Assembly (NCBI GenBank): GCA_003194525.1
Contig: NBIV01000036.1
Coordinates: forward strand, 124,001 to 188,000
From: Gracilariopsis chorda
Lineage: Eukaryota > Rhodophyta > Florideophyceae > Gracilariales > Gracilariaceae
Length of the DNA stretch: 64,000 nt
Reading direction: 5' to 3'
A program made the position numbers and the translations under genes. This document shows positions 1 through 64,000 of this stretch, in pieces. Within the stretch, counting starts at the first letter, position 1. Every line of letters starts with the position of its first letter. Under the pieces are notes generated by a model. It did not search any database and was not told where the DNA came from. It was given only the letters and a program-made list of their open reading frames with translations.

Positions 1-950
1 CTGTTGCTCAACAATGGCGTTCGGTTTGCTCACTGCCTTCAGTATTTCCGCCATGACTATTGATCTCTGTACCATTTTGTGCGCTATGAGAAGATGCTTT
101 GTTGATAATCGAGCATTTTATGCTCCTACAATCTTCAAGCATTTGAGTATGGCTTTCGATGTGTGATTATCCAGTGCAGCAGCTGTTATAATCTCTTGTG
201 CTTCGCCAACGGTGTTTGGAACGGTTAGATTTGGACGCTGCATTTCATCAAGCAGGCTACGTCCAGGTTGGAACCCCTTATCGGACAAAACGTGATTGCA
301 ATGCTTTTCAGGCATGTTTGAGCTTGGTCTTTGCATCGAATTTTCATCCATCTTGGTATGATGTCGAAAGTGATTTGTAGGAGCTTACTCACTAAACAAG
401 AGCATGCAGGTGAGTTAAAATGTTGTTGAAATGACTGCGGAAACGTTTGAGCTGCAGACGGAAACGAAATTTGGATTCCAGGTCTTGCAACGTGCTGTCG
501 TTTTATTGGACGTTTTCAGATTTCCCGTTCACTGTTTCCTCGTAAAGAAAGTCATAGAACGGCCCTTAGGCTGCATGATTTGGTTGAAAATGTTCGTGTC
601 CTAGTATCAAATGCTCAAATTGGGCAGAGCGCCACCCACTCTTTGCGAATTGAGTGCACTCCAATGGCATAAAATGGCCAATTTACTTGCAATTAGCTAT
701 TATAAATTTTAGGAACTGTCTTTTGGGGACAGTTACTTACCTACAATATCACTAGGCAGAAAAGTGTCTGGGGTGATTGGGAAAATCTGCGGTTCCGCAC
801 ATCGATGCCAAAGTTTGGCAACGCTTTTTGCCTGCTCTTCACGCAACCAGCTTAAACATCCATATCTCCTTGCCAATCTCTAGTCCACGACCGGTGCTTG
901 CAGACAACTGGAGACAGTGACCCCTTTGAGAATGGCAGATGTACAGAACT
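1..950. other. Left edge, no recognised gene
   Basis: No domain or known gene is visible. A 77-codon minus-strand frame at 118-351 resembles nothing I know and may be chance. The stretch ends at the terminal repeat of the first copia element. Confidence 0.4.
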
Positions 951-1037
951 TGTGATTGAAAGGTCCTACCTCTTTCTTTTACTTCGTTCTGTTGCTGCCT
1001 TGGACTATATTATTAATTTCCACTGTAATGCTGTTTG
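951..1037 (-). repeat. Terminal repeat of copia element 1 (3' side)
   Basis: This 87-bp block matches 5531-5617 in direct orientation with a handful of differences. It starts with TG. It is very short for a copia LTR, so it may be only the preserved part of a longer LTR. Confidence 0.65.
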
Positions 1038-4000
1038 GCTTTGAAGAGGCGCAATGCAGGAAAGTTCATGCATCTGCTGTTTGACAGTCATTGGTTGCTG
1101 CATTGCGCTGCTTGCTGTGGGGAGGGGGTGTCACTTGAAGACCCTGAAAAAGTTGGCGAAATTGATCCTGACGAAGGCGTTTTGTGAGAATGTCCGCGAG
1201 CATTTTTTACGTTGCTACTAGTATGCGATGAAATTGGATGTACTTGTCTGTGAAGTGATGCTGGAGATAATCATGCCGTAAATCCAAGTATTTTTTGCGT
1301 TTTATGGGGCCTTGATTCTCCGGTATTAAGACCGCTGACCGACTGTCTGTGTAGTGTGATGTTGGGGTTTTGTCGCTGATGTTGATCGTCTGAAGGAGTC
1401 TGCGTAGCCATTGCTGTGTTGAGTAGCGAAAGTAGTGGAGATGTACTCCGCTTGGGTTGTTGAAAGCGCGACTATGCTTTGGATTTTTAGAGCACCAAGA
1501 GCTTGGTGTCGGCCGGATGCAGTCAACATTGCCGGAGATGGACTTTCGGTCTTTTTCATTGGCGTAGTCCGCATCACTGTATGTGAGAAGGTCAAATTTA
1601 TGGTATTCTTGTAGCATGCGTGGAGCTGTGTATAGAAGTCCGTGCTTTTGGGTGCCTTTGAGGTAGCGGAAGAGAGTCTTGAGTGAATGCAAGTGATGCG
1701 ACTGGGGCTGTTTCATGTGTTGCACCAATTGATTGGTGGCATATGAGATATCCGGCCTGGTACAATCCGTAATGTACCTTTTTACACCAACAATTTGGCA
1801 GAAGGCTGTAGCTTGTGACGGTGGGAGTGGCTGCGTACTCTGTTGCTGATCCAGCGTTGTGGTGTGTGCATAGGGGGATAGAGTGGGGTTGCAGTCCATC
1901 ATGCTTGTTTGTTTCAGTATGGCCGCTATTGCGTCGGGTTGCGAGATGTGGACGCTGCCAGTGGGGGTGTAGGTGGTCCAATTCCGAAAGCTTTTTGGCT
2001 TGCCTAATCGCTTCACTTTGTACTTGGCTTTTTCATGGCTGTGTATAGTTGGTCGATGAGGTTTGTTGTTGAGGCCAACACGAGAAAATCATCTATTGTG
2101 GTGTTGACTAGGATGATGCCAGCCGATGTTACCTTGATGTAAAGACATGAATCATGATCGGATGCGACGAATTTGTGTGTGAATAGGAAGGTTTTCAGTC
2201 CTCTGTTGTAATAGTAGGCCGCGGGTGGCGAACCATAAAGGTTACCCTTGACCTCACCGTAAGTTCTGTTTTGTTTCATACTGCCGTCGAATAGTGGCAT
2301 TTGCCGAAAATAAATGGGTTGATCGTGGTCATACGTTTCATGGAGGTACGCGGAAGTCATGTCAAAATGTTCTAGTGGCATTTGGTGTTTGGCATGAAGA
2401 GCGAAGAGTAGCCTCTGTGTGGTGCGGTCTGCCTTGTACTTGGTGGTGTGTTTGCGGTCGAAATGAAAACCCCGTTGCATGAGCTCCACTCTGGGGTTAC
2501 AAGGCGCTTTTCGTTGTGTGACGTTTCCATTGGTTGCCCTTTTGTAGCGCAAAGGCATCATGAGCGGATCATGTGGGTTGGTAGACGGAAGTCGGGTGGG
2601 AGCCAATGAATGCATCGGTACTTTTCAAAATTATGGAGCTCGGTATTGTGTGCGTGTTGCCAGTGAGTGGCGTCGGGATTATTACGCGCTTGGGCAGACG
2701 TAGCTGAGGGTGGGGTGTCTATGGCGATTGTTGTGGGAACAACTTTGTTACGGGATGTCGCTGTGTGAAAGGCTTGTGTGGTGGTGGCTGTGGGATCCAT
2801 GTGTTTATGGTCGGGTTTGAAGTCTTGGCCTCGTATACTTTGATACTGAGATGTCTGCAGGTTGAGTACCATAATGTGAGAAAGGCTTTCTGCGTACATG
2901 CATCTGGCGGGATCGGCTGGTGGTTGCAGTTTCGATTTGGGAGCGTGTATTGGAATAGTGCCTAGTTTGCCAAAAGTATGTAGCAATTTGATTGTGAGTT
3001 GTTGCTTGTGCCACTTGTGATATGAAGAGTTGTTCATTGTGGAGTGGTGTAGGAGGTTATATTTGAAGATGGCGTCACGAGCGGCATCCTCCCAATAAAA
3101 ATCATCTAGTCCGCTTGTGTGTAGGTTAGCTCGGACAGTGTTCATAATAGTGCGGTTAATTCGCTCCATGATTGAGTTTTCTTGGGGTTGATGTGGGCTG
3201 CGGAGATGATGAGTTACTTGATGCTTTGCATATATGGCTTGCATGTTGGACGATGTGTATTCTTTAGCATTGTCACTCCTGAAATCTGTAAGTGGAAGCT
3301 TCATACGTTGGCGAATATATTGGAGTATTTTGTCGATGTATTGAGGAATATCACTGCGATTACGTATAAAATGCGCGAGGACGACGTGACTAGCAGCGCA
3401 TATGGTTATGAGGATGTGATTGTTTCCTTGTCAAGAGGTGAGCTTGATGGGGCCGCATGTATCCGAACTTACGTATGCTCCTGGGGGATATGGATGTTGC
3501 GTTCTTTTGTGTAGTGATGGGTGTGCCTGGGCATCTTTGCAGGCACTGCACGTGATGGTTACGTCATACGGTAGAGACGTTGGCATGGTGGGAATGAGGC
3601 GTTGCCGAGCTCTGGGTTTGGGTTTGCGTGGATGTGCATGATTCAACTTCAGGTGCCAGTTGTGTGCTTGGATCTGGAGGATATTCGTAGAAGTGTATCG
3701 GTATGGATACATGAGTTGCTGCAGAGATTGGGTGTTGCGGGTAGTCGGGTGTGGGTTGTTGAACTGAGGGGTGGGGACTGGGGGCGGAAGTGCTGTCTTT
3801 CTAGTGGTGCGTGGAGGGTGTGGAGAGGGGCCGATTGCGGGTAGTGTCTTGCAAATTTTCGGTCTCTTATAGGCTCTGGTTCTGGAGTTATATGCTCGTA
3901 TTTTATCCGGTATTATTCCGGACAGTTCATATTGCGAGGTTTTCCAATTTGCTCGTGCGAGAAGTTTGTGTGGCATACTGTGAGTGTCCAACATGTATCC

Positions 4001-5530
4001 GTGGTGGGGTGTGAAATAGAACAGGCCATATCGGTGGGCCAGGTCATGAACCGAAAGTAAGTTATGCCTTAGATGTCGGTTCACCACTGAGTACGTGTTA
4101 ATGGGGTTCTTGCTCCGATGCAGACAATTTTGGAGCATTCCATGGTCGCTGCAGGGGGTCTTCTGGTTGAGAGCGGTGTGCGTTAGTAAGGTTTGTGTGA
4201 GTTGTATCATTGTGGATGTGGGTGTTTTGAGGTGAGTTGGGTGTGCTCCGCTGTCCAGTATGAACTCACCGTTGACCTCGGCATGAATGTCGGACGTCTG
4301 CTTGGGTCTGTGGTGGTGGATGCTGCACCGATAGATGCGGGGGTTGAGGGAGAACCTGGTACGGATATGGTGAGACTGTGGGATCGGCCTGGGTGAGCAT
4401 GGCTTGCGGTTTCATTTGGCGGAATTTTGGATGACGAGGGTCGTGACATTGGGCATCAATGTGGTTGCACGGTATGCCGAATGCCATGTGAAATTGACAT
4501 AGTTGCTGTGGCGGTATTCTTGGCTGTGGGTGTTAGGGACTACTGTACTGACGGCGATTGAGGTTGTATGGTTGTGCTGCTGTGCCGTAGTCCCCGGTGA
4601 ATCTCGAGCTCGTGGGTGCTGTAGAAGTGACTGTAAGGAGTGGCTGGTAAGGGTTGTAGAGTTCTTTGAATTTGCGTGTAAATGTCTTGATAGTTGTGGG
4701 TGTGTTGGTCAGGATGGGTCCTAGGATGGTGGTGATATTGGTGTTTTTACGAAGACTGGCGATGAGGAACTCGACTGTTGTGCTCTCTTCGGAGATGTCG
4801 GGGTATTTTGCGGTTATCATTTTCTGACGGACATCCGTGTGCTGCGTAATGTACTCGTCGATAGCGGTGTCGTCTTTAAAGGTGATACTTTGGGCTTCCG
4901 CTTTGAGATACTGATGATCTTCTTTAGTAGATTGTGTGATGTGGCTTATGATCTTTTCTACGAGTTCATGCGGCGTAGGACGTTCACCTGGGACGATGAG
5001 CATTCGTAGTATCTTGGAAGAAACCCTGTTGAGAACTGCCGCAAGAAGTCTTTTTTTCTTGCCGTAGTGGTTCTGGAGAGCCTAAGGTTCGATGGGTGCT
5101 GGTGGGTTTTGGTCGCGGTGCTCGGTGGCCTGGATGGTGGCTGCATAGGTCTGGAGGGCGAAGTAACATGGGGCGTAGTTGGATACGTCAAGGCCGGGTA
5201 TGCGGTGGAGCTTGTCGAGTTCCTTTGTTATTGGTATGTACAAAATGGGAGTGAGAGTGTGGCTGTCGGCTTATTGAGGCGTTAAAATGCAACTGTGTAG
5301 AGTATTGAGTTCACGATATTGAGTAGTGTCTTTGGGGGTGATGTGTGTCGTTAGCGGTTTGGATGGCGTTTGTGCAAAGTTGTAGAATGTGCAGATTTTG
5401 GCGTGGTGCCCGTCCTTGGCTGCAGGCTTGGCGTTGATGGTCTGTTGTTTCGTATTTGTTGGGGAAGAGGATGGAGAGGGATGGAGGTAGGTGCTACGAT
5501 GTTGGATATCGTTGCGTCAGGCCCATAAAC

Positions 5531-5617
5531 TGTGAGTGAAAGGTCCTACCTCTTTCATTTTCTTTGTTCTGCTGCTGCCTTGGACTATATCTCTAATCTC
5601 CACTGTAATGCTGTTTG
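5531..5617 (-). repeat. Terminal repeat of copia element 1 (5' side)
   Basis: Direct copy of 951-1037. It runs from TG to a CA at 5619-5620, as expected for LTR ends. It sits about 340 bp upstream of the gag frame on the minus strand. Confidence 0.65.
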
Positions 5618-5677
5618 ACACAAGTAAGGCATTTTCTAGTATTTATCTTGAGAGGCAGTAAAAGGAAGAAAAAACAC

Positions 5678-5800
5678 CCGATCTGGGACAAGAGAGAATC
5701 GATGGCCCTCTACTTCCCCCGGTCCTGCACCAGTGGTGAAGAGTGGCGCATTTTACTGTGCCTATGAACGTGTACACTGTATGATGGCAGCGTGATGACT
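5678..5800 (-). repeat. LTR (3' side) of copia element 2
   Basis: Matches 10219-10345 in direct orientation. Shared blocks include the stretch around AACGTGTACACTG and a conserved pyrimidine-rich part. The exact ends were not resolved. Confidence 0.6.
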
Positions 5801-5862
5801 GCTCGAGTCTACGAAGCAGCGCACATAGGCTGCATGATGATAGTCCCCTCGATGCGGGTAAG

Positions 5863-7371
5863 TCATTGGAATGATTGAAGAGGTGCAGCCTTTATCTTAA
5901 GTAGCGTGAAGTTGTTCGCAAATGCTTGCGGTTTGAGTTGTTTGGTCATCATATCGGCTGGTTGTTGTTGAGATAGGACGTACTGGACTGCATTATTGTT
6001 TTGGGATACGTGATGGCGGAAATAGTGATGTTGGAGGTCTATGTACTTCCGTCGTTTGGATACACTTTGGTTCCGTGCGACGCCAGTAGCCGCTTGATTA
6101 TCAATGCTCATCGTTGATGGAGTGGAGGCTGGAAAGCCTAAAAACTGTAGTATGTGTCCAAATAGAACTGTGTCACGCGTGGCTGTGGTAGCTGCTGTAT
6201 ATTCCGCCTCATAGGTAGAGAGTGCTGATGAAGATTGCTTTCCTGATGACCACGACACGAAGTTGTCATTAAGGTAGTGAGTTGCACCGGACGTAGAGCA
6301 TCGTCTTTCAGCATCTCCTGCTAAATCTGCATCGGAGTATGAGTTGAGTTGCATTTCCTGCCCTTTGTGTGGGCTTCGGATATAATGAAGGCCGTCTGCT
6401 GCAGTGTGTTTCAAATTGCGTGCTGCGGATCTCACGTGTTTCCAATGGTGGTCGGTGGGATGCGTTAGAGCGGCAGCCAGTTTAGATGTTACAAACGCGA
6501 TGTCAGGGCGTGTGCCGTCTGCAAGCCAACGCAGGAGTCTGAATACGTGGACATATAGATGCTTAGATTGCGTCACTGGCCTGTCTTCTTCGCTGGAGGG
6601 GTGATATCCTAGACCCGAAGTGTACGAGGTAGTCTTGCTGTTAGCGTTTTGCAGGCCATTGACTGTGAGAAGCTTGGATACGGTGGTGGGTTGTTTTAGC
6701 ATAATTTCACCGCTTGGCTGTGTTGCAAAGTTCCATTCTAAGTACTTTGTTGGAGTTCCAGGCCTTCTGATGGAATAATTCTGTTGTAGTTGTGAGAATA
6801 GTGTGTCAATGAGTTGGCGGTTGGGAGCGGCTAACAGATAGTCGTCGATGTTGAGGCATATGTTTGTGTATTCTGTAGGATATCTGTGTGCAATGAAAAG
6901 AGCTGGATCATCAGGTGATTGGGTGTATCCGAGAGCTGTGAAATATTTCCATGCTTGCCGGAGAAAATGGTGACCAGCTGGTGGCATTCCGTGTAAGTTC
7001 AGCAATAGTCGACCACCCAGCTCTTGGTGTGCATAGGAACCATCAAAGCGTGGATGTTTTTTGACGTACACAGGGTTGAGGTGTCGATACTCTTCGTGGG
7101 TGAACGCGAATGTTATGTCGAAATGTTGAAGCATGAGGTTGTGTTCTACAGCAAGAGCAAAGATGAGGCATACGGAGTCCTTGTGTGAGCGATGTGCTGC
7201 TGTTTCGTTGGGATTAAAGTCTGCGTGAGGGATCATTCGGTCGTCTCCTACGGAGCACCTGGCTTTGTGCCCTATAACGTGGCTGCACTTGTTCCGCTTG
7301 TAACGGTATGTGATTGTTAATGAAATGAGGCTAAGGAGTTGTGTCTTAGGGAGCCATCTAACTGCGCGCAA
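5863..7371 (-). pseudogene. Reverse transcriptase/RNase H region of copia element 2
   Basis: A single 502-codon frame covers most of the reverse transcriptase and the RNase H of a Ty1/copia polyprotein. Visible landmarks are the IDDYLLAA active-site region, the SYSDADLAGD stretch that opens RNase H, STYEAEYTAA, and a C-terminal ADMMTKQL stretch typical of copia RNase H ends. It is the best preserved part of the element. The rest of the polyprotein lies in other frames to the right. Confidence 0.85.
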
Positions 7372-10218
7372 TCGGTCCAGCTTGTCCAGTTATTCATTTT
7401 GAGCTTTGCACCATTCAAGGGCGTCCGGGTATTGAGTGGCTTGTTTTCGAGAATCTGGGGATGGAGTGTGTGGTGTGATGGCTGATGGAGTTTTATGTGT
7501 AATGTGACTTTTGAATGCCCTTGATTGGCTAGCGGCGGGGTCGTCGATGTAGTGCAATACACTTTTCGCGACTTAGCGAAGATGCGGATCATATAAGGCA
7601 TGTGTCCCTTTGGTAATGGGAAGAATGGTTATGAGATGCAGTGTCCCTGCTGGGATGCCACGTGGCTGTCGATGCGAGCCTGACGTGTACCAGTACCTGG
7701 TAACCCGGAGGATATCGGGATAGATGGATGGTTGCATAGGACTTTCCCAGTATTATGTGCTATTTTAGTTTTTAATGTTTAGATTGTCTTCTTCATTAGG
7801 AGGCTCGTGCACCTTCCGATCTGGGAAGGGCCACATGTGTTGCACTGCACACCCTAGTGTTAGACACAGGGGTCGTGCCTACTTAGATGATGGCTCCTCG
7901 CCAACGTCTCCTCCAAGAAAATGTAACTGAGGCTCATCCTTTAGGATTACTCTTTGCAGAGTGTCGGACCTGGTATCTGCTGCCTAAGTGAGCTTCTTTA
8001 TCCTCCTCAAGAAGAACCACGACCGGATACGGTAGTATCAACCCCTCAGGGTCATCCAGGCCGTCTGGTCTGAAGTGTACCACTTTTTTTACTTTGTTTT
8101 GTTTCTTGTTATTGCTGTGTATCTGGGACATTATTCTGCCCCTGTATAGGGTTATTCCGTTATTTTGAAGGTGTTGTTGGATGATGTTGCTGAGATACTT
8201 CTTAGCATTGTAAGAAAGAAATATGGAAGGTGTACACCCAGTGGCATTTTGGAAGAGTCTTATTACGAAGGGCAGAACTTGATGTAGGGCTTTTCTGTTA
8301 GGCGGGAAGTCGAGGTAAAGGTAGCGACTGAAGAGTTCGATGAAGGTTGTCAAGTATCGATTGTTGTGTGTGGATGTATGTGGCATTGGTCCACAGATGT
8401 CACAGGTGATTACTTTTCCAAGTTGATACTTGTGGGAGCGTTTTGGATGTGGCCGTCGTTTGATTCTTCCCTGTAAGCAACCACTGCAGGATAACTTCTT
8501 TTGGCCTACGCCACATAGAACTGGATAGATTAAGTGTTTGGCGGCGACGAGTGAGGCTAATTTGGTGGGGGCTGCATGATTAAAGATAATGTACTATTTG
8601 TGAAAAGTGGCTGTTTTGTTGTCATGGAGTGTACGATGGGATGCCACTGGCTACTGCTAACGGTGTCGGTCGAAATGAAGGAGGTGCTTTTGGTGGTTTG
8701 GTGCTGATGTTACTTAGTTTAGTGGATGGGAGAGGAGCAGGGAGGCGAGCAAGTTTAGTTGGTTCTAACAGTATGAACGTGTTGGACGTTTCATATAGGC
8801 AGTTTTTCGCTGGACTCTGCTGCTTCTTGATGTTGAAAGTGTAGCAGTTTTTGGTCCAGGATGCACTCCAAAGGAGTTTGAAAGGTAGAGGCCTGCTGAG
8901 GATGAATGCATGGTGGGGTGTAAAGATGATTGGACCAAGGTGTTTGGATAGCGGGTGTACCGATATTAGATTACCCTGGAACTACTTACTGATCAACTTC
9001 TGAATCGTTACCTAGACACCAGTATCACTCATAAGGTTGATAATTCCTTTCTTCGTTGTTTTGGTAGTTGAAGCAGCCGTATGGGTTGTAACGGGAGTAG
9101 GGAGGTCAGTGTCGTCTGGCGTACTGTGCTGAATGATGGTTAGTTATGCTGTGGAGTCGAGTTTGTACGCATTCTGCGTTGTAGTGTTAAACTGGTCACC
9201 GGGTGGGAGGGATTCGAGTGCTTGCATGGCCTGTAGAATTTCGGCAGATATGGAATTAGTGTTGGAACAGGCTTGTTTGGCTGTGAAGCCAATACGTCCC
9301 GGTCGTGATTTTGTAGTCTGTAGCGCATCCATTGTCTCGTTAAATTCTTCAATAGCATTCCGAGTACCACTTCTTCTAAAGCAGACGTATCGACCACGAG
9401 CTTGGCCTCGACCTCGTTTTCCAGAGAACTTCTGTGCAGGTGCAGCAATGATGTGGCCAACGAATGTTGCGGGTCCCAGGGTGGGCATTTGTTGGTTTAA
9501 AATGCTTTCATATCATTCACAGCGGTGTTGTGTATCTTTGATCATGATTGGTAGAAAGTCGAGCATTAAATAGATAGTCTGTTGAGAACTACGACTGTCG
9601 TTAGCCAGGTCTTTCTGGATGTAGTCGACTGTGACTCTTTCATCAGATATTCTGGGAGTATTTGCCAGATTTTGTTTGGGGCCAATAGCCAATTGTGCTG
9701 CAATAAAACTTTTCTATGGTTCCGGTGCGATATAGATACAGAGCTTTGGTTTTGAGGCTAAAATAGTTGGTCGCGGAATGGTTTTGGATAATTTGACGAA
9801 TAGGATGGACAAAAAGATGAGGTATCTGCGTGAAAATGTTGGGGTCCGCGAGAAGATCAGTAAAGTTCTGCGTAGAGCTCTTTTTTATGATGCCGCGAAT
9901 ACCAGCCATTTTTATGTGATTTTGATTGGTAACTGGTGTGAAGGATCTTTCAAGAAGATGTTTTTCTGGTCTTTACTTAGAATGTTGCCGAAGTATTGTT
10001 ACTTCCAAACAAAGTTGTAGGGTGTTTGTTCTACAAGTTCTTTCGTAAAAAACTACAAAGAAGTTGTGGAGGTTGTGTATGCGGAAGGATCGTAGTGCTC
10101 GATTGTAAAATGGCGTGCACGGTGTGTCTTTTGAGTCGTTGGTTACGGGAGTGACGCTTGAACCCTGGATCGATGTGGTGGGTATTTCGGCGTTGCGCTG
10201 CCGCGATGGTGTCCATAA

Positions 10219-10345
10219 CCTGAGACAAAAGAGATTCGATTGCCCTCCACTTTCCCCGGTCCCAGCGCCGGCGGTGTGGAGTGGCGTCTTTTACTGTTCT
10301 TATCAACGTGTACACTGCGTAATGACACGATCGTTGCCTTGCGAC
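10219..10345 (-). repeat. LTR (5' side) of copia element 2
   Basis: Direct, diverged copy of 5678-5800. It lies upstream, on the minus strand, of the gag-like frames. The divergence visible by eye suggests an old insertion. Confidence 0.6.
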
Positions 10346-10671
10346 CGCCTCTGTAAGCTCTGTGGTTCTGCGGGCAAGTTGTGCGGACCATTGATCTGAA
10401 GTTTTTTGAGCAACCGGTCCATTATCTCTGTCTCAGCTCGTGTACTTAATAATGTTTTTTAAAAAAGAGGTAATCTGTAGTTGTACCGTTGGTACATATA
10501 CATCACATCAATTCTTTTTGTTCTGTTCGGCTTTCATTCTCCATCCTGGAGCAAGACATGAAGGGATGGGAACAAAGAAGACTTGTGAACCACGCTCCGC
10601 CGCGCCATATCTACGTCAGCTAAAGGCGACCTTTCTGACCTCCAACTTTACTCAAGCGTCGTCATCACGAA
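10346..10671. other. Spacer between copia element 2 and SLU7
   Basis: This 326-bp stretch should hold the SLU7 promoter and 5' UTR. I see an AT-rich patch around 10440-10475 but no certain TATA box. No gene lies here. Confidence 0.4.
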
Positions 10672-12282
10672 ATGGCGTCTTCAAACACTACTTTCAAGAC
10701 CAGAGAGGCATACAAAGCCGCAAAGGAACTGGAAGAAGCGCGTAAAGCAGGTACTGCTCCTCCAGCAGTCGATTCGGATGGAAAGATCATCAACCCACAT
10801 ATTCCAGAATACATTTCACAAGCTCCCTGGTATTTGAAACAAGACGGACCTTCTCTGAAGCACCAACGAAACCATAACGCGAAAAAGAGGAAGTTTGACA
10901 GCTTGGGAAAATGGCTTCCGCGCGGGCAAGTCAAAGGACCAGCAGCCACCAAGTATCGCAAGGGGGCCTGTGAAAACTGCGGTGCGATGACACATACTGT
11001 CAGGAACTGTCTTGAACGCCCTCGCAGGCGTGGCGCTAAGCTTACGGGTCAAGGAATACGTCCGGATGAAGTCGTAGGGGCAGTTGAGCTGGACTTTGAG
11101 GGAAAACGTGACCGCTGGAATGGATACGAGGAGTCCGAGTTTGACAATGTGCGACAACGCTTCGAAGTCTTAGAACAAAACCGTAAGAAAACTCAAGAGG
11201 TGCGTGGTGAGTCCGCCGAAAACGAGAGTAGCGATAGCGATGATAGCGATGAAAGTGATGACGCCAATCATGGCGCCGTTCTCCAACAGACTGGGGAGGC
11301 AGCAAAGACTTCGGTGCGAAACTTGCGAATACGAGAAGATACAGCAAAGTACTTGTACAACTTGGATCTCAACTCCGCTTACTATGATCCAAAGTCCCGT
11401 TCTATGCGTGCAGACCCTTTGCCAAACGTAGACCTCGAGGACAAAGACTTCGCCGGCGATAACTTTGTCCGTTTCTCAGGTGACGTCAGTACACTTGCAA
11501 AGATGGAGTTGACGACAATGAAAGCCGGTTCAGTCGGGAAACGGCTTCCTCACCTGCAAGCAGAACCGTCTCGCGCCGAAGCTGTATTTCGAGAGCTTGA
11601 GACACGGAAGAAGGAACTGAGAGATAGAAGGCGAGCCGATATCATCAAGAAATATGGTGGACAAGAGCACACTGTTCCCAAACCTGGAATTTCGGACATC
11701 GCACAGACTGAGTCTTACGTAGAGTACGATGCTGACGGCCGTCCGAAAAGGGAGACTTTGAAGAGACTGCCTGTAAGTATGTATCGAGAAGATGTACTTG
11801 ATAAGAATCACAAAGCTATATGGGGTAGCTTCTATAGCAATGGGCAATGGGGTTATGCATGCTGCCGGCAGACGCAGCGCAATGCATTTTGCACGGGAGA
11901 AGCAGGTAGGAAAGCAGCTATCGAGACTGAAAAAGAAATGGAGGAAAGAGTTGCTAAGGCAATTGAAAAAAGGGATCCAAGAACACTTGTCGAGCAATAT
12001 GCAGACCGGAAATCTGACAAACGTAACACCGTTGGAAATGGCGAAGAAACTGAAGAAGCTCTAAACGAAGAGCGAGAACAACAGATACGTCTGGAGAAAG
12101 AGATTCGAAAACAAGAAGTTGAGGAGAAGCATGGAGAGCTTGGTGATCGTCAGCGGCCGTACAACTCATTGACACATGGTTTTGATTCTCATAAGCTCTC
12201 CGATGAAGCAATGGAGGCGTACAGATTACGCCGCCAGATGAAAGACGACCCGATGGCAAAATTCCTTTCACGTAATTCGTAG
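10672..12282 (+). CDS. SLU7: Pre-mRNA splicing factor SLU7
   Basis: A single-exon frame of 536 aa. SLU7 acts in the nucleus at the second catalytic step of splicing, holding the free 5' exon for 3' splice site choice (family knowledge). The N-terminal third carries the family block PHIPEYISQAPWYL (42-55), a KKRK basic patch (71-74) that may be nuclear targeting, and one CCHC zinc knuckle with C100, C103, H108 and C113. An acidic Ser/Asp stretch follows at about 185-198. The family motif WGYACC starts at residue 393 and continues into CTGEAG. The C-terminal half is Lys/Glu rich and helical. The length lies between yeast (382) and human (586) proteins. The ATG at 10672 is the first in frame and begins the conserved N terminus. 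It converges on the proteasome gene, 204 bp apart. Confidence 0.95.
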   Translation: MASSNTTFKTREAYKAAKELEEARKAGTAPPAVDSDGKIINPHIPEYISQAPWYLKQDGPSLKHQRNHNAKKRKFDSLGKWLPRGQVKGPAATKYRKGACENCGAMTHTVRNCLERPRRRGAKLTGQGIRPDEVVGAVELDFEGKRDRWNGYEESEFDNVRQRFEVLEQNRKKTQEVRGESAENESSDSDDSDESDDANHGAVLQQTGEAAKTSVRNLRIREDTAKYLYNLDLNSAYYDPKSRSMRADPLPNVDLEDKDFAGDNFVRFSGDVSTLAKMELTTMKAGSVGKRLPHLQAEPSRAEAVFRELETRKKELRDRRRADIIKKYGGQEHTVPKPGISDIAQTESYVEYDADGRPKRETLKRLPVSMYREDVLDKNHKAIWGSFYSNGQWGYACCRQTQRNAFCTGEAGRKAAIETEKEMEERVAKAIEKRDPRTLVEQYADRKSDKRNTVGNGEETEEALNEEREQQIRLEKEIRKQEVEEKHGELGDRQRPYNSLTHGFDSHKLSDEAMEAYRLRRQMKDDPMAKFLSRNS

Positions 12283-12486
12283 CAGGATAGGCACTAACTA
12301 CAAAACTGATGTTAATAGCTTTACATACCTTCGACGACGTGGGGACCAGACAGAAAGGCTGATCAAATGTGAAAGAGCAATCGTTACTTGTAGCTGGGCA
12401 AGACACATTCTTTTGTTATAAAGCCTCTCAAAAATCAGGTAACAAAGCATTGTCCAAGTATTAGTTTACCTCAACTGTGATGGGCC

Positions 12487-13272
12487 CTATGCGTCCGTCA
12501 TTGGCGCATCCGCTGCTGCTGGTTCAGCTTCTGCTGGCTGCTCCTCTTCGTCTGCATCGATCATGTCAAGATATGGCTTCACTTCGTCGTCCTCATAAAT
12601 AACGAAATTGGTACCCTTTCCAACGATCGCAACCGCTGTGTTTTCCAACGTGAGCTCTGTGTCTTTTGAAGAAGAAACAGTCTCGCGCAAGGCGAGTACG
12701 GCGTGCTTCGCCAGCTGGTCAACTGTGCACTCTGGGAATGAATCGAACGTTCTTTCAAGGTAGGTCTTCGCGCCCTGACTTCTGGAACCGATGGCCATTG
12801 CGTAATACTCATAATAGTTTCCGCTTGGGCAAGTCTGAAACAGATGAGGACCAGTCGCGTCATATCCAGCTAGAAGTAGACCGACACCGAACGGTCGCTT
12901 GCTAGCTCGCTGGGTGGAAACCTGGCATTTGTCGGCGACGGAGAGGGCGAGACGCGAGAGGGCCAGTGGCTGTTCGAACACGTATTTGTGGTTGAGACAT
13001 TCATTTCTCATGAACCTTGTAAGAACACGGGCATCCGCAGTAAGACCCGCAATGGCAACACCAACGTGGTCGTCAATTTCGGACAGTTTCTTCTGATGAG
13101 ACGCAAGTTCAGAGGCAGATCGCTTCAACGTGGCCAAGATGACATGCGTATTCGATCGCACGCCAACAACCGCAGAGCCTTGCTTGACAGCCTCCATGGC
13201 ATACTCCACTTGATGGAGGCGGCCTTGTGGACTGTAGGTGGTAATATCAGTGTCATACTGGTTGCGAAACAT
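12487..13272 (-). CDS. PSMA1: 20S proteasome subunit alpha, PSMA1 type
   Basis: A 261-aa intronless frame closely resembling the PSMA1/PAF subunit of the 20S core particle. The start MFRNQYDTDITTYSPQGR and the alpha-subunit signature YSPQGRLHQVEYAMEA (13-28) are intact, followed by AIAGLTADAR and RPFGVGLLLAGYD. Alpha subunits form the outer rings, gate substrate entry and carry no catalytic Thr; none is expected here. The C terminus (about 238-261) is an acidic Glu/Ala tail, as in other PSMA1 proteins. The start codon is set by the family N terminus. It is divergent from the FKBP gene, with 684 bp between their starts. Confidence 0.96.
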   Translation of the reverse strand: MFRNQYDTDITTYSPQGRLHQVEYAMEAVKQGSAVVGVRSNTHVILATLKRSASELASHQKKLSEIDDHVGVAIAGLTADARVLTRFMRNECLNHKYVFEQPLALSRLALSVADKCQVSTQRASKRPFGVGLLLAGYDATGPHLFQTCPSGNYYEYYAMAIGSRSQGAKTYLERTFDSFPECTVDQLAKHAVLALRETVSSSKDTELTLENTAVAIVGKGTNFVIYEDDEVKPYLDMIDADEEEQPAEAEPAAADAPMTDA

Positions 13273-13956
13273 GTTGAGAAAGAACGAGGCAAGATCGCAG
13301 GGGATCGCAACTCTTGGCTATCTGTTGGTATGGGCGACGATCTGTCAAAATTGAAGAGTTCTCGTGAATACTGAACGGTTCCCAAGAATGTTTTCCCGTG
13401 CGGATGGATAGAGCGCTCTTTGCTCTCCGTCAAATTTGTCAAGCGCTGATGATCTGAATCGCGACGATGCCTTTGGAATGACACAAAAAAGGACGCGCGC
13501 TCGAAGATTATTGCTCTGTTTAGAAGCGATTGCCCTGGAGGACGATGGATCAATGCCTGATGCTTCATCCACTGCAAACTGTTGGAATGCACTTTGGCCA
13601 AATCGACCGGATAGTGCTCCGAGAAATGCTGATCCATTGGTGAGACAATTTTCAGTTTGATCTGATTCTCGGTCACCTGATGTAGAATGGATCGCTTTGA
13701 GCTCGATGGTTTGACCTCATGACTTGGTTGGATACTCATCATCATCAGCGGTGATACACAGGACGGCCTCCGTGGCAGAACCCACCGTAGTTCCGCTTTG
13801 CAACGGAGAAGGGTAGTCCTTTTTCACTGCGGCATCTATATCAGCTCACTGCAATTCAAAGCTGGCGTAGCCCAGGACGCGGATATCGCATGCTCCCAGT
13901 GATCGGGCGCATTTTCAGCACTCACATTTCATTCGTACGGCGTATCGCAAAGAAAC
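13273..13956. promoter_or_regulatory. Shared divergent promoter region PSMA1/FKBP
   Basis: 684 bp separate two genes read away from each other, so both promoters must lie here (inference). Several overlapping frames occur on both strands, but none resembles a protein family. No clear TATA box was found. Confidence 0.45.
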
Positions 13957-14780
13957 ATGAATCAAAAGATCTGCGAGCCCTGCTCAAACAACTCCACTGA
14001 GCAATCGGAGGTCTCCGCGATGAGCCACAGTGCTACAGCGTTTTCATTTTCCGTCACAGCGAGAAGCAAGTCACGATATGTGCGTCGTTCTCAAATCTCA
14101 AATCGCCCTTTGATGAATGTAGCACCTAGCACAGACTCCTGCCAATCTACATCTCGCCGAGCATTATTGGCTCTAATTGCTTCGTGTGCTGCGCTACAGA
14201 TCCGTAGACCGGCTGAAAGTGTTCCAATCTACGATGCGATGAAGACAAAGCGCTACGTCGATTTAGGTCGTCCCCCTCCCGACAGGAAGCCGCCCACCTT
14301 TATCGATGGTCAACCAGTCTTTCCGATTGACACCCTCCAAGCCCAGGACCTAACAGTTGGTAAGGGCGACGCAGTAAAGAAAGGAACTTTAGTCGTGGCT
14401 AGGTGGGTCACCGTTCTCGACAATGGTTCGACGCTTGATGATAGTAATGAGGCTCACCCAGCCGTTTTTCGACCAGGCGCGCATCAGGTTCCACCGGGGG
14501 TGGAGGACGCCGTCATTGGTATGCGCGTTGGAGGTGTACGCCGTGTCTACGGCACAGCAGAACGAATTCTGACGTAAGTTTCTCATCTTAATTCCCAAGC
14601 GCTTCTGTTCTCCATTCTCACATCTCACTTGTACACTCCAAATCTCTTTTGGCAATACTTCTATTTTGTAGGAACGTCACGTTGGGGTATGACATAGGGG
14701 AGCGAAGTCTTGTACCGAATGCTTCTAATGTATACATTGACCTTTACGTCGATCAAGTGGACCCGTATGGGACACGGTGA
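13957..14780 (+). CDS. FKBP-type peptidyl-prolyl isomerase, probable thylakoid lumen
   Basis: Two exons, 13957-14573 and 14672-14780, joined across a 98-nt GTAAGT...TAG intron (14574-14671). The phase fits exactly and gives 241 aa. The C-terminal half (about 125-241) is an FKBP fold: ARWVTVLDNG, VFRPGAHQVPPGVEDAVIGM, GGVRRVYG, then from exon 2 NASNVYIDLYVDQVDP. The N-terminal 90 residues are Ser/Arg rich and contain a twin arginine at 67-68 followed by ALLALIASCAAL, which fits a bipartite plastid plus Tat lumen leader as in plant lumenal FKBPs. M22 is an alternative start and gives a more typical transit peptide. Such proteins assist folding or assembly of photosynthetic complexes; the substrate cannot be told. 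The 3' end converges on PELO, 86 bp apart. Confidence 0.88.
14574..14671 (+). other. Intron of the FKBP gene
   Basis: A 98-nt intron with donor GTAAGTTT and acceptor TTTTGTAG. Splicing splits an ACG Thr codon and restores the FKBP C terminus; without it the frame stops at once. Confidence 0.88.
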
Positions 14781-14866
14781 CATATCTATCTATAAATGCT
14801 GAACTTAGCAGGTAGCGTCCAAACTTCGTCAGCAGATGGGTGAAGATCGCATTCCCGTCGGACATT

Positions 14867-16018
14867 TCAAATGCCTTCAGAAGGGTCGATTTCGTCCAAG
14901 TCAGCAAGTGGAAATCTCAGGATCGCTGCAACTCCTGACATACCATCAAGTCGCTCTCCGGTAACATGCTGGGAAGAGAACTTTACGACAGTTGCACCAT
15001 TTTGTTCAACGCTTTCGACAAGAGCGACGTACTTCTTTCTAAGCTGTACATCAGCCGAACGGAAAAGCTTGTCAGTTACGAGCAGTTGATGAATCGCACC
15101 CATTTCTGCTGCGAACTTGACATGAGCAGGCCCGTACACTGCCCGATCAGGATCCTTGCGCATCATATCAATAAAATCGTCTAGCACCCGCACCTCAACC
15201 ACAGCCTTTGTATTGGCCAGACGCGACTGTAGTTCTGGACGTGACAGCACTTCTTGGAAGGCATGCTTGTGTCCAGATGACGAGTGACAAAGAACGATTT
15301 TTGACTTGTTGTTCATGAACTCTCGGAGGTCCTGACGAGATGCCTGCAGTTGTGCATGTTTGAAAAACTCGTCTTTTACGAATCCTGGCGATGCAATCAA
15401 CAGAACTTTGAGACGAGATAGTTCCAGGGATTGCAAAAGTGCTCTGAAAACTTCGTCGAAGAACTTCTTCATGGCACTGTCTCTGTTATACAGAGCGTTC
15501 TTTCCTTTTCGGGGTATGGCCGTTTGAATCCTTGCTCGAGTAAGGGTCAGTGATCTAGACACCAAGAGTACGTAGGCCAATCCTTCTTCCATAATAACAG
15601 CGCCAAGATCAGCATCTGTGTGAGGATCGAGCGCTGTGTCAAGGTGCTGTAAATGTACAGCATCCCATGACTCTTTTGTAAGCGTAAAAGCAAAATGAGG
15701 TTCGAGCTCAAGTGTGTGGTGTGAACCAGTACTTACATGCTTACTTTCCGAGATGACGCGGCCTGCCACTCGTATCTGGGATACCGAAACATCAAAGTCG
15801 AATGATATGATTGAAACTGTTAAAGTAAGTTTCATCCGTTGCGCAGATACGCTACCTGTCGCGGTTTCTGATTGTATTTTCCGATAAGTGGAACACCGCA
15901 GATGATCTCCCACGCACAGAAGATTAAATATGTGCCACATGTCTTCCGCGTCCGCAGCTTCTAGTTTGACGCTTCCCGCGCCCGTTTTCGGATCGATATT
16001 CCTCGAGTACTGACGCAT
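14867..16018 (-). CDS. PELO: Pelota/Dom34 ribosome rescue factor
   Basis: 383 aa counted from the ATG at 16018. The frame is open a little further upstream but without an ATG, and the family N terminus starts here. Pelota with Hbs1 enters stalled ribosomes and splits them for no-go decay (family knowledge). The N-terminal Sm-like domain holds AEDMWHIFNLLCVGD and the STYRKIQ stretch. The central domain holds LLIASPGFVKDEFF and a HSSSGHKHAFQEVL stretch. The C-terminal eRF1_3 domain holds VYGPAHVKFAAEMGAI and a tail rich in Asp and Glu. No GGQ motif is present, as expected for Pelota and unlike eRF1. The length equals the usual 385 aa. Confidence 0.95.
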   Translation of the reverse strand: MRQYSRNIDPKTGAGSVKLEAADAEDMWHIFNLLCVGDHLRCSTYRKIQSETATGSVSAQRMKLTLTVSIISFDFDVSVSQIRVAGRVISESKHVSTGSHHTLELEPHFAFTLTKESWDAVHLQHLDTALDPHTDADLGAVIMEEGLAYVLLVSRSLTLTRARIQTAIPRKGKNALYNRDSAMKKFFDEVFRALLQSLELSRLKVLLIASPGFVKDEFFKHAQLQASRQDLREFMNNKSKIVLCHSSSGHKHAFQEVLSRPELQSRLANTKAVVEVRVLDDFIDMMRKDPDRAVYGPAHVKFAAEMGAIHQLLVTDKLFRSADVQLRKKYVALVESVEQNGATVVKFSSQHVTGERLDGMSGVAAILRFPLADLDEIDPSEGI

Positions 16019-16642
16019 TTTCTGGAGAACCTTTTCAGACAAAAAGCAGACTGTCGAACAATACTCGATATTCTCGTACTTCTTTCAAGGATAAGCCCAC
16101 GGAAAAATATGCTGCTGACTTGAGATGGGTAGGTTCGATTAGGCAAGGGCGATGCAAAAGTCGTGGTTTCCAGTTCCGTATTGAACGATTGCTGTTGACA
16201 TTGTTGATGCTGTTACACAAGCCAGCAACACACAGAAACTGCGAGCGTAACTCAAGGCGTGGCAAAGAAAAAAAGACGTCCCTAAGAATGCCAAAGAGTC
16301 ACGAACATGCGGCGTCGCAACAGAACACCTTGCACATCGGCAAATTGTGCCCGTGTTTGCTAAGAAAGGAAGGTTGAAAGAGCGAGAAGCTATGAAGGTA
16401 CCAAAGAAGTCCATCTTGAGCTGCTTGAGTCGAACAAGGCTTATACGCCCTTTGGAGCTTACCCACCCGTTCGTGTACGTGTACCGTTGTACCAACCCAG
16501 TCAGTGAAAATGCGATTTTCATTCTACAAGTGGGGCAGTATGATAAATTTTGAAGTTGTCCGCCTTTCTGTTTCCCTCCAAAACCCCTTCTTCACTGTAC
16601 CCGTAGGTCAGCGTTTCCCGCTCTCATCGTCGTTGCGACATC
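16019..16642. other. Upstream region between PELO and the next gene
   Basis: About 620 bp between divergent starts. Short frames on both strands show no family likeness. It presumably holds both promoters. A pyrimidine-rich patch precedes the ATG at 16643. Confidence 0.35.
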
Positions 16643-16754
16643 ATGTCGGCATCAACTCGACCTCAAGATCGCGACAAGTCCTCCACCGTGCCTATTCCAC
16701 CCGATGCCATATTAACCGACCCTCTGACCCCCCTCCACGTCCTCTTCAACAGTA

Positions 16755-17522
16755 ATGGAATCTTGGGGAAGGGTTTCAGCAGACCCCTTCCCGACCGGAA
16801 GCCTATATGGTTCCTCTTGTTTTGCTTGTGGCTTGTCCCATCCTCGTCGCCCGAGCCTCAAGGTCACTCTTACACCAACACAGATCCGCAATCGTTCCTC
16901 AGTTGTCACAGGAGATGTTTCCAACCCTTTTCTCCGTCTTGATTGTACCCAAAATCAGACAATATTGTTGTGTACTTTTTGCCGTGACAGCCAACTAGAC
17001 TGGCAAGTGGTGTGCAATCCGCGAAAGTATGGCAAATTCAAGTCAGACAGTGCCCTCAAAAGCTGGAACACAAGGTGTCAAGGTACGAAAATGTCGATAC
17101 CCCAACGAAAATGCTCAATATATTCAATTTTACTGCGCAAGATGGATTCTTTCGCGCTTGCACGGTCACAACGTAACCCGAGTAGAGACCTGACATTGTT
17201 AAACCTGCTTTCGACGGATGATTCATCTGTAAAGGATTGTTTCATCTCGGAGTTTTCAAGGCTCTCAGGTTCCGATCATGAATCTGCACGATACTTGCTA
17301 AAAGATCCCTGTGAAGTATTTCTGTGCTATCTGCACCTTAATGCCAGTAGATATGCACAAAAGGCAGCTATGAGAAAGTTTAATGAGTTAAATAGCGTAT
17401 TCGATGCGTGTGGGTTTCGAAAACGAGGACTTTCGAGCCCAGACTACATGTCCGAATCACGATTTTGGAAAATTCCGTTTGTTGACGTTCAGAGTCCCCG
17501 TACCTTGGAAATGTTCTCCTAA
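16755..17522 (+). CDS. Uncharacterised Cys-containing protein
   Basis: A 255-aa frame I do not recognise. It has a CFACG pair near residue 22 and a second LCTFCRDSQLDWQVVC stretch near 72-87, which together could bind zinc. Near 160-200 there is a short helical part, EFSRLSGSDHESARYLL, that faintly recalls a UBA-type helix bundle; this is a guess. An ATG at 16643 opens another frame reading MSASTRPQDRDKSSTVPIPP, which looks like a plausible protein start and overlaps this one. The true N terminus may lie there, linked by an unresolved splice. Codon use looks coding. The gene converges on the PCIF1-like gene. Confidence 0.4.
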   Translation: MESWGRVSADPFPTGSLYGSSCFACGLSHPRRPSLKVTLTPTQIRNRSSVVTGDVSNPFLRLDCTQNQTILLCTFCRDSQLDWQVVCNPRKYGKFKSDSALKSWNTRCQGTKMSIPQRKCSIYSILLRKMDSFALARSQRNPSRDLTLLNLLSTDDSSVKDCFISEFSRLSGSDHESARYLLKDPCEVFLCYLHLNASRYAQKAAMRKFNELNSVFDACGFRKRGLSSPDYMSESRFWKIPFVDVQSPRTLEMFS

Positions 17523-17850
17523 CTGGAAGATGCGGTCACCTATCACTCTCACGGAAGATTACATGCTGCGGATGTAATGGGTAAATTCTGCTGCAGGAGT
17601 TGTCACTACATTTTAATGGAATGGAAGCAAGGGGTGCGCCCCGCCATTTCACTTCAAATTCTGTAGTCACACACCGATCTTTTTGTTCTCAGGTGTATGC
17701 TTTTTTCACTTTCCAATCCAGCACAGGCGAACAGGTCACCCTGCTAAATGGAACGCTACCTGCAGCTATGTCAGGTGTTTCCATGAGGATGAGGGATAGA
17801 TGCATTCGGTCGCACCTAGGAGGTGAGGATGGCGTGCGTATGCTTCGTTT

Positions 17851-18795
17851 TCAAGATGTTTTCCGCAGCAGAAAAGTAGTTATTTCGCAGAGTCGTGATA
17901 CGACAGATGTCCAGCAGAATATTGATGGCCGCACGTTCGAAAAGAGAATTGAGCCGGTTCTTGCAGGCTTGAGGTGGTCTCGAGAGAGCAGTACCTGTTG
18001 GTTCATGAAAGGGAAAGAACCAGGGGGAGATGTAACTAGAAGTTCACCCTCTGATGTCAATGTATTGACATGTGTGAGGACGTTGTACCGATTGCCCAGA
18101 GGAAGCAACACGACGCGACAGTAAGGCTCAGAGCGATGCACACCTTCCTCAAAGCGATGCAATATGGACGTTATCAAGTTCTTATCAAATGGAGGGTTAC
18201 CCGCAGCACCTTCAACTGTACATTCCTTATCCTCCCACGTTCCACATGGACCAAAATCATAGTCTCTTTCGTCCTTGCTGCAGTAAGACCGCATTATCCC
18301 ACTCTCATTAAAACAATCAGCAAACAGCTCCGTTTTTACATCGCATGTAAACAGCCAAAGCTTGTACAGACTCGGAACGGTTATCCAGGTGGTAACAATA
18401 TCGTTTCTTGCGTTTTTTCGAATGAGAGCATCCACCAACGCGGTCAAAAACGAAGCACAACCCTTTCCAGGCATCACACAGTGTACACTTTCGTTGAGAA
18501 GCGAGACGCCCTCTTTTTCCAAGATGGCGTATGAATCAGGGTGGCACTGCTTGGAGCTCTCGCAAAACCTCTTCCACAATCGCTTAGACAAATCTTACGA
18601 CAGCAAGTACGTTCTTGTCTCAGATTCATCACAGACAGGTATGACTAATCGGTAGTAGCTGTACTCACCCCTCTGTCCACGAATAGATTGCCATACAATA
18701 GAAAGCGAAACGAAGCTACGGAAAAGCGCATCCATGTGCCCCAAGAGCACGGTTTTTGACCTTCTGGTTTCAATATTTGCAGTGAATAGCCACAC
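17851..18795 (-). CDS. PCIF1/CAPAM-type NPPF methyltransferase, 5' end unresolved
   Basis: The 3' exon (17851-18593) carries NPPF at 18187-18198, the catalytic motif of N6-adenine methyltransferases, in a context like the PCIF1 WW-domain family: an aromatic Asp-Phe-Gly block before it, then GNPPFDKNLITSILHRFE, CRVVLLPL and a closing ARTGSILFSN. PCIF1 (CAPAM) methylates cap-adjacent m6Am in mRNA and binds the phosphorylated RNA polymerase II tail. A 75-nt intron (18594-18668; donor GTGAGTAC, acceptor TAAG) joins in phase to an upstream exon reading FVWLFTANIETRRS and onward. That exon has no convincing start within its open frame, so at least one more 5' exon is likely. No WW domain was seen. 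The NPPF identification is strong; the exact substrate is inferred. Confidence 0.72.
18594..18668 (-). other. Intron of the PCIF1-like gene
   Basis: 75 nt, GTGAGTAC at the 5' end and AG at the 3' end on the minus strand. It splits an Asp codon and keeps both exons in phase. A stop codon inside the intron rules out read-through. Confidence 0.65.
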
Positions 18796-19429
18796 GAAGC
18801 GCGCTCCACCCAGTTGAATGGGTCAAAAAGGATGTTAGGCAGGAAGAGTAGAAACAATTTCGGAGCTTTGGAGCAGAATCGTAGATTGGGCGAAGAGTGT
18901 CTGTGCAGGCTATGGGGTTGTTGATGGGCCGGAAAAACGCAATACCTGCACAAACGTCGCAGGAAGAGATGGAAAAAAGAGGTACATAACTTTGTGAGAG
19001 CCATGGACTGATTCATTCGAACTCGAACGAACCTGCAAAACATTGGCTGAGAGCGGAAAAACGAGAATTCTTTTCGCAGTTAGCCGTTTTCTTCCTCAAG
19101 CCGAAAGTGGCAAGACGAGCTCAGCTGACATCCCGTTAGACGGAAAGTGCCTTAGCTCCTCGACACATGAATAACAGTTATTTTTTCGAATGCCCTTTTT
19201 TTGCACACTGTGCATGGTTTTGCACGTAATTAAAAGAAAACAGGCGGTTGGTCACCGACTGAACCGTGCACTGCAAAACACCCCACTAATAGCTCTGTTT
19301 TGAATATTTTAATCCTTTGGCTCCCAGAAATTCTTAGCGGATATATAAAGCAAAAGTGACTGGTCAATGTAATGCCTTCAAGGACAGATCTCGTATTCAT
19401 TAAAATAGGCTATCCGTCATACGATTGTG
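18796..19429. other. Spacer between the PCIF1-like gene and copia element 3
   Basis: May hold further 5' exons of the PCIF1-like gene (18796 to about 19043) but none could be fixed. 19100-19429 is AT-richer and holds no recognised feature. The last 19 bp resemble the sequence just after the element's 3' LTR. Confidence 0.35.
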
Positions 19430-19679
19430 TGTGACACATACACGTGTACACTGTCATGCCAAGCCGCCACCCCGGCCCCTCCCGCGCTCCTCCCGGCGCG
19501 GAGGTGCAAGGGAGGTTTTTGAGGAGCGCAACCTAAAACGAATAAAAAAGCGCCAGCACGACGCTAGCGTGGTAAGCGGAAAGCCGAAGGAATACGGCGG
19601 AATTACGTCCCTCTCGGTCCCCCGCGTTTTCGCCTCTGACAATCCAACCCTTCAAACCCAGCGATGTCTCAGCCTTCCA
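19430..19679 (+). repeat. 5' LTR of copia element 3
   Basis: 250 bp from TGTGACACAT to AGCCTTCCA. It matches 26458-26705 over its whole length with many substitutions. The apparent gag start codon (19664) lies inside its last 16 bases. Confidence 0.9.
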
Positions 19680-22600
19680 CAGTTATGGGCCCAGGCCCAA
19701 CGCTCTCTAAACCACTTGCACCGACTGATCCGTTGATGTTTAAACCAGAAGGCGATCTACAAGAATATCGTCACAATATGACTCGCTGGGTGGAAACAAT
19801 TCAAGCTGCAGCTGAAACCAGCACGGATCGCTACATTTGCACGTCATTTGTACGACAGTGGACTACCCCGAGAACAAAAATCTATCGTGGATGAAGCACA
19901 GGCCAAAAAAATTATCGACCACAAGCAAAACGATCAAATTGAAGGAATTAGGCAGATTGTACAGCTTATCGCAATTGACCCACCTATTGCAGTTGTTACT
20001 AGGCTGATATTGTCCATCATTCAGGTCACTCAATGTAAGTGTCGTCGTAATGAGGATCTTAGCGTCTTTGTTTCAGATCATCTGATGTATGTTGGTCTTT
20101 CGAAGTCCGCCCAAGTTAGCGAAGTCTTGGTAATCACCCTGCTGTACAAAGCCATGCTTAGCAAGGATACCATGACAATCGAAAAGCTTCAGCTTATCTC
20201 CTTAGCAGAAGCACGTCAGAGGTCTGAAAGTGAATCCGAATTATCCATGTCCAAATCTTCTCACGAATCACTTCTGACGTGTATCCAGGAGATCACTGAA
20301 TCTTATGAGAACGACGATGCCACACCACAGCCCTCCGAAAACGCTAATGCCGTTTGTGGCAAGGCCACTGATTTGGTTAACGGTGCTCGTCAACTCATAG
20401 ACCGCACCTCCGAACTGTTCAACTACATAACGGAGATGAAGAACCAGCAGTAAATCACTGGTGACATGTTTTTTACCGGCGAACGCTGCAAGCTCAACCT
20501 TGATGATGCATTCAAGGTAAAAAGGAATCTCACCTTCACTCCCAAGAAGTCCGAAAAGGCCTACACCAAGGCCGACATGGAGAACATGGTCGGACAATGG
20601 GTTCAACAAGCTCTTGCAGCCTTTCAGAAGCGAAACGAGCCCAACCGTAACTCTCGCTCTGCGAAAATGCCTCGCAACAGCGGCATTAACAATGGCAGAC
20701 TGCCTTCTAATCAAGGCTTCTTGGGCAAGAGAAACCGACTGCAGCCCGAATTCTGCTACGACTGTGGTGACCCAGGGCATTGTCGTGGAGATTCCAAGTG
20801 CAAGCACCCTAGCTTCCTGACCAAGGAGATCAGAAGCGAAGCAGAACCATGAAGCAATCCCAAGGATACTAAGATGGACAGAAGCAACCGGGCTTTTCGA
20901 CAGGGCTGCAACCCCTCACAACGCAGTCATCTCTAACTGCCGGGGAAGGAGCCTATTCAGATTTTCTCCCATTCTCCAAAGATCCAATTCTGGTCGTCGA
21001 TCGCGGCTGTCCAAAAAGTGTTGGAGGGCTTGAAGCTATAGCCCACCTTTGCGTTTCGTTAGTGGTTGAGCTCGTCCTTCAACAATTCGATTCCCAGCCC
21101 TTCCTCCATGGCTTTGGAGAGAACTGCGCTGACGCAAGGCCCACCTTCGCCAGGTGGATCTTTCGTGGTCAAGACGAGAACGACGTTTCATTCTCTATTC
21201 GCTTCTACGTCGCAGAAGGCACTTGTCCCATTCTTCTTGGACTAGACGTTCTGTCTCATTTCGAAATACTTGGGAACCTAAATTGGATCCAGGTCCCTAT
21301 CGATGTCCTCTCTAATGAGAGCCCTGTCATCCTGCCGACGTATTACAACGGAACAGACCTGTCGAAGCGCAAAAATTTGCTGCGAGTACCATCCAGCAAC
21401 GCTTCAGTCAAGTAGCTCGTATCCCGTACAAAGACCGCTTCGTCTCCGCGAAAGCTCATCGAAAATGAACAACGTTTCGCTAAGCGTTTCCACCTGTACA
21501 CCCACTTCCCTCCGAAGGACATGAAGAGAATCCATAACAGGGCCGATGTGCTTACCAGGACCCTCGAGTCTCTATTGTCCGACTCGTTCTCATCATGTCA
21601 AAAATGTGCCTCGACGGGAAGGCTGCTTGCCTCTCGAAAGGTATCTTTTGTTCGACTTTTGACGGCTTTAAACAGGCACGTACAAGTAGAATTCATGTTT
21701 ATCGCCGAATTAGGGAACCTTCCCATCCTCTACATGAAGGATGCCGCTACGGGCTTCTCCGCGACAGCTCTATTGCTCTCGAAGACGATGAAGGAAGCTT
21801 CTAGGAACTTCGTCGTGCACTGGATATCGGTCAACGACCCCCCAGCAGAGATCTCCGGGGATCCCAAGTTCTCCACAGATGACTTCGTCACCATGTGTGC
21901 GTCTCACTCCAACAAGTACTCTGCAAGGCCAGCGCGCCGTCACAACAAAACGGGAGTAGCCGAATCTTCTCACGAGGTGATTCGATACCTCGCCCAGCGG
22001 CTTCTTAAGGACCGCAAGTTCGATTCGTTTAACAGCTTTCCGGTGCATTCTGACCAGGAGATCTTGGCTCGCGCCGTTTTCTTGAAAAATACGATGCTTG
22101 GCTCCAAACTCCTCTCCTGCCTTGAGCTGGCTCGGGGATACCGTCCAGCTCTCTCGGACATTGATCAAAGCCCCGTCAGCAAGGAGCTATTAGACGCATA
22201 TCACGAGAAGACCGCCCGCCACGCTCTTCACACCTTCCTGCGTTCTAAGGATGTCAAAAGTCTGGACCGGACGTTGCTATCTCCTGGAACAGCCATGTAC
22301 GTCTTCAAGAAAGGAGCGAAACGAGGCCAGTGGTACTCCGGATTCGTGAAGGAGGTGCACCTTCACTATGCAATTGTGTCTACTACGAAAAAGCGTAAAG
22401 GCTTCAGCCATACTGTTGCATATGAAGACCTCCGCCTCAAGCCACGATCCAACCCCCTCCGTGACATTGAAGAAATAGAACTTGGCTGGCATGAGTTCCC
22501 CAAAGAGGAACGGGAGCAACCTCCGCCCGAGTCTCCAACTTCACCTGCTCCAAACGACACTTCAACCAATGACCTCCTTGAAGTAACGGAGGAGCCACCG

Positions 22601-24424
22601 AGCATCTTTGAACACGACGAACGTGGCCTTAACGATTTTGCCGAGTGGAACGACCATCACTCAAGCATGACATATCTGACGCAAAACCAGCTCGTGCGCC
22701 TAGTCAACTGCCCGTCGAAAGACATTGGAGACTACGCTCTAATGAAGAGCCCTTTGCCACAAACTGCTCAGCTAACATCTGCCAAACAAACTGTCCTCCG
22801 AGAGCTATACGAATGCCTAGGGAATGAGCCTCTTACTGAGCACAAGCTGCAATGTGCGCCCAAGTGGTTGCTCTACGAGGCTATCTAGAAGGAGGAGCAG
22901 TCCTACCGCGAGCGGAAGGCCTTCCAGCCTGTATCGATACGCTCTCTGCCGCCATTGGCAAAACTCATCTCGTTACACCACTTCTTTGTCACCAAGCATG
23001 ACGGCGAGAGTAACACTCTCAAGCTCAAGTGCAGGCTTGTACCTCATGAAAACAACGATAAACAGAAGCACGACCTTCGATCCGATTCTTCAACTGCACA
23101 GTTCCGAACCATCCGTATCGTACTTTCCCTCGCTTCAATCTTCCACTTCACACTAGCCTCGCTCGTTGTTAAATCCGTGTACTTGTAAGCAGGCGAGCTC
23201 CACAGAGATGTATACGTCCGCCCGCCAAGAGGCTGGACTCACTACACAGATGAAGTGTGGAAACTTTTGGCCCCAGCGTACGGACCAGTGGACTCCGGCC
23301 GTCTGTGGCAGCTCTGCGTTGAAGAATGGCTCTTTGAGCAAGGTTTCGCGTCCGTCCCGGGTGTTTCCCAACTCTTTCTCCTGTGCAAAGACTCCGAACT
23401 TCAGTTGATGGTCGCCATGGCTGTCAATGACATGATATTCGCCGGAAATCCTTCGGTGCTCACCCATTTCCGGGAGGCAATAAGCGCTAAGTTCGACATC
23501 GGAAGTTTTACCTCCGGTTCGGATGTAGTCTTCAACTGACTGTTCATCCGCCAACATTCCGACTTCTCTATAAGCGTGTCTATGGAAGAATTTGCGGACT
23601 CTATCAAGCCGATTGAGTTGACACACGTGCATAAAAAGGAAAACGACGCCCAATGCACCAAGAAAGAACTACGCCACTTCCAAAGGTTGACAGGGATGTT
23701 GAACTTTCTAGGGCATGGAATCCTTCCTCAAGCATCCTTTGTTTCTAGCAATATGCAACAGAACGTGTCACGCCTTCGTGTCTCACACATCCGCCAATTG
23801 CACTCTGCTTTAGGTCACGTGAAGTGTTTAAACCCAAAGCTCACCTTCCGCTCACTTGGTGAATCGTATACTCCCAGCCGAGTCTCAGTCACTATAGTCG
23901 CGCTCAGCGATGCGTCAAGTGGCACTGGCTCTTATGGGCAAACGGGCACACTATGCTGCCTGCTCTTCCATTCGGACGTAAATCTAGTCCAGCACTATGT
24001 AGATTGTCATACTTCAAAGCAACAACGAGTTTCCTTCTCCTCTGCAGGAGCAAAGATTCTTGCTGCTGCTCACACAGTGGACAGGACCATCCAACTTGCA
24101 CAGGTACTCCCGTCTGTCATGAGTTCGAGCTGTGAAACCACTAGACCCATGCTGCAATTGTTGGTGGACTTGCACGGATTGCTCTCAACGATATCTACCC
24201 TCCACGAACAAAAGGATTATCGCTTGAGACCAACAGTCGCCCGCCTGCGAGACTGGTTCGAATCGAACGAGATCAACAAGCTAAGTTGGATACCAGGTCC
24301 ACTTAGCCTCGCAGACGCGTTGACGAAGATCAATCCTCATGCGTTCAAGATGCTCAACAAATCTATGAACGATGGTGCAATTCCCGATAGTTTGCTCAAG
24401 TTTATCGAGGTCCCGCAAGTTTAA
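19664..24424 (+). pseudogene. gag-pol region of copia element 3
   Basis: Contains gag, protease, integrase, reverse transcriptase and RNase H in Ty1/copia order, spread over several frames. The longest frame (21521-22888, 455 codons) holds the pre-integrase zinc motif (SCQKC), the integrase core and the region leading to the reverse transcriptase. Confidence 0.85.
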
Positions 24425-24477
24425 AAGTCCTTTATGTTTCGTCACTACAATTTGGTTGTAACCTCCCTCGCCTTAGC

Positions 24478-25848
24478 CTACCTTTGTCGTTTGCAATGAC
24501 GACGTTTTGACGAATATCGGTTTCCTTCACTGGAACGATGCAGCTCTTCCACCTTGCGGACCTCCATCACACGTTCAAATCCATCAGCATTACCAACGAA
24601 GCATCTCAGTGCTTTCACGCTCAAGCTCATTGGAAAATGCTTAACAGCATCCAAAATCATGCGCCACGTCGCGTCAATGCATAAAACATGATCCACTTTT
24701 CGCGCGTGCAGCCTCACACGAAAGACACCACTTGATTGGGCTACCAACCATCCAACCTTACTCTCACAATGTTTAGCGCCAAAGCGGATACGATTGAAAA
24801 TCACCCGCTTTGCGTGCGTGTTAGTCCATTGTGCAGCGCTAAAAAAAGACAACATCGGTGGTAGAGCCTCTTTGAGCATCACTTCTGTTGCGTACTCCTC
24901 GCTAATCATAAGCGCAATCGCGTTACGAAGTGAAGCTTGTAAGCACAACACCTTTGTGTTGCAAATTAGCATTCGATCCTCTTTCAGTAGAAATAATTCT
25001 GTGTCTGGAGTTGCAGCGCGAGCAGCCGGATTCGACACACGCACAGGTACAAAGGGGTGCTGCAAGCAATATTCATCCAAAGCATCAATTGCCCCAGGCG
25101 CCGCTCGCGGCAAAATCTGGTTCGCGTCGGTCAATGAGTCATACTGCAGGAAAAACTGTGTACCACCTTTCCAGATCAGGGCCTGACCAAGCGCGTTGCA
25201 CAAACCTGGCCCGTCCAGTGTGTGCAGCCGTACTTCATGCCAACCCCAATGCGGCTCATCGTGATTACGTGCATAATACGCAGGGCCTTGAATGCAACGC
25301 ACTCCTTGCGCAGATCGGAGAATACTGTCACGCAGAACAAAAACAACAGCGTCCACACTCCATTCTTCCCCACTAACCTCATCGTGGTACAAGCCCCAAC
25401 GCGAGGCCGTTTGGTGATCTAAGGATGCATTTGGGCGTGCCACCCACCAGTTAAGTATGGCCCTCCCTGCTGTTGTTAGCAGACTCGCCTGCCTCACAAC
25501 CCGATGCCGACCGTCGACATGTTCCAAATGGAATCGCACACGACCACGATAGTCACTACTAGTGATTGACACGATTTACGCCATAGTCCATTCAGAACCA
25601 CCCTGTTCTGTTGACGGATAGTCAAGAAGAAGAGTGGCGTCTATTCTTTTTTGAGCAACATATTTTTCTGCACGACGACGTACTACGTCTCCCAAGTCCC
25701 GTACATCTACTCCAGCACAACTCGTCTTTGCGCCACGCGCGACCGTCGCTAGCTTCTTCTTCTTGAACTGATACAGACTTCCTCCATCAGGATCAATACT
25801 TGCGTCGAACTTCTTCTCCACCAAACACTTCACCTGCATCACGATCAA
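24478..25848 (-). pseudogene. Antisense reading frame inside copia element 3
   Basis: Two adjoining minus-strand frames (24478-25572, 364 codons; 25576-25848, 90 codons) fill the 2-kb gap between RNase H and the 3' LTR, against the direction of gag-pol. The composition is protein-like: a Lys-rich N-terminal part, then a mixed globular part with phrases such as HWGWHEVRLHTLDGPG and VDHVLCIDATWRM. I recognise no domain. Further minus-strand coding-like sequence may continue to about 26075. About one break is apparent. It may be an accessory gene of the element or a captured host gene. Confidence 0.5.
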
Positions 25849-26440
25849 AAAAGAAGGTTAGTATTAAGCGCGCCTTTGAAGGCCCTCCAGAGCCCAGAGC
25901 AATCTGTAGATTGACGCGCTCTTTGCAAGGACGCTCTATCGACTATGGTCCCTCGGATCCAGCGTTGCACTGTTTCAATGCTTCTGTCGCCGCCGATGCG
26001 ACCACAAATATGCGAAAACCACGTCGCTTTCACCCCGATCCATAACGGTGCCACATCTGTCAAGTACCCGAACAACTTTCGTTCCGTACAGAACCTTTAG
26101 TGCTGCACAAAGCCTCCACCGCTTCCTGCACGGAGCCCACCTTCTCTCCCAACTCCATCCATTCTCCACAAACATGTCGCCTTCCAACTCCCCCGATCCC
26201 TCCGCCTCCCCGCCCTGCCGCCCTCCTCCAGGCCCCCCCAGGCATCCCAGCCGTGCATTCCCTTTCCCATGCGCTCATCACGTTGCGCTGCGGTCTACAG
26301 CTCGCCTTTCACGGTGCTGGTTCGCATCGCCTTTGTCGCTATGCAGCTGCCGTTCTTGCCGTCGCGCTGTCACCACATGCGCTAGACATCCAGCGCCACG
26401 CGTGGTCCCAATCGTTTTTACTTCTCGTCTCCTTCCTTTT

Positions 26441-26457
26441 GACGAGAACAGGGGGGG
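26441..26457 (+). other. Polypurine tract of copia element 3
   Basis: A purine run ending in seven G residues touches the first base of the 3' LTR, the expected position of the plus-strand primer. Confidence 0.75.
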
Positions 26458-26705
26458 TGTGACACATGCACGTGTACGCTTTCGTGCCAAGCTGGGACCC
26501 CGGCATCTCCCACGCTCTTCCTGGCGCGGAGGTGCAAGGGAGTATTTGAGGAGCGCGACCTAAAACGAACAAAGAAGCGCCAGCACGACGCTGGCTTGGG
26601 GAGCGGACAGCCGAAGGAATACGGCGGAGTACGTCCCTCTCGGTCCCCCGCGTTTTCGCCTCTGAAAATCCAACCCTCCGAACCCAGCGATGTCTCAGCC
26701 TTCCA
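26458..26705 (+). repeat. 3' LTR of copia element 3
   Basis: 248 bp, TG...CA, direct copy of 19430-19679. It is followed by an 18-bp sequence nearly identical to the 19 bp that precede the 5' LTR. Confidence 0.9.
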
Positions 26706-27361
26706 TACCGTCATACGGTTGTGTCACTGCGTGCAAATCCCGTGCAACATAGTGCACGACGCATGTCATGCGTCTGCTCTTGTAGAAACGGTCTTGATCA
26801 GTCTACCCATCAGTAGCTCAGTAGCTGAGGCTTGAACGTTCCCTTACTGCAAATTCTACTACACAAATATTCTCAGCTGCCAAATCAATGGAACAAACGA
26901 AACGATTCAATGCCAAAAAAGAGATTTTCTGCTTGACAAAAATCCAAAGGAGTGCACAAAGAAGGTATGACATAACACATACAATAGCACTCTAAGAAAT
27001 GTTCTTGATTGTTTTCTAACAAATAGAACGAATGCAATATGGCCTTCTAGGACATCACAAATTAAAGACTGCACAAATAAAAACCGTTTAATAAAATTAT
27101 CAAAACAATCCATGTCCATGAAGAATTCCAGGATTGAAATATAGCTGCAGAACTGTCTAAAGCAAAAAAAAAGGTGACATATCTACAAGAAGCAAATATA
27201 TGTGAAGACAAGGACACAAAGCCAAGAGCTGCGATTATATAAAGATTATAAAGATTATAATGTGTTGTTACAAAAGAATGAACCAGATGAGAAACAAACT
27301 CGGAATACACAAATTTTTCTCAAATAAGAGGATACTCCATGATATGGGAGACAATGAACGA
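26706..27361. other. Spacer between copia element 3 and the Harbinger-type element
   Basis: Begins with the 18-bp flank repeat of the copia element (26706-26723). The rest is AT-rich, with several minus-strand frames of low complexity and no likeness to a known protein. Confidence 0.4.
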
Positions 27362-27374
27362 CTCCGAAAAACAC
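27362..27374 (+). repeat. Left terminal inverted repeat, Harbinger-type element
   Basis: CTCCGAAAAACAC; pairs with 30024-30036 with one mismatch. Similarity beyond this is patchy. Confidence 0.6.
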
Positions 27375-27490
27375 GAATTGTGTACACACAACATTTGTCG
27401 AATATCTAATCATTTCTCTGTACCATTTAATGATCATGCACTGAAAATATAGGTGCAAATGACTCCACACGACACAATTGTGGACCAACT

Positions 27491-28620
27491 TTGTTGTTTG
27501 GAACACCCACAGGCCGCTCAAGCGCACTTCTAATCGATATGAACCCTCTTTTCTTTCTTCACCAACTAGAGCGCTCAAAGAAAACAGGATCAATACACTT
27601 TCGAATAGGACTCTCTCTCACTGGCAAAAGGCGTCGTGATCATCGAATTACTCGGAAAGCGTTACTAAGTCTATGTTCATCAGCGTTTACCATTCTGTTT
27701 GGCTCAGGATGCGATCAGTCCCTAACAACTCTATGTGGTTTTGACCAAAAATCGTTTGAATATTTACGTTCCTTGTATGAACCACTTTATAGAAGCTACA
27801 CCCCGTACAGTTCAAATGGTGACATTTGCATCATTCGTACTACAGCCAAAGCACGAGCTCGTCTGAGATCTTTAACAGTGTCGCATTGTCTTGCATTAAC
27901 GCTTTCCTGGTATCAAACTAGAGGATCCACGATGGTATTTTGTGTTATATTTAAGATAACGGCCTCCGTTTGTTCTATGTTTCTGCGTTTTGGACGCCGA
28001 ATTTTGCTGCGAGCGTTGCAACATGATGAAAATGCTAGAATATGGATGCCAAACGCTGAAGGAATCAGAAGATTTAAAGCTGCTGGAAGTGAAAAATACT
28101 CTCTTCTTGGAGACTTTTATGCTAGGTCGGATGGATTAAAGCTTTACCTGCAACAAACTGGGAATGCTATTATTCAAAACATGTTCTACAACGGATGGCA
28201 GCATGATCATTACAATGCATGACTCAGTTGTCGCAGAGTGGGGAAAGATATATAAATCGCGTTTACAAGGAAAGTGGTGCCACCCGTGTTGTTGACTCAG
28301 ATTTTAGCAAGGGACATAACCCATTTCTCGTAAAATCGTCTCAAGAGCTACCCATCACGACCAGCAGGACTGAAATTCTGAAGTCACGAAAAGCAACGTC
28401 TGCCCGACAGGCTGCTGAGTGGGGCATGAGAGCCTTCCAGGGTTCATTCTCTCGTTTGAAGGGCTGCTTCGTTTACGAGGAACGTGGCGAAAGAAAGCTA
28501 GTTTTGAACTTAGCCCTGCGCCTCATTAATGCTCGAACGCCACTTGTGGGTATCAACCACATACTGCACACCTTCATGCCCCACCTTAGTGTAGATGCGA
28601 ATTCAGTATTGTTCAACTAA
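27491..28620 (+). pseudogene. Harbinger-type DDE transposase, internally deleted
   Basis: The first part (to 28222) contains LCGFDQKSFEYL, the first catalytic Asp in SDGLKLYLQQ, and MFYNGWQHDHY. The second part (28219-28620, another frame) contains the second Asp in VVDSDFSKGHNPFL and a probable catalytic Glu in AAEWGMRAFQGSF. Between HDHY and MHDSVVAEWG the family normally has some 20 to 30 more residues, so a small internal deletion and a frame change are apparent. The first in-frame ATG is at 27539. It cuts DNA for transposition in intact relatives; this copy is probably inactive. Confidence 0.8.
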
Positions 28621-28639
28621 CTTGTTTTTAAGGCACTAC

Positions 28640-29792
28640 TGAGAATCACGGCTTGGGGCTTGCCCTTTTGCAAGGAACATCATAAACATTCGCATAAACG
28701 ATTTGCGACTTTGTCTGTCTTCTTCTAGCTGTTTGTGTGCTTCCCCTCTTTCGTCCTGACGCAACCTTCTCTCTTCTTTCTGCTGCTCCAGCCTAAGGCG
28801 GTCCTACTCTTGCCTTCTCACCCTTGCCTCTTCTCTTTCTTTTTCTAATCGCTGTCTTTCCGCCAGTCGAAATTCTCTTTCTTGTAAGAGAGAAGCTTTA
28901 CATTATGCCAGAACATCTTTGTCCTCTTTCTCGGGTCACCTGGCTCGTTTATGAACTACTGGATACATGGGTACGGTTGCGGGTGGTGTATCAGACCGTG
29001 CGGGAGGTGCTGTTTCTCCGTCTTCACCGCTCTCTTTCTCCTGATCTGGGTTCTTCACTGTTTGGAGATCCTCGTCACATTCCTCTCCGGAAAATACTCC
29101 ATCGACATGGCTGTCTTCGTCATCTCCCAGATCAATTCGTTCTGTCATGTCCTTTCTTATTTTTTTAGCCCTCAGCACTGACGGAGGTATGCGTGGATCT
29201 CCCGTTAGAGCTGCCTTCCTATACAGTAGCGCAAATTTTCTCCTCAAAGAATCCGTACTCTGGCTCTCTTCTGAATATTGCGCTTTGTGCGTCGCGGTGA
29301 CGACTTCCCATTCATCTCCACCAACTGGAAGTTGTTCTTCAAGAATTTATAACAAACTATGCAACTCTTTCTCGGTAAATGTTGCTCCTCGACCGGCCAA
29401 TTTGGTGCTTTTTTAACGCTCTTGATATTGTGTTTCCTCCCTCTGTTTGCAATTGTCTTGCTGCGGTGTGGGTTTTTTTTATGGTTTACAGTCTTTTCTG
29501 ATGGTGCTGAGCTTATGTTGAGAATCTGAAAAGGTGGATTTGAAGGCGTGCTGCGATTGACAATAGTCAACGGTGGTAATGTTAGATTGTCGGATTTTTC
29601 GGCCTCACGGAGCCTTTCGTACTCTACGCAAGAGGTGTTGATGCAGTCTTGACCACTTGGATTTGGGTTGCATGGAGGCTGGGTGTCAGACGTCCGAAAA
29701 GGCTGGATTTCATCGCCGTTGGGGTCGCCTTGTACCATGTTGGCGAGCCGGAGTGTCTTATGTTGTCGCCAGATACGCAAAGTGGCAATCAA
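28640..29792 (-). pseudogene. Myb/SANT-like protein of the Harbinger-type element
   Basis: The minus strand encodes LRRKFALLYRKAALTGDPRIPPSV (28936-29247), the trihelix-type Myb/SANT block found beside DDE_Tnp_4 transposases, then an acidic linker and, below 28936 in other frames, an Arg/Glu-rich coiled-coil C terminus. Upstream (29244-29792) lies a low-complexity N terminus, and the start of the Myb block is split between two frames. In related elements this protein binds the ends and brings in the transposase. Confidence 0.65.
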
Positions 29793-30023
29793 ACGACAAG
29801 AAGGGAAGCAGAACGATGGACGGGTGGTGTGTTGCTATGAACAGCGGTGGAGGCCTGTACGTGTGCTGCGTTGTGTTTGGGGCTGCTTGGAAGCAAAGAA
29901 GATTGCACGTTTGTGCGGGGGCACAAACAACTACACCCGCGTCTGAACGTCGAGCAAATTGCTTGTTTGTGTACGCACAAATATGGGCGATTTATGACCA
30001 TTGTGCACACACAAACTGTCTTT

Positions 30024-30036
30024 GTGTTTTTTGGAG
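30024..30036 (-). repeat. Right terminal inverted repeat, Harbinger-type element
   Basis: Reverse complement reads CTCCAAAAAACAC, matching 27362-27374. Confidence 0.6.
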
Positions 30037-30299
30037 TTACTCAGTATTGCAATGAAGATTTTACGGTGACAGATTCCAAACCATTTTTTCTCAGCTTCCC
30101 AAGTCATAGTAATGCAGTGCTGCGCAAAAACGCGTATCGTCGTTACACATTTCTTAGGCACGGTTTGCTAGGTAAGCGCAGAAGAGTCGAAATTCGTCAT
30201 TCTGTTTTTGAAGCAATTAGAGAAACGCATCTTGATCCACCATACTGAAATGTGGGATTCAAAGAGCACTCATGTTTTACGCTACTGAATGAAGAGAGT
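30037..30299. other. Spacer next to the piggyBac fragment
   Basis: No gene seen. It may be the 3' end of the piggyBac copy that starts at 30300. Confidence 0.3.
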
Positions 30300-31191
30300 T
30301 CACACCTGTCGAAGAGAAGTGGAGCTTGTAAAGAATTTATTACGCTGATGTTTCGATCTAGTATGCATGATAGCGGTTTCAGCAGCTTCAGAAAAATCAA
30401 TACGATTATAACGCAGGTCATTCAAGTTTTGGAATAATTCAAAGCTGTTCACATGGAATGCAGACCTGCAAGTGGAACATGCGTATATGGATTTGTTCTG
30501 GCGTTTATCTGTTCTAATTGTCTTACACAAATAACATTGTCCTTGCTTCTTATCAACACTTTCAAGCAATACATGAGGTTTCTTCGTTTTTCTCTGGTTC
30601 TCCGTTGAGGGTGATAATTTTGAATGCAAGGGCCTTCTTGCAGTGTTGAATTCCAATAACGCTCTTGCCAACTACTCCGCAACCCGGCGTGTAAAATTGT
30701 GCACATTTCATACATGTTCCGGTGCTGTAGAGTTTTGCATTATTGCGTACGCCTTGAAAATGCTTGTGTTAATAAAGAAAGTAAACACACTCATTGAAGC
30801 ATGCAGTTCTTTCTGCAAGATCCAGTTAGTTGACTTCAACTGCTTGAAGCGATCAATGGCATTCATGAACGTATTACACGCCACAATATTTGCAGGAATC
30901 TCGATGGTCGTTCTGTGAAGCGTTTCGTTCCAAACCAACCCTCAAGTAGAGCTAGTGCATCTACACATTCGACATCATGGCTAGTTTCTTCAATTATTCG
31001 AGAACGAAGAGTGAGGTCAAATCGTTTGTGTAGAATACTACAGTCTTTCTGTCTTTGACCACGAGGTAGTTGGCGTGTGGGGCAATGGTTGGTGTTTGAT
31101 TTGGCTCTTCAGGTTTTTCAAAGACTTGGCATAAAACCCACGATCCACGAATCTTGTTCCGAAGAAGAGCAATCGCCTCAGTTACAGCCAT
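30300..31191 (-). pseudogene. piggyBac transposase, C-terminal part
   Basis: Three minus-strand pieces in different frames read through the C-terminal half of a piggyBac (DDE_Tnp_1_7) transposase: APHANYLVVKDRKTVVFYTNDL (30994-31191), NTFMNAIDRFKQLKS...ELHASMSVFTFFINTSIF (30708-30938) and the Cys-rich tail CYLCKTIRTDKR...YACSTCRSAFHV (30300-30671). The N-terminal half and first catalytic Asp are missing, so it is 5' truncated near 31200, just before the inverted units. The 58775-60658 copy is a relative: both share FYTNDL, the MN-IDRF/MSSIDRF block and the Cys tail. Confidence 0.8.
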
Positions 31192-31475
31192 CCGATTGAT
31201 TCCATCGATGTTATTTATCCATACCGCTCACAGTACTTTCATCTTATTATCTGTAATGTGAAAGAGCTGGCCTACTAGAGTGTGAAGTGTATAGAATTTA
31301 TCCGTAACTACGAATCTTTACGTGTTTCAATTGATAGCTGTCTGGAACTGATGGGTCAATTGGTGACACCATAATGCCGATGTACTAAATTTGTTAATAA
31401 CTTGTTCCTCCAGTTTTCGGTTAAAAACACCTCTGAGTGTCCGGAAGAGTGAATTATATGCCACTTAGTGTATTG
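31192..31475. other. Short spacer before the left inverted unit
   Basis: Nothing recognised; perhaps more piggyBac remnant. Confidence 0.3.
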
Positions 31476-32276
31476 CAATGCCCGGAAGCGGGAGTGCCCC
31501 GAAAGATATTCGAGATCTTTCCTCGTTAGAGGTGAGCCCAGTTAGGTAGAGCCCTCCCAGGAATGGCACGACTATGTCGGGTTGTAAGGCCGAGGCCGCC
31601 CGTCGCGACTTGCGCAGGGAGGTAGAGATGAAAATCAGGTATCCGTAGGAGCGGTGTGTGAGGGTGGTCATCCTCTAGGGAGGTGAGCCCTCCACGTTAG
31701 TGGCGCATGCGAACACGACCCGTGGCTAGCGGGAAAGCGACCCTGTAAAGCGAAAAATAGGGGGAGCTGAGTCACGAGTGTCGTAAAGAAGACTAAAGGC
31801 AGTGCTGGTAATTAAAACTGATACAAGGCAAACAACAAGACCGTTGGAATAACAATCCGAATACTCGGGTTCTTTTAGACAGGCAAGGGGGTTAGACTTC
31901 CCGTATGCGACGGTGCTTCCCTCCAAAGAGGAGTAGAGAACACGCGAAGGCGGTGAGGTCTAGAGCCAATTCCCCAGATTGGAATCCCTTTTTGGGGAAG
32001 GTTTCCTGGTGGGACGGCAACTCGCCGGCGCAGTAAGTACGAACCATCCCAAAAATCTGTGTAAAAATAATAAAAAATAATAATTAAATTACTCCACTTT
32101 GGTGGTTCATGCCCACTACTGTGGCCAACCGCCGATTGACTCTTCCGTGTCCCATGTGTCTAATCCAATATTAGTGGTTGTAGTTCATGCAATGACTACG
32201 TTATCGAAACATTCGAGAAATCAACCAAGTACTAAAAATCGCTCCCTGAGGGCATTGCACTTCAAGTTCTATTCGC
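31476..32276 (-). repeat. Hairpin-rich unit, left arm of a large inverted repeat
   Basis: About 800 bp that match the reverse complement of 33428-34258 along their whole length, roughly 70 percent by eye, with strongly conserved blocks: GGGAGGGCTCTACC, a CTGGGGAATTGGCTCTAG hairpin, an AATTATTATTTTTTATTATT tract and GGCCACAGTAGTGG. The unit itself ends in TGCAATGCCC outside and GGGCATTGCA inside, i.e. short terminal inverted repeats. No protein is encoded. Serial short hairpins suggest a structured RNA or a foldback-type element. Confidence 0.7.
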
Positions 32277-33427
32277 TAAAGGTGAGGGCGACGAGGAACC
32301 ACCTCCAGCAACAACCACTTGGCGGGCTTAGACCGATGATTCGGAGTTCTTGCACGAAGTGCTTCCACTTCCACTCGAGCGTGCTGAACAAGCTCGAGGT
32401 AGGTGATTCTCAGCTTGTTCTCGCCGTAACGAGTGACAAGACTCCAGATTGTCCGGCCAAGGCCATCCATTAACATGGTGCAACGTTACCCTGCGGGGTG
32501 TACATTCCCACAACGGTGGAAGACCTTGTTAAGGCGCACCGAGTAGTCGGTTTCCGTCTCGCCTGAGCATTGACGAGTATCCCTTTTTCCTCCGCTTTGT
32601 GAGTACTATAGAGGGCCATGCCCTGGCACACTCTATAACCAGAGTTTAGAAACAGATTCATGAGTCGTGCTTCTCTATCTTTCGTGTTTAAGTGTCTTTA
32701 AACTAGGCCTCGGTTAAGAATATGAAGATATGAGTTGCACAACCATCGGTTTAGTATGGAACTGTTTCACAGTTTTCGTGTTGTGCGGCAAGAATAGAAG
32801 TAATATTTAGCTTTTGTCATCATTATGCTCATTTGCAGTGTTCAGATCGTCTACATTACATTCGCATTCGTACAATTACTCTCTCTGAAATCTGAAGTAG
32901 AGTGACTATACAGTTCGTATTGAAGTCAATGCCTTTTTATCATTCTCTAGTCACGCAGTTGTTTCCATGCCCTACTGTTTTCTATCCGACAATATTCGGT
33001 GTTCGGGAAGTTGCTGAAGAGATCAGTAACTTTTCGTAAGAACAGTTGGGAGTTATAGGACGATTATAAAATCATTAAAATTCGAGACCGGATTACTAAG
33101 CACTAGAAATTCAATCACTAGTGATGTAAATTTGACATTGTCCTCATATGTGATGAAATTTAAACTTTTCTATAAAATAAAAATTTGAAACTATTTCTAA
33201 AAATTTGTATACCATATTAATCGGAAACAAAAAGGCTTTTTAAGGCATTTAACAGTCATTAGATTTGACATAGATTTTTGTACGGTTTCTTTAAAAAATC
33301 TTTCCTTAAGAGCTTAGAAGGTAAGAAAATTAATACTACTTTTTGAATTTTCAGTAATGTATTTTCTACAGAAATGTATTTCAAGAAGCTATATTAATAA
33401 AGTTTGGTTAGATTGTTCGGAAAGGGT
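32277..33427. other. AT-rich spacer between the two inverted units
   Basis: 1.15 kb without coding signal. The left third is mixed, the rest very AT-rich. At 33118-33160 lies a sequence starting CTAGTGATG and reaching CCTCATATGTG that resembles the left end of the CTAG-bounded transposon family. Confidence 0.45.
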
Positions 33428-34258
33428 TGAAAATTGAAGTGCAACGCCCTCAGGGAGGGATTCTAGGTACTTGATCGTTTTCCCGATATTATCGGTTGTG
33501 TAGTGTGTATATGAACTACGCCCCACAATGGTGGGTATGGACACGTGGGACATGGTTTTGGGTCAATTGGCGGTTGGCCACAGTAGTGGATGTTGCCACG
33601 AAATGTGGAGTATTTTAGTTAATATTATTTATTATTTTCACACCCATTTCTGGGAAGCTAGTACTTAGTGCGACGGCGCACTGCCGTCGCAGCAGTAAAC
33701 CTTCCCCAACAAGGGACCCCAACCTGGGGAATTGGCTCTAGTTGTTGCCGCTTGCGCGCGTGCTCTACTCCTCCTTGGAGGGAAACGCCGTAAACCACGG
33801 GACATCTAACCCCCTTGCACATCTAAAGAAGCCCATGCTTGGGAGTATAAGTGTTCCAATCTTATTGGTGTTTCGCCCTGTATAGGGAGTCCTGTCCACC
33901 GGCATTGCCGTATCTGTTCGTCGCTCTCGCGACCCACTTCGTCATTCCTTCCTCCTCTTCGCCCGTCCTTTTTTCCCCTTTTTTTAGGGTAGCACCTCCG
34001 GCTATCCGCGGCCCTCGTGTGCACATCCGCTCACACACCCCCACTTACGTCGAAACATACCTCTACTGAGGATCACACCCCGCTCACGCGGATACCGATT
34101 CTTCGCCTTCACCTCCCTGCGCGAATTGCGACAGGTGTCCCTGGACTTACAAACTGGCTTCGCCGTGACACCTCTGGGAGGGCTCTACCCAACTGGGTTC
34201 ACCTCTTGAGAGGAAGATCCCGAACGTCTTTCGGTGTTTTTCCCCTTTGGGGCATTGC
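33428..34258 (+). repeat. Hairpin-rich unit, right arm of a large inverted repeat
   Basis: Opposite-orientation partner of 31476-32276. It begins near GTGCAACGCCC and ends in GGGGCATTGCAC. Its last 70 bases form consecutive hairpins: CCCAACTGGG, CCTCTTGAGAGG, CCGAACGTCTTTCGG and CCCCTTTGGGG. The corresponding stems of the left arm differ in sequence but several still pair (for example CCCGCTTCCGGG). No protein is encoded. Confidence 0.7.
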
Positions 34259-34577
34259 ACCACAAAAATTTATTACGATGGTTATTATTGCAAGTACTAT
34301 AAGTTTATTATGCTTTTGAAGCTGTAAAAAAGGGTTCTATTTTTATCCATATTTAAATATTCCAAAATTTAGTTTTCTAATCTGCGTTAAAAGTTTATGC
34401 GCTTTACAAAATTTCCAGATAACAGTGCCTATAGCAGTCAATTTATATATATTTCAAAGTTTTTACGCTGTTTTTTTGAGGAATATTGAAATTTCTTTGT
34501 AGATTGCACATGGTAGAATAGAGTTTTTTTGAAAGCAAGCACCAGCAGGTAGTAATTTGATTTAAGTTATGGTTCTC

Positions 34578-34620
34578 TATTCTCATATGAGGTCAGCTAG
34601 CCGGTCGGATAGACACTAGC
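34578..34620 (+). repeat. Solitary right end of the CTAG-bounded piggyBac-like family
   Basis: CTCATATGAGGTC followed by GGTCGGATAGACACTAG (ending 34619) matches the right end of the copy at 49249 and the reverse complement of its left end at 46417. It probably closes a non-autonomous copy, perhaps beginning at 33118. Confidence 0.6.
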
Positions 34621-35174
34621 CAAAACTTTTACGACTTTCTTGGAAACGTTTCTGGTTTTTACACCAATGAGTTTGGTTTGTAAATCTAATATATATATCA
34701 AAAGAAAATATCTTCTCCAGCACACAACTGTCAACCAACCGTGTAGTAGTGCGATCGGTATCTACCCACTACCAAATCGACAACTGTGCCTTCTAAAGTA
34801 TTTATATATCTGTTAAGATTTCGGGAGCGAAAGTGTTATTTGTTTTTCGTAGCTTTTTCTAAGCGTAACCATTTTGGACATCAGTCATGTCGCGCCATGA
34901 CATGTCACAGTGCGCTCTGGATCAAGAAAGGGTGAAACTCACATCTATGTGACACATCGTATGTGTATCTACCTTTGATACCCTTGGATGTGCTTCTGCG
35001 CACCTTATGCGGCCGGTAGTACTCCATGCATGCTCCATCGAGCGATTTCCATGCTTTCTGTCCTGGTCTTTCAACAGTGACAGGTACCAACGGTAGAGCG
35101 GGAGAGAGAACAATCCTTTGCGCGTTTTCTTAATAACCCAAAGTTTCTTGAACGTTTCTGGTTGACTACAAACG
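34621..35174. promoter_or_regulatory. Upstream region of the AAMP-like gene
   Basis: About 550 bp, AT-rich on the left. It should hold the promoter of the WD40 gene. No clear core element or gene was seen. Confidence 0.35.
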
Positions 35175-36575
35175 ATGGAAGAGAATCGAACAGAATTCCC
35201 CTCTAGCAATGCGACGGCTCTTGTCGATGAGGTTGAATCTGAGCTTCCTCAGCTTGAGGAAGAAGATGCAGAAAAAATCATTATTCTGGAAGACGAAGGT
35301 ACGTCGCTTGAAGTTACGTCGCTTACATCAGATTAAACAGTGATTAGTCGGCCGGGCATATCTTTGTGTTAACTTGCTGTCATTTATCGGACACTTACCT
35401 TAAATCATCGTGCAGGTGGGAAAGAGCAGCCTGAAGACGATTTGGATATCGACGAAGTCGCAGAAGATGCACAGAGCTCTGAACCCCGGAGGGTGAAAGA
35501 CGACGCTGCTGTCGTGCTCCGGGGACATACTTCTGAGACATTGGCGGTAGCAGCATCACCTATAAATCGAAACATTCTAATATCAGGAGGTATGGATGAC
35601 ATCGGAATCATCTGGGATATAGAACTTCAAACAATCCTCGCCAAAGTTGATGGTACTAAGGAGTCAGTGTCAACCGTTTCTTTTAGTCAAGATGGTAACT
35701 ACGCTGCTTGTGGATCCGAAAATGGAGCTATTTCTATCGTATTCATGAACGGCTCAAGACCAGAACCGAGCGTCTTAGAGGGACCTTCGGATGCGATCAA
35801 TTTCTTTTCTTGGCATCCCAAAGGGCCAGTGTTGCTTGCAGGTTCTTCAGATACTGTGGCATACATGTGGAACGTAGTCAAGGGTACATTTATGGCAGCG
35901 TTTGCGGGTCATGAGGACGCTATCACCTGTGGGTCGTTTACTGCCGATGGGAAACTCGTCGTAACCGCTTCTCGAGATTCATCAGTGCGTGTGTGGAGTC
36001 CAACTAGCGCATCGACGTTGCTTCGCATCCAGTTGGGTCTTGCTTCACTTGGATCATCGTTTCATAACGCTGACATTTATTGCATGGCAGTTGGAACAGC
36101 TGATACAAGCGCATCTATGTTGATCGCATCTGGTTGTGCGGCCGGTGACGTTTTCGTAACACACAGAGAAAGCGGACAAGTGGTGGCACAACTTCCTCGG
36201 CATGAAGGCGGAGTTGAAAGCATTGCGTTTGCCCCTCAAGGAATCCAACTTGTATTGCTAGCGACTGCCGGTGCAGATGGGGTAATACGAATCTGGGATA
36301 TGGAAAATTCAACCGAGAGATGTAAATTTCTCCATGGGGGGGTGGTGTCCAAAGTGGTATGGCATCCTCACAAACCACTTATTGCGTCGGGTTCTTCAGA
36401 CGGAACAATCATGGTTTGGAATTTCCTATCAGGGCAGCAAGCGTGTAGGTTCGAAGGGCATACTGAGTTTGTTTCAGACGTCTGTTTTGCTGGTGATAAC
36501 AACTTTATTGCTTCTACCTCTGGCGACGGCACTGTACGCTTGTTTGATCTTAGAAAGGAGTTATCCAAAGCTTGA
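35175..36575 (+). CDS. WD40 protein, AAMP/Sqt1-like
   Basis: Two exons, 35175-35298 and 35416-36575, with a 117-nt intron (GTACGT...GCAG); phases match and give 427 aa. Exon 1 supplies an acidic N terminus (MEENRTEF...EEEDAEKIIILEDE), as in AAMP (434 aa). Exon 2 holds about seven WD repeats with endings such as GIIWD, YMWN, VRVWS, IRIWD, IMVWN and VRLFD, and the family phrase WHPKGPVLLAGSSD. Yeast Sqt1, the homologue, is the chaperone of ribosomal protein uL16 (Rpl10); human AAMP also binds cytoplasmic partners. A ribosome-assembly role is inferred. The gene converges on uS9 with 54 bp between stops. Confidence 0.88.
35299..35415 (+). other. Intron of the AAMP/Sqt1-like gene
   Basis: 117 nt; donor GTACGTCG, acceptor GTGCAG. 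A Gly codon is split and the acidic N terminus is joined to the WD repeats. Confidence 0.85.
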
Positions 36576-36629
36576 CGATGGAGTTGATAAAATACATATC
36601 GTTGAAGTAGACTGTGAATATGAATGATA

Positions 36630-37493
36630 CTACCGTTTGACCCATTGGAAGGACTTGCGTGCTTTCTTCCTACCATACTTCTTACTCTCAACAACACGGC
36701 TATCCCTGGTTAGCAAACCATTGGATTTAAGTGTTGACCGCATGTTGGGGTCCCATTTCTGCAAAGCACGAGCGATTCCATGTCTGATAGCCTCCGCCTG
36801 GCCGTTCGTACCTCCGCCTTTCACATCGCATCTGATGTCCATCTTGCCAATCATGCCGAGCAAGTCCAGAGGTTTGAGAACTTTGTCCCGATGATCTATA
36901 CGAGGGAAGTAGTCCACCCAAGACTGGTTGTTGATGACTATGTGACCTTCACCATCAGTAAGCCATATCCTTGCACGACTTCGCTTTCGTCGGCCAATAG
37001 CGTGAGCTTCGCCATACTCATTGAGTTCTTGACGATACTGATGTTTTTGCTGAGTTGACTGAACTTTTTTCCAGTATGCTTCCGCCGTTCTCACCTCCTC
37101 CGCCGCGAGCTCAGCGAGGGGGTTTTGCTTCGGATCTGTCGGGTCAGGAAAGTGAAGAACATTGGCAACTGGCTTCAGATCGGAGCCAGAGGCTGAGGCT
37201 TGTTTAGAAGGATCTGCAGAGGTAGCTCCGGGACTTGTAACCCCTGATTCACTCTGCACGATTGACGAAGCATGAACAGAAGCAGTCTGGGTTAGCGCCA
37301 ACGCAGCTCCTATAGACCGTCGGTAGTGGAAATAGTGCAGAACGCGCTGAGCGCGGATCGCTGCTCCTCGGGCGATAGGGAGCATCAATTCTGAGCGAGA
37401 CGGGAAGGAGCCGAATGAGCTCGGACGTGCAGAGAAATGGAATCCGGAAATGAACGCCGTCTTGACGACTACAAGGAGGTGTCGAAGATCCAT
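36630..37493 (-). CDS. MRPS9: Mitochondrial ribosomal protein uS9m
   Basis: 287 aa from ATG 37493. Residues 167-287 are the complete uS9 domain: GRRKRSRARIWL at the start, DVKGGGTNGQAEAIRHGIARAL in the middle and the hallmark tail KKYGRKKARKSFQWVKR, whose end reaches the P-site tRNA. The first 160 residues are a long extension that starts with basic and hydrophobic residues and fits mitochondrial import. Plastid rps9 is normally plastid-encoded in red algae, which favours the mitochondrion (inference). It is divergent from the small membrane protein gene. Confidence 0.93.
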   Translation of the reverse strand: MDLRHLLVVVKTAFISGFHFSARPSSFGSFPSRSELMLPIARGAAIRAQRVLHYFHYRRSIGAALALTQTASVHASSIVQSESGVTSPGATSADPSKQASASGSDLKPVANVLHFPDPTDPKQNPLAELAAEEVRTAEAYWKKVQSTQQKHQYRQELNEYGEAHAIGRRKRSRARIWLTDGEGHIVINNQSWVDYFPRIDHRDKVLKPLDLLGMIGKMDIRCDVKGGGTNGQAEAIRHGIARALQKWDPNMRSTLKSNGLLTRDSRVVESKKYGRKKARKSFQWVKR

Positions 37494-37917
37494 TCTTGTT
37501 CAAGGGCTCTCGAAACAGCGTCGATCAAGTGACAGCGTGACAGATTGGATGCCGTAGTGACGTACATTCTGGACACGTATTACACGCGATGGGGGCGTGG
37601 CCTTTTTGTATTGGCCAGAAGTCAAGCCGCTCAAGCGGCAACTCGCATAATCGTGACAACACATCTCGGAACACCTCGGAGGGCCATCTCCGTGTCTTCT
37701 TTGTACCGTCGTACCGACTGTGCCATCAGCCAAGGTTGTACAAGCCTATGTACTCCGCAGCGTACGCTTCGTAACACCGCCGACAACATCGCCATCCCAC
37801 GCAGCGTTCTCAGAATCTTTTCACACCTCACCTTCACAAAGCCCACGTATCACCAAGCCTTCCACAACCCCCTATACCCAAGCTACACCGATCCAAGCTT
37901 GAAGAACGACCCACGGC
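37494..37917. promoter_or_regulatory. Divergent promoter region uS9m/small membrane protein
   Basis: 424 bp between divergent starts. Several overlapping frames are open on the plus strand, but their composition does not look like protein. Confidence 0.35.
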
Positions 37918-38151
37918 ATGTCTGAATCACGACCACTGCTGCCGCTCCGCAGAGAGTTCACCCGCTCCAACTGTTTTGAAGCCTGGACGAAACTCGTAAT
38001 CACCTTGGCCTTCGTCAGTACAATATGTTTGCCCATCATAGTGTACGCCAGGGCAATATCCACAAGCGGACTTTCCCCACGAGAGTTTATAAACGCTGTC
38101 ATCGATGAAGCCCACTATCAGGCCCTGTATAGAAATGCCGCCGTCTCATAA
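37918..38151 (+). CDS. Small single-pass membrane protein, unknown
   Basis: 77 aa, MSESRPLLPLRREF at the start, one clear membrane span at about 25-45 (KLVITLAFVSTICLPIIVYA) and a short hydrophilic C terminus. The basic residues before the span suggest the N terminus is cytosolic. I know no family for it. Position between two housekeeping genes, a clean ATG, and a stop 6 bp before the TTC4 stop fit a real gene, but short frames of this kind can arise by chance. Confidence 0.45.
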   Translation: MSESRPLLPLRREFTRSNCFEAWTKLVITLAFVSTICLPIIVYARAISTSGLSPREFINAVIDEAHYQALYRNAAVS

Positions 38152-38157
38152 CTGCCT

Positions 38158-39420
38158 CTATCGTAACCGCACTCCCTTCGGAACCACATACAGCACCGGG
38201 AAAAACGGAATTATGTAGTCCTTGCGCTCCAGCACTTCGCCGAGTGTCACGTTCCCTTGCACAGAAACCCAATCGCCAACCTCATCCTGCCCTAAGCACG
38301 AGCCGCAGAAATCTTCGCTATCCTCGTCGAGCTCTTCAATGCTTCTTGTCCACCGTCTTCGATACCGTACCTCAAGAGTCTCTACACTCGCATACCGTCG
38401 ATTCACATCCCATTCTGGCCTATACTCAAACACCTGCCTTATCATTTCATCCATGCAAACCTGCTCCGATACACCCTCAAGGTAATCGCTTTGATCTCCC
38501 ATTTCACACTCTACCACCTCGTCAGGATAAATCAGCAAAACGGGCCACAGCCACTCTCCCTGTTCTCTGTACGCTTTCGAGGTTGTATACCGCCGTTGTT
38601 GAGCAAACAACGGTGCTCCGCATTTGATCCTGCGTTTCTCCATCATGACGGCAACACTGTCACGTTCCTTCTGTCGTTCGCTTTCACGTGATTTGCGTGC
38701 TTCATTCATTCGTCTTTGCTTTTCAATCTTTGCCTCAACAATTTTTCGCTGTGTCTGGAAAAGATGGGTATCACCTGCATTCCCTTTGCTGAGCTCAAGT
38801 CCCTGCTTGATATGCCTGTTCGCTACATCGTGCTTCTCCAGAATCATTGCACATAGGATTGCCCTTTTGAGGGTGTAAGTATCAAAAGTCAGTAAACTGT
38901 ATTGCATCGTCGCAGACCTCTCACTCACATACCTGTAGTGCGCCTTTATATTACTCGGCGTTAGTCGTAGACAGTGTTCGACGTCTTTTAAAGCTCTCCC
39001 GCAGTTTCCGAGCTTATATTCCGCCATGGCACGGTTTAAGTACGCCGGGCCGAGAACGTCTGGTATGTCTTTAGCTGCTTCTATTGCAGCATTGTACTTA
39101 TGAATCGCCGTTTTATAGCCCCTATGTCGCATACATACATATTCCATTGTTAGTGAAAATGTTTGGGAAAGCGCTTTTAGATTCTTAGCACAAGAGATGA
39201 TACTTTACACTTTCCCTCGCTTGAAGTGCCGATTGCCTTCGTCGCGTAACAGTTCAGACCTTTCTTCAGCGCTTTCTTCATCGTGAAGCAAGTGCGATAG
39301 TGCGCCCAACGCTGAAGAAACATGTTCGGCATCCCCTTCCTCCAGCTTAGGGATTGTGGCGCCATCCGGTGCGAACAGTGGACAGTCCTCCCAATCCTCC
39401 TTATGTTCAGGTTTGTTCAT
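38158..39420 (-). CDS. TTC4: TTC4/Cns1-type TPR co-chaperone
   Basis: Three exons on the minus strand: 39420-39209, 39121-38933 and 38863-38158, giving 368 aa (human TTC4 has 387). The introns are 87 nt (donor GTAAAG) and 69 nt (donor GTATGTG, acceptor AAAG). The N terminus MNKPEHKEDWEDCPLF is the TTC4/Cns1 start. TPR helices follow (GNRHFKRGKVGYKTAIHKYN, YLNRAMAEYKLGNCGRALKD), then a Lys/Arg/Glu-rich helix and the C-terminal wheel-like domain beginning EWLWPVLLIYPDE and ending FPVLYVVPKGVRLR. The protein links Hsp90/Hsp70 to clients and is essential in yeast. The second intron is in frame and without stops, so retention would add 23 residues. Confidence 0.9.
38864..38932 (-). other. In-frame second intron of TTC4
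   Basis: 69 nt, a multiple of three, no stop. Splicing gives AHYRAILCAMILEKHD, which fits the TPR helix better than the retained version. Confidence 0.75.
39122..39208 (-). other. First intron of TTC4
   Basis: 87 nt, donor GTAAAG, branch-like CACTAAC about 30 nt upstream of the AG acceptor. It splits a Val codon. Confidence 0.75.
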
Positions 39421-39689
39421 GATGATACAAGTGCTTCAAGGTTTCTGGACGCAGCCTACCGGTTTCTATACGATTCGCAATACCTGTAACTTTTGTACGG
39501 CCCCGGCGTGCTGGGATTGGGATTGATCCTTCGCTTCAAAACTGGAAAGCACTGAACTTAAACTTTACTGTAGATTTATATTAAAATTAACATTGCCTCA
39601 CAGGTTAGGGTTAAAGGGTTACCAAGGGTAAGAAGGGGAACGAGACGAGTAGACCTCTAACTGATGGTTGTTCATTGTGGCGCAGTAGG
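39421..39689. promoter_or_regulatory. TTC4 upstream region
   Basis: About 270 bp holding the TTC4 promoter by position. No core motif is certain. Confidence 0.3.
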
Positions 39690-40305
39690 TATAAAAGGCT
39701 TCCTCTTTCCGACCTAAACTGGATCCTGTGCACAGATAGTTATTGATGTTTGTTTATGGATGGACGAAGCCTAATTCCTAGTTCGACGTACCAACTCTCT
39801 AATAAGCCAGTCTGTGCCCCAAAGCCATGTCCTCGAAGCAGGCTCAGTTGCGGATCCATTTTGCTGCCTGCTGATTTGCAGCAACAGAAAGGTCGGCACA
39901 CCACGGCGGGCGGATTAACGCATTGTGCCCAACGCGGGGCCACCGGAAGTTATGCCATTAGCGCAGCACTAAGCCAGTATAAAGCGACTTGGCACCGTAG
40001 CTCTAGAGATGGACTAAGACGACTCCAACGTCGACTCTTTTTGCCTGGACGACTTCAACGATATCCACGGTCATTATCCAGAGATGTCTTCTGCCTCTGA
40101 GAGCTTTACCCCAGGCGAAAGGTGAGCAGCTTATGCTCTACGCGGGATCCAGAGCTGCACCGTAAATTAAACAAAAGCGAAATTGGGCTGGTGCGGCAAA
40201 ACAATGAAGACGGTGGCGGAACAGAAAAGCGCCGAGCTGCTGCAACTGATCGTGAGACTTGTATCTATGCTTGTCAGCCACACTCAACCGTCGCCGCAAG
40301 ATTAA
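39690..40305 (+). pseudogene. Decayed bZIP-like locus
   Basis: A TATAAAA at 39690 precedes a short coding-like stretch near 40008-40120: ATG GAC then a stop, then an acidic run (DDSNVDSFCLDDFNDIHGHYPE), MSSASESFTPGE, and a GGTGAGC donor-like site. Downstream, at about 40165-40300, two frames together give an RNWAGAAKQ, RRWRNRK basic patch and KSAELLQLIVRLVSMLV, a pattern like a bZIP basic region and leucine zipper. Stops and a frame change break it. The reading as a bZIP is tentative. Confidence 0.3.
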
Positions 40306-40933
40306 CCTGAACAAATCGTCTTCCTCGTCCCTCGAAATAGTCATCTACACAATAACAGAAAGCTAAGTGCAAAGGATTGTATTGTTTAGCGTGGATACAA
40401 TGTAACATCTTCAGGTTGAATAAAGTGCAAGACCAGCGTTGCAATTCCCAACTTTCACATGGTGGGCGAAGAACTGCTGAGTTACGCCAGCAAGCCGATG
40501 CTCGACCCAGTCCTGGCGTGGTGTACCTTCGTACCTCTGTAGATACTTGGGTATGCACTTCTTACAATATGGACAAGCTCTACTGTCCATGTCCATGGCC
40601 GCACCCAAGTGCATACCCCTCTAGCACATGTAAACGGGTAGATGCTGAATAATTGTTGTCCTTGTGGATATGTTTGTGAATGTGAACAACGATATTTACC
40701 GAGCCATGAGATTCTTGATAATACTTCTGAAATATCTTCAGAAGATGCAGACAGGAGGACAGAGGATACGATATTTCATTCCTGTACATTTTGGCGCGTT
40801 GTTTGCTTTATAAGGATATGTCCAATTCTGAGCAAAGCTGTTTCACATACGAACCAGAACATTAAAGATCTCTAACAAAGCATCAGTCTGTACGCCCCAC
40901 AACTCCCAAATAGTATGTAAGCAAGTACTTGAG
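40306..40933. other. Spacer downstream of the MYB gene
   Basis: No gene recognised. The right end is the 3' flank of the minus-strand MYB gene. Confidence 0.35.
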
Positions 40934-43168
40934 TTAATGTCTATCATCGCTGTTGCCCTTCGACTCCGAATGGGACGGAGATGAGGACGATGGTGTTCGA
41001 GACAAGATTTGCAGCGAATGAACGGCGTCAAAGATTTCTTTCTGCTCCCTGGGAGAGTAAGCGTCTACCCTCGGTGAATTGGCACCACTGCCAGAATTCG
41101 AGGTCGGGCTGGCCGGGGCAGGCATATCAGCCTTTGCGCTCTTCTCTTCCTTTGATTGAGCATTGGCGTTTTCCCGATCAGGAATCGGGTGCACGTCCTT
41201 GGTGTTAACCACAGAGACATTGCGGTGCGTTTCCGATTCGGGTCTCGGGCGCTTTGGTGCTTGTTTGACAAGGTTCGGTGACGGAGCGATTGGGACACAA
41301 CGCGCCTTCTTCATCGGTCGCGGGCAGGCAGAAGAGTCAGCGCTTGCCATTGCCGTCGAAGCAAGGTTTGCACTTGAGAAGGAAGCCCTTCGTTTCCTGC
41401 TCTTCTTAGTAACAAGAGGAGAGGTTTGGGTCTTTCTTTCCTGGGGTGACTCGTTGAGGGTTGGCTTGCTGCTATCCGTAGCCGCCGACTTGATTCGGGA
41501 AAAATTGTCCGACTCGGACATTTCGCCGCTCGAGACGTTATTTTGAGCTTGTTCAACAACAGTTCGTTTAAGGATACGCTTCCTCGACTTTGACAGCCTT
41601 GAACGATGTGCTCGGCTCTTTGCAGGGGCGCGTAGTGAGGTGCCAGTGTTCTTTCTGCTGTCGTCTGAAGATGGTACGGATTGGTCAATAGTCTTCTTGC
41701 CCGATGTGGAAACAGAGGGATCCTGATTGGTGGCACATGCAGTGCTATCAGTAGCTTGGTTGAAAGGCTTGGCAGCCGTGCTAGCGGCGCCGCCTTTGGT
41801 GGTGAGTTGCTGAGGTTGCTGAAGGGAGTTCCAGGGGGGAGGTCGGGTGGTGGTCTGAACGACATGGGCAGATTGAAGAGGTTGTGAACCTCCGATCTGT
41901 ACGATTTCTTGTAGGACGCCACCATACCGACGTAAAGCATTGCACTTTGCGCAGTTGTCAATTGGCCCGCCAGGGTGAGAGTGAAGATGGGAAAGTTGGG
42001 GCGTATGGTGCTGTAGTGGGGTGACCGGGACGAGGGTAGCAGGTGTTTGAGCGACAGATGGAGATTGTGCGATTGCAGCAGACGGGTACGGACCAGGTGT
42101 GATTGGGGAGATGAGGTTGAAAACAGGGTGCGGCATGGGCACATGTTGCGGTTGTGGAGTCGGAGACTGAGCATAGGTTTGACCGCTGACGTAGGACATT
42201 GGTGACGGGTGTGCGGAAGCGGGGAAGTTGGGTCGATGGAGGTTTGGAGACTGCGTTGGACAGACGTTGAGGTACGGGGAGAAGACGGGTTGTGCGGATG
42301 GTTGATGCTGGATGGTGATCTGGTGGTGCGGCTGGGCCAGATAAGGGGAGTGCTGCAGGTGAGGTACAAACGGGTTTGGAGAAGCGGCGTATTGCAGATG
42401 CATTTGCTGCGCATGAAGTGGTGGTGTAGAATGGATGGAATGGGAGGGCGGTAGCGCGGAGTGGACTTGGTGGAGCGGGAATGCGTAGGGCTGCGGGTGG
42501 GCGGCGGGATGCGAGTGAGCGGGAGCGGAGGGGGCGGCAGCGACCGGGGTGGGGGGTTGAGGCGCATGGGTGGCGGAGGCGGGGTTTGACGTGTGGGGTG
42601 GGGGAGGGGCGGGATGTTCTCGCAGCTTGCGCGGGTAGGGCGTGGCGGACTTTCGCTTGGGACGGGCGCGGGGGACGTAATCGTCGGTCTTCTCGCGTGC
42701 AACCTTGTCGAAGTACTTCTGAGCGTGGGAGCGGACCTGAGCGATGGATCGGGTGCCGACGTGTTCGGTAACCTTTGCCCAGTGGCGCTTGAAGAGTCTG
42801 AGACCGTCAATCATGCGCTGGTGTTCGGAGGCGCTCCACATTTCGCGCACCTTTGTGGTGGTGTAGGGCTTGCGGGGGCGGGGGCGGGCGGTTGTTGGGG
42901 GTGGGAATTGTGATTGAGGGGGGGTGGGGGTGGGGGGGGGGACGGGGAGGTAGTGGATGTGTTGGGGAGGGGCGACGGCGATGGCGGTGGGATCGACCCA
43001 CACGGGGGCGATGTGGGGCATGACGGGGAGGGAGAAGTGGAGTTGGTGGGGAGGGGGTTGTGGGGGAGGCTGTGTGGGGTGTGGTTGCTGGGGGGTTGGA
43101 TGTGTGGGGGTGGGGGTGGGGGCGGGAGTAGCTGGGGGAGGAGACGGCAGCTGGGCGAGGCCGGACAT
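40934..43168 (-). CDS. SHAQKYF-type single-MYB transcription factor
   Basis: 744 aa from the ATG at 43168, which sits in a good context after a UTR-like pyrimidine-rich stretch. The frame stays open up to 43672 but that part is GC-rich and of low complexity. The MYB repeat (about 108-155) has W111 and a second W at 130 and ends in RSHAQKYF (S147 to F153), the hallmark of the CCA1/LHY/REVEILLE and related families; the preceding REMWSASEHQRMIDGLRLF is REVEILLE-like. The flanks are Pro/His/Gln rich. A short Cys pair (CAKC) lies near the middle and the C-terminal third is Ser/Lys rich with KKSRKRR-type basic patches. It is a nuclear DNA-binding protein. A clock role is known for plant relatives but cannot be assumed here. 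Confidence 0.82.
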   Translation of the reverse strand: MSGLAQLPSPPPATPAPTPTPTHPTPQQPHPTQPPPQPPPHQLHFSLPVMPHIAPVWVDPTAIAVAPPQHIHYLPVPPPTPTPPQSQFPPPTTARPRPRKPYTTTKVREMWSASEHQRMIDGLRLFKRHWAKVTEHVGTRSIAQVRSHAQKYFDKVAREKTDDYVPRARPKRKSATPYPRKLREHPAPPPPHTSNPASATHAPQPPTPVAAAPSAPAHSHPAAHPQPYAFPLHQVHSALPPSHSIHSTPPLHAQQMHLQYAASPNPFVPHLQHSPYLAQPHHQITIQHQPSAQPVFSPYLNVCPTQSPNLHRPNFPASAHPSPMSYVSGQTYAQSPTPQPQHVPMPHPVFNLISPITPGPYPSAAIAQSPSVAQTPATLVPVTPLQHHTPQLSHLHSHPGGPIDNCAKCNALRRYGGVLQEIVQIGGSQPLQSAHVVQTTTRPPPWNSLQQPQQLTTKGGAASTAAKPFNQATDSTACATNQDPSVSTSGKKTIDQSVPSSDDSRKNTGTSLRAPAKSRAHRSRLSKSRKRILKRTVVEQAQNNVSSGEMSESDNFSRIKSAATDSSKPTLNESPQERKTQTSPLVTKKSRKRRASFSSANLASTAMASADSSACPRPMKKARCVPIAPSPNLVKQAPKRPRPESETHRNVSVVNTKDVHPIPDRENANAQSKEEKSAKADMPAPASPTSNSGSGANSPRVDAYSPREQKEIFDAVHSLQILSRTPSSSSPSHSESKGNSDDRH

Positions 43169-44763
43169 GGCTGAGAGGTATATCAGCAGAGCAGAGCAGA
43201 GATTGAGAGGGGGGAGGCGCTTTGAGGTTGGCGGATTTTGGGGGTGCTGGAAGAGGTGGTGGGGTGGGGGGGGCGTAGGAAAGTGGGGGTGGTGGGGGGT
43301 GGGGTCGTGTAAGTAACGCTGTTTGGGGGGTTGTGGTGGAGCGGCAGCGGGGCGGAGAACGCCTGTTCGGGGGGCGGCGACGGGTGGGATATTTCGGAGC
43401 GACGGCGGGGCGAGGAGGAGGGGGTGGCGGGAGGCGGATGGCGGCGGATGGCGCTGATTGGCGGGCGCGGCGCGCAGCCGTTTCGCGGCGCGCGTGGTGG
43501 CGGATGCGACGCGGCGTCTATCTCCAGCCGCCATGGCGGGTTTTGATTCGCGGCTGAAAAATCTCACAGAATCTGCGCGCAGCTCGCCCGCGACGCGCGC
43601 CATGCAAACAATTATCTGGCGGCCTGGCCGGCGCCCAATCAGCTGGCGCGCCGCGCCAAGCTCGCTGCGCACCGCGCGCCCAATCCGCCTCCCGTGCGCC
43701 CAGTTGCGTCAGATCAGCTGCTTCCAGTTGCCGCCGCCGCGCCACACGCGCTTCTCCACCGCTTGGAGCGCCCTTTTGCGAGAGCGCCGCGGTGCGCCCT
43801 TTCGCCTAAATCAGTACCCGCCTCCGCCGCAGACAATGCGCGCCACACGCTCCACACAATTGCGTGTGCCCGCCTCCTGCCCGTGCTTTGGCGTGCCAAC
43901 GCCCATCCCATCTCGCGTGCCTTGCAAAACAGATTCTTCGCCTGCTGCACCACCGTTGGTACATACAGCGCGGGTAGGATTGCTAAAGGGTTACCTCGTC
44001 CAACCTGACCACGCATGTCCGCCCTTCGCTGAAAGTCTCACATTTCCAAAACGCTCCTTTTCCGTGCCAACTGCCCATAATCGCCCACAAATCTGCCTGA
44101 TTAGCAAGATATCCTCTTGTCTCGCACCCTCACTTTGCCCCGACCCAGCCCGTTTCAACTCCACGATCGCTCACTTTTCGCACTTCATTGTTTACCCCAC
44201 GTCCACCTCCTTCCTCTGCCACACTTCCGCTTGCCCTCAACCCTTTAACCCCTGAGGCCAGTGCTTTCTTCGTCTTCAGTTGCCAATCACATCTTACAAT
44301 ACATCACATTGCCTTTATGTTCTCCCAACCTTTCGGCGAGGGGAGCATGTGCAATCCCATCTTTCTCCGCCGCCCCCAACCGTCACTCATCACCCCGTCA
44401 AATACAATAAGCCACTAATCAAAGTAGCTCTGCCCTTACTTTATTCCCCATATTCCACCAACGGAACAAGTGGCCAGTACCGCCCAGTTCCTCTGGTGCT
44501 TGTACGTCGAACCAACACCGTCGCTTGGTCCCTTGCGAACATGCTTATTACTTATGCCTCGCGTATTAAACTAAGTGCACGAAATGCCGTTAAGCACACC
44601 CAGACACAAGCTTCTATTGCAGCGATCAGCATGCTTTTGCGGTATACCGATGTGGTGCACGCTGCACTTTGGTTAGTTAATCACATCCGTAGACTTCTTT
44701 TGTCATAGATAACAACTACAGCTGTGCTATCAATAAAACACCTTGCGAAACTTCTTTAAACCC
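43169..44763. promoter_or_regulatory. Long upstream region of the MYB gene
   Basis: 1.6 kb without a recognised gene. 43169-43900 is very GC-rich; on the plus strand 43170-43500 is a G-rich run and 43550-43850 has many GCGC steps, like a CpG-island promoter. Long open frames on both strands here are a by-product of base composition. 43900-44763 has normal composition. Confidence 0.45.
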
Positions 44764-45951
44764 ACGAAATAGTATATGACACATGTCAAAAAAATGGCGG
44801 AACTTTCTGCCAATTCAAAATTCTTGCCTAACACTACTTAAGTATTAGTGACAGCAAACACTGCGTTGCTTGTCTATCCCAACTATGGACCCTAAATATG
44901 GCGAGAGGAAAGTACTTGTCTCAATTTGAGAAAACACAGACATCCGCACTCCACCATGAAGGACTCTCTTTACGCTAAATTGCAGAGCACGTATAACGCT
45001 CCGTCGGGGCTTTACGAAGCTTCTTAAGTTCAAAAAAGATGCCATATCAGCCCACCGTTGCCAAAAATTTTCGAAAACTATCCCCACAGCAACATCGGGC
45101 TCTGCTACGGGAGGCACGCAAGGGCAACTTGAGTGCATCAGATTTGAAACGAGACCTCAATCTGATTTTATCTGTTCACCGAGTGAAGCAGCTACTCTAA
45201 GAAGACGAAACCCTTAAATATTCCAAAATGATGCAGGGCCCAAAAATGACCGAATAGCATAAGGTAGAACGGCTACAATGGGCACGACACAACATATCTA
45301 TAGGGGATTTGTTTTGGAATAAAGTTATGTTCTCACATGAAAAAAGAATTTAACAATGACGGTCTAGATGGTCTTTCATATTACTGGCATGATTTGAGAA
45401 CAGAACAGCGACGTCTATCCTCCCGTTTTGGAGGTGGTAACTCGGTCATGGTTTGGGGTGCGATATAATTGTATGGTATCAGGGACTTATTATTTTTATC
45501 GGGCACTCAGGATTTTGAGAAGTATTGCGATACCCTAGAGCTTGGACTACTACCTTGGACTGCAGAAATATTTGGACCTATGTCAACTTGGGTGTTTCAA
45601 CAGGACGCTGCATCCATTCATCGTTCTGCTTTCAGAAAGAACTGGCTACTTCAACAGCAGGTTCGGCTTCTATCCTGGCCTGCTAGGTCCCCAGACCTTA
45701 ATATAATTGAGAATGTCTGGGGTTTCATGGCTAGGAAGGTTTACGCAAATGGTAAGCAGTTCGACAATGTCGAGGATCTTAAGGACTATATTCTAAATGT
45801 ATGGCGCAGTATCAATGCAGACTACATCCAGACACTGTATCGATCTATTCCTAGACGCTTGTTAGCTGTGATGGACAAACGTGGTGGTGCTACAAAGTAC
45901 TAGAGCAATAAAGGCGTGCACTTTTAGTACATGTGTCATAACTTATTTCGC
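44764..45951 (+). mobile_element. Tc1/mariner-type DNA transposon
   Basis: Ends carry inverted repeats CGAAATA..TATGACACATGT (44764 on) and its reverse complement (45928-45951). Inside is one transposase gene reading plus (44898-45903). The total of about 1.2 kb is typical. A flanking TA duplication could not be fixed. Confidence 0.8.
44898..45903 (+). pseudogene. Tc1/mariner transposase, inactive
   Basis: The helix-turn-helix region starts MARGKYLSQFEKTQTSALHHEGLS and soon meets in-frame stops. The catalytic part shows the family landmarks: MFSHEKR near 45327-45344, where the first catalytic Asp is a His; VFQQDAASIH with the second Asp; and WPARSPDLNIIENVWG with the third acidic residue. 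The intact C-terminal frame is 45469-45903. The stops, a frame change and the Asp to His change mean it cannot work. Confidence 0.85.
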
Positions 45952-46416
45952 GTGCTTAAACCTATTTCGCTGTATGATTTTAGTTTGTACTCCGTATGAA
46001 ACGGAACTGCGTCAAACACCTTCCACTGTCGTGTTGGGCACCCGTTTTGCCCTTATGCAAGCATGACTAGTGTCATGCTTGCACCTTTGAAACGCCTTTA
46101 TGGGCAGTCGGGTGGGTGCGCTTAAAGGAGTTCCGCACAATGTACCAGTGCTGAAACCAATCCGAGGGAGAGGAGATTGCGATTCAAGCATGCAATCTTC
46201 AACTTGATTGAAACCTCGTTTTCTTTAGCGCGTTCGTCTTGTTAGAGATTCAAATCGCATTGCACTCTTTCTTCAATACAACTACAAGTTAGTTAACCTA
46301 CGATCGTGCAGAAATCGGTGATATCCGTTGATATAAACATAACGCTTATGAAGCAACCAACACCGCACATGATTCAAACAATTCATTTTCGCATAAACCC
46401 ACAATACATTATACTA
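45952..46416. other. Spacer between mariner and piggyBac-like copy A
   Basis: No gene or repeat recognised. Confidence 0.35.
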
Positions 46417-49249
46417 CTAGTGTCTATCTGACCAGCCACCTCATATGAGGTCAATTCGAATTACTCTAAAACTTTATCAAAACCTTAAAACTTTTCCAAA
46501 AACTTTCTCGCTCTGATCTTCTCACCATGTCTTCTACGCCGGCAGCGCTGAACCATGTCCACAACACATCGCCAACAGTCGTAGCTGTCGAATCAAGCCC
46601 TATTGTCAACAACATTCGTACACTATGGCTCCGTCCACAGATCTTCGGAGAACTGTTGGAACAACCTTCAACAGCCCTGCTCGTCTGGTTACAAATGATA
46701 CTGAATGCAAACGTTATGATGGATCTCTATGAAAATCGACAACAATACAAGGTTACGTCCTCAATGTTGACATTCAAAAGGTCAACAATCGAAATCTCAC
46801 TTTTCTGACAGTGAAATGTAGTCTACCGAATCAAGAAAAACGAGTAACTTTACATCTATCCAGTTTCAAACTAGGTAACGGTATTGAGGAAGCCGTGAAT
46901 GCTGCAAAAGAACCATTTACCGGGTTTGAACCCATAAACAGGCAAAATATCTAAGAAGATGCTCTTGTGAACCCATCTCAAATGCCAGTTGTGCAGTCGC
47001 AAACACGTTTATGAAGTATAACTCAACCTGTACAATCAACTTTGATTCATGTTCGTAGGTGGGAAACCTGTACGAAGTTAAGTTCTCTAAATGGTTGTAT
47101 GCAAATGCATGAGTGAAAAGTGGTTGGCCCAGCCGGAGTTTTTATCTCACCGCCTCACGTTCCTTCAAACATGATGGCATTAGATTTCTTCGTTCTTTGG
47201 ATGCTTCCTATGCAGATTTTGCAGTTGATAGTGAACAGAAGAAATATTCAGCTAGAAAGCAAAGATGCTCGGATAACTTTAGGAGTAGACCTGCTCAAAT
47301 GCTTTGGAATTCTTATCCTAATGACTCGTATTGATTTTTCTAACAGACGGGATTTTTGGAGCGTCGAACCTTTATAAGTTAATGCTTCAGCAAAATATTG
47401 GTCTTGCGATGTCACAGAACAGATTTGAAATGCTTAAAAGTTCAATATGCTTCAGCGGAAATGGTGTGCCTGAATAGCAAGACCTCGCGTGATGTCCCTA
47501 CCTAGCAAATCTTTTGAAGGCAATCAATGACCATCGTTGGTCTTTTGTGGGGACATCACATTCCTTATGTGTTGAAGAAGGAATGTCACGATGATACGGA
47601 TTAGGCGGTAATTGGATTGATATCGGGCTTCCACACTATACGTCATTAGATAAAACGCCGGAAAATGGTCTTGAAATGAAGGCCGTATGTTGTTCACGAA
47701 GTGACATAATGCTGAACATTGAGCTCAATATGGGTGCTAGTATTCTGGAACATGGTTTTGATTCTGATAACGCCCATAAAACGGCAGTCTTACTTTGCTT
47801 AGTGCAACCATGGTTTGGATCAGGAAGTTTGGTATGTGCTGATTCCTTTTTTGCGTCTGTCAGCACCACGAAAGCATTACTGGAGAAAATTTTAAGGTTT
47901 ACTGGAGTTGTCAAAAATGCTACTTGTGAATAACCTATGTCACATCTCTCGGAAACTACTCTATCGGGCAGGGGGGATTTTTTATCTATGCTATGAAAAG
48001 AAGGCATTATCAATAATGATATAATGGCTATAATGTGGATGCACAGAGAGAGAAGTTATTTCGTATCAAATTCTGGCATGCTTAATCCTGCTTCTCCTAT
48101 TATTCGAGAAAGGGAGATACGGGAGGGAAATATTTCTAGGAAAATGTAATTGGAAGTCGCAATTCCCGAAGTTTGTGAAGAGTATTACAAAAACTTTTCA
48201 ATGGTCGATCCCCATAGCAGATGCAGACAAGATGATCTGAGAACGGAGAAGAAAATTGAAGTGAAAGAGTGGTCATTTCTAGTGAATTGCTCTTTTTTAG
48301 CGATTTGTATTGTGGACGGGTGGAAGTTGTACAAAGCCGCAAATGGAACCAGAAATGTGAAGAGTCCGCAGCACTTCTATTGGAAAGTAGCTGATGATCT
48401 AATTGAGAACACATGGGATACTACAGGTCTAATGAATAGAGATGAGCGAGAATGTGAAAATGTTCATGAGAAGCCAGTTTTTGCAGGCACTGGCTTGCAT
48501 TTAATTCAAACGCATAGAAGGAGGAAAACTAAGGATGGCAAGATTACAAAAGCTTTATATCAAGGAAGATGCAGTTCTTGCAATGTTAATACAAAGACCA
48601 AATTTTTAGGTTCTGGATGCTATATCAGGAAGGAAAAAAAAGGTTTTTAAGTCCTACTCGTACTAATAGAGATTGTTTTGTGAAATACATTCAAGAGTGT
48701 CACTGTATAATGAAGTTCAGAAGCTGATACAGATGTAAACAACCTTATAAACCTTCGTTTTCTATAGTGAAAATCTACGTTTGAATGCAAAAGTTTACTA
48801 TGAGTTCATTTTACCTTGAGCCCCGTACTAATTCAATTCGCATTACTTAGACTTGCTAGATAATTAAAACTCCAGGACGAAACTGCCCCTTTAACGATAT
48901 CACCGTATTCTTTCTGCCGCTCGAGTGGGTGTTTAAAACGTTCTGAGAGTTTAAATATATTTAGAATTAGTTGAGCTCCCGAAGCAGTTTTGGAGTTAAA
49001 ATAAATCCAGCGAGGTTCGAACTCATGTTTTGTTGCTCGCATGTGACCAGACGACCATTGGGCTGCTGTTATGGATCAGTGGTCGTCTTCTACAACTGCT
49101 TATAGTTCAAAGACACCCCCGTTGGCTATTTTTCAAATTCAAAGTTTTAACTGTGGGGCCATATGGATCAGATTTCAATATATTTTTAATTTTGCGTGCC
49201 GGTGCGCTGACCTCATATGAGTTCAGCGCACCAGTCCGATACACACTAG
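46417..49249 (+). mobile_element. CTAG-bounded piggyBac-like transposon, copy A
   Basis: Left end CTAG then TGTCTATCTGACC (46417); right end GGTGC...GTCCGATACACA then CTAG (49249). The two ends are inverted repeats and each is followed inward by a CTCATATGAG palindrome; at the right end this lies in a 32-base near-perfect palindrome (49201-49232). CTAG would be the duplicated target site, where classical piggyBac uses TTAA. The transposase occupies 46527-48650. Length 2.83 kb. Confidence 0.75.
46527..48650 (+). pseudogene. piggyBac-like (DDE_Tnp_1_7) transposase, copy A
   Basis: Starts at ATG 46527 with a Ser/Thr/Asn-rich N terminus. It reads FGILILMTRIDFSNRRDFW (near 47290-47360), then GLGGNWIDIGLPHY (about 47605-47640), then LVCADSFFASVSTTKALLEK (47830-47890) with a catalytic Asp, and ends with NRDERECEN...GRCSSCNVNTKTKF, a Cys-rich tail (48150-48650). 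This is the DDE_Tnp_1_7 branch I associate with oomycete and algal elements, distinct from the piggyBac copies at 30300 and 58775. Several stops and frame changes, including a stop inside the SRWYG motif, make it a pseudogene. Confidence 0.75.
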
Positions 49250-50559
49250 GGTCTGATTGACATTGACCTCAAAGTAGGTCAGTTTGATTGACTGAATTTT
49301 CTAGAAACACGTTTCACTTTTCAAAAAACATCTTTGTTTTCATGTGTCCATCATCTCAGTTTCAGCGGCAGGGAACAAGAAAATGATCTCTCATACCTAC
49401 AACGACGTCGGCTGTTGACATTACTCGTCTAAGTCAAGAATTTTGCCATCTGTGGCTGCGTCAACCGATCTACGCCGTACCGAAAATACTCATGTCCATA
49501 GTCGAGCTTGGTTGGTAACTTTCTTGTCAAATGCAAACGATAATGCCGATCGCTATGGCAAAATTCAAACTCTAAACGAACCAATCACAGTTGTTGCGAA
49601 CAAATAAATCAATCGGAGAAACCCCATTTTGTCAGACTTAATTTCAAAATACTCAACCATGACAAGCAGTTCACTTTTCCACTATGTAGTCAAAAACTGG
49701 GCTATCATGATTTTAACAAGTTGAAACCTCCGCAAAGTTCTCATCAGAACACATCGCCTCAATTTCTTACCCATAATGATAAACATTCTACAAATTCCCT
49801 ATCTGACCAACATTTGCATAGCACGGAGCAAATTTTTTCTGAAACTGCATCTGATCAATCACACATCGTTCATGGGCGTTCTTGCAAACTTTTAGTGACT
49901 CAGTTTCCACTTGATAGGTGCTTGATATTGTACTAATGGCAAATTATTGGTTCAGCTTGACATTTTATCTTACAACGTCATTTTTCAGCGGTCATGAGCG
50001 CGTTCGACGACTCTATTTTAATATTTCCTATATCATATCTAGAAGGAATCACAGATAATTCGAATGAGATTCTGGAAAGCACAGGTCTATCTCGAACATT
50101 TAGTAGTGAGATTCTACGATTCTTTGGAGATCTCATTCTAATGACTGTAGTAGAACAAATTGGGTGTCGGGTGTAGAGCATTGAGTAGGTTTATATTCTC
50201 TTCGTGAGTTGGATCATGAATGATACAGTACTGACGTAGCATCAGATCAACTCAGGTATGAGTGGACCATTGGAAAGGTTGGATGGAATTTGATATGAAT
50301 TCTATTTGGTATTTCTCGAAGCTTCATGGGTGATATCTATCATATGTGGAAAACATAGACGCGTGGTGGGCATACAGACGTTATTCATGGCTAGCATGAT
50401 TCACACCTGTCTTGTTACGCCGCGGCCAAACGTGTGGACCAAAAATGTGGCACACTACAGTAGTAGTATCCTGAGTTTTATTATGACCCATTAGTATTTA
50501 AGTGAGGACGATCCTGCTGTATTACCCTGAAGTAAAAACAAGCATTTAATTGGCTCTGA

Positions 50560-51300
50560 ATCTATCGCTTGCGTGAAGTGATCAACTCTTCCTGGGGTTT
50601 CACCACGTCCAGTTTCGTTATACTCACCAGTACAGTATCAATTAGAACCACTGATCTTTCCTACCCCGTAGGCTCGCCCAGTGTCAACTTTTAATACCGT
50701 GTTGGTTACTTTCTTATAGTGGGAACCAATAGTTATTCGACTCAGTATTCAATTTTGCCGTGCTGGCTGAACGCAGAACAACCTCACCGTCGGGTCTCTT
50801 TCGGCTTTTCGCACAACCCGCCAGGTCAACCCGCCAGGTTGAACCTTTCTCCTTGGTTCTTCTCCAACTTTTCCAAATTTTCTTTGGATTACCTGTGGAC
50901 CGAATCTCCGCTTATACAGACCTTTGCATTAAGTCCACCTGCTGCAAACCCGATCCTCGGTAACACCTCCGTTGGTAAAGCCGGAAGCCGCCTTGGTTTT
51001 GGATCGGAACACCATGTAGTACGAATGGCCCTATTGTGGAGCCTAGCTCTAAAGAGAGCTAGGCCGCGAACACCTAAAGACGATTTCCGTCTAGGGGTAT
51101 TGCTCCACCCCAAAGGGTGCTTACGTTTAACATTGTCGGAGACAGAGCGCTGCACCCACCCACCTTAAGGATGAGTGACGCTCAACCTCAGGTGCACTCT
51201 ACTAAGGGGCATATTTTGGAGCTGGCCCTAGTGGAATGGCCACACGCCACAGTAGCGGAGTGTGACTGCCTACCTAAAATAATTAAATAAGTTAATACTT
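50560..51300 (+). repeat. Insert related to the hairpin-rich units
   Basis: At 51043-51121 are three hairpins in a row: CCTAGCTCTAAAGAGAGCTAGG, AGACGATTTCCGTCT and CACCCCAAAGGGTG, in the same order as the terminal hairpins of 33428-34258 but with other stem sequences. From about 51216, GGCATATTTTGGAGC, GGCCAC...CACAGTAG and an AATAATTAAATAA tract match the start part of the right arm (33550-33640). Relationship to the units is inferred from order and short matches. Confidence 0.5.
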
Positions 51301-51483
51301 TAGCTAGTTGGCCACTTTAACCAACGTGTCATACTAACAAATTGGTAAAGCGCATGTTGCACTGCCTAGTTGGTCAGATCTCACTGTACTACATTGACCT
51401 GCATTTAGTTTTCAAATGGAAGGCATTTGCAGAGTTCTAAGCCAACCTCGCGATTTATAGCTCTAGTGCACATTTGAAACGCA

Positions 51484-52344
51484 ATGTCGAGGAATAGTTT
51501 TGAAGCACTCGGAAGCTGTAGTAACGTCACTGGAAGCGGTGCACGTAATGAGGAGGTAAATGCACTCTGGGGATTAGTTAATGACGTTTTGAAAGCAATT
51601 AATGACCATCACCGTTCGTTTGTCACACCTTCTTATCCTTTTTTTGTGATGAAAGTATGTCACGCTGGTATAAGCTTGCGAGAGATTGGATTGAGTTTGG
51701 TCTTCCATACTACACTGCTTTGGATAGAAGGCTTGAAAACAGTTGATAGCTAAAGACAGTGTGCTATGGTAGAAGCGGAACTATGCCTAACATAGAGCTT
51801 ACCATGTTCTCTCAAGCTTCACATCAGTAATTTGATGAATATAATGGACATGTAACTGCAGTTTTACTACGTTTGGTGCAACTTTGGTTTGAATCTGAGA
51901 GACTAATCTATGCAGACTCTTCTTTCGCCTTGGCAAAAACTGCCAATCTCTATTGGGAAAAGGGTCACGATTTACTGGAGTTATTAAAACGTGACTCGTA
52001 GGTTTCCAATGAAGCATTTCTTTGATATAACATTATCTAATCGTGATAATTCTGTTTCTATGGTCTCAAAAGGAAATAGTATTGCTAAAGATTTAATGGC
52101 AGTTCTCTAGGTGGATAGAGAAAGGAAATACTTTATATGTACTTGTCGGAGATTTAACCCTGGAACCCCTATTTCTCGTCAGACGACAGGGCATTACTTC
52201 CAGAAAATTGAGCTTGAAGTCCCAATTCCAGAGGTTTCCGGATATTATTACAAAACATGTTCAATGATATACGGACACAATCGTTGTCTTCAGGATGATC
52301 TTAAGCTGGAGAAGAATATGGAAGTAGAAGAATGGTCATTTTGA
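51484..52344 (+). pseudogene. piggyBac-like transposase remnant, copy B
   Basis: Two readable pieces match copy A: SRNSFEALGSC with LKAINDHHRSFV, and the EVPIPEVSGYYYKTCSMI block near the C terminus. Between and after them the frame is broken many times; decayed sequence runs on to about 52750. It is older or more damaged than copy A. Confidence 0.65.
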
Positions 52345-53300
52345 GTCAACAGCTCTCTACTGGCAACAGGTATTGATGACGCCTGGAACCTTTACAAATC
52401 ATCAGATAGACCTAAGCCATTAAAAAGTGCCCACAGCTTTTACTGCGAACTGACAGACGAGCTCACAGAACTACATGGGATTGAATCAATTTAATAGCAG
52501 AGGTGTAGAACCGTTGGAGGAAACAGAAGATCAACCACGGGCAACGGGAACTGGTTTTCATTGAAGGCAGCCAAATATTAAATGAAAAAAAATTGATGGA
52601 AGTATTACAAAATATTCATACCAAGGAACACGTTATTTCGGCCAAACGTATACGAAATCCAAGTTTCTACTCTCCGATTGCTATGAAAGTAGGAATTTTG
52701 AGGTCTATTTATGTCACATTAATATTGGAAGAAATGTTTTAAGACGATTTTGTACCTCTTCAGGATGCTGCATGTTGTCAGCAGGTGTGTCATCATGCAT
52801 TTTGAGTAGTATAATTGAAGTCCTTTGTGTCTGAGTAAAACAAGAGTTCAATTTCCTATAGCACTGTATTGATTCAATCCGTGTACTTAAGTTGCTGGAT
52901 AAACTTTGAACTAAGTCGAGACTACACTTTTAATCGATGTCACCTTATTCTGTCTTCCATTCCATTGAGTATGCTTAAACGTTCTGAGATCAAAGTTATT
53001 TGTAGGAGCATTCGAGCTCTGCGAGGAGTTTCCAAACTTTTAAAAGCTCAGCGAGGTTTGAAAGCACGTTCTATTTGCTCACATACAGCCTTGCGACCAC
53101 TCAGCTGTTACAAATGCCAGTTCTGGGAGTCTAATATATACTTAAAGTACATATGCTAGCACTATTTTACGGCTTAACCACACTTTTTCAAGCTCAAATT
53201 TGAAAATGGCTTTTTCTACCGCCACTAAGCAATTTCTCAGTTTATCTCGCCCAGACGGCGCGCTGCTTCATACGAGGTGCGCACGCCAGTACATCTGTAA

Positions 53301-54660
53301 ACGCAACTCTCATAGACCAGTGCGGTTCCAGCGTCTCGTTCTCGCTCTCAAAATTGTAACATTTTTGAAAAGTGACATTCCGCTTTCTTCCAATTTTCTC
53401 TCCAATACTGTACTCTCTATTCATTACTTGAATATAAAAATCTCCATCCACTCTAGGCAGCATATGTAACGCCACAAGCATATTTTTCATGCCGAGATAA
53501 AATTTATAAGTCTTTTCATATAGTTTTGTTTTCTATCTTAACGTGAACTATAAACTACATCATACATTAAATAGTTACCGGAAATAAATCTGCAAAAGAA
53601 TACGAGCAGATAAAAGTTTCCTATTCTCACATTTGCCTTCCATACTTATCACATCACACCATTTTCGCTTTTTCGTCGGATGGACTGCCCTGCAGAATTT
53701 CTTGGCATCTTGGTAGCCTTTGTCCAGTATGGTTGCCCAATCGGTCTTATAACCATCTGAAATAATTCCAATATTCGTTATATATTTTTTGAGTTCCTTT
53801 TTTTTAAGTGCAATTGCCTGATATTTTAAAAAGGTTCATGCAAAACATTTACAGCCGCACCTGGTCCCGGATCATGATTTGAACAACCAACTACTGTTGC
53901 ACTCAGCATTATTGAAACTGCAACCCTAGCATCCATATAGTTCATGTGCTCCCCTGAAATACTGTTTCCCTCTTCAACTCTCCTGGACTGGTGATACGTT
54001 TGGTGAGATATCACTTCGGTTGCATATCTGGCCAACATATAATGCTTGAATTCTTTTCATTGGCCGATTCTCTCTAGCACTGAAAGTTAGCAGCATTGAA
54101 CTTCTTCAATTTCATGAGGGTTTCGGAAACCTTTTGTTGATAAAATGTCTCAACGATTGTGTTTTGAATCCTGAATCTTCGCCAATTTCTGAACATGCTG
54201 ATTGAGCTAGAGCCCCATTTATTTCTTGTTCGCGAAGAAAGACTGCCTCGGTCACCAAATTAAGGGGATTTGCATCGTGGTTTTGGGAAATTTTGTTCAT
54301 GATGGGTTGATGGACGCAACAGGTTTGTAAACAACTTACAGTATTTAGGTTTCATTGTATTTATAGAGTTCCATCGTGGTTTATATGGTCAACAACTCTG
54401 TTTCTACGGGCTAAGTATTCGTTTCAGATACAGTCCGCAAAGTATGGAGCCTACGTCAGGATGCAGCTGTACTATGTCTACATGCACATACCGTTTTAGG
54501 CATAAGTTGCATCGACGTTCCCTAGCGCAAACGATGTCTCTGCACCTAAAACAGTTTTTTGCGCATATGCCCTAACGCAATCGGACTGCAATCTTCAACC
54601 TTTGTGGTGATGTGCACACCTGGCCTTGGTCCAGTAGAACATAGCCACCCATAAACGGAC
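53301..54660. other. Unclassified repeat-like region
   Basis: Two minus-strand frames (53826-54038 and 54112-54300) look like pieces of a decayed transposable-element protein, with GNSISGEHMNYMDARVAVSIML, but I cannot place them. The remainder is AT-rich without features. Confidence 0.3.
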
Positions 54661-54674
54661 CCACGGTCGCCACC

Positions 54675-55970
54675 GTGACCGATGCCGTCCCTGGGCATCG
54701 GTTTTGTCACCACAAGTCATGGGCCCTGGACACGCCCAGATCTCTGCCAGACACCCCAGATTCATACGAAGACAGAACAGATCCCACGACCACTCTCGTC
54801 TTCGGGATTCTCATTACAACTGCAAAGTTCTTCAATGGGAATTGTCCTCATCTAGCCTCTCAGCAGCTGCAATTTCTCCCAAACCCACACCGTCTAACAT
54901 GGAATCAATTTCTCAGCCAACTTCCTCATACACAAATCTCACATTCTGACAACATGCTTAAGTCATCAACGCTGCTTTGCAGGATGCCGAATCACTTCTC
55001 CAATCCGACTTTGCAGCTTCAGTGGATCCCGCTACCTCTGGTTGTTCCACCAAGGTGTCCTATAAGGTGAAGGTGGTAACAATGCAAGGCATTCCCAAAA
55101 GTATTATCGACTAACTCTCACCTGACATTCTCACAAAATCGTCATTTCAGATCATAGGCGTCTGATCTCACCATGTCCATCGAAGCAACATGGAGACTCA
55201 CGATGTTCTCACCCGTGAAGACAGAACCATATCTCACACATCAGAAACGCCAATCGACGACTACTTCACTCAACATCTCTCTCTTCACAAGAAGATGTTC
55301 AACGCTCAGTTTCCAAACCTTTCTGATGAGCTCACAAAAGATAAATGCTTCAACAAACTAAAGTCAAATCCCAATACCTACCAACTTGCGAATGTCATGG
55401 CGGTTCCTAGCCCTCAACTATTCATGAATTTACCAACCGCCTTCAACATGTCACTTTGGTCCAACAAATCATACCCGATCCATACATCTCCTTACGCAGA
55501 GGCTTCTAACCCCTCCAATTCCGTATACTATGAATCCTCTCACGTGTCCACGTCACTTTCGCAGCAGACCGTACTCCAATCAACCACGCCCTTTGGGCTA
55601 TACTGGAAAATCATGTCGCGTCCACGGCGGCGTCACACACAGTGACGCAGAATGTAAGCTATAGAAACTCAAAGTCAAACATCACGCTAATGCTGGTAAG
55701 CATATCCCGTCTTATCAGCAGATGCTTCAAGAACTGTAACTATGCATGAGCAATCTACAAGAGAACATGGAACCGGATGCCCAGCCTCCGAACGATGGTA
55801 GTTTTATCCTCGATTCCGCCGCACACCCCACCCATCTAGCCTACCATCACCACTCCATAAAATCTCCTCCTCGTTGCAGTTACTGTCAATCTGCCACCAG
55901 CGATGTATCTCCTACTGTTATACAGGGCCTTGGGAAAATCCAGGATATGATACTGATATAGAAGTGATAT
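54675..55970 (+). mobile_element. Ty1/copia gag-protease fragment (fossil)
   Basis: Gag sequence (best at 55190-55450, TPIDDYFTQHLSLHKKMFNAQ) resembles that of copia element 1 (AIDEYITQHTDVRQKM), followed by a protease piece FILDSAAHPTHL near 55800. No LTR, integrase or reverse transcriptase was found beside it, so only a 1.3-kb piece remains. Several breaks; old. Confidence 0.7.
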
Positions 55971-58774
55971 CTCATGAAGACATAAGAAAGCTAAGAGGAG
56001 TCAAGAGGTTTAATATGGTAAAGATATACTAATAAAAACATTTGCTTATTTTTGGATACTTACTAGATGTTTGTACGATATGTCATTGATAGTGGATCGA
56101 GGGGATTACGAAAGCTCTTGATATAGGTCTGATATGTTTTGAAATTTCCGGTATCAGAAACTGTTGCAACTTACCTCACAAACATATGAAATATATATTC
56201 TCCTCTATCGTGAGTGTCACAGAAGTATATTGTCAGATTCAGGAATATACCGAAAATATTTCTGATGCAAATATCAAATTTATAAGTTCTGCGTTAGAAT
56301 TATCAGAGTCATATCAGACATATATCTCAGATTTCCGCAGAGTTACCAAAGAATATCGTGGCTGTACATCGAGCGTTGTGGGCCCCATTACATTACGACA
56401 TGACATCCAAGAGAAAACTCGCATCCAGAGAGAATCATACGCGTTCAAATAGAAATTTTGGCATCTTCCCTTTCCACAGCATGAAGGCAGCTGAAACACC
56501 CCTGCCTATGGTCAGTGGCACGGCCACTCAAACAATCTTGCAGACGAAGCGAGGTAAGCATTTGCCATGAATCTGAGCAACATCAAACGTAGGAAACGTA
56601 GAGAGCAGCAGTGATTTTCACTGGGCTGGACCTTCTGAAGTTCAATTTTTTCCTATTCATGAAGCCTTTACTTTGTCACTCTATTCTGAAAACGATCAGG
56701 GCAGTTTGAAGAACATTAAAAATTTGCTTTACGGGGTCGTATAAAAGACGAAGAACGAGATATTGGGAACTTCCAGTGGAAATTGGCGATACAATTTTGA
56801 TGTAGAACCAGTATCGCGGAAAGATGTAGTTAAGAGGTAAATCCGATATATACGCTACCCGAACTTGATACATAAATGTTATTTCAGATTATATGTTCGC
56901 TATGGACAAGATATAAGCTTCTTATATTTGTTTTACATACCGATAGAGTTCTCATACATGTTTGATAGAGTTTGAATATATTGTCAAATATGCTACATCT
57001 AAAAATTGCTTAAAGCCCTATAAAAAACATGTGAGAATTATATCGGGTTCTAGCGTGATAAATGTGCAAATGCACTGCCAGTTTGAAAAATATATTACAG
57101 CTTTAGATTCGATGCATCGGAAGTACATCAATTCTGCTATTATTTATCGCGGTAATATCGAAGTTGTATCTTGGATTTCCACAGGGAACTACATCCAGAA
57201 CGAAACAGTACAGGCGAGGAAAGTAAAATCATGCATATACGCATCAAGGACTCAACTGTTTTGCACTTTGCTATTTTCACGCTTCAAGCCTCATGAATGA
57301 TAGTGTACCAGAGATGCTTCATTTTACCACGAACGTGTTTTGTTCGTTGACATTAGTAGGATATGTGCCACTGACTTCCATAAAAGTCACCTGAAACTCG
57401 CCTCTTCAGTAATGCCGGAACCAGGAAAATCTGGGCATTCCAATTTCACTGTCCTGTGTAGTTATCAACAGACTTATTGCATGCTGATGTAGGAGTAATT
57501 GACGTCCTCCGAAGACATTACATCACTGCTAACATGTTCTGAAGAGATATTTCTTGAAACCGTTCACAAGTGTCTCGTTGCCCTCACTGGCTCTTTCTAA
57601 GTTCACGAGCCGAGCCTCTACTCTCTACGGAAAGAAAAGCTTCATGGAATGAGAATGAGTGAGTTAGCATAGTGCTCTGATCCTTCCCGGAGTCAGTTTC
57701 ATAACATTCTCAAGCACAGTTGGGCCTGGGACAACGGTACTGTACTGTTTAATGCTTGCCTAGTTCTGGTAGTCCATATTAACTCTTTTGAACCGAACAA
57801 AATAATGTCCAGGGTAGTAGACATAAGATTTTCCAATAGAAACACGACAAGAGCCTTCGTTTCGTTGGCTTAAATGGCATATTAGCATTGTGCCACCATT
57901 CTTTTCATGCACATCTTGTTCTTGGAGATTTCAAGCGCACACTATCTCAGTAGAACGTCTGTTGGTGAATCGTCGTCTTCAGGGAACAGAAACGACCGCA
58001 ACGGATCTGAACATGTCGTTCTCTACTTTCCGGGGATTTTAGTTCGCTCCTTTAATCCCTAGATGTCACAGTACAACGCCCAGCGCCATCAGCGACACAG
58101 GAATACAGTTCTGCATTTGAGCAGAAAATATCGAGTCCTTCACCGCGACACAAACTTTTGAACAGCATGCAATCAATGCGTCAAGATACGCGCACTTGCA
58201 GTCTATCCCATGAACAAAACCTTTCTGATCAGTTACCTGAAACATCGTATGGCCGTGAAACCAATTCGCTGGTTTCCAGAAAACCTTTGACAAACGAATC
58301 AGCTCAACCGGTATCGCCGCAAAAGGCAAGATCACACAGTATATCGAGGATATTTTTTGCGTATATTGTGGCGGTACACCCTGTTGTTGGATGCAAAATG
58401 GTTCTTCCGTTATTAAGAAAGTGTCCTGTGATTACCCGGTCATGGAAAAATGCTCAGCTAGAAACAACGAAGCACGCAAGAGCGCGTATAAAACTTTCAT
58501 TTACGAGAGATACGGTGTTCTGGGGAGGGGGAGGAGCATTCAGGTTCCACAATGTGCGATGTAGGGCGTCAGAAGAGTGTGACCAGATGCAAAAAGAGCA
58601 TATATGGGATTCAAGGAAAGCTATTTCACTTGTTGTGAAACATCTTTGCGCTCCTAATCGTTGCCTTCACTGTGTTACGACGCGCTCTACGGCCGTTGGT
58701 AATTTCACTGCGTTTAGTGTGTTCGACGGCGTAAGAGACGTCAGGGCTCCTCTCTCGGACGCGCTCACTGACTT
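55971..58774. other. AT-rich region without recognised genes
   Basis: 2.8 kb. 55970-57060 is rich in GATAT and ATATC steps. A plus-strand frame at 56186-56452 and a 241-codon plus-strand frame at 58158-58883 (first ATG 58167, some Cys, no known motif) are unrecognised. The latter overlaps the end of the piggyBac copy on the other strand and may be chance. Confidence 0.35.
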
Positions 58775-60658
58775 TTACAAGCCAAAATACTTGACATGGA
58801 AGCCACGCTTACATTCCATGCACGAAAACCTTGTATACGCCTCTTTTTCTTGCGTGCATAGCAGTTTGCAGAGATACCAGTGAGTACTCTTGCAGCCTTC
58901 TGTCTCGAGCAGTATGTGCGAGTTGATATTATTGGACCCACATGAAGATAAATCGGTAGATACACCCTTCTGCCCTTCCATTGAATAAAGAGAAGTGCTC
59001 TCTTGCTTGTACATTAGGTAATCAGCAACGAGAAAAAGAATTATTCTCTGCTTCATGAGCCCAACGTCAATAATACTTTCCCCTTCGGATCCAATAGCTT
59101 TCAGTAAAGCATGCGCATTGATGATCCTTGCATCCAGAAAAAACGTAAGCATACTAATCGGCACATGGCTTTTCTTACAAACAGTAGCCGATATTGATAT
59201 ATATTGATCAAACCTATCGATACTACTCATAAAAAGGCTATATGCCACAATAATCGAAGGAAAATGGAGTGTCGTTCGCGCTAATGTTTCGTCACCAGTC
59301 CATCTATTCAAGGAAGTAAGACCATGCACACATCTGACTGCATGTGCATCTCGCATTTGTACACGACAAGAAAGTGTTTTCGCTAGATCATTCGTGTAGA
59401 ATGTAACAACCGCTCTGTGCTGAAACACAATGAAACCATAGTTCTCCGCCACGGATGGGCCTTCATTTGCTCCTTTTTCTCTCTGGTATACTTGAACTAG
59501 ATACCATCCACCTCTCAACGCCTTTTCGAGCTATTCGATGGCCTCTTCTAGTGCCGGACGGTTTGGTACATCGATATCCTAAATCGCACAGCCCCCAAAA
59601 CTTTACATTCAGAATCACTCATACGGAATAAATGCCTCGCAAGGACGTGTCTAGTACAGAAGTTCTCCATTACCATAAGCCTCCTGCGCTCAGGTTTTGA
59701 TGATAACAGCGTCTGATGGGCCATTTGCGACCACCAAAGAGCGGAAGGAGAGCCCTGCTGTACCATAGTCCCATCAATAGTCTTTTCCACTCTTCCTCTC
59801 AAGTTCTTAAATACGTTTGTGTAGCGAGTTACTGGTGTTTGTCCTGACCTATTACCTGAACCGTTATCCTGGAAACCGTGGAGGAACGCATGTGACCACC
59901 CCACCACAGCGTAGAATCGTATGCCAAACTTGACAGGCTTACTTGTCACATAAGACTTTGCAGCAGTACGTCCTTTAAAACGTACGGAGTGTTCATCAAG
60001 AAGAGTAACTCCAACTGCAACCGCTAATGTTGTTGCGTTTCGTGCAAAGTGTTCCACAATTTGTCGGCTCTGTCACAAAGGGTATACCACAGCTATCTCT
60101 GGATTGTGCGTTGGCACATAACCGCAGCGCCCGACGAATATTGCGAAATGTATCTCGGCTCATTGTCTTCTGAAAGAATGAAATGCCGCGTAATCTTGAT
60201 GTGTTCCAATAGTCCCGAAGTCGGTTAACTCAATAAACCGATGTAGCTAACTCCAGGCTCAAATATTCTTGTTACTCGTCCATGCGAAGGGGCTTGCGCT
60301 GCTTGCCACTTCGAAGCAGCTCCTTAATAGTCCAAGAATTTACACATTCCAGATAAGAGTTATTGAGGAAGAGATTGAATAGATCGAGTTTGGTTTTCTG
60401 TGCGTACGTTCGGCGGATGAGCCGATCCTTCAACGGGTGCAAACTAATTAAAATAGTCCAATTAGCGCAGTAAGATTTGCTTTTGCACAATTCTTGTTTC
60501 TTAATTGCACCTAATGCCGTTACTACAGAATCTTCTTCGTCGCATGTTTCATAGTATTCACCACTGGCATCGTCAGTATTACATTCCTTGTTGTTGGTTA
60601 GCTCAGTGATTTCTGGGGAGACATCATTCGAAGGAAAGACGGACAGACAAACGTTCAT
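58775..60658 (-). mobile_element. piggyBac element, transposase region
   Basis: A minus-strand piggyBac copy with all transposase parts in order. Inverted ends were not found, so the limits given are those of the coding region. Related to the fragment at 30300-31191. Confidence 0.75.
58775..60658 (-). pseudogene. piggyBac transposase, three pieces
   Basis: The N-terminal piece (60272-60658, ATG 60658) is acidic and ends in a Lys-rich stretch. The middle piece (59548-60057) holds the first catalytic Asp in LLDEHSVRFKGRTAAKSYV, SKPVKFGIRFYAVVGW, and VMENFCTRHVLARHLF, where the usual second Asp of this D-N-F/Y block is Glu. The C-terminal piece (58775-59518) holds VVTFYTNDL, SLFMSSIDRFDQYIS and a Cys-rich zinc-binding tail (HWYLCKLLCTQEKEAYTRFSC). 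The pieces lie in different frames with stops between 60057 and 60272 and near 59530, so it is inactive. Confidence 0.8.
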
Positions 60659-61129
60659 TCTGAGTCAACACCAGACGCCTAATATGAACGAAATGTCTGC
60701 CAAGAGTGCTTCAAAGATGGCCATTGTGAATGGAGACACGCTGACCACCAGTTGGGACGTGGTTTACAGTCCACTCGTCCCGACTGGAGGCACCAAATAA
60801 ATGACCTCGCTGATCTGCCTTCACCAGCATGATGGGAGGAGGGAGACAGTGGAGAAGACACAAAGCTAGACACAGCTACATGGTAGCATCGCATGCGGTT
60901 ATCGATAACACCGCCGACGTGAGAAAGACGTATCGAGAACAATATCGAAAACGTAAGGGACACAGCAACCGCCGGCGCAAAAGCCGACACTGAATAAACC
61001 CTGCTGTAGGCTTCTCTCAAACGCAAGGCTTATCTGCACAAAACAGTGAGAAACGCTAACGTTCTCCACTCTCTATAGCACTTGCGCCTTCGGCGCGCCT
61101 TGCGCCCACCCACCTTTTCCCGGAATTGC
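60659..61129. other. Spacer between piggyBac and the minisatellite
   Basis: No gene recognised; frames on both strands lack domain likeness. Confidence 0.35.
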
Positions 61130-61740
61130 GCATACTCGTTTTGCGCCCCCAGACCATCTCCCGCTTCTCGTGTTGCGCTCCCAAACCGTCTTCCGCCCCC
61201 CGGCAGCCCGTGAACACTCCGCTCTCTCCGCGCTGGACTTGCGCCTTCTCGTGTTGCGCTCCCGAACCGTCTTCCGCCCCCCCGGCAGCCCGTGAACACT
61301 CCGCCCTCTCCGCGCTGGACTTGCGCCTTCTCGTGTTGCACTCCCGAACCGTCTTCCGCCCCCCCGGCAGCCCGTGAACACTCCGCCCTCTCCGTGCTGG
61401 ACTTGCGCCTACACTTGTGAACACTCCGCCCTCTCCGCGCTGGACTTGCACCTACTCGTGTGCACACTCCGCCCTCTCCGCGCTGGACTTGCGCCTACTC
61501 GTGTTGCGCTCCCAAACCGTCTTCCGCCCCCCGGCAGCCCTTGCACACTCCGGACAACCACACACACTGCGAACAACGTTCTCCCCCCGGACAGCCCGTG
61601 CACATTCCGCGTTCCCCGCGCAAGACTTGGGCCTACTGGTGTGGCGCTCTCAAACAATCTCCCCCCCCCCCGGCAGCCCGTGCACACTCCGCCATCTACA
61701 CGCTGGACAACCTTCCCCCGCCTGCGCCCATTGTTGAGTC
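61130..61740. repeat. GC-rich tandem repeat, 82-bp unit
   Basis: Units starting GCCCGTGAACACTCCGC begin at 61206, 61288 and 61370, exactly 82 bp apart and nearly identical. On either side are shorter, diverged units of 30 to 45 bp around CTCTCCGCGCTGGACTTGCG. C-rich on the plus strand with Cn tracts of 6 to 10. Because 82 is not a multiple of three, open frames shift from unit to unit; those frames are not genes. Confidence 0.85.
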
Positions 61741-62527
61741 GCTGCCAAACCCCCCCCCGTATCCGGCGTTGCGTTAGAGCGTGCGCACTAGAAGCTTCTT
61801 GAAAGCCACCGTGTCGTTGAACAACCCTTGCCCCTGGCTTGTGGTCTGGACCGATCACCTGAAGCTTCTAGTGGCGACACATCGCAGTTACTGCACGCTC
61901 CGCATAACCGCCTTCATCATTGGACCACGAACACAGACGGTGAACCGGAACTATTATATAAAGTCCTGAATAAGGCCTCCGCCGCTATTAACCCTTCAGG
62001 GAAGTTAGCACTTGGCTGAGCTAAGGTTCGCAAGCCGAATACCGGTTGGTAATCGACTGGGGACTTGAACTAAGCCTGCGGATAGCGCACTTGCCGTATA
62101 ACTGGCTCAGCTGGGGTGAGTGTAGCTGTTCGTAAGGGGACAGGGTGTCTCGTCGTTCGGCCCGGACCTTAGTGAAGACAAGGACGTTTCAAGGAGTAAG
62201 ATCGCCGCGCAAGTAGCCGTAAGGAATCAGAGGAGGCCAACTGGTGAACACATATCACGTTGTTAGTAACCTCTCCTGGACATTCCGTAGGTTGCACGCA
62301 CCCTCGTTCTGGATTGTGCAGAACTTGGGCGGGCCGCTGAAATCGCATCTCACCGAGAGAGTCTTACTCGGAGCCAGAGGTCTGACCTTTAGGGAACCGG
62401 AGATAGTATCTCCTGCCAGTGGACCCGGCTACGCAAAAGTAGTAGAAGGATCCCTCAACCGGTGGGGGACTGGTGAAGAATTCTATCTGCCAGTCTCCTT
62501 TAGTCTCGCGTTGAGTGATACTCCGCG
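61741..62527 (+). other. Probable 5' LTR and leader of copia element 5
   Basis: Lies directly upstream of a copia gag. A TATATAAA at about 61954 could be the LTR promoter. Since the second LTR is outside the window, the ends cannot be set. No gene seen. Confidence 0.4.
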
Positions 62528-64000
62528 ATGGACTCTGAGACTTACCAAGAAAATAAACGTATACCCCGTCTAAAAGGGGGCGCCGATTACTACACTTGGC
62601 GCATATACATTAGGGATCTCATGCACTCCCTCCAATCATTATTCGTGCTTTCGGAACCTCGTCCAAATGAAGGACGCGCTGCAGCTCGAAAGAGATGGGA
62701 CGACGCCGATCGAAAGGCAAGATCGGCCATCGTCCAAAACCTTGACACACAGCCGATCGTCGCAGTTTCGGAACTGCTCGAAAGAGAACACTGCTCTGCT
62801 TTGGAGGTATGGAATAAACTCGAGTCTACATATAAGAAGGACAACCTACAATCCAAATTGAACCTCCGCCAAAAGCTAAGCACCTTGACATTCAAGGATG
62901 GCGACGGCGTACAGAGACATTTACTCGAGTTGGAGACAACCTACTTAGAACTTGCTAGACTGGGTGACCCACTCACGGAAAAGGAGCGAACTGCGACTCT
63001 GCTCCGTACCTTGCCAGACTCACTAATGGCAATCACATTATTGGCGGACGCAACCAACATGGAATACGATCAAGTCGTTTCGCTTGAGCGATCCGAAATG
63101 GACCGACGTGTTCATCGGGCATCGACATATACCACGAAGGCTACAGAAGCCAAGAAAGATGGCATTCACCCCTAATCCGCTGCGAAAAAGACTACAACCC
63201 GACGCAAGCAGCATTCAAAAGGGAACAAGAAGGGAGTTGTATGTTGGAATTGTGGACGCATAGGCCACATCAGGGCCGAATGTTGGCGCAAGAAAAATAA
63301 AAACCAACAACAGCCCAACAATAAAAACTCCAATAATAATAAACATAACAAAGGCGAAGGACGCAATAACAATCGAGCTTGGGACTCTAACAACTTCACC
63401 GACGCCCACAACCAAGGGCGACCAAACGCTAACCGCCACCACGGAGACAGAGAAAGGAACCACTACCGCGGATTCATAGCATTAGCTAATGCCAGTCTCC
63501 ACCAGGACAACATAACCCCAACATGGCTGGACTCTGGGGCTAGTCATGTTTTCATCAAGGACAAATCGTTGTTCTGGGAATATCACCAAACACCTCCGCA
63601 AACCGTAAACACTTGCGACCACCAGTCAGAGATCGTAGGCTGTGGAAAAATAAAGCTACCCTTTGGAACCGGACTCATGTTAACCGCCAAACATACCCCA
63701 ACCTTCGACTCTAACTTGGTATCCTTATCTGTCCTGGTGAATTACGTCGAGGTGCAATACTCAAACGGATTCGTAATTAAAGACCGCACAACGGGCCAAG
63801 TCATACAACACTCCACCCCGAAGGACGGACTCTATCCCCTACCGAGCCCCGTATTACCACCACAGGTACAAGCTGCAACACATGCACCTGACAACAGAGC
63901 CAAGGATTGGCACGAGAAACTCGGACACCCTGGAAGAGAGAAACTCTTGACATGCATTGATTTATATCAAGGGGTACCTAAACTCTCCCCATATGAAGTC
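62528..64000 (+). mobile_element. Ty1/copia element 5, 5' half, cut by the window edge
   Basis: Gag starts at ATG 62528 with GGADYYTWRIYIRDLMHSL, a UBN2-type capsid region (LLRTLPDSL), followed by the zinc knuckle CWNCGRIGHIRAEC (CX2CX4HX4C, near 63247), an Asn/Gln-rich linker, the protease motif WLDSGASHVFI (near 63520) and the GAG-pre-integrase WHEKLGHPGREKLLTC at the right edge. It is much better kept than the others and therefore probably the youngest copy here; about one break is visible in this part. Confidence 0.85.

Follow-up and report, generated by a model that had tools for sequence, protein, structure and literature searches.

A Giant Inverted Repeat in Gracilariopsis chorda Read as Facing LTRs of Two Related Ty3/Gypsy Retrotransposon Families

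Introduction

Among oomycete Ty3/Gypsy retrotransposons, those of the Chronos group carry their chromodomain next to the integrase, at the 3' terminus of pol, and have a second, archaeal-type RNase H besides the Gypsy type (PMC5348765). In this study, we explored a 64,000-nt stretch of the red alga Gracilariopsis chorda (GenBank assembly GCA_003194525.1, contig NBIV01000036.1, positions 124,001 to 188,000), hereafter the window, in which an initial annotation, made from the letters alone, had described two noncoding units of some 800 bp facing each other as a giant inverted repeat. The two units belong to two retrotransposon families, A (left arm) and B (right arm), which fall among the Ty3/Gypsy chromodomain elements (chromoviruses in the broad sense) and are like them in their TG...CA LTRs, 5-bp target duplication, tRNA PBS and PPT. 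Both families also follow the same order of reverse transcriptase (RT), integrase, and chromodomain; the anatomy tested shows no differences from these elements, and both copies in the window are noncoding remnants. As in Chronos, families A and B are Ty3/Gypsy elements whose chromodomain adjoins the integrase. The family B frame gave no Pfam match to a second RNase H such as Chronos has, at E-values up to 10, although the 133 residues that separate its RNase H from the zinc finger of the integrase carry no assignment. Our findings support a model where the inverted repeat is almost certainly the product of two independent remnants of related Ty3/Gypsy retrotransposons, lying in opposite orientation by chance. 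LTRs of related families, once independently inserted, can mimic a giant inverted repeat, and no new biology is implied.

Results and Discussion

The inverted repeat itself, first reported as diverged yet running from end to end, is borne out by alignment. The two arms are 69.6% identical over about 841-845 aligned positions, along their full length and in opposite orientation (E about 5e-90); the alignment scores 319 bits, whereas no more than 24.7 bits were reached when one arm was shuffled 100 times by mononucleotides. In direct orientation, arm against arm yields an 11-nt match only. The exact units extend over 31469-32264 on the left (796 bp) and 33435-34264 on the right (830 bp), both TG...CA; the short inverted ends originally proposed, TGCAATGCCC/GGGCATTGCA, are indeed present, though as inner sequences, with the true termini a few bases further out. 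Similarity is uneven by block, reaching 79% over 174 nt and, at best, 96% over 28 nt. This 28-nt block (32113-32140 / 33562-33589), conserved between families whose LTRs are some 70% identical overall, may be a cis-acting site. Comparison of the window with itself revealed no further significant copy of the arms, and viral contigs searched with a 21-mer common to both arms gave 0 matches. An Rfam scan of the window returned 0 families at gathering score, and with no match at these thresholds the reading of the arms as RNA genes was dropped. Three stop-free frames of at least 90 aa overlap the arms, and the one tested (32084-32470, 129 aa) had no Pfam match.

Searches of the genome from which the window comes (91.3 Mb, 1,081 contigs) place both arms in abundant families. 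The common 21-mer has 1,751 genome sites with at most two mismatches (896 forward and 855 reverse; 0 for a reversed control). Among the matches listed, the right arm has at least 39 other copies at 95-97% identity, plus one short fragment at 93%, and the left arm at least 39 others at 87-91%, plus three more at 72%; the best other copy is 97% identical for the right arm and 91% for the left. Many right-type LTRs are, in element orientation, followed by AAGTGGTCTCCCGACCTAGAATCGG, the PBS, or preceded by a tract like TCTTAGGGGGGGGATA, the PPT. In a right-type flank sample made up of the best 30 of 41 matches, window copy included, a script detected the PBS at 11 of the 30 loci (one also with a PPT) and the PPT only at 9 (PPT in total, 10/30); a further 8 showed a 5-bp duplication with neither PBS nor PPT, and the remaining 2, with none of the three by script, both display a PPT-like G-run by eye. 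The left-type sample comprised 8 fetched loci, again including the window copy, and here the script found a PBS at one, a PPT at one, a duplication at three (two of which share flanks), and none of these at three, one of which has a PPT-like flank by eye while another is the left arm itself. The PBS pairs with the 3' portion of a gene called as tRNA-Leu by ARAGORN; its complement, extended into the T-loop, occurs at 2 genome sites, with an ARAGORN tRNA-Leu at one and no tRNA at the other. The arms, which had been said to match no known family, are instead LTRs of Ty3/Gypsy retrotransposons; similarity to a known family, with LTRs given as an example, is what the initial annotation had itself named as refuting its proposal.

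Coding matches come from element copies elsewhere in the genome. On contig C476, two family A LTRs, 94.7% identical and 10.7 kb apart (start to start), enclose an RVT_1 match followed by Integrase_H2C2 and rve, and by Chromo. A family B copy on C3, between two LTRs 7.4 kb apart, gave RVT_1, RT_RNaseH, Integrase_H2C2, and Chromo matches, and no rve (integrase core) match in the tested frames; it is not full-length, about 3.4 kb of the gag region (from the PBS region to the RT) being absent relative to the family A element of C476. The chromodomain (PF00385) is matched at 3.2e-7 in family A and 3.2e-10 in family B, and the family B RT matches PDB chain 7q5b, the Ty3-G Gag-Pol polyprotein, with an E-value of 8.9e-61, and PDB 4ol8, which we take to be Ty3 as well, with 8.6e-62. 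Given the domain matches of the C476 and C3 copies and the RT match to Ty3-G Gag-Pol, families A and B are related, abundant Ty3/Gypsy retrotransposons with a chromodomain. The family A internal piece of the window (32266-32581) is matched at 75-79% about 1.4 kb inside other right-type LTRs, like in left-type elements. On C3 (252900-260700, locus L051), two neighbouring family B copies share one LTR (L022); about 3.4 kb of the gag region is missing from both, with an identical junction, and they are perhaps a gag-less sub-line of family B.

The right arm (33435-34264, plus strand, TGAAGTGCAACGCCC...GGGCATTGCACCACA) is a solo LTR of family B, because a perfect 5-bp target-site duplication, AAAAT (33430-33434 and 34265-34269), lies directly outside its TG...CA termini on both sides and a script found neither PBS nor PPT in its flanks. 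It interrupts an AT-rich repeat, whose left part covers 33122-33434 and right part 34265-34613 (both plus strand), and target copies free of the LTR are observed directly: all 5 of the 5 loci fetched show its two parts adjacent, at most 50 nt apart or overlapping, with no room for an LTR (at L057 the parts overlap by 4 bp; at L056 the left part aligns over a short piece only). A family B retrotransposon inserted into the AT-rich repeat, duplicating AAAAT, and would then have been reduced to a solo LTR through LTR-LTR recombination, a step we infer from the standard mechanism by which solo LTRs arise.

The AT-rich repeat (33122-34613; about 657 bp, excluding the solo LTR and one AAAAT) has relatives at 68-87% identity in 34 other places for 33130-33433 and 35 for 34265-34619, among the matches listed. 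It is itself an insertion, flanked by a 6-bp duplication CACTAG (33116-33121 and 34614-34619); the paralogous locus L063 has one CACTAG at this site, the sequence running straight through, and the two sides overlap by 6 bp in L062 and are 10 bp apart in L064. Adjacent to it lies low-copy native sequence (32582-33121, plus strand), collinear in the paralogs with 30068-31465 and 34614-34838. In three paralogs both arms are absent, and each arm answers to a breakpoint of its own, the two being set apart by native DNA; a fourth, L065, matches on the left side only. The 1.15-kb spacer between the arms is made up of three pieces, each with relatives of its own, and the searches made found no second place where it occurs as a whole. 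The locus can be read as a nested stratigraphy, from the low-copy unit through the AT-rich repeat (6-bp duplication) to the solo LTR (5-bp duplication). The low-copy unit spans 26708-34838, with 71-83% identity to C75 and C1, to C99 from 30359 on, and partly to C188; in the window it is broken by several insertions, including one of 2.7 kb (27354-30067) that contains a DUF6818 frame and has relatives at 85-94% on C13, C44, and C10.

The left arm (31469-32264, minus strand, TGAAGTGCAATGCCC...GGGCATTGCAATACA) is, judged by its 87-91% similarity to family A copies, an LTR of that family; against the LTR pair on C476 its identity is 88% and 87%. Its outer flanks, CTTAG and AGTTC, form no target-site duplication, and the script detected neither a PBS nor a PPT of its own; with all three missing, any account of the LTR it represents and of the deletions it went through is tentative. 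A 316-bp internal piece (32266-32581, minus strand) abuts the LTR, the PPT and about 8 kb of internal region being missing between them. This piece occupies the gag position: in the C476 element its counterpart (L050:3300-3615, 87% identical) follows the 5' LTR and precedes the reverse transcriptase, as part of an open frame of 410 aa with no Pfam match. Its segment 32271-32581 was scored in at least 39 other places in the genome. At the site of the left arm, three paralogous loci contain 455, 462, and 461 bp of other sequence, absent from the window, and the paralog breakpoints fall such that the left flank extends to 31464/31465 and the right flank begins at 32583/32585. The most fitting reading of the left arm is a family A element, now truncated, that would have taken out about 460 bp of local DNA as it inserted or decayed, and the absence of a target-site duplication is attributed to this truncation with local deletion. 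The hexamer AAGTGG, two bases beyond the 3' end of the arm, resembles the start of the PBS. A PBS remnant was mostly rejected at this position, where GCCACT is found in 2 of 4 paralogs; AAGTGG seems mostly native sequence, perhaps not wholly.

A variant of this explanation takes the left arm not as the 3' LTR of a single element, but as an LTR once shared by two elements in a tandem array (LTR-internal-LTR-internal-LTR) that deletion has cut down. Internal sequence set directly at the 5' side of the LTR, without a PPT, and AAGTGG past its 3' end would agree with such an array, and a shared LTR is known elsewhere in the genome (L022, with both PBS and PPT). We nevertheless consider the array unlikely, as AAGTGG is largely native by the evidence of the paralogs and a single element with deletions takes fewer events. 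With the left arm as a truncated single element, the family A copy would have inserted about 1.2 kb away from the family B copy, in the other direction and probably earlier, deletions then leaving one LTR and 316 bp of internal sequence. The identity of the best other copy, 97% for the right arm against 91% for the left, suggests different insertion dates. The deletions and the order of insertion are, in this history, what we infer.

Why exactly two such remnants should face each other calls for little beyond their abundance. With 1,751 cores in 91.3 Mb, a random model predicts about 24 opposite-strand pairs at the core distance seen in the window (1,456 bp) or less. Among the 90 adjacent pairs given by the first 100 of the 1,751 sites (taken in contig order, not as a random sample), 2 are opposite-strand pairs within 1.5 kb, against about 1.2 expected at the same rate, one facing like the window's and the other back to back, and their distances differ. 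Below 15 kb, the spacings of opposite-strand pairs (9/90) are scattered; direct pairs under 15 kb (26/90) peak at 9.08-9.10 kb (7 pairs) and 10.6-10.9 kb (7 pairs), as expected for the LTRs of full elements. Of the right-type loci other than the window's, 29 in all, one (L020) likewise contains two family B LTRs on opposite strands, their spacer without a match to that of the window; at L037 an LTR fragment abuts in the opposite sense, at L015 a further LTR lies in the same sense, and at none of the 7 other left-type loci was a second LTR found within 1.5 kb. The resemblance of the pair to an 800-bp inverted repeat is due to the shared ancestry of the A and B LTRs, about 70-75% identical. In three stretches, on C757, C729, and C1068, LTRs of families B and A stand side by side in direct orientation, almost without a gap (L069, 1777-3368; L070, 1744-3336; L071, 1685-3279). 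A mobile composite dimer was rejected for these: since their identity of 99.0-99.7% extends into the flanks, they are one locus copied, not repeated mobilisation.

It is conceivable, if very improbable, that the LTR pair, where transcribed through, would give rise to an imperfect hairpin RNA feeding small-RNA silencing of both families; even so, the origin of the pair would still lie in chance, and the gained function alone would be new. We give practically no credence to a single foldback (long inverted-terminal-repeat) DNA transposon at 31476-34258 with a 1.15-kb internal spacer, one of the two origins initially offered. Arms similar over their full length and opposite in orientation are what such an element would show, yet the outer flanks of the pair, CTTAG and AAAAT, form no duplication around it, the right arm has a perfect duplication private to itself, and the arms come from different, diverged families that each have many separate copies, with reverse transcriptase and integrase matches in related element copies. 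Nor do arms and spacer ever recur together in the searches made, the pieces of the composite spacer having different partners, and the paralogs show native DNA between two separate breakpoints. The other origin offered, two copies of an independent unit, holds in so far as solo copies do exist elsewhere; the unit is, however, a Ty3/Gypsy LTR and not an unknown, non-autonomous element. Equally negligible is a pair of non-autonomous, noncoding MITE-like elements with TGCAATGCCC as short terminal inverted repeats, for which the inverted ends, the lack of protein, and the many copies might speak, but against which a PBS or PPT adjoins the unit at 20 of the 30 loci of the right type according to the script (22 when two seen by eye are added) and same-strand pairs recur at 9.1 and 10.6-10.9 kb, the one read of the second kind, C476, enclosing a pol region.

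Two independent Ty3/Gypsy remnants remain our reading of the facing arms, and the window holds traces of other repeats. Direct repeats of 251 bp, 89% identical and 7 kb apart, bound 19429-26705 and enclose an RVT_2 match of Copia type; this is probably what is left of a degraded Ty1/Copia element. The minus strand has a second RVT_2 match (5866-7389) and an integrase match (2561-3430), and 61164-61708 is a tandemly repeated region with several overlapping self-matches at 73-93%.
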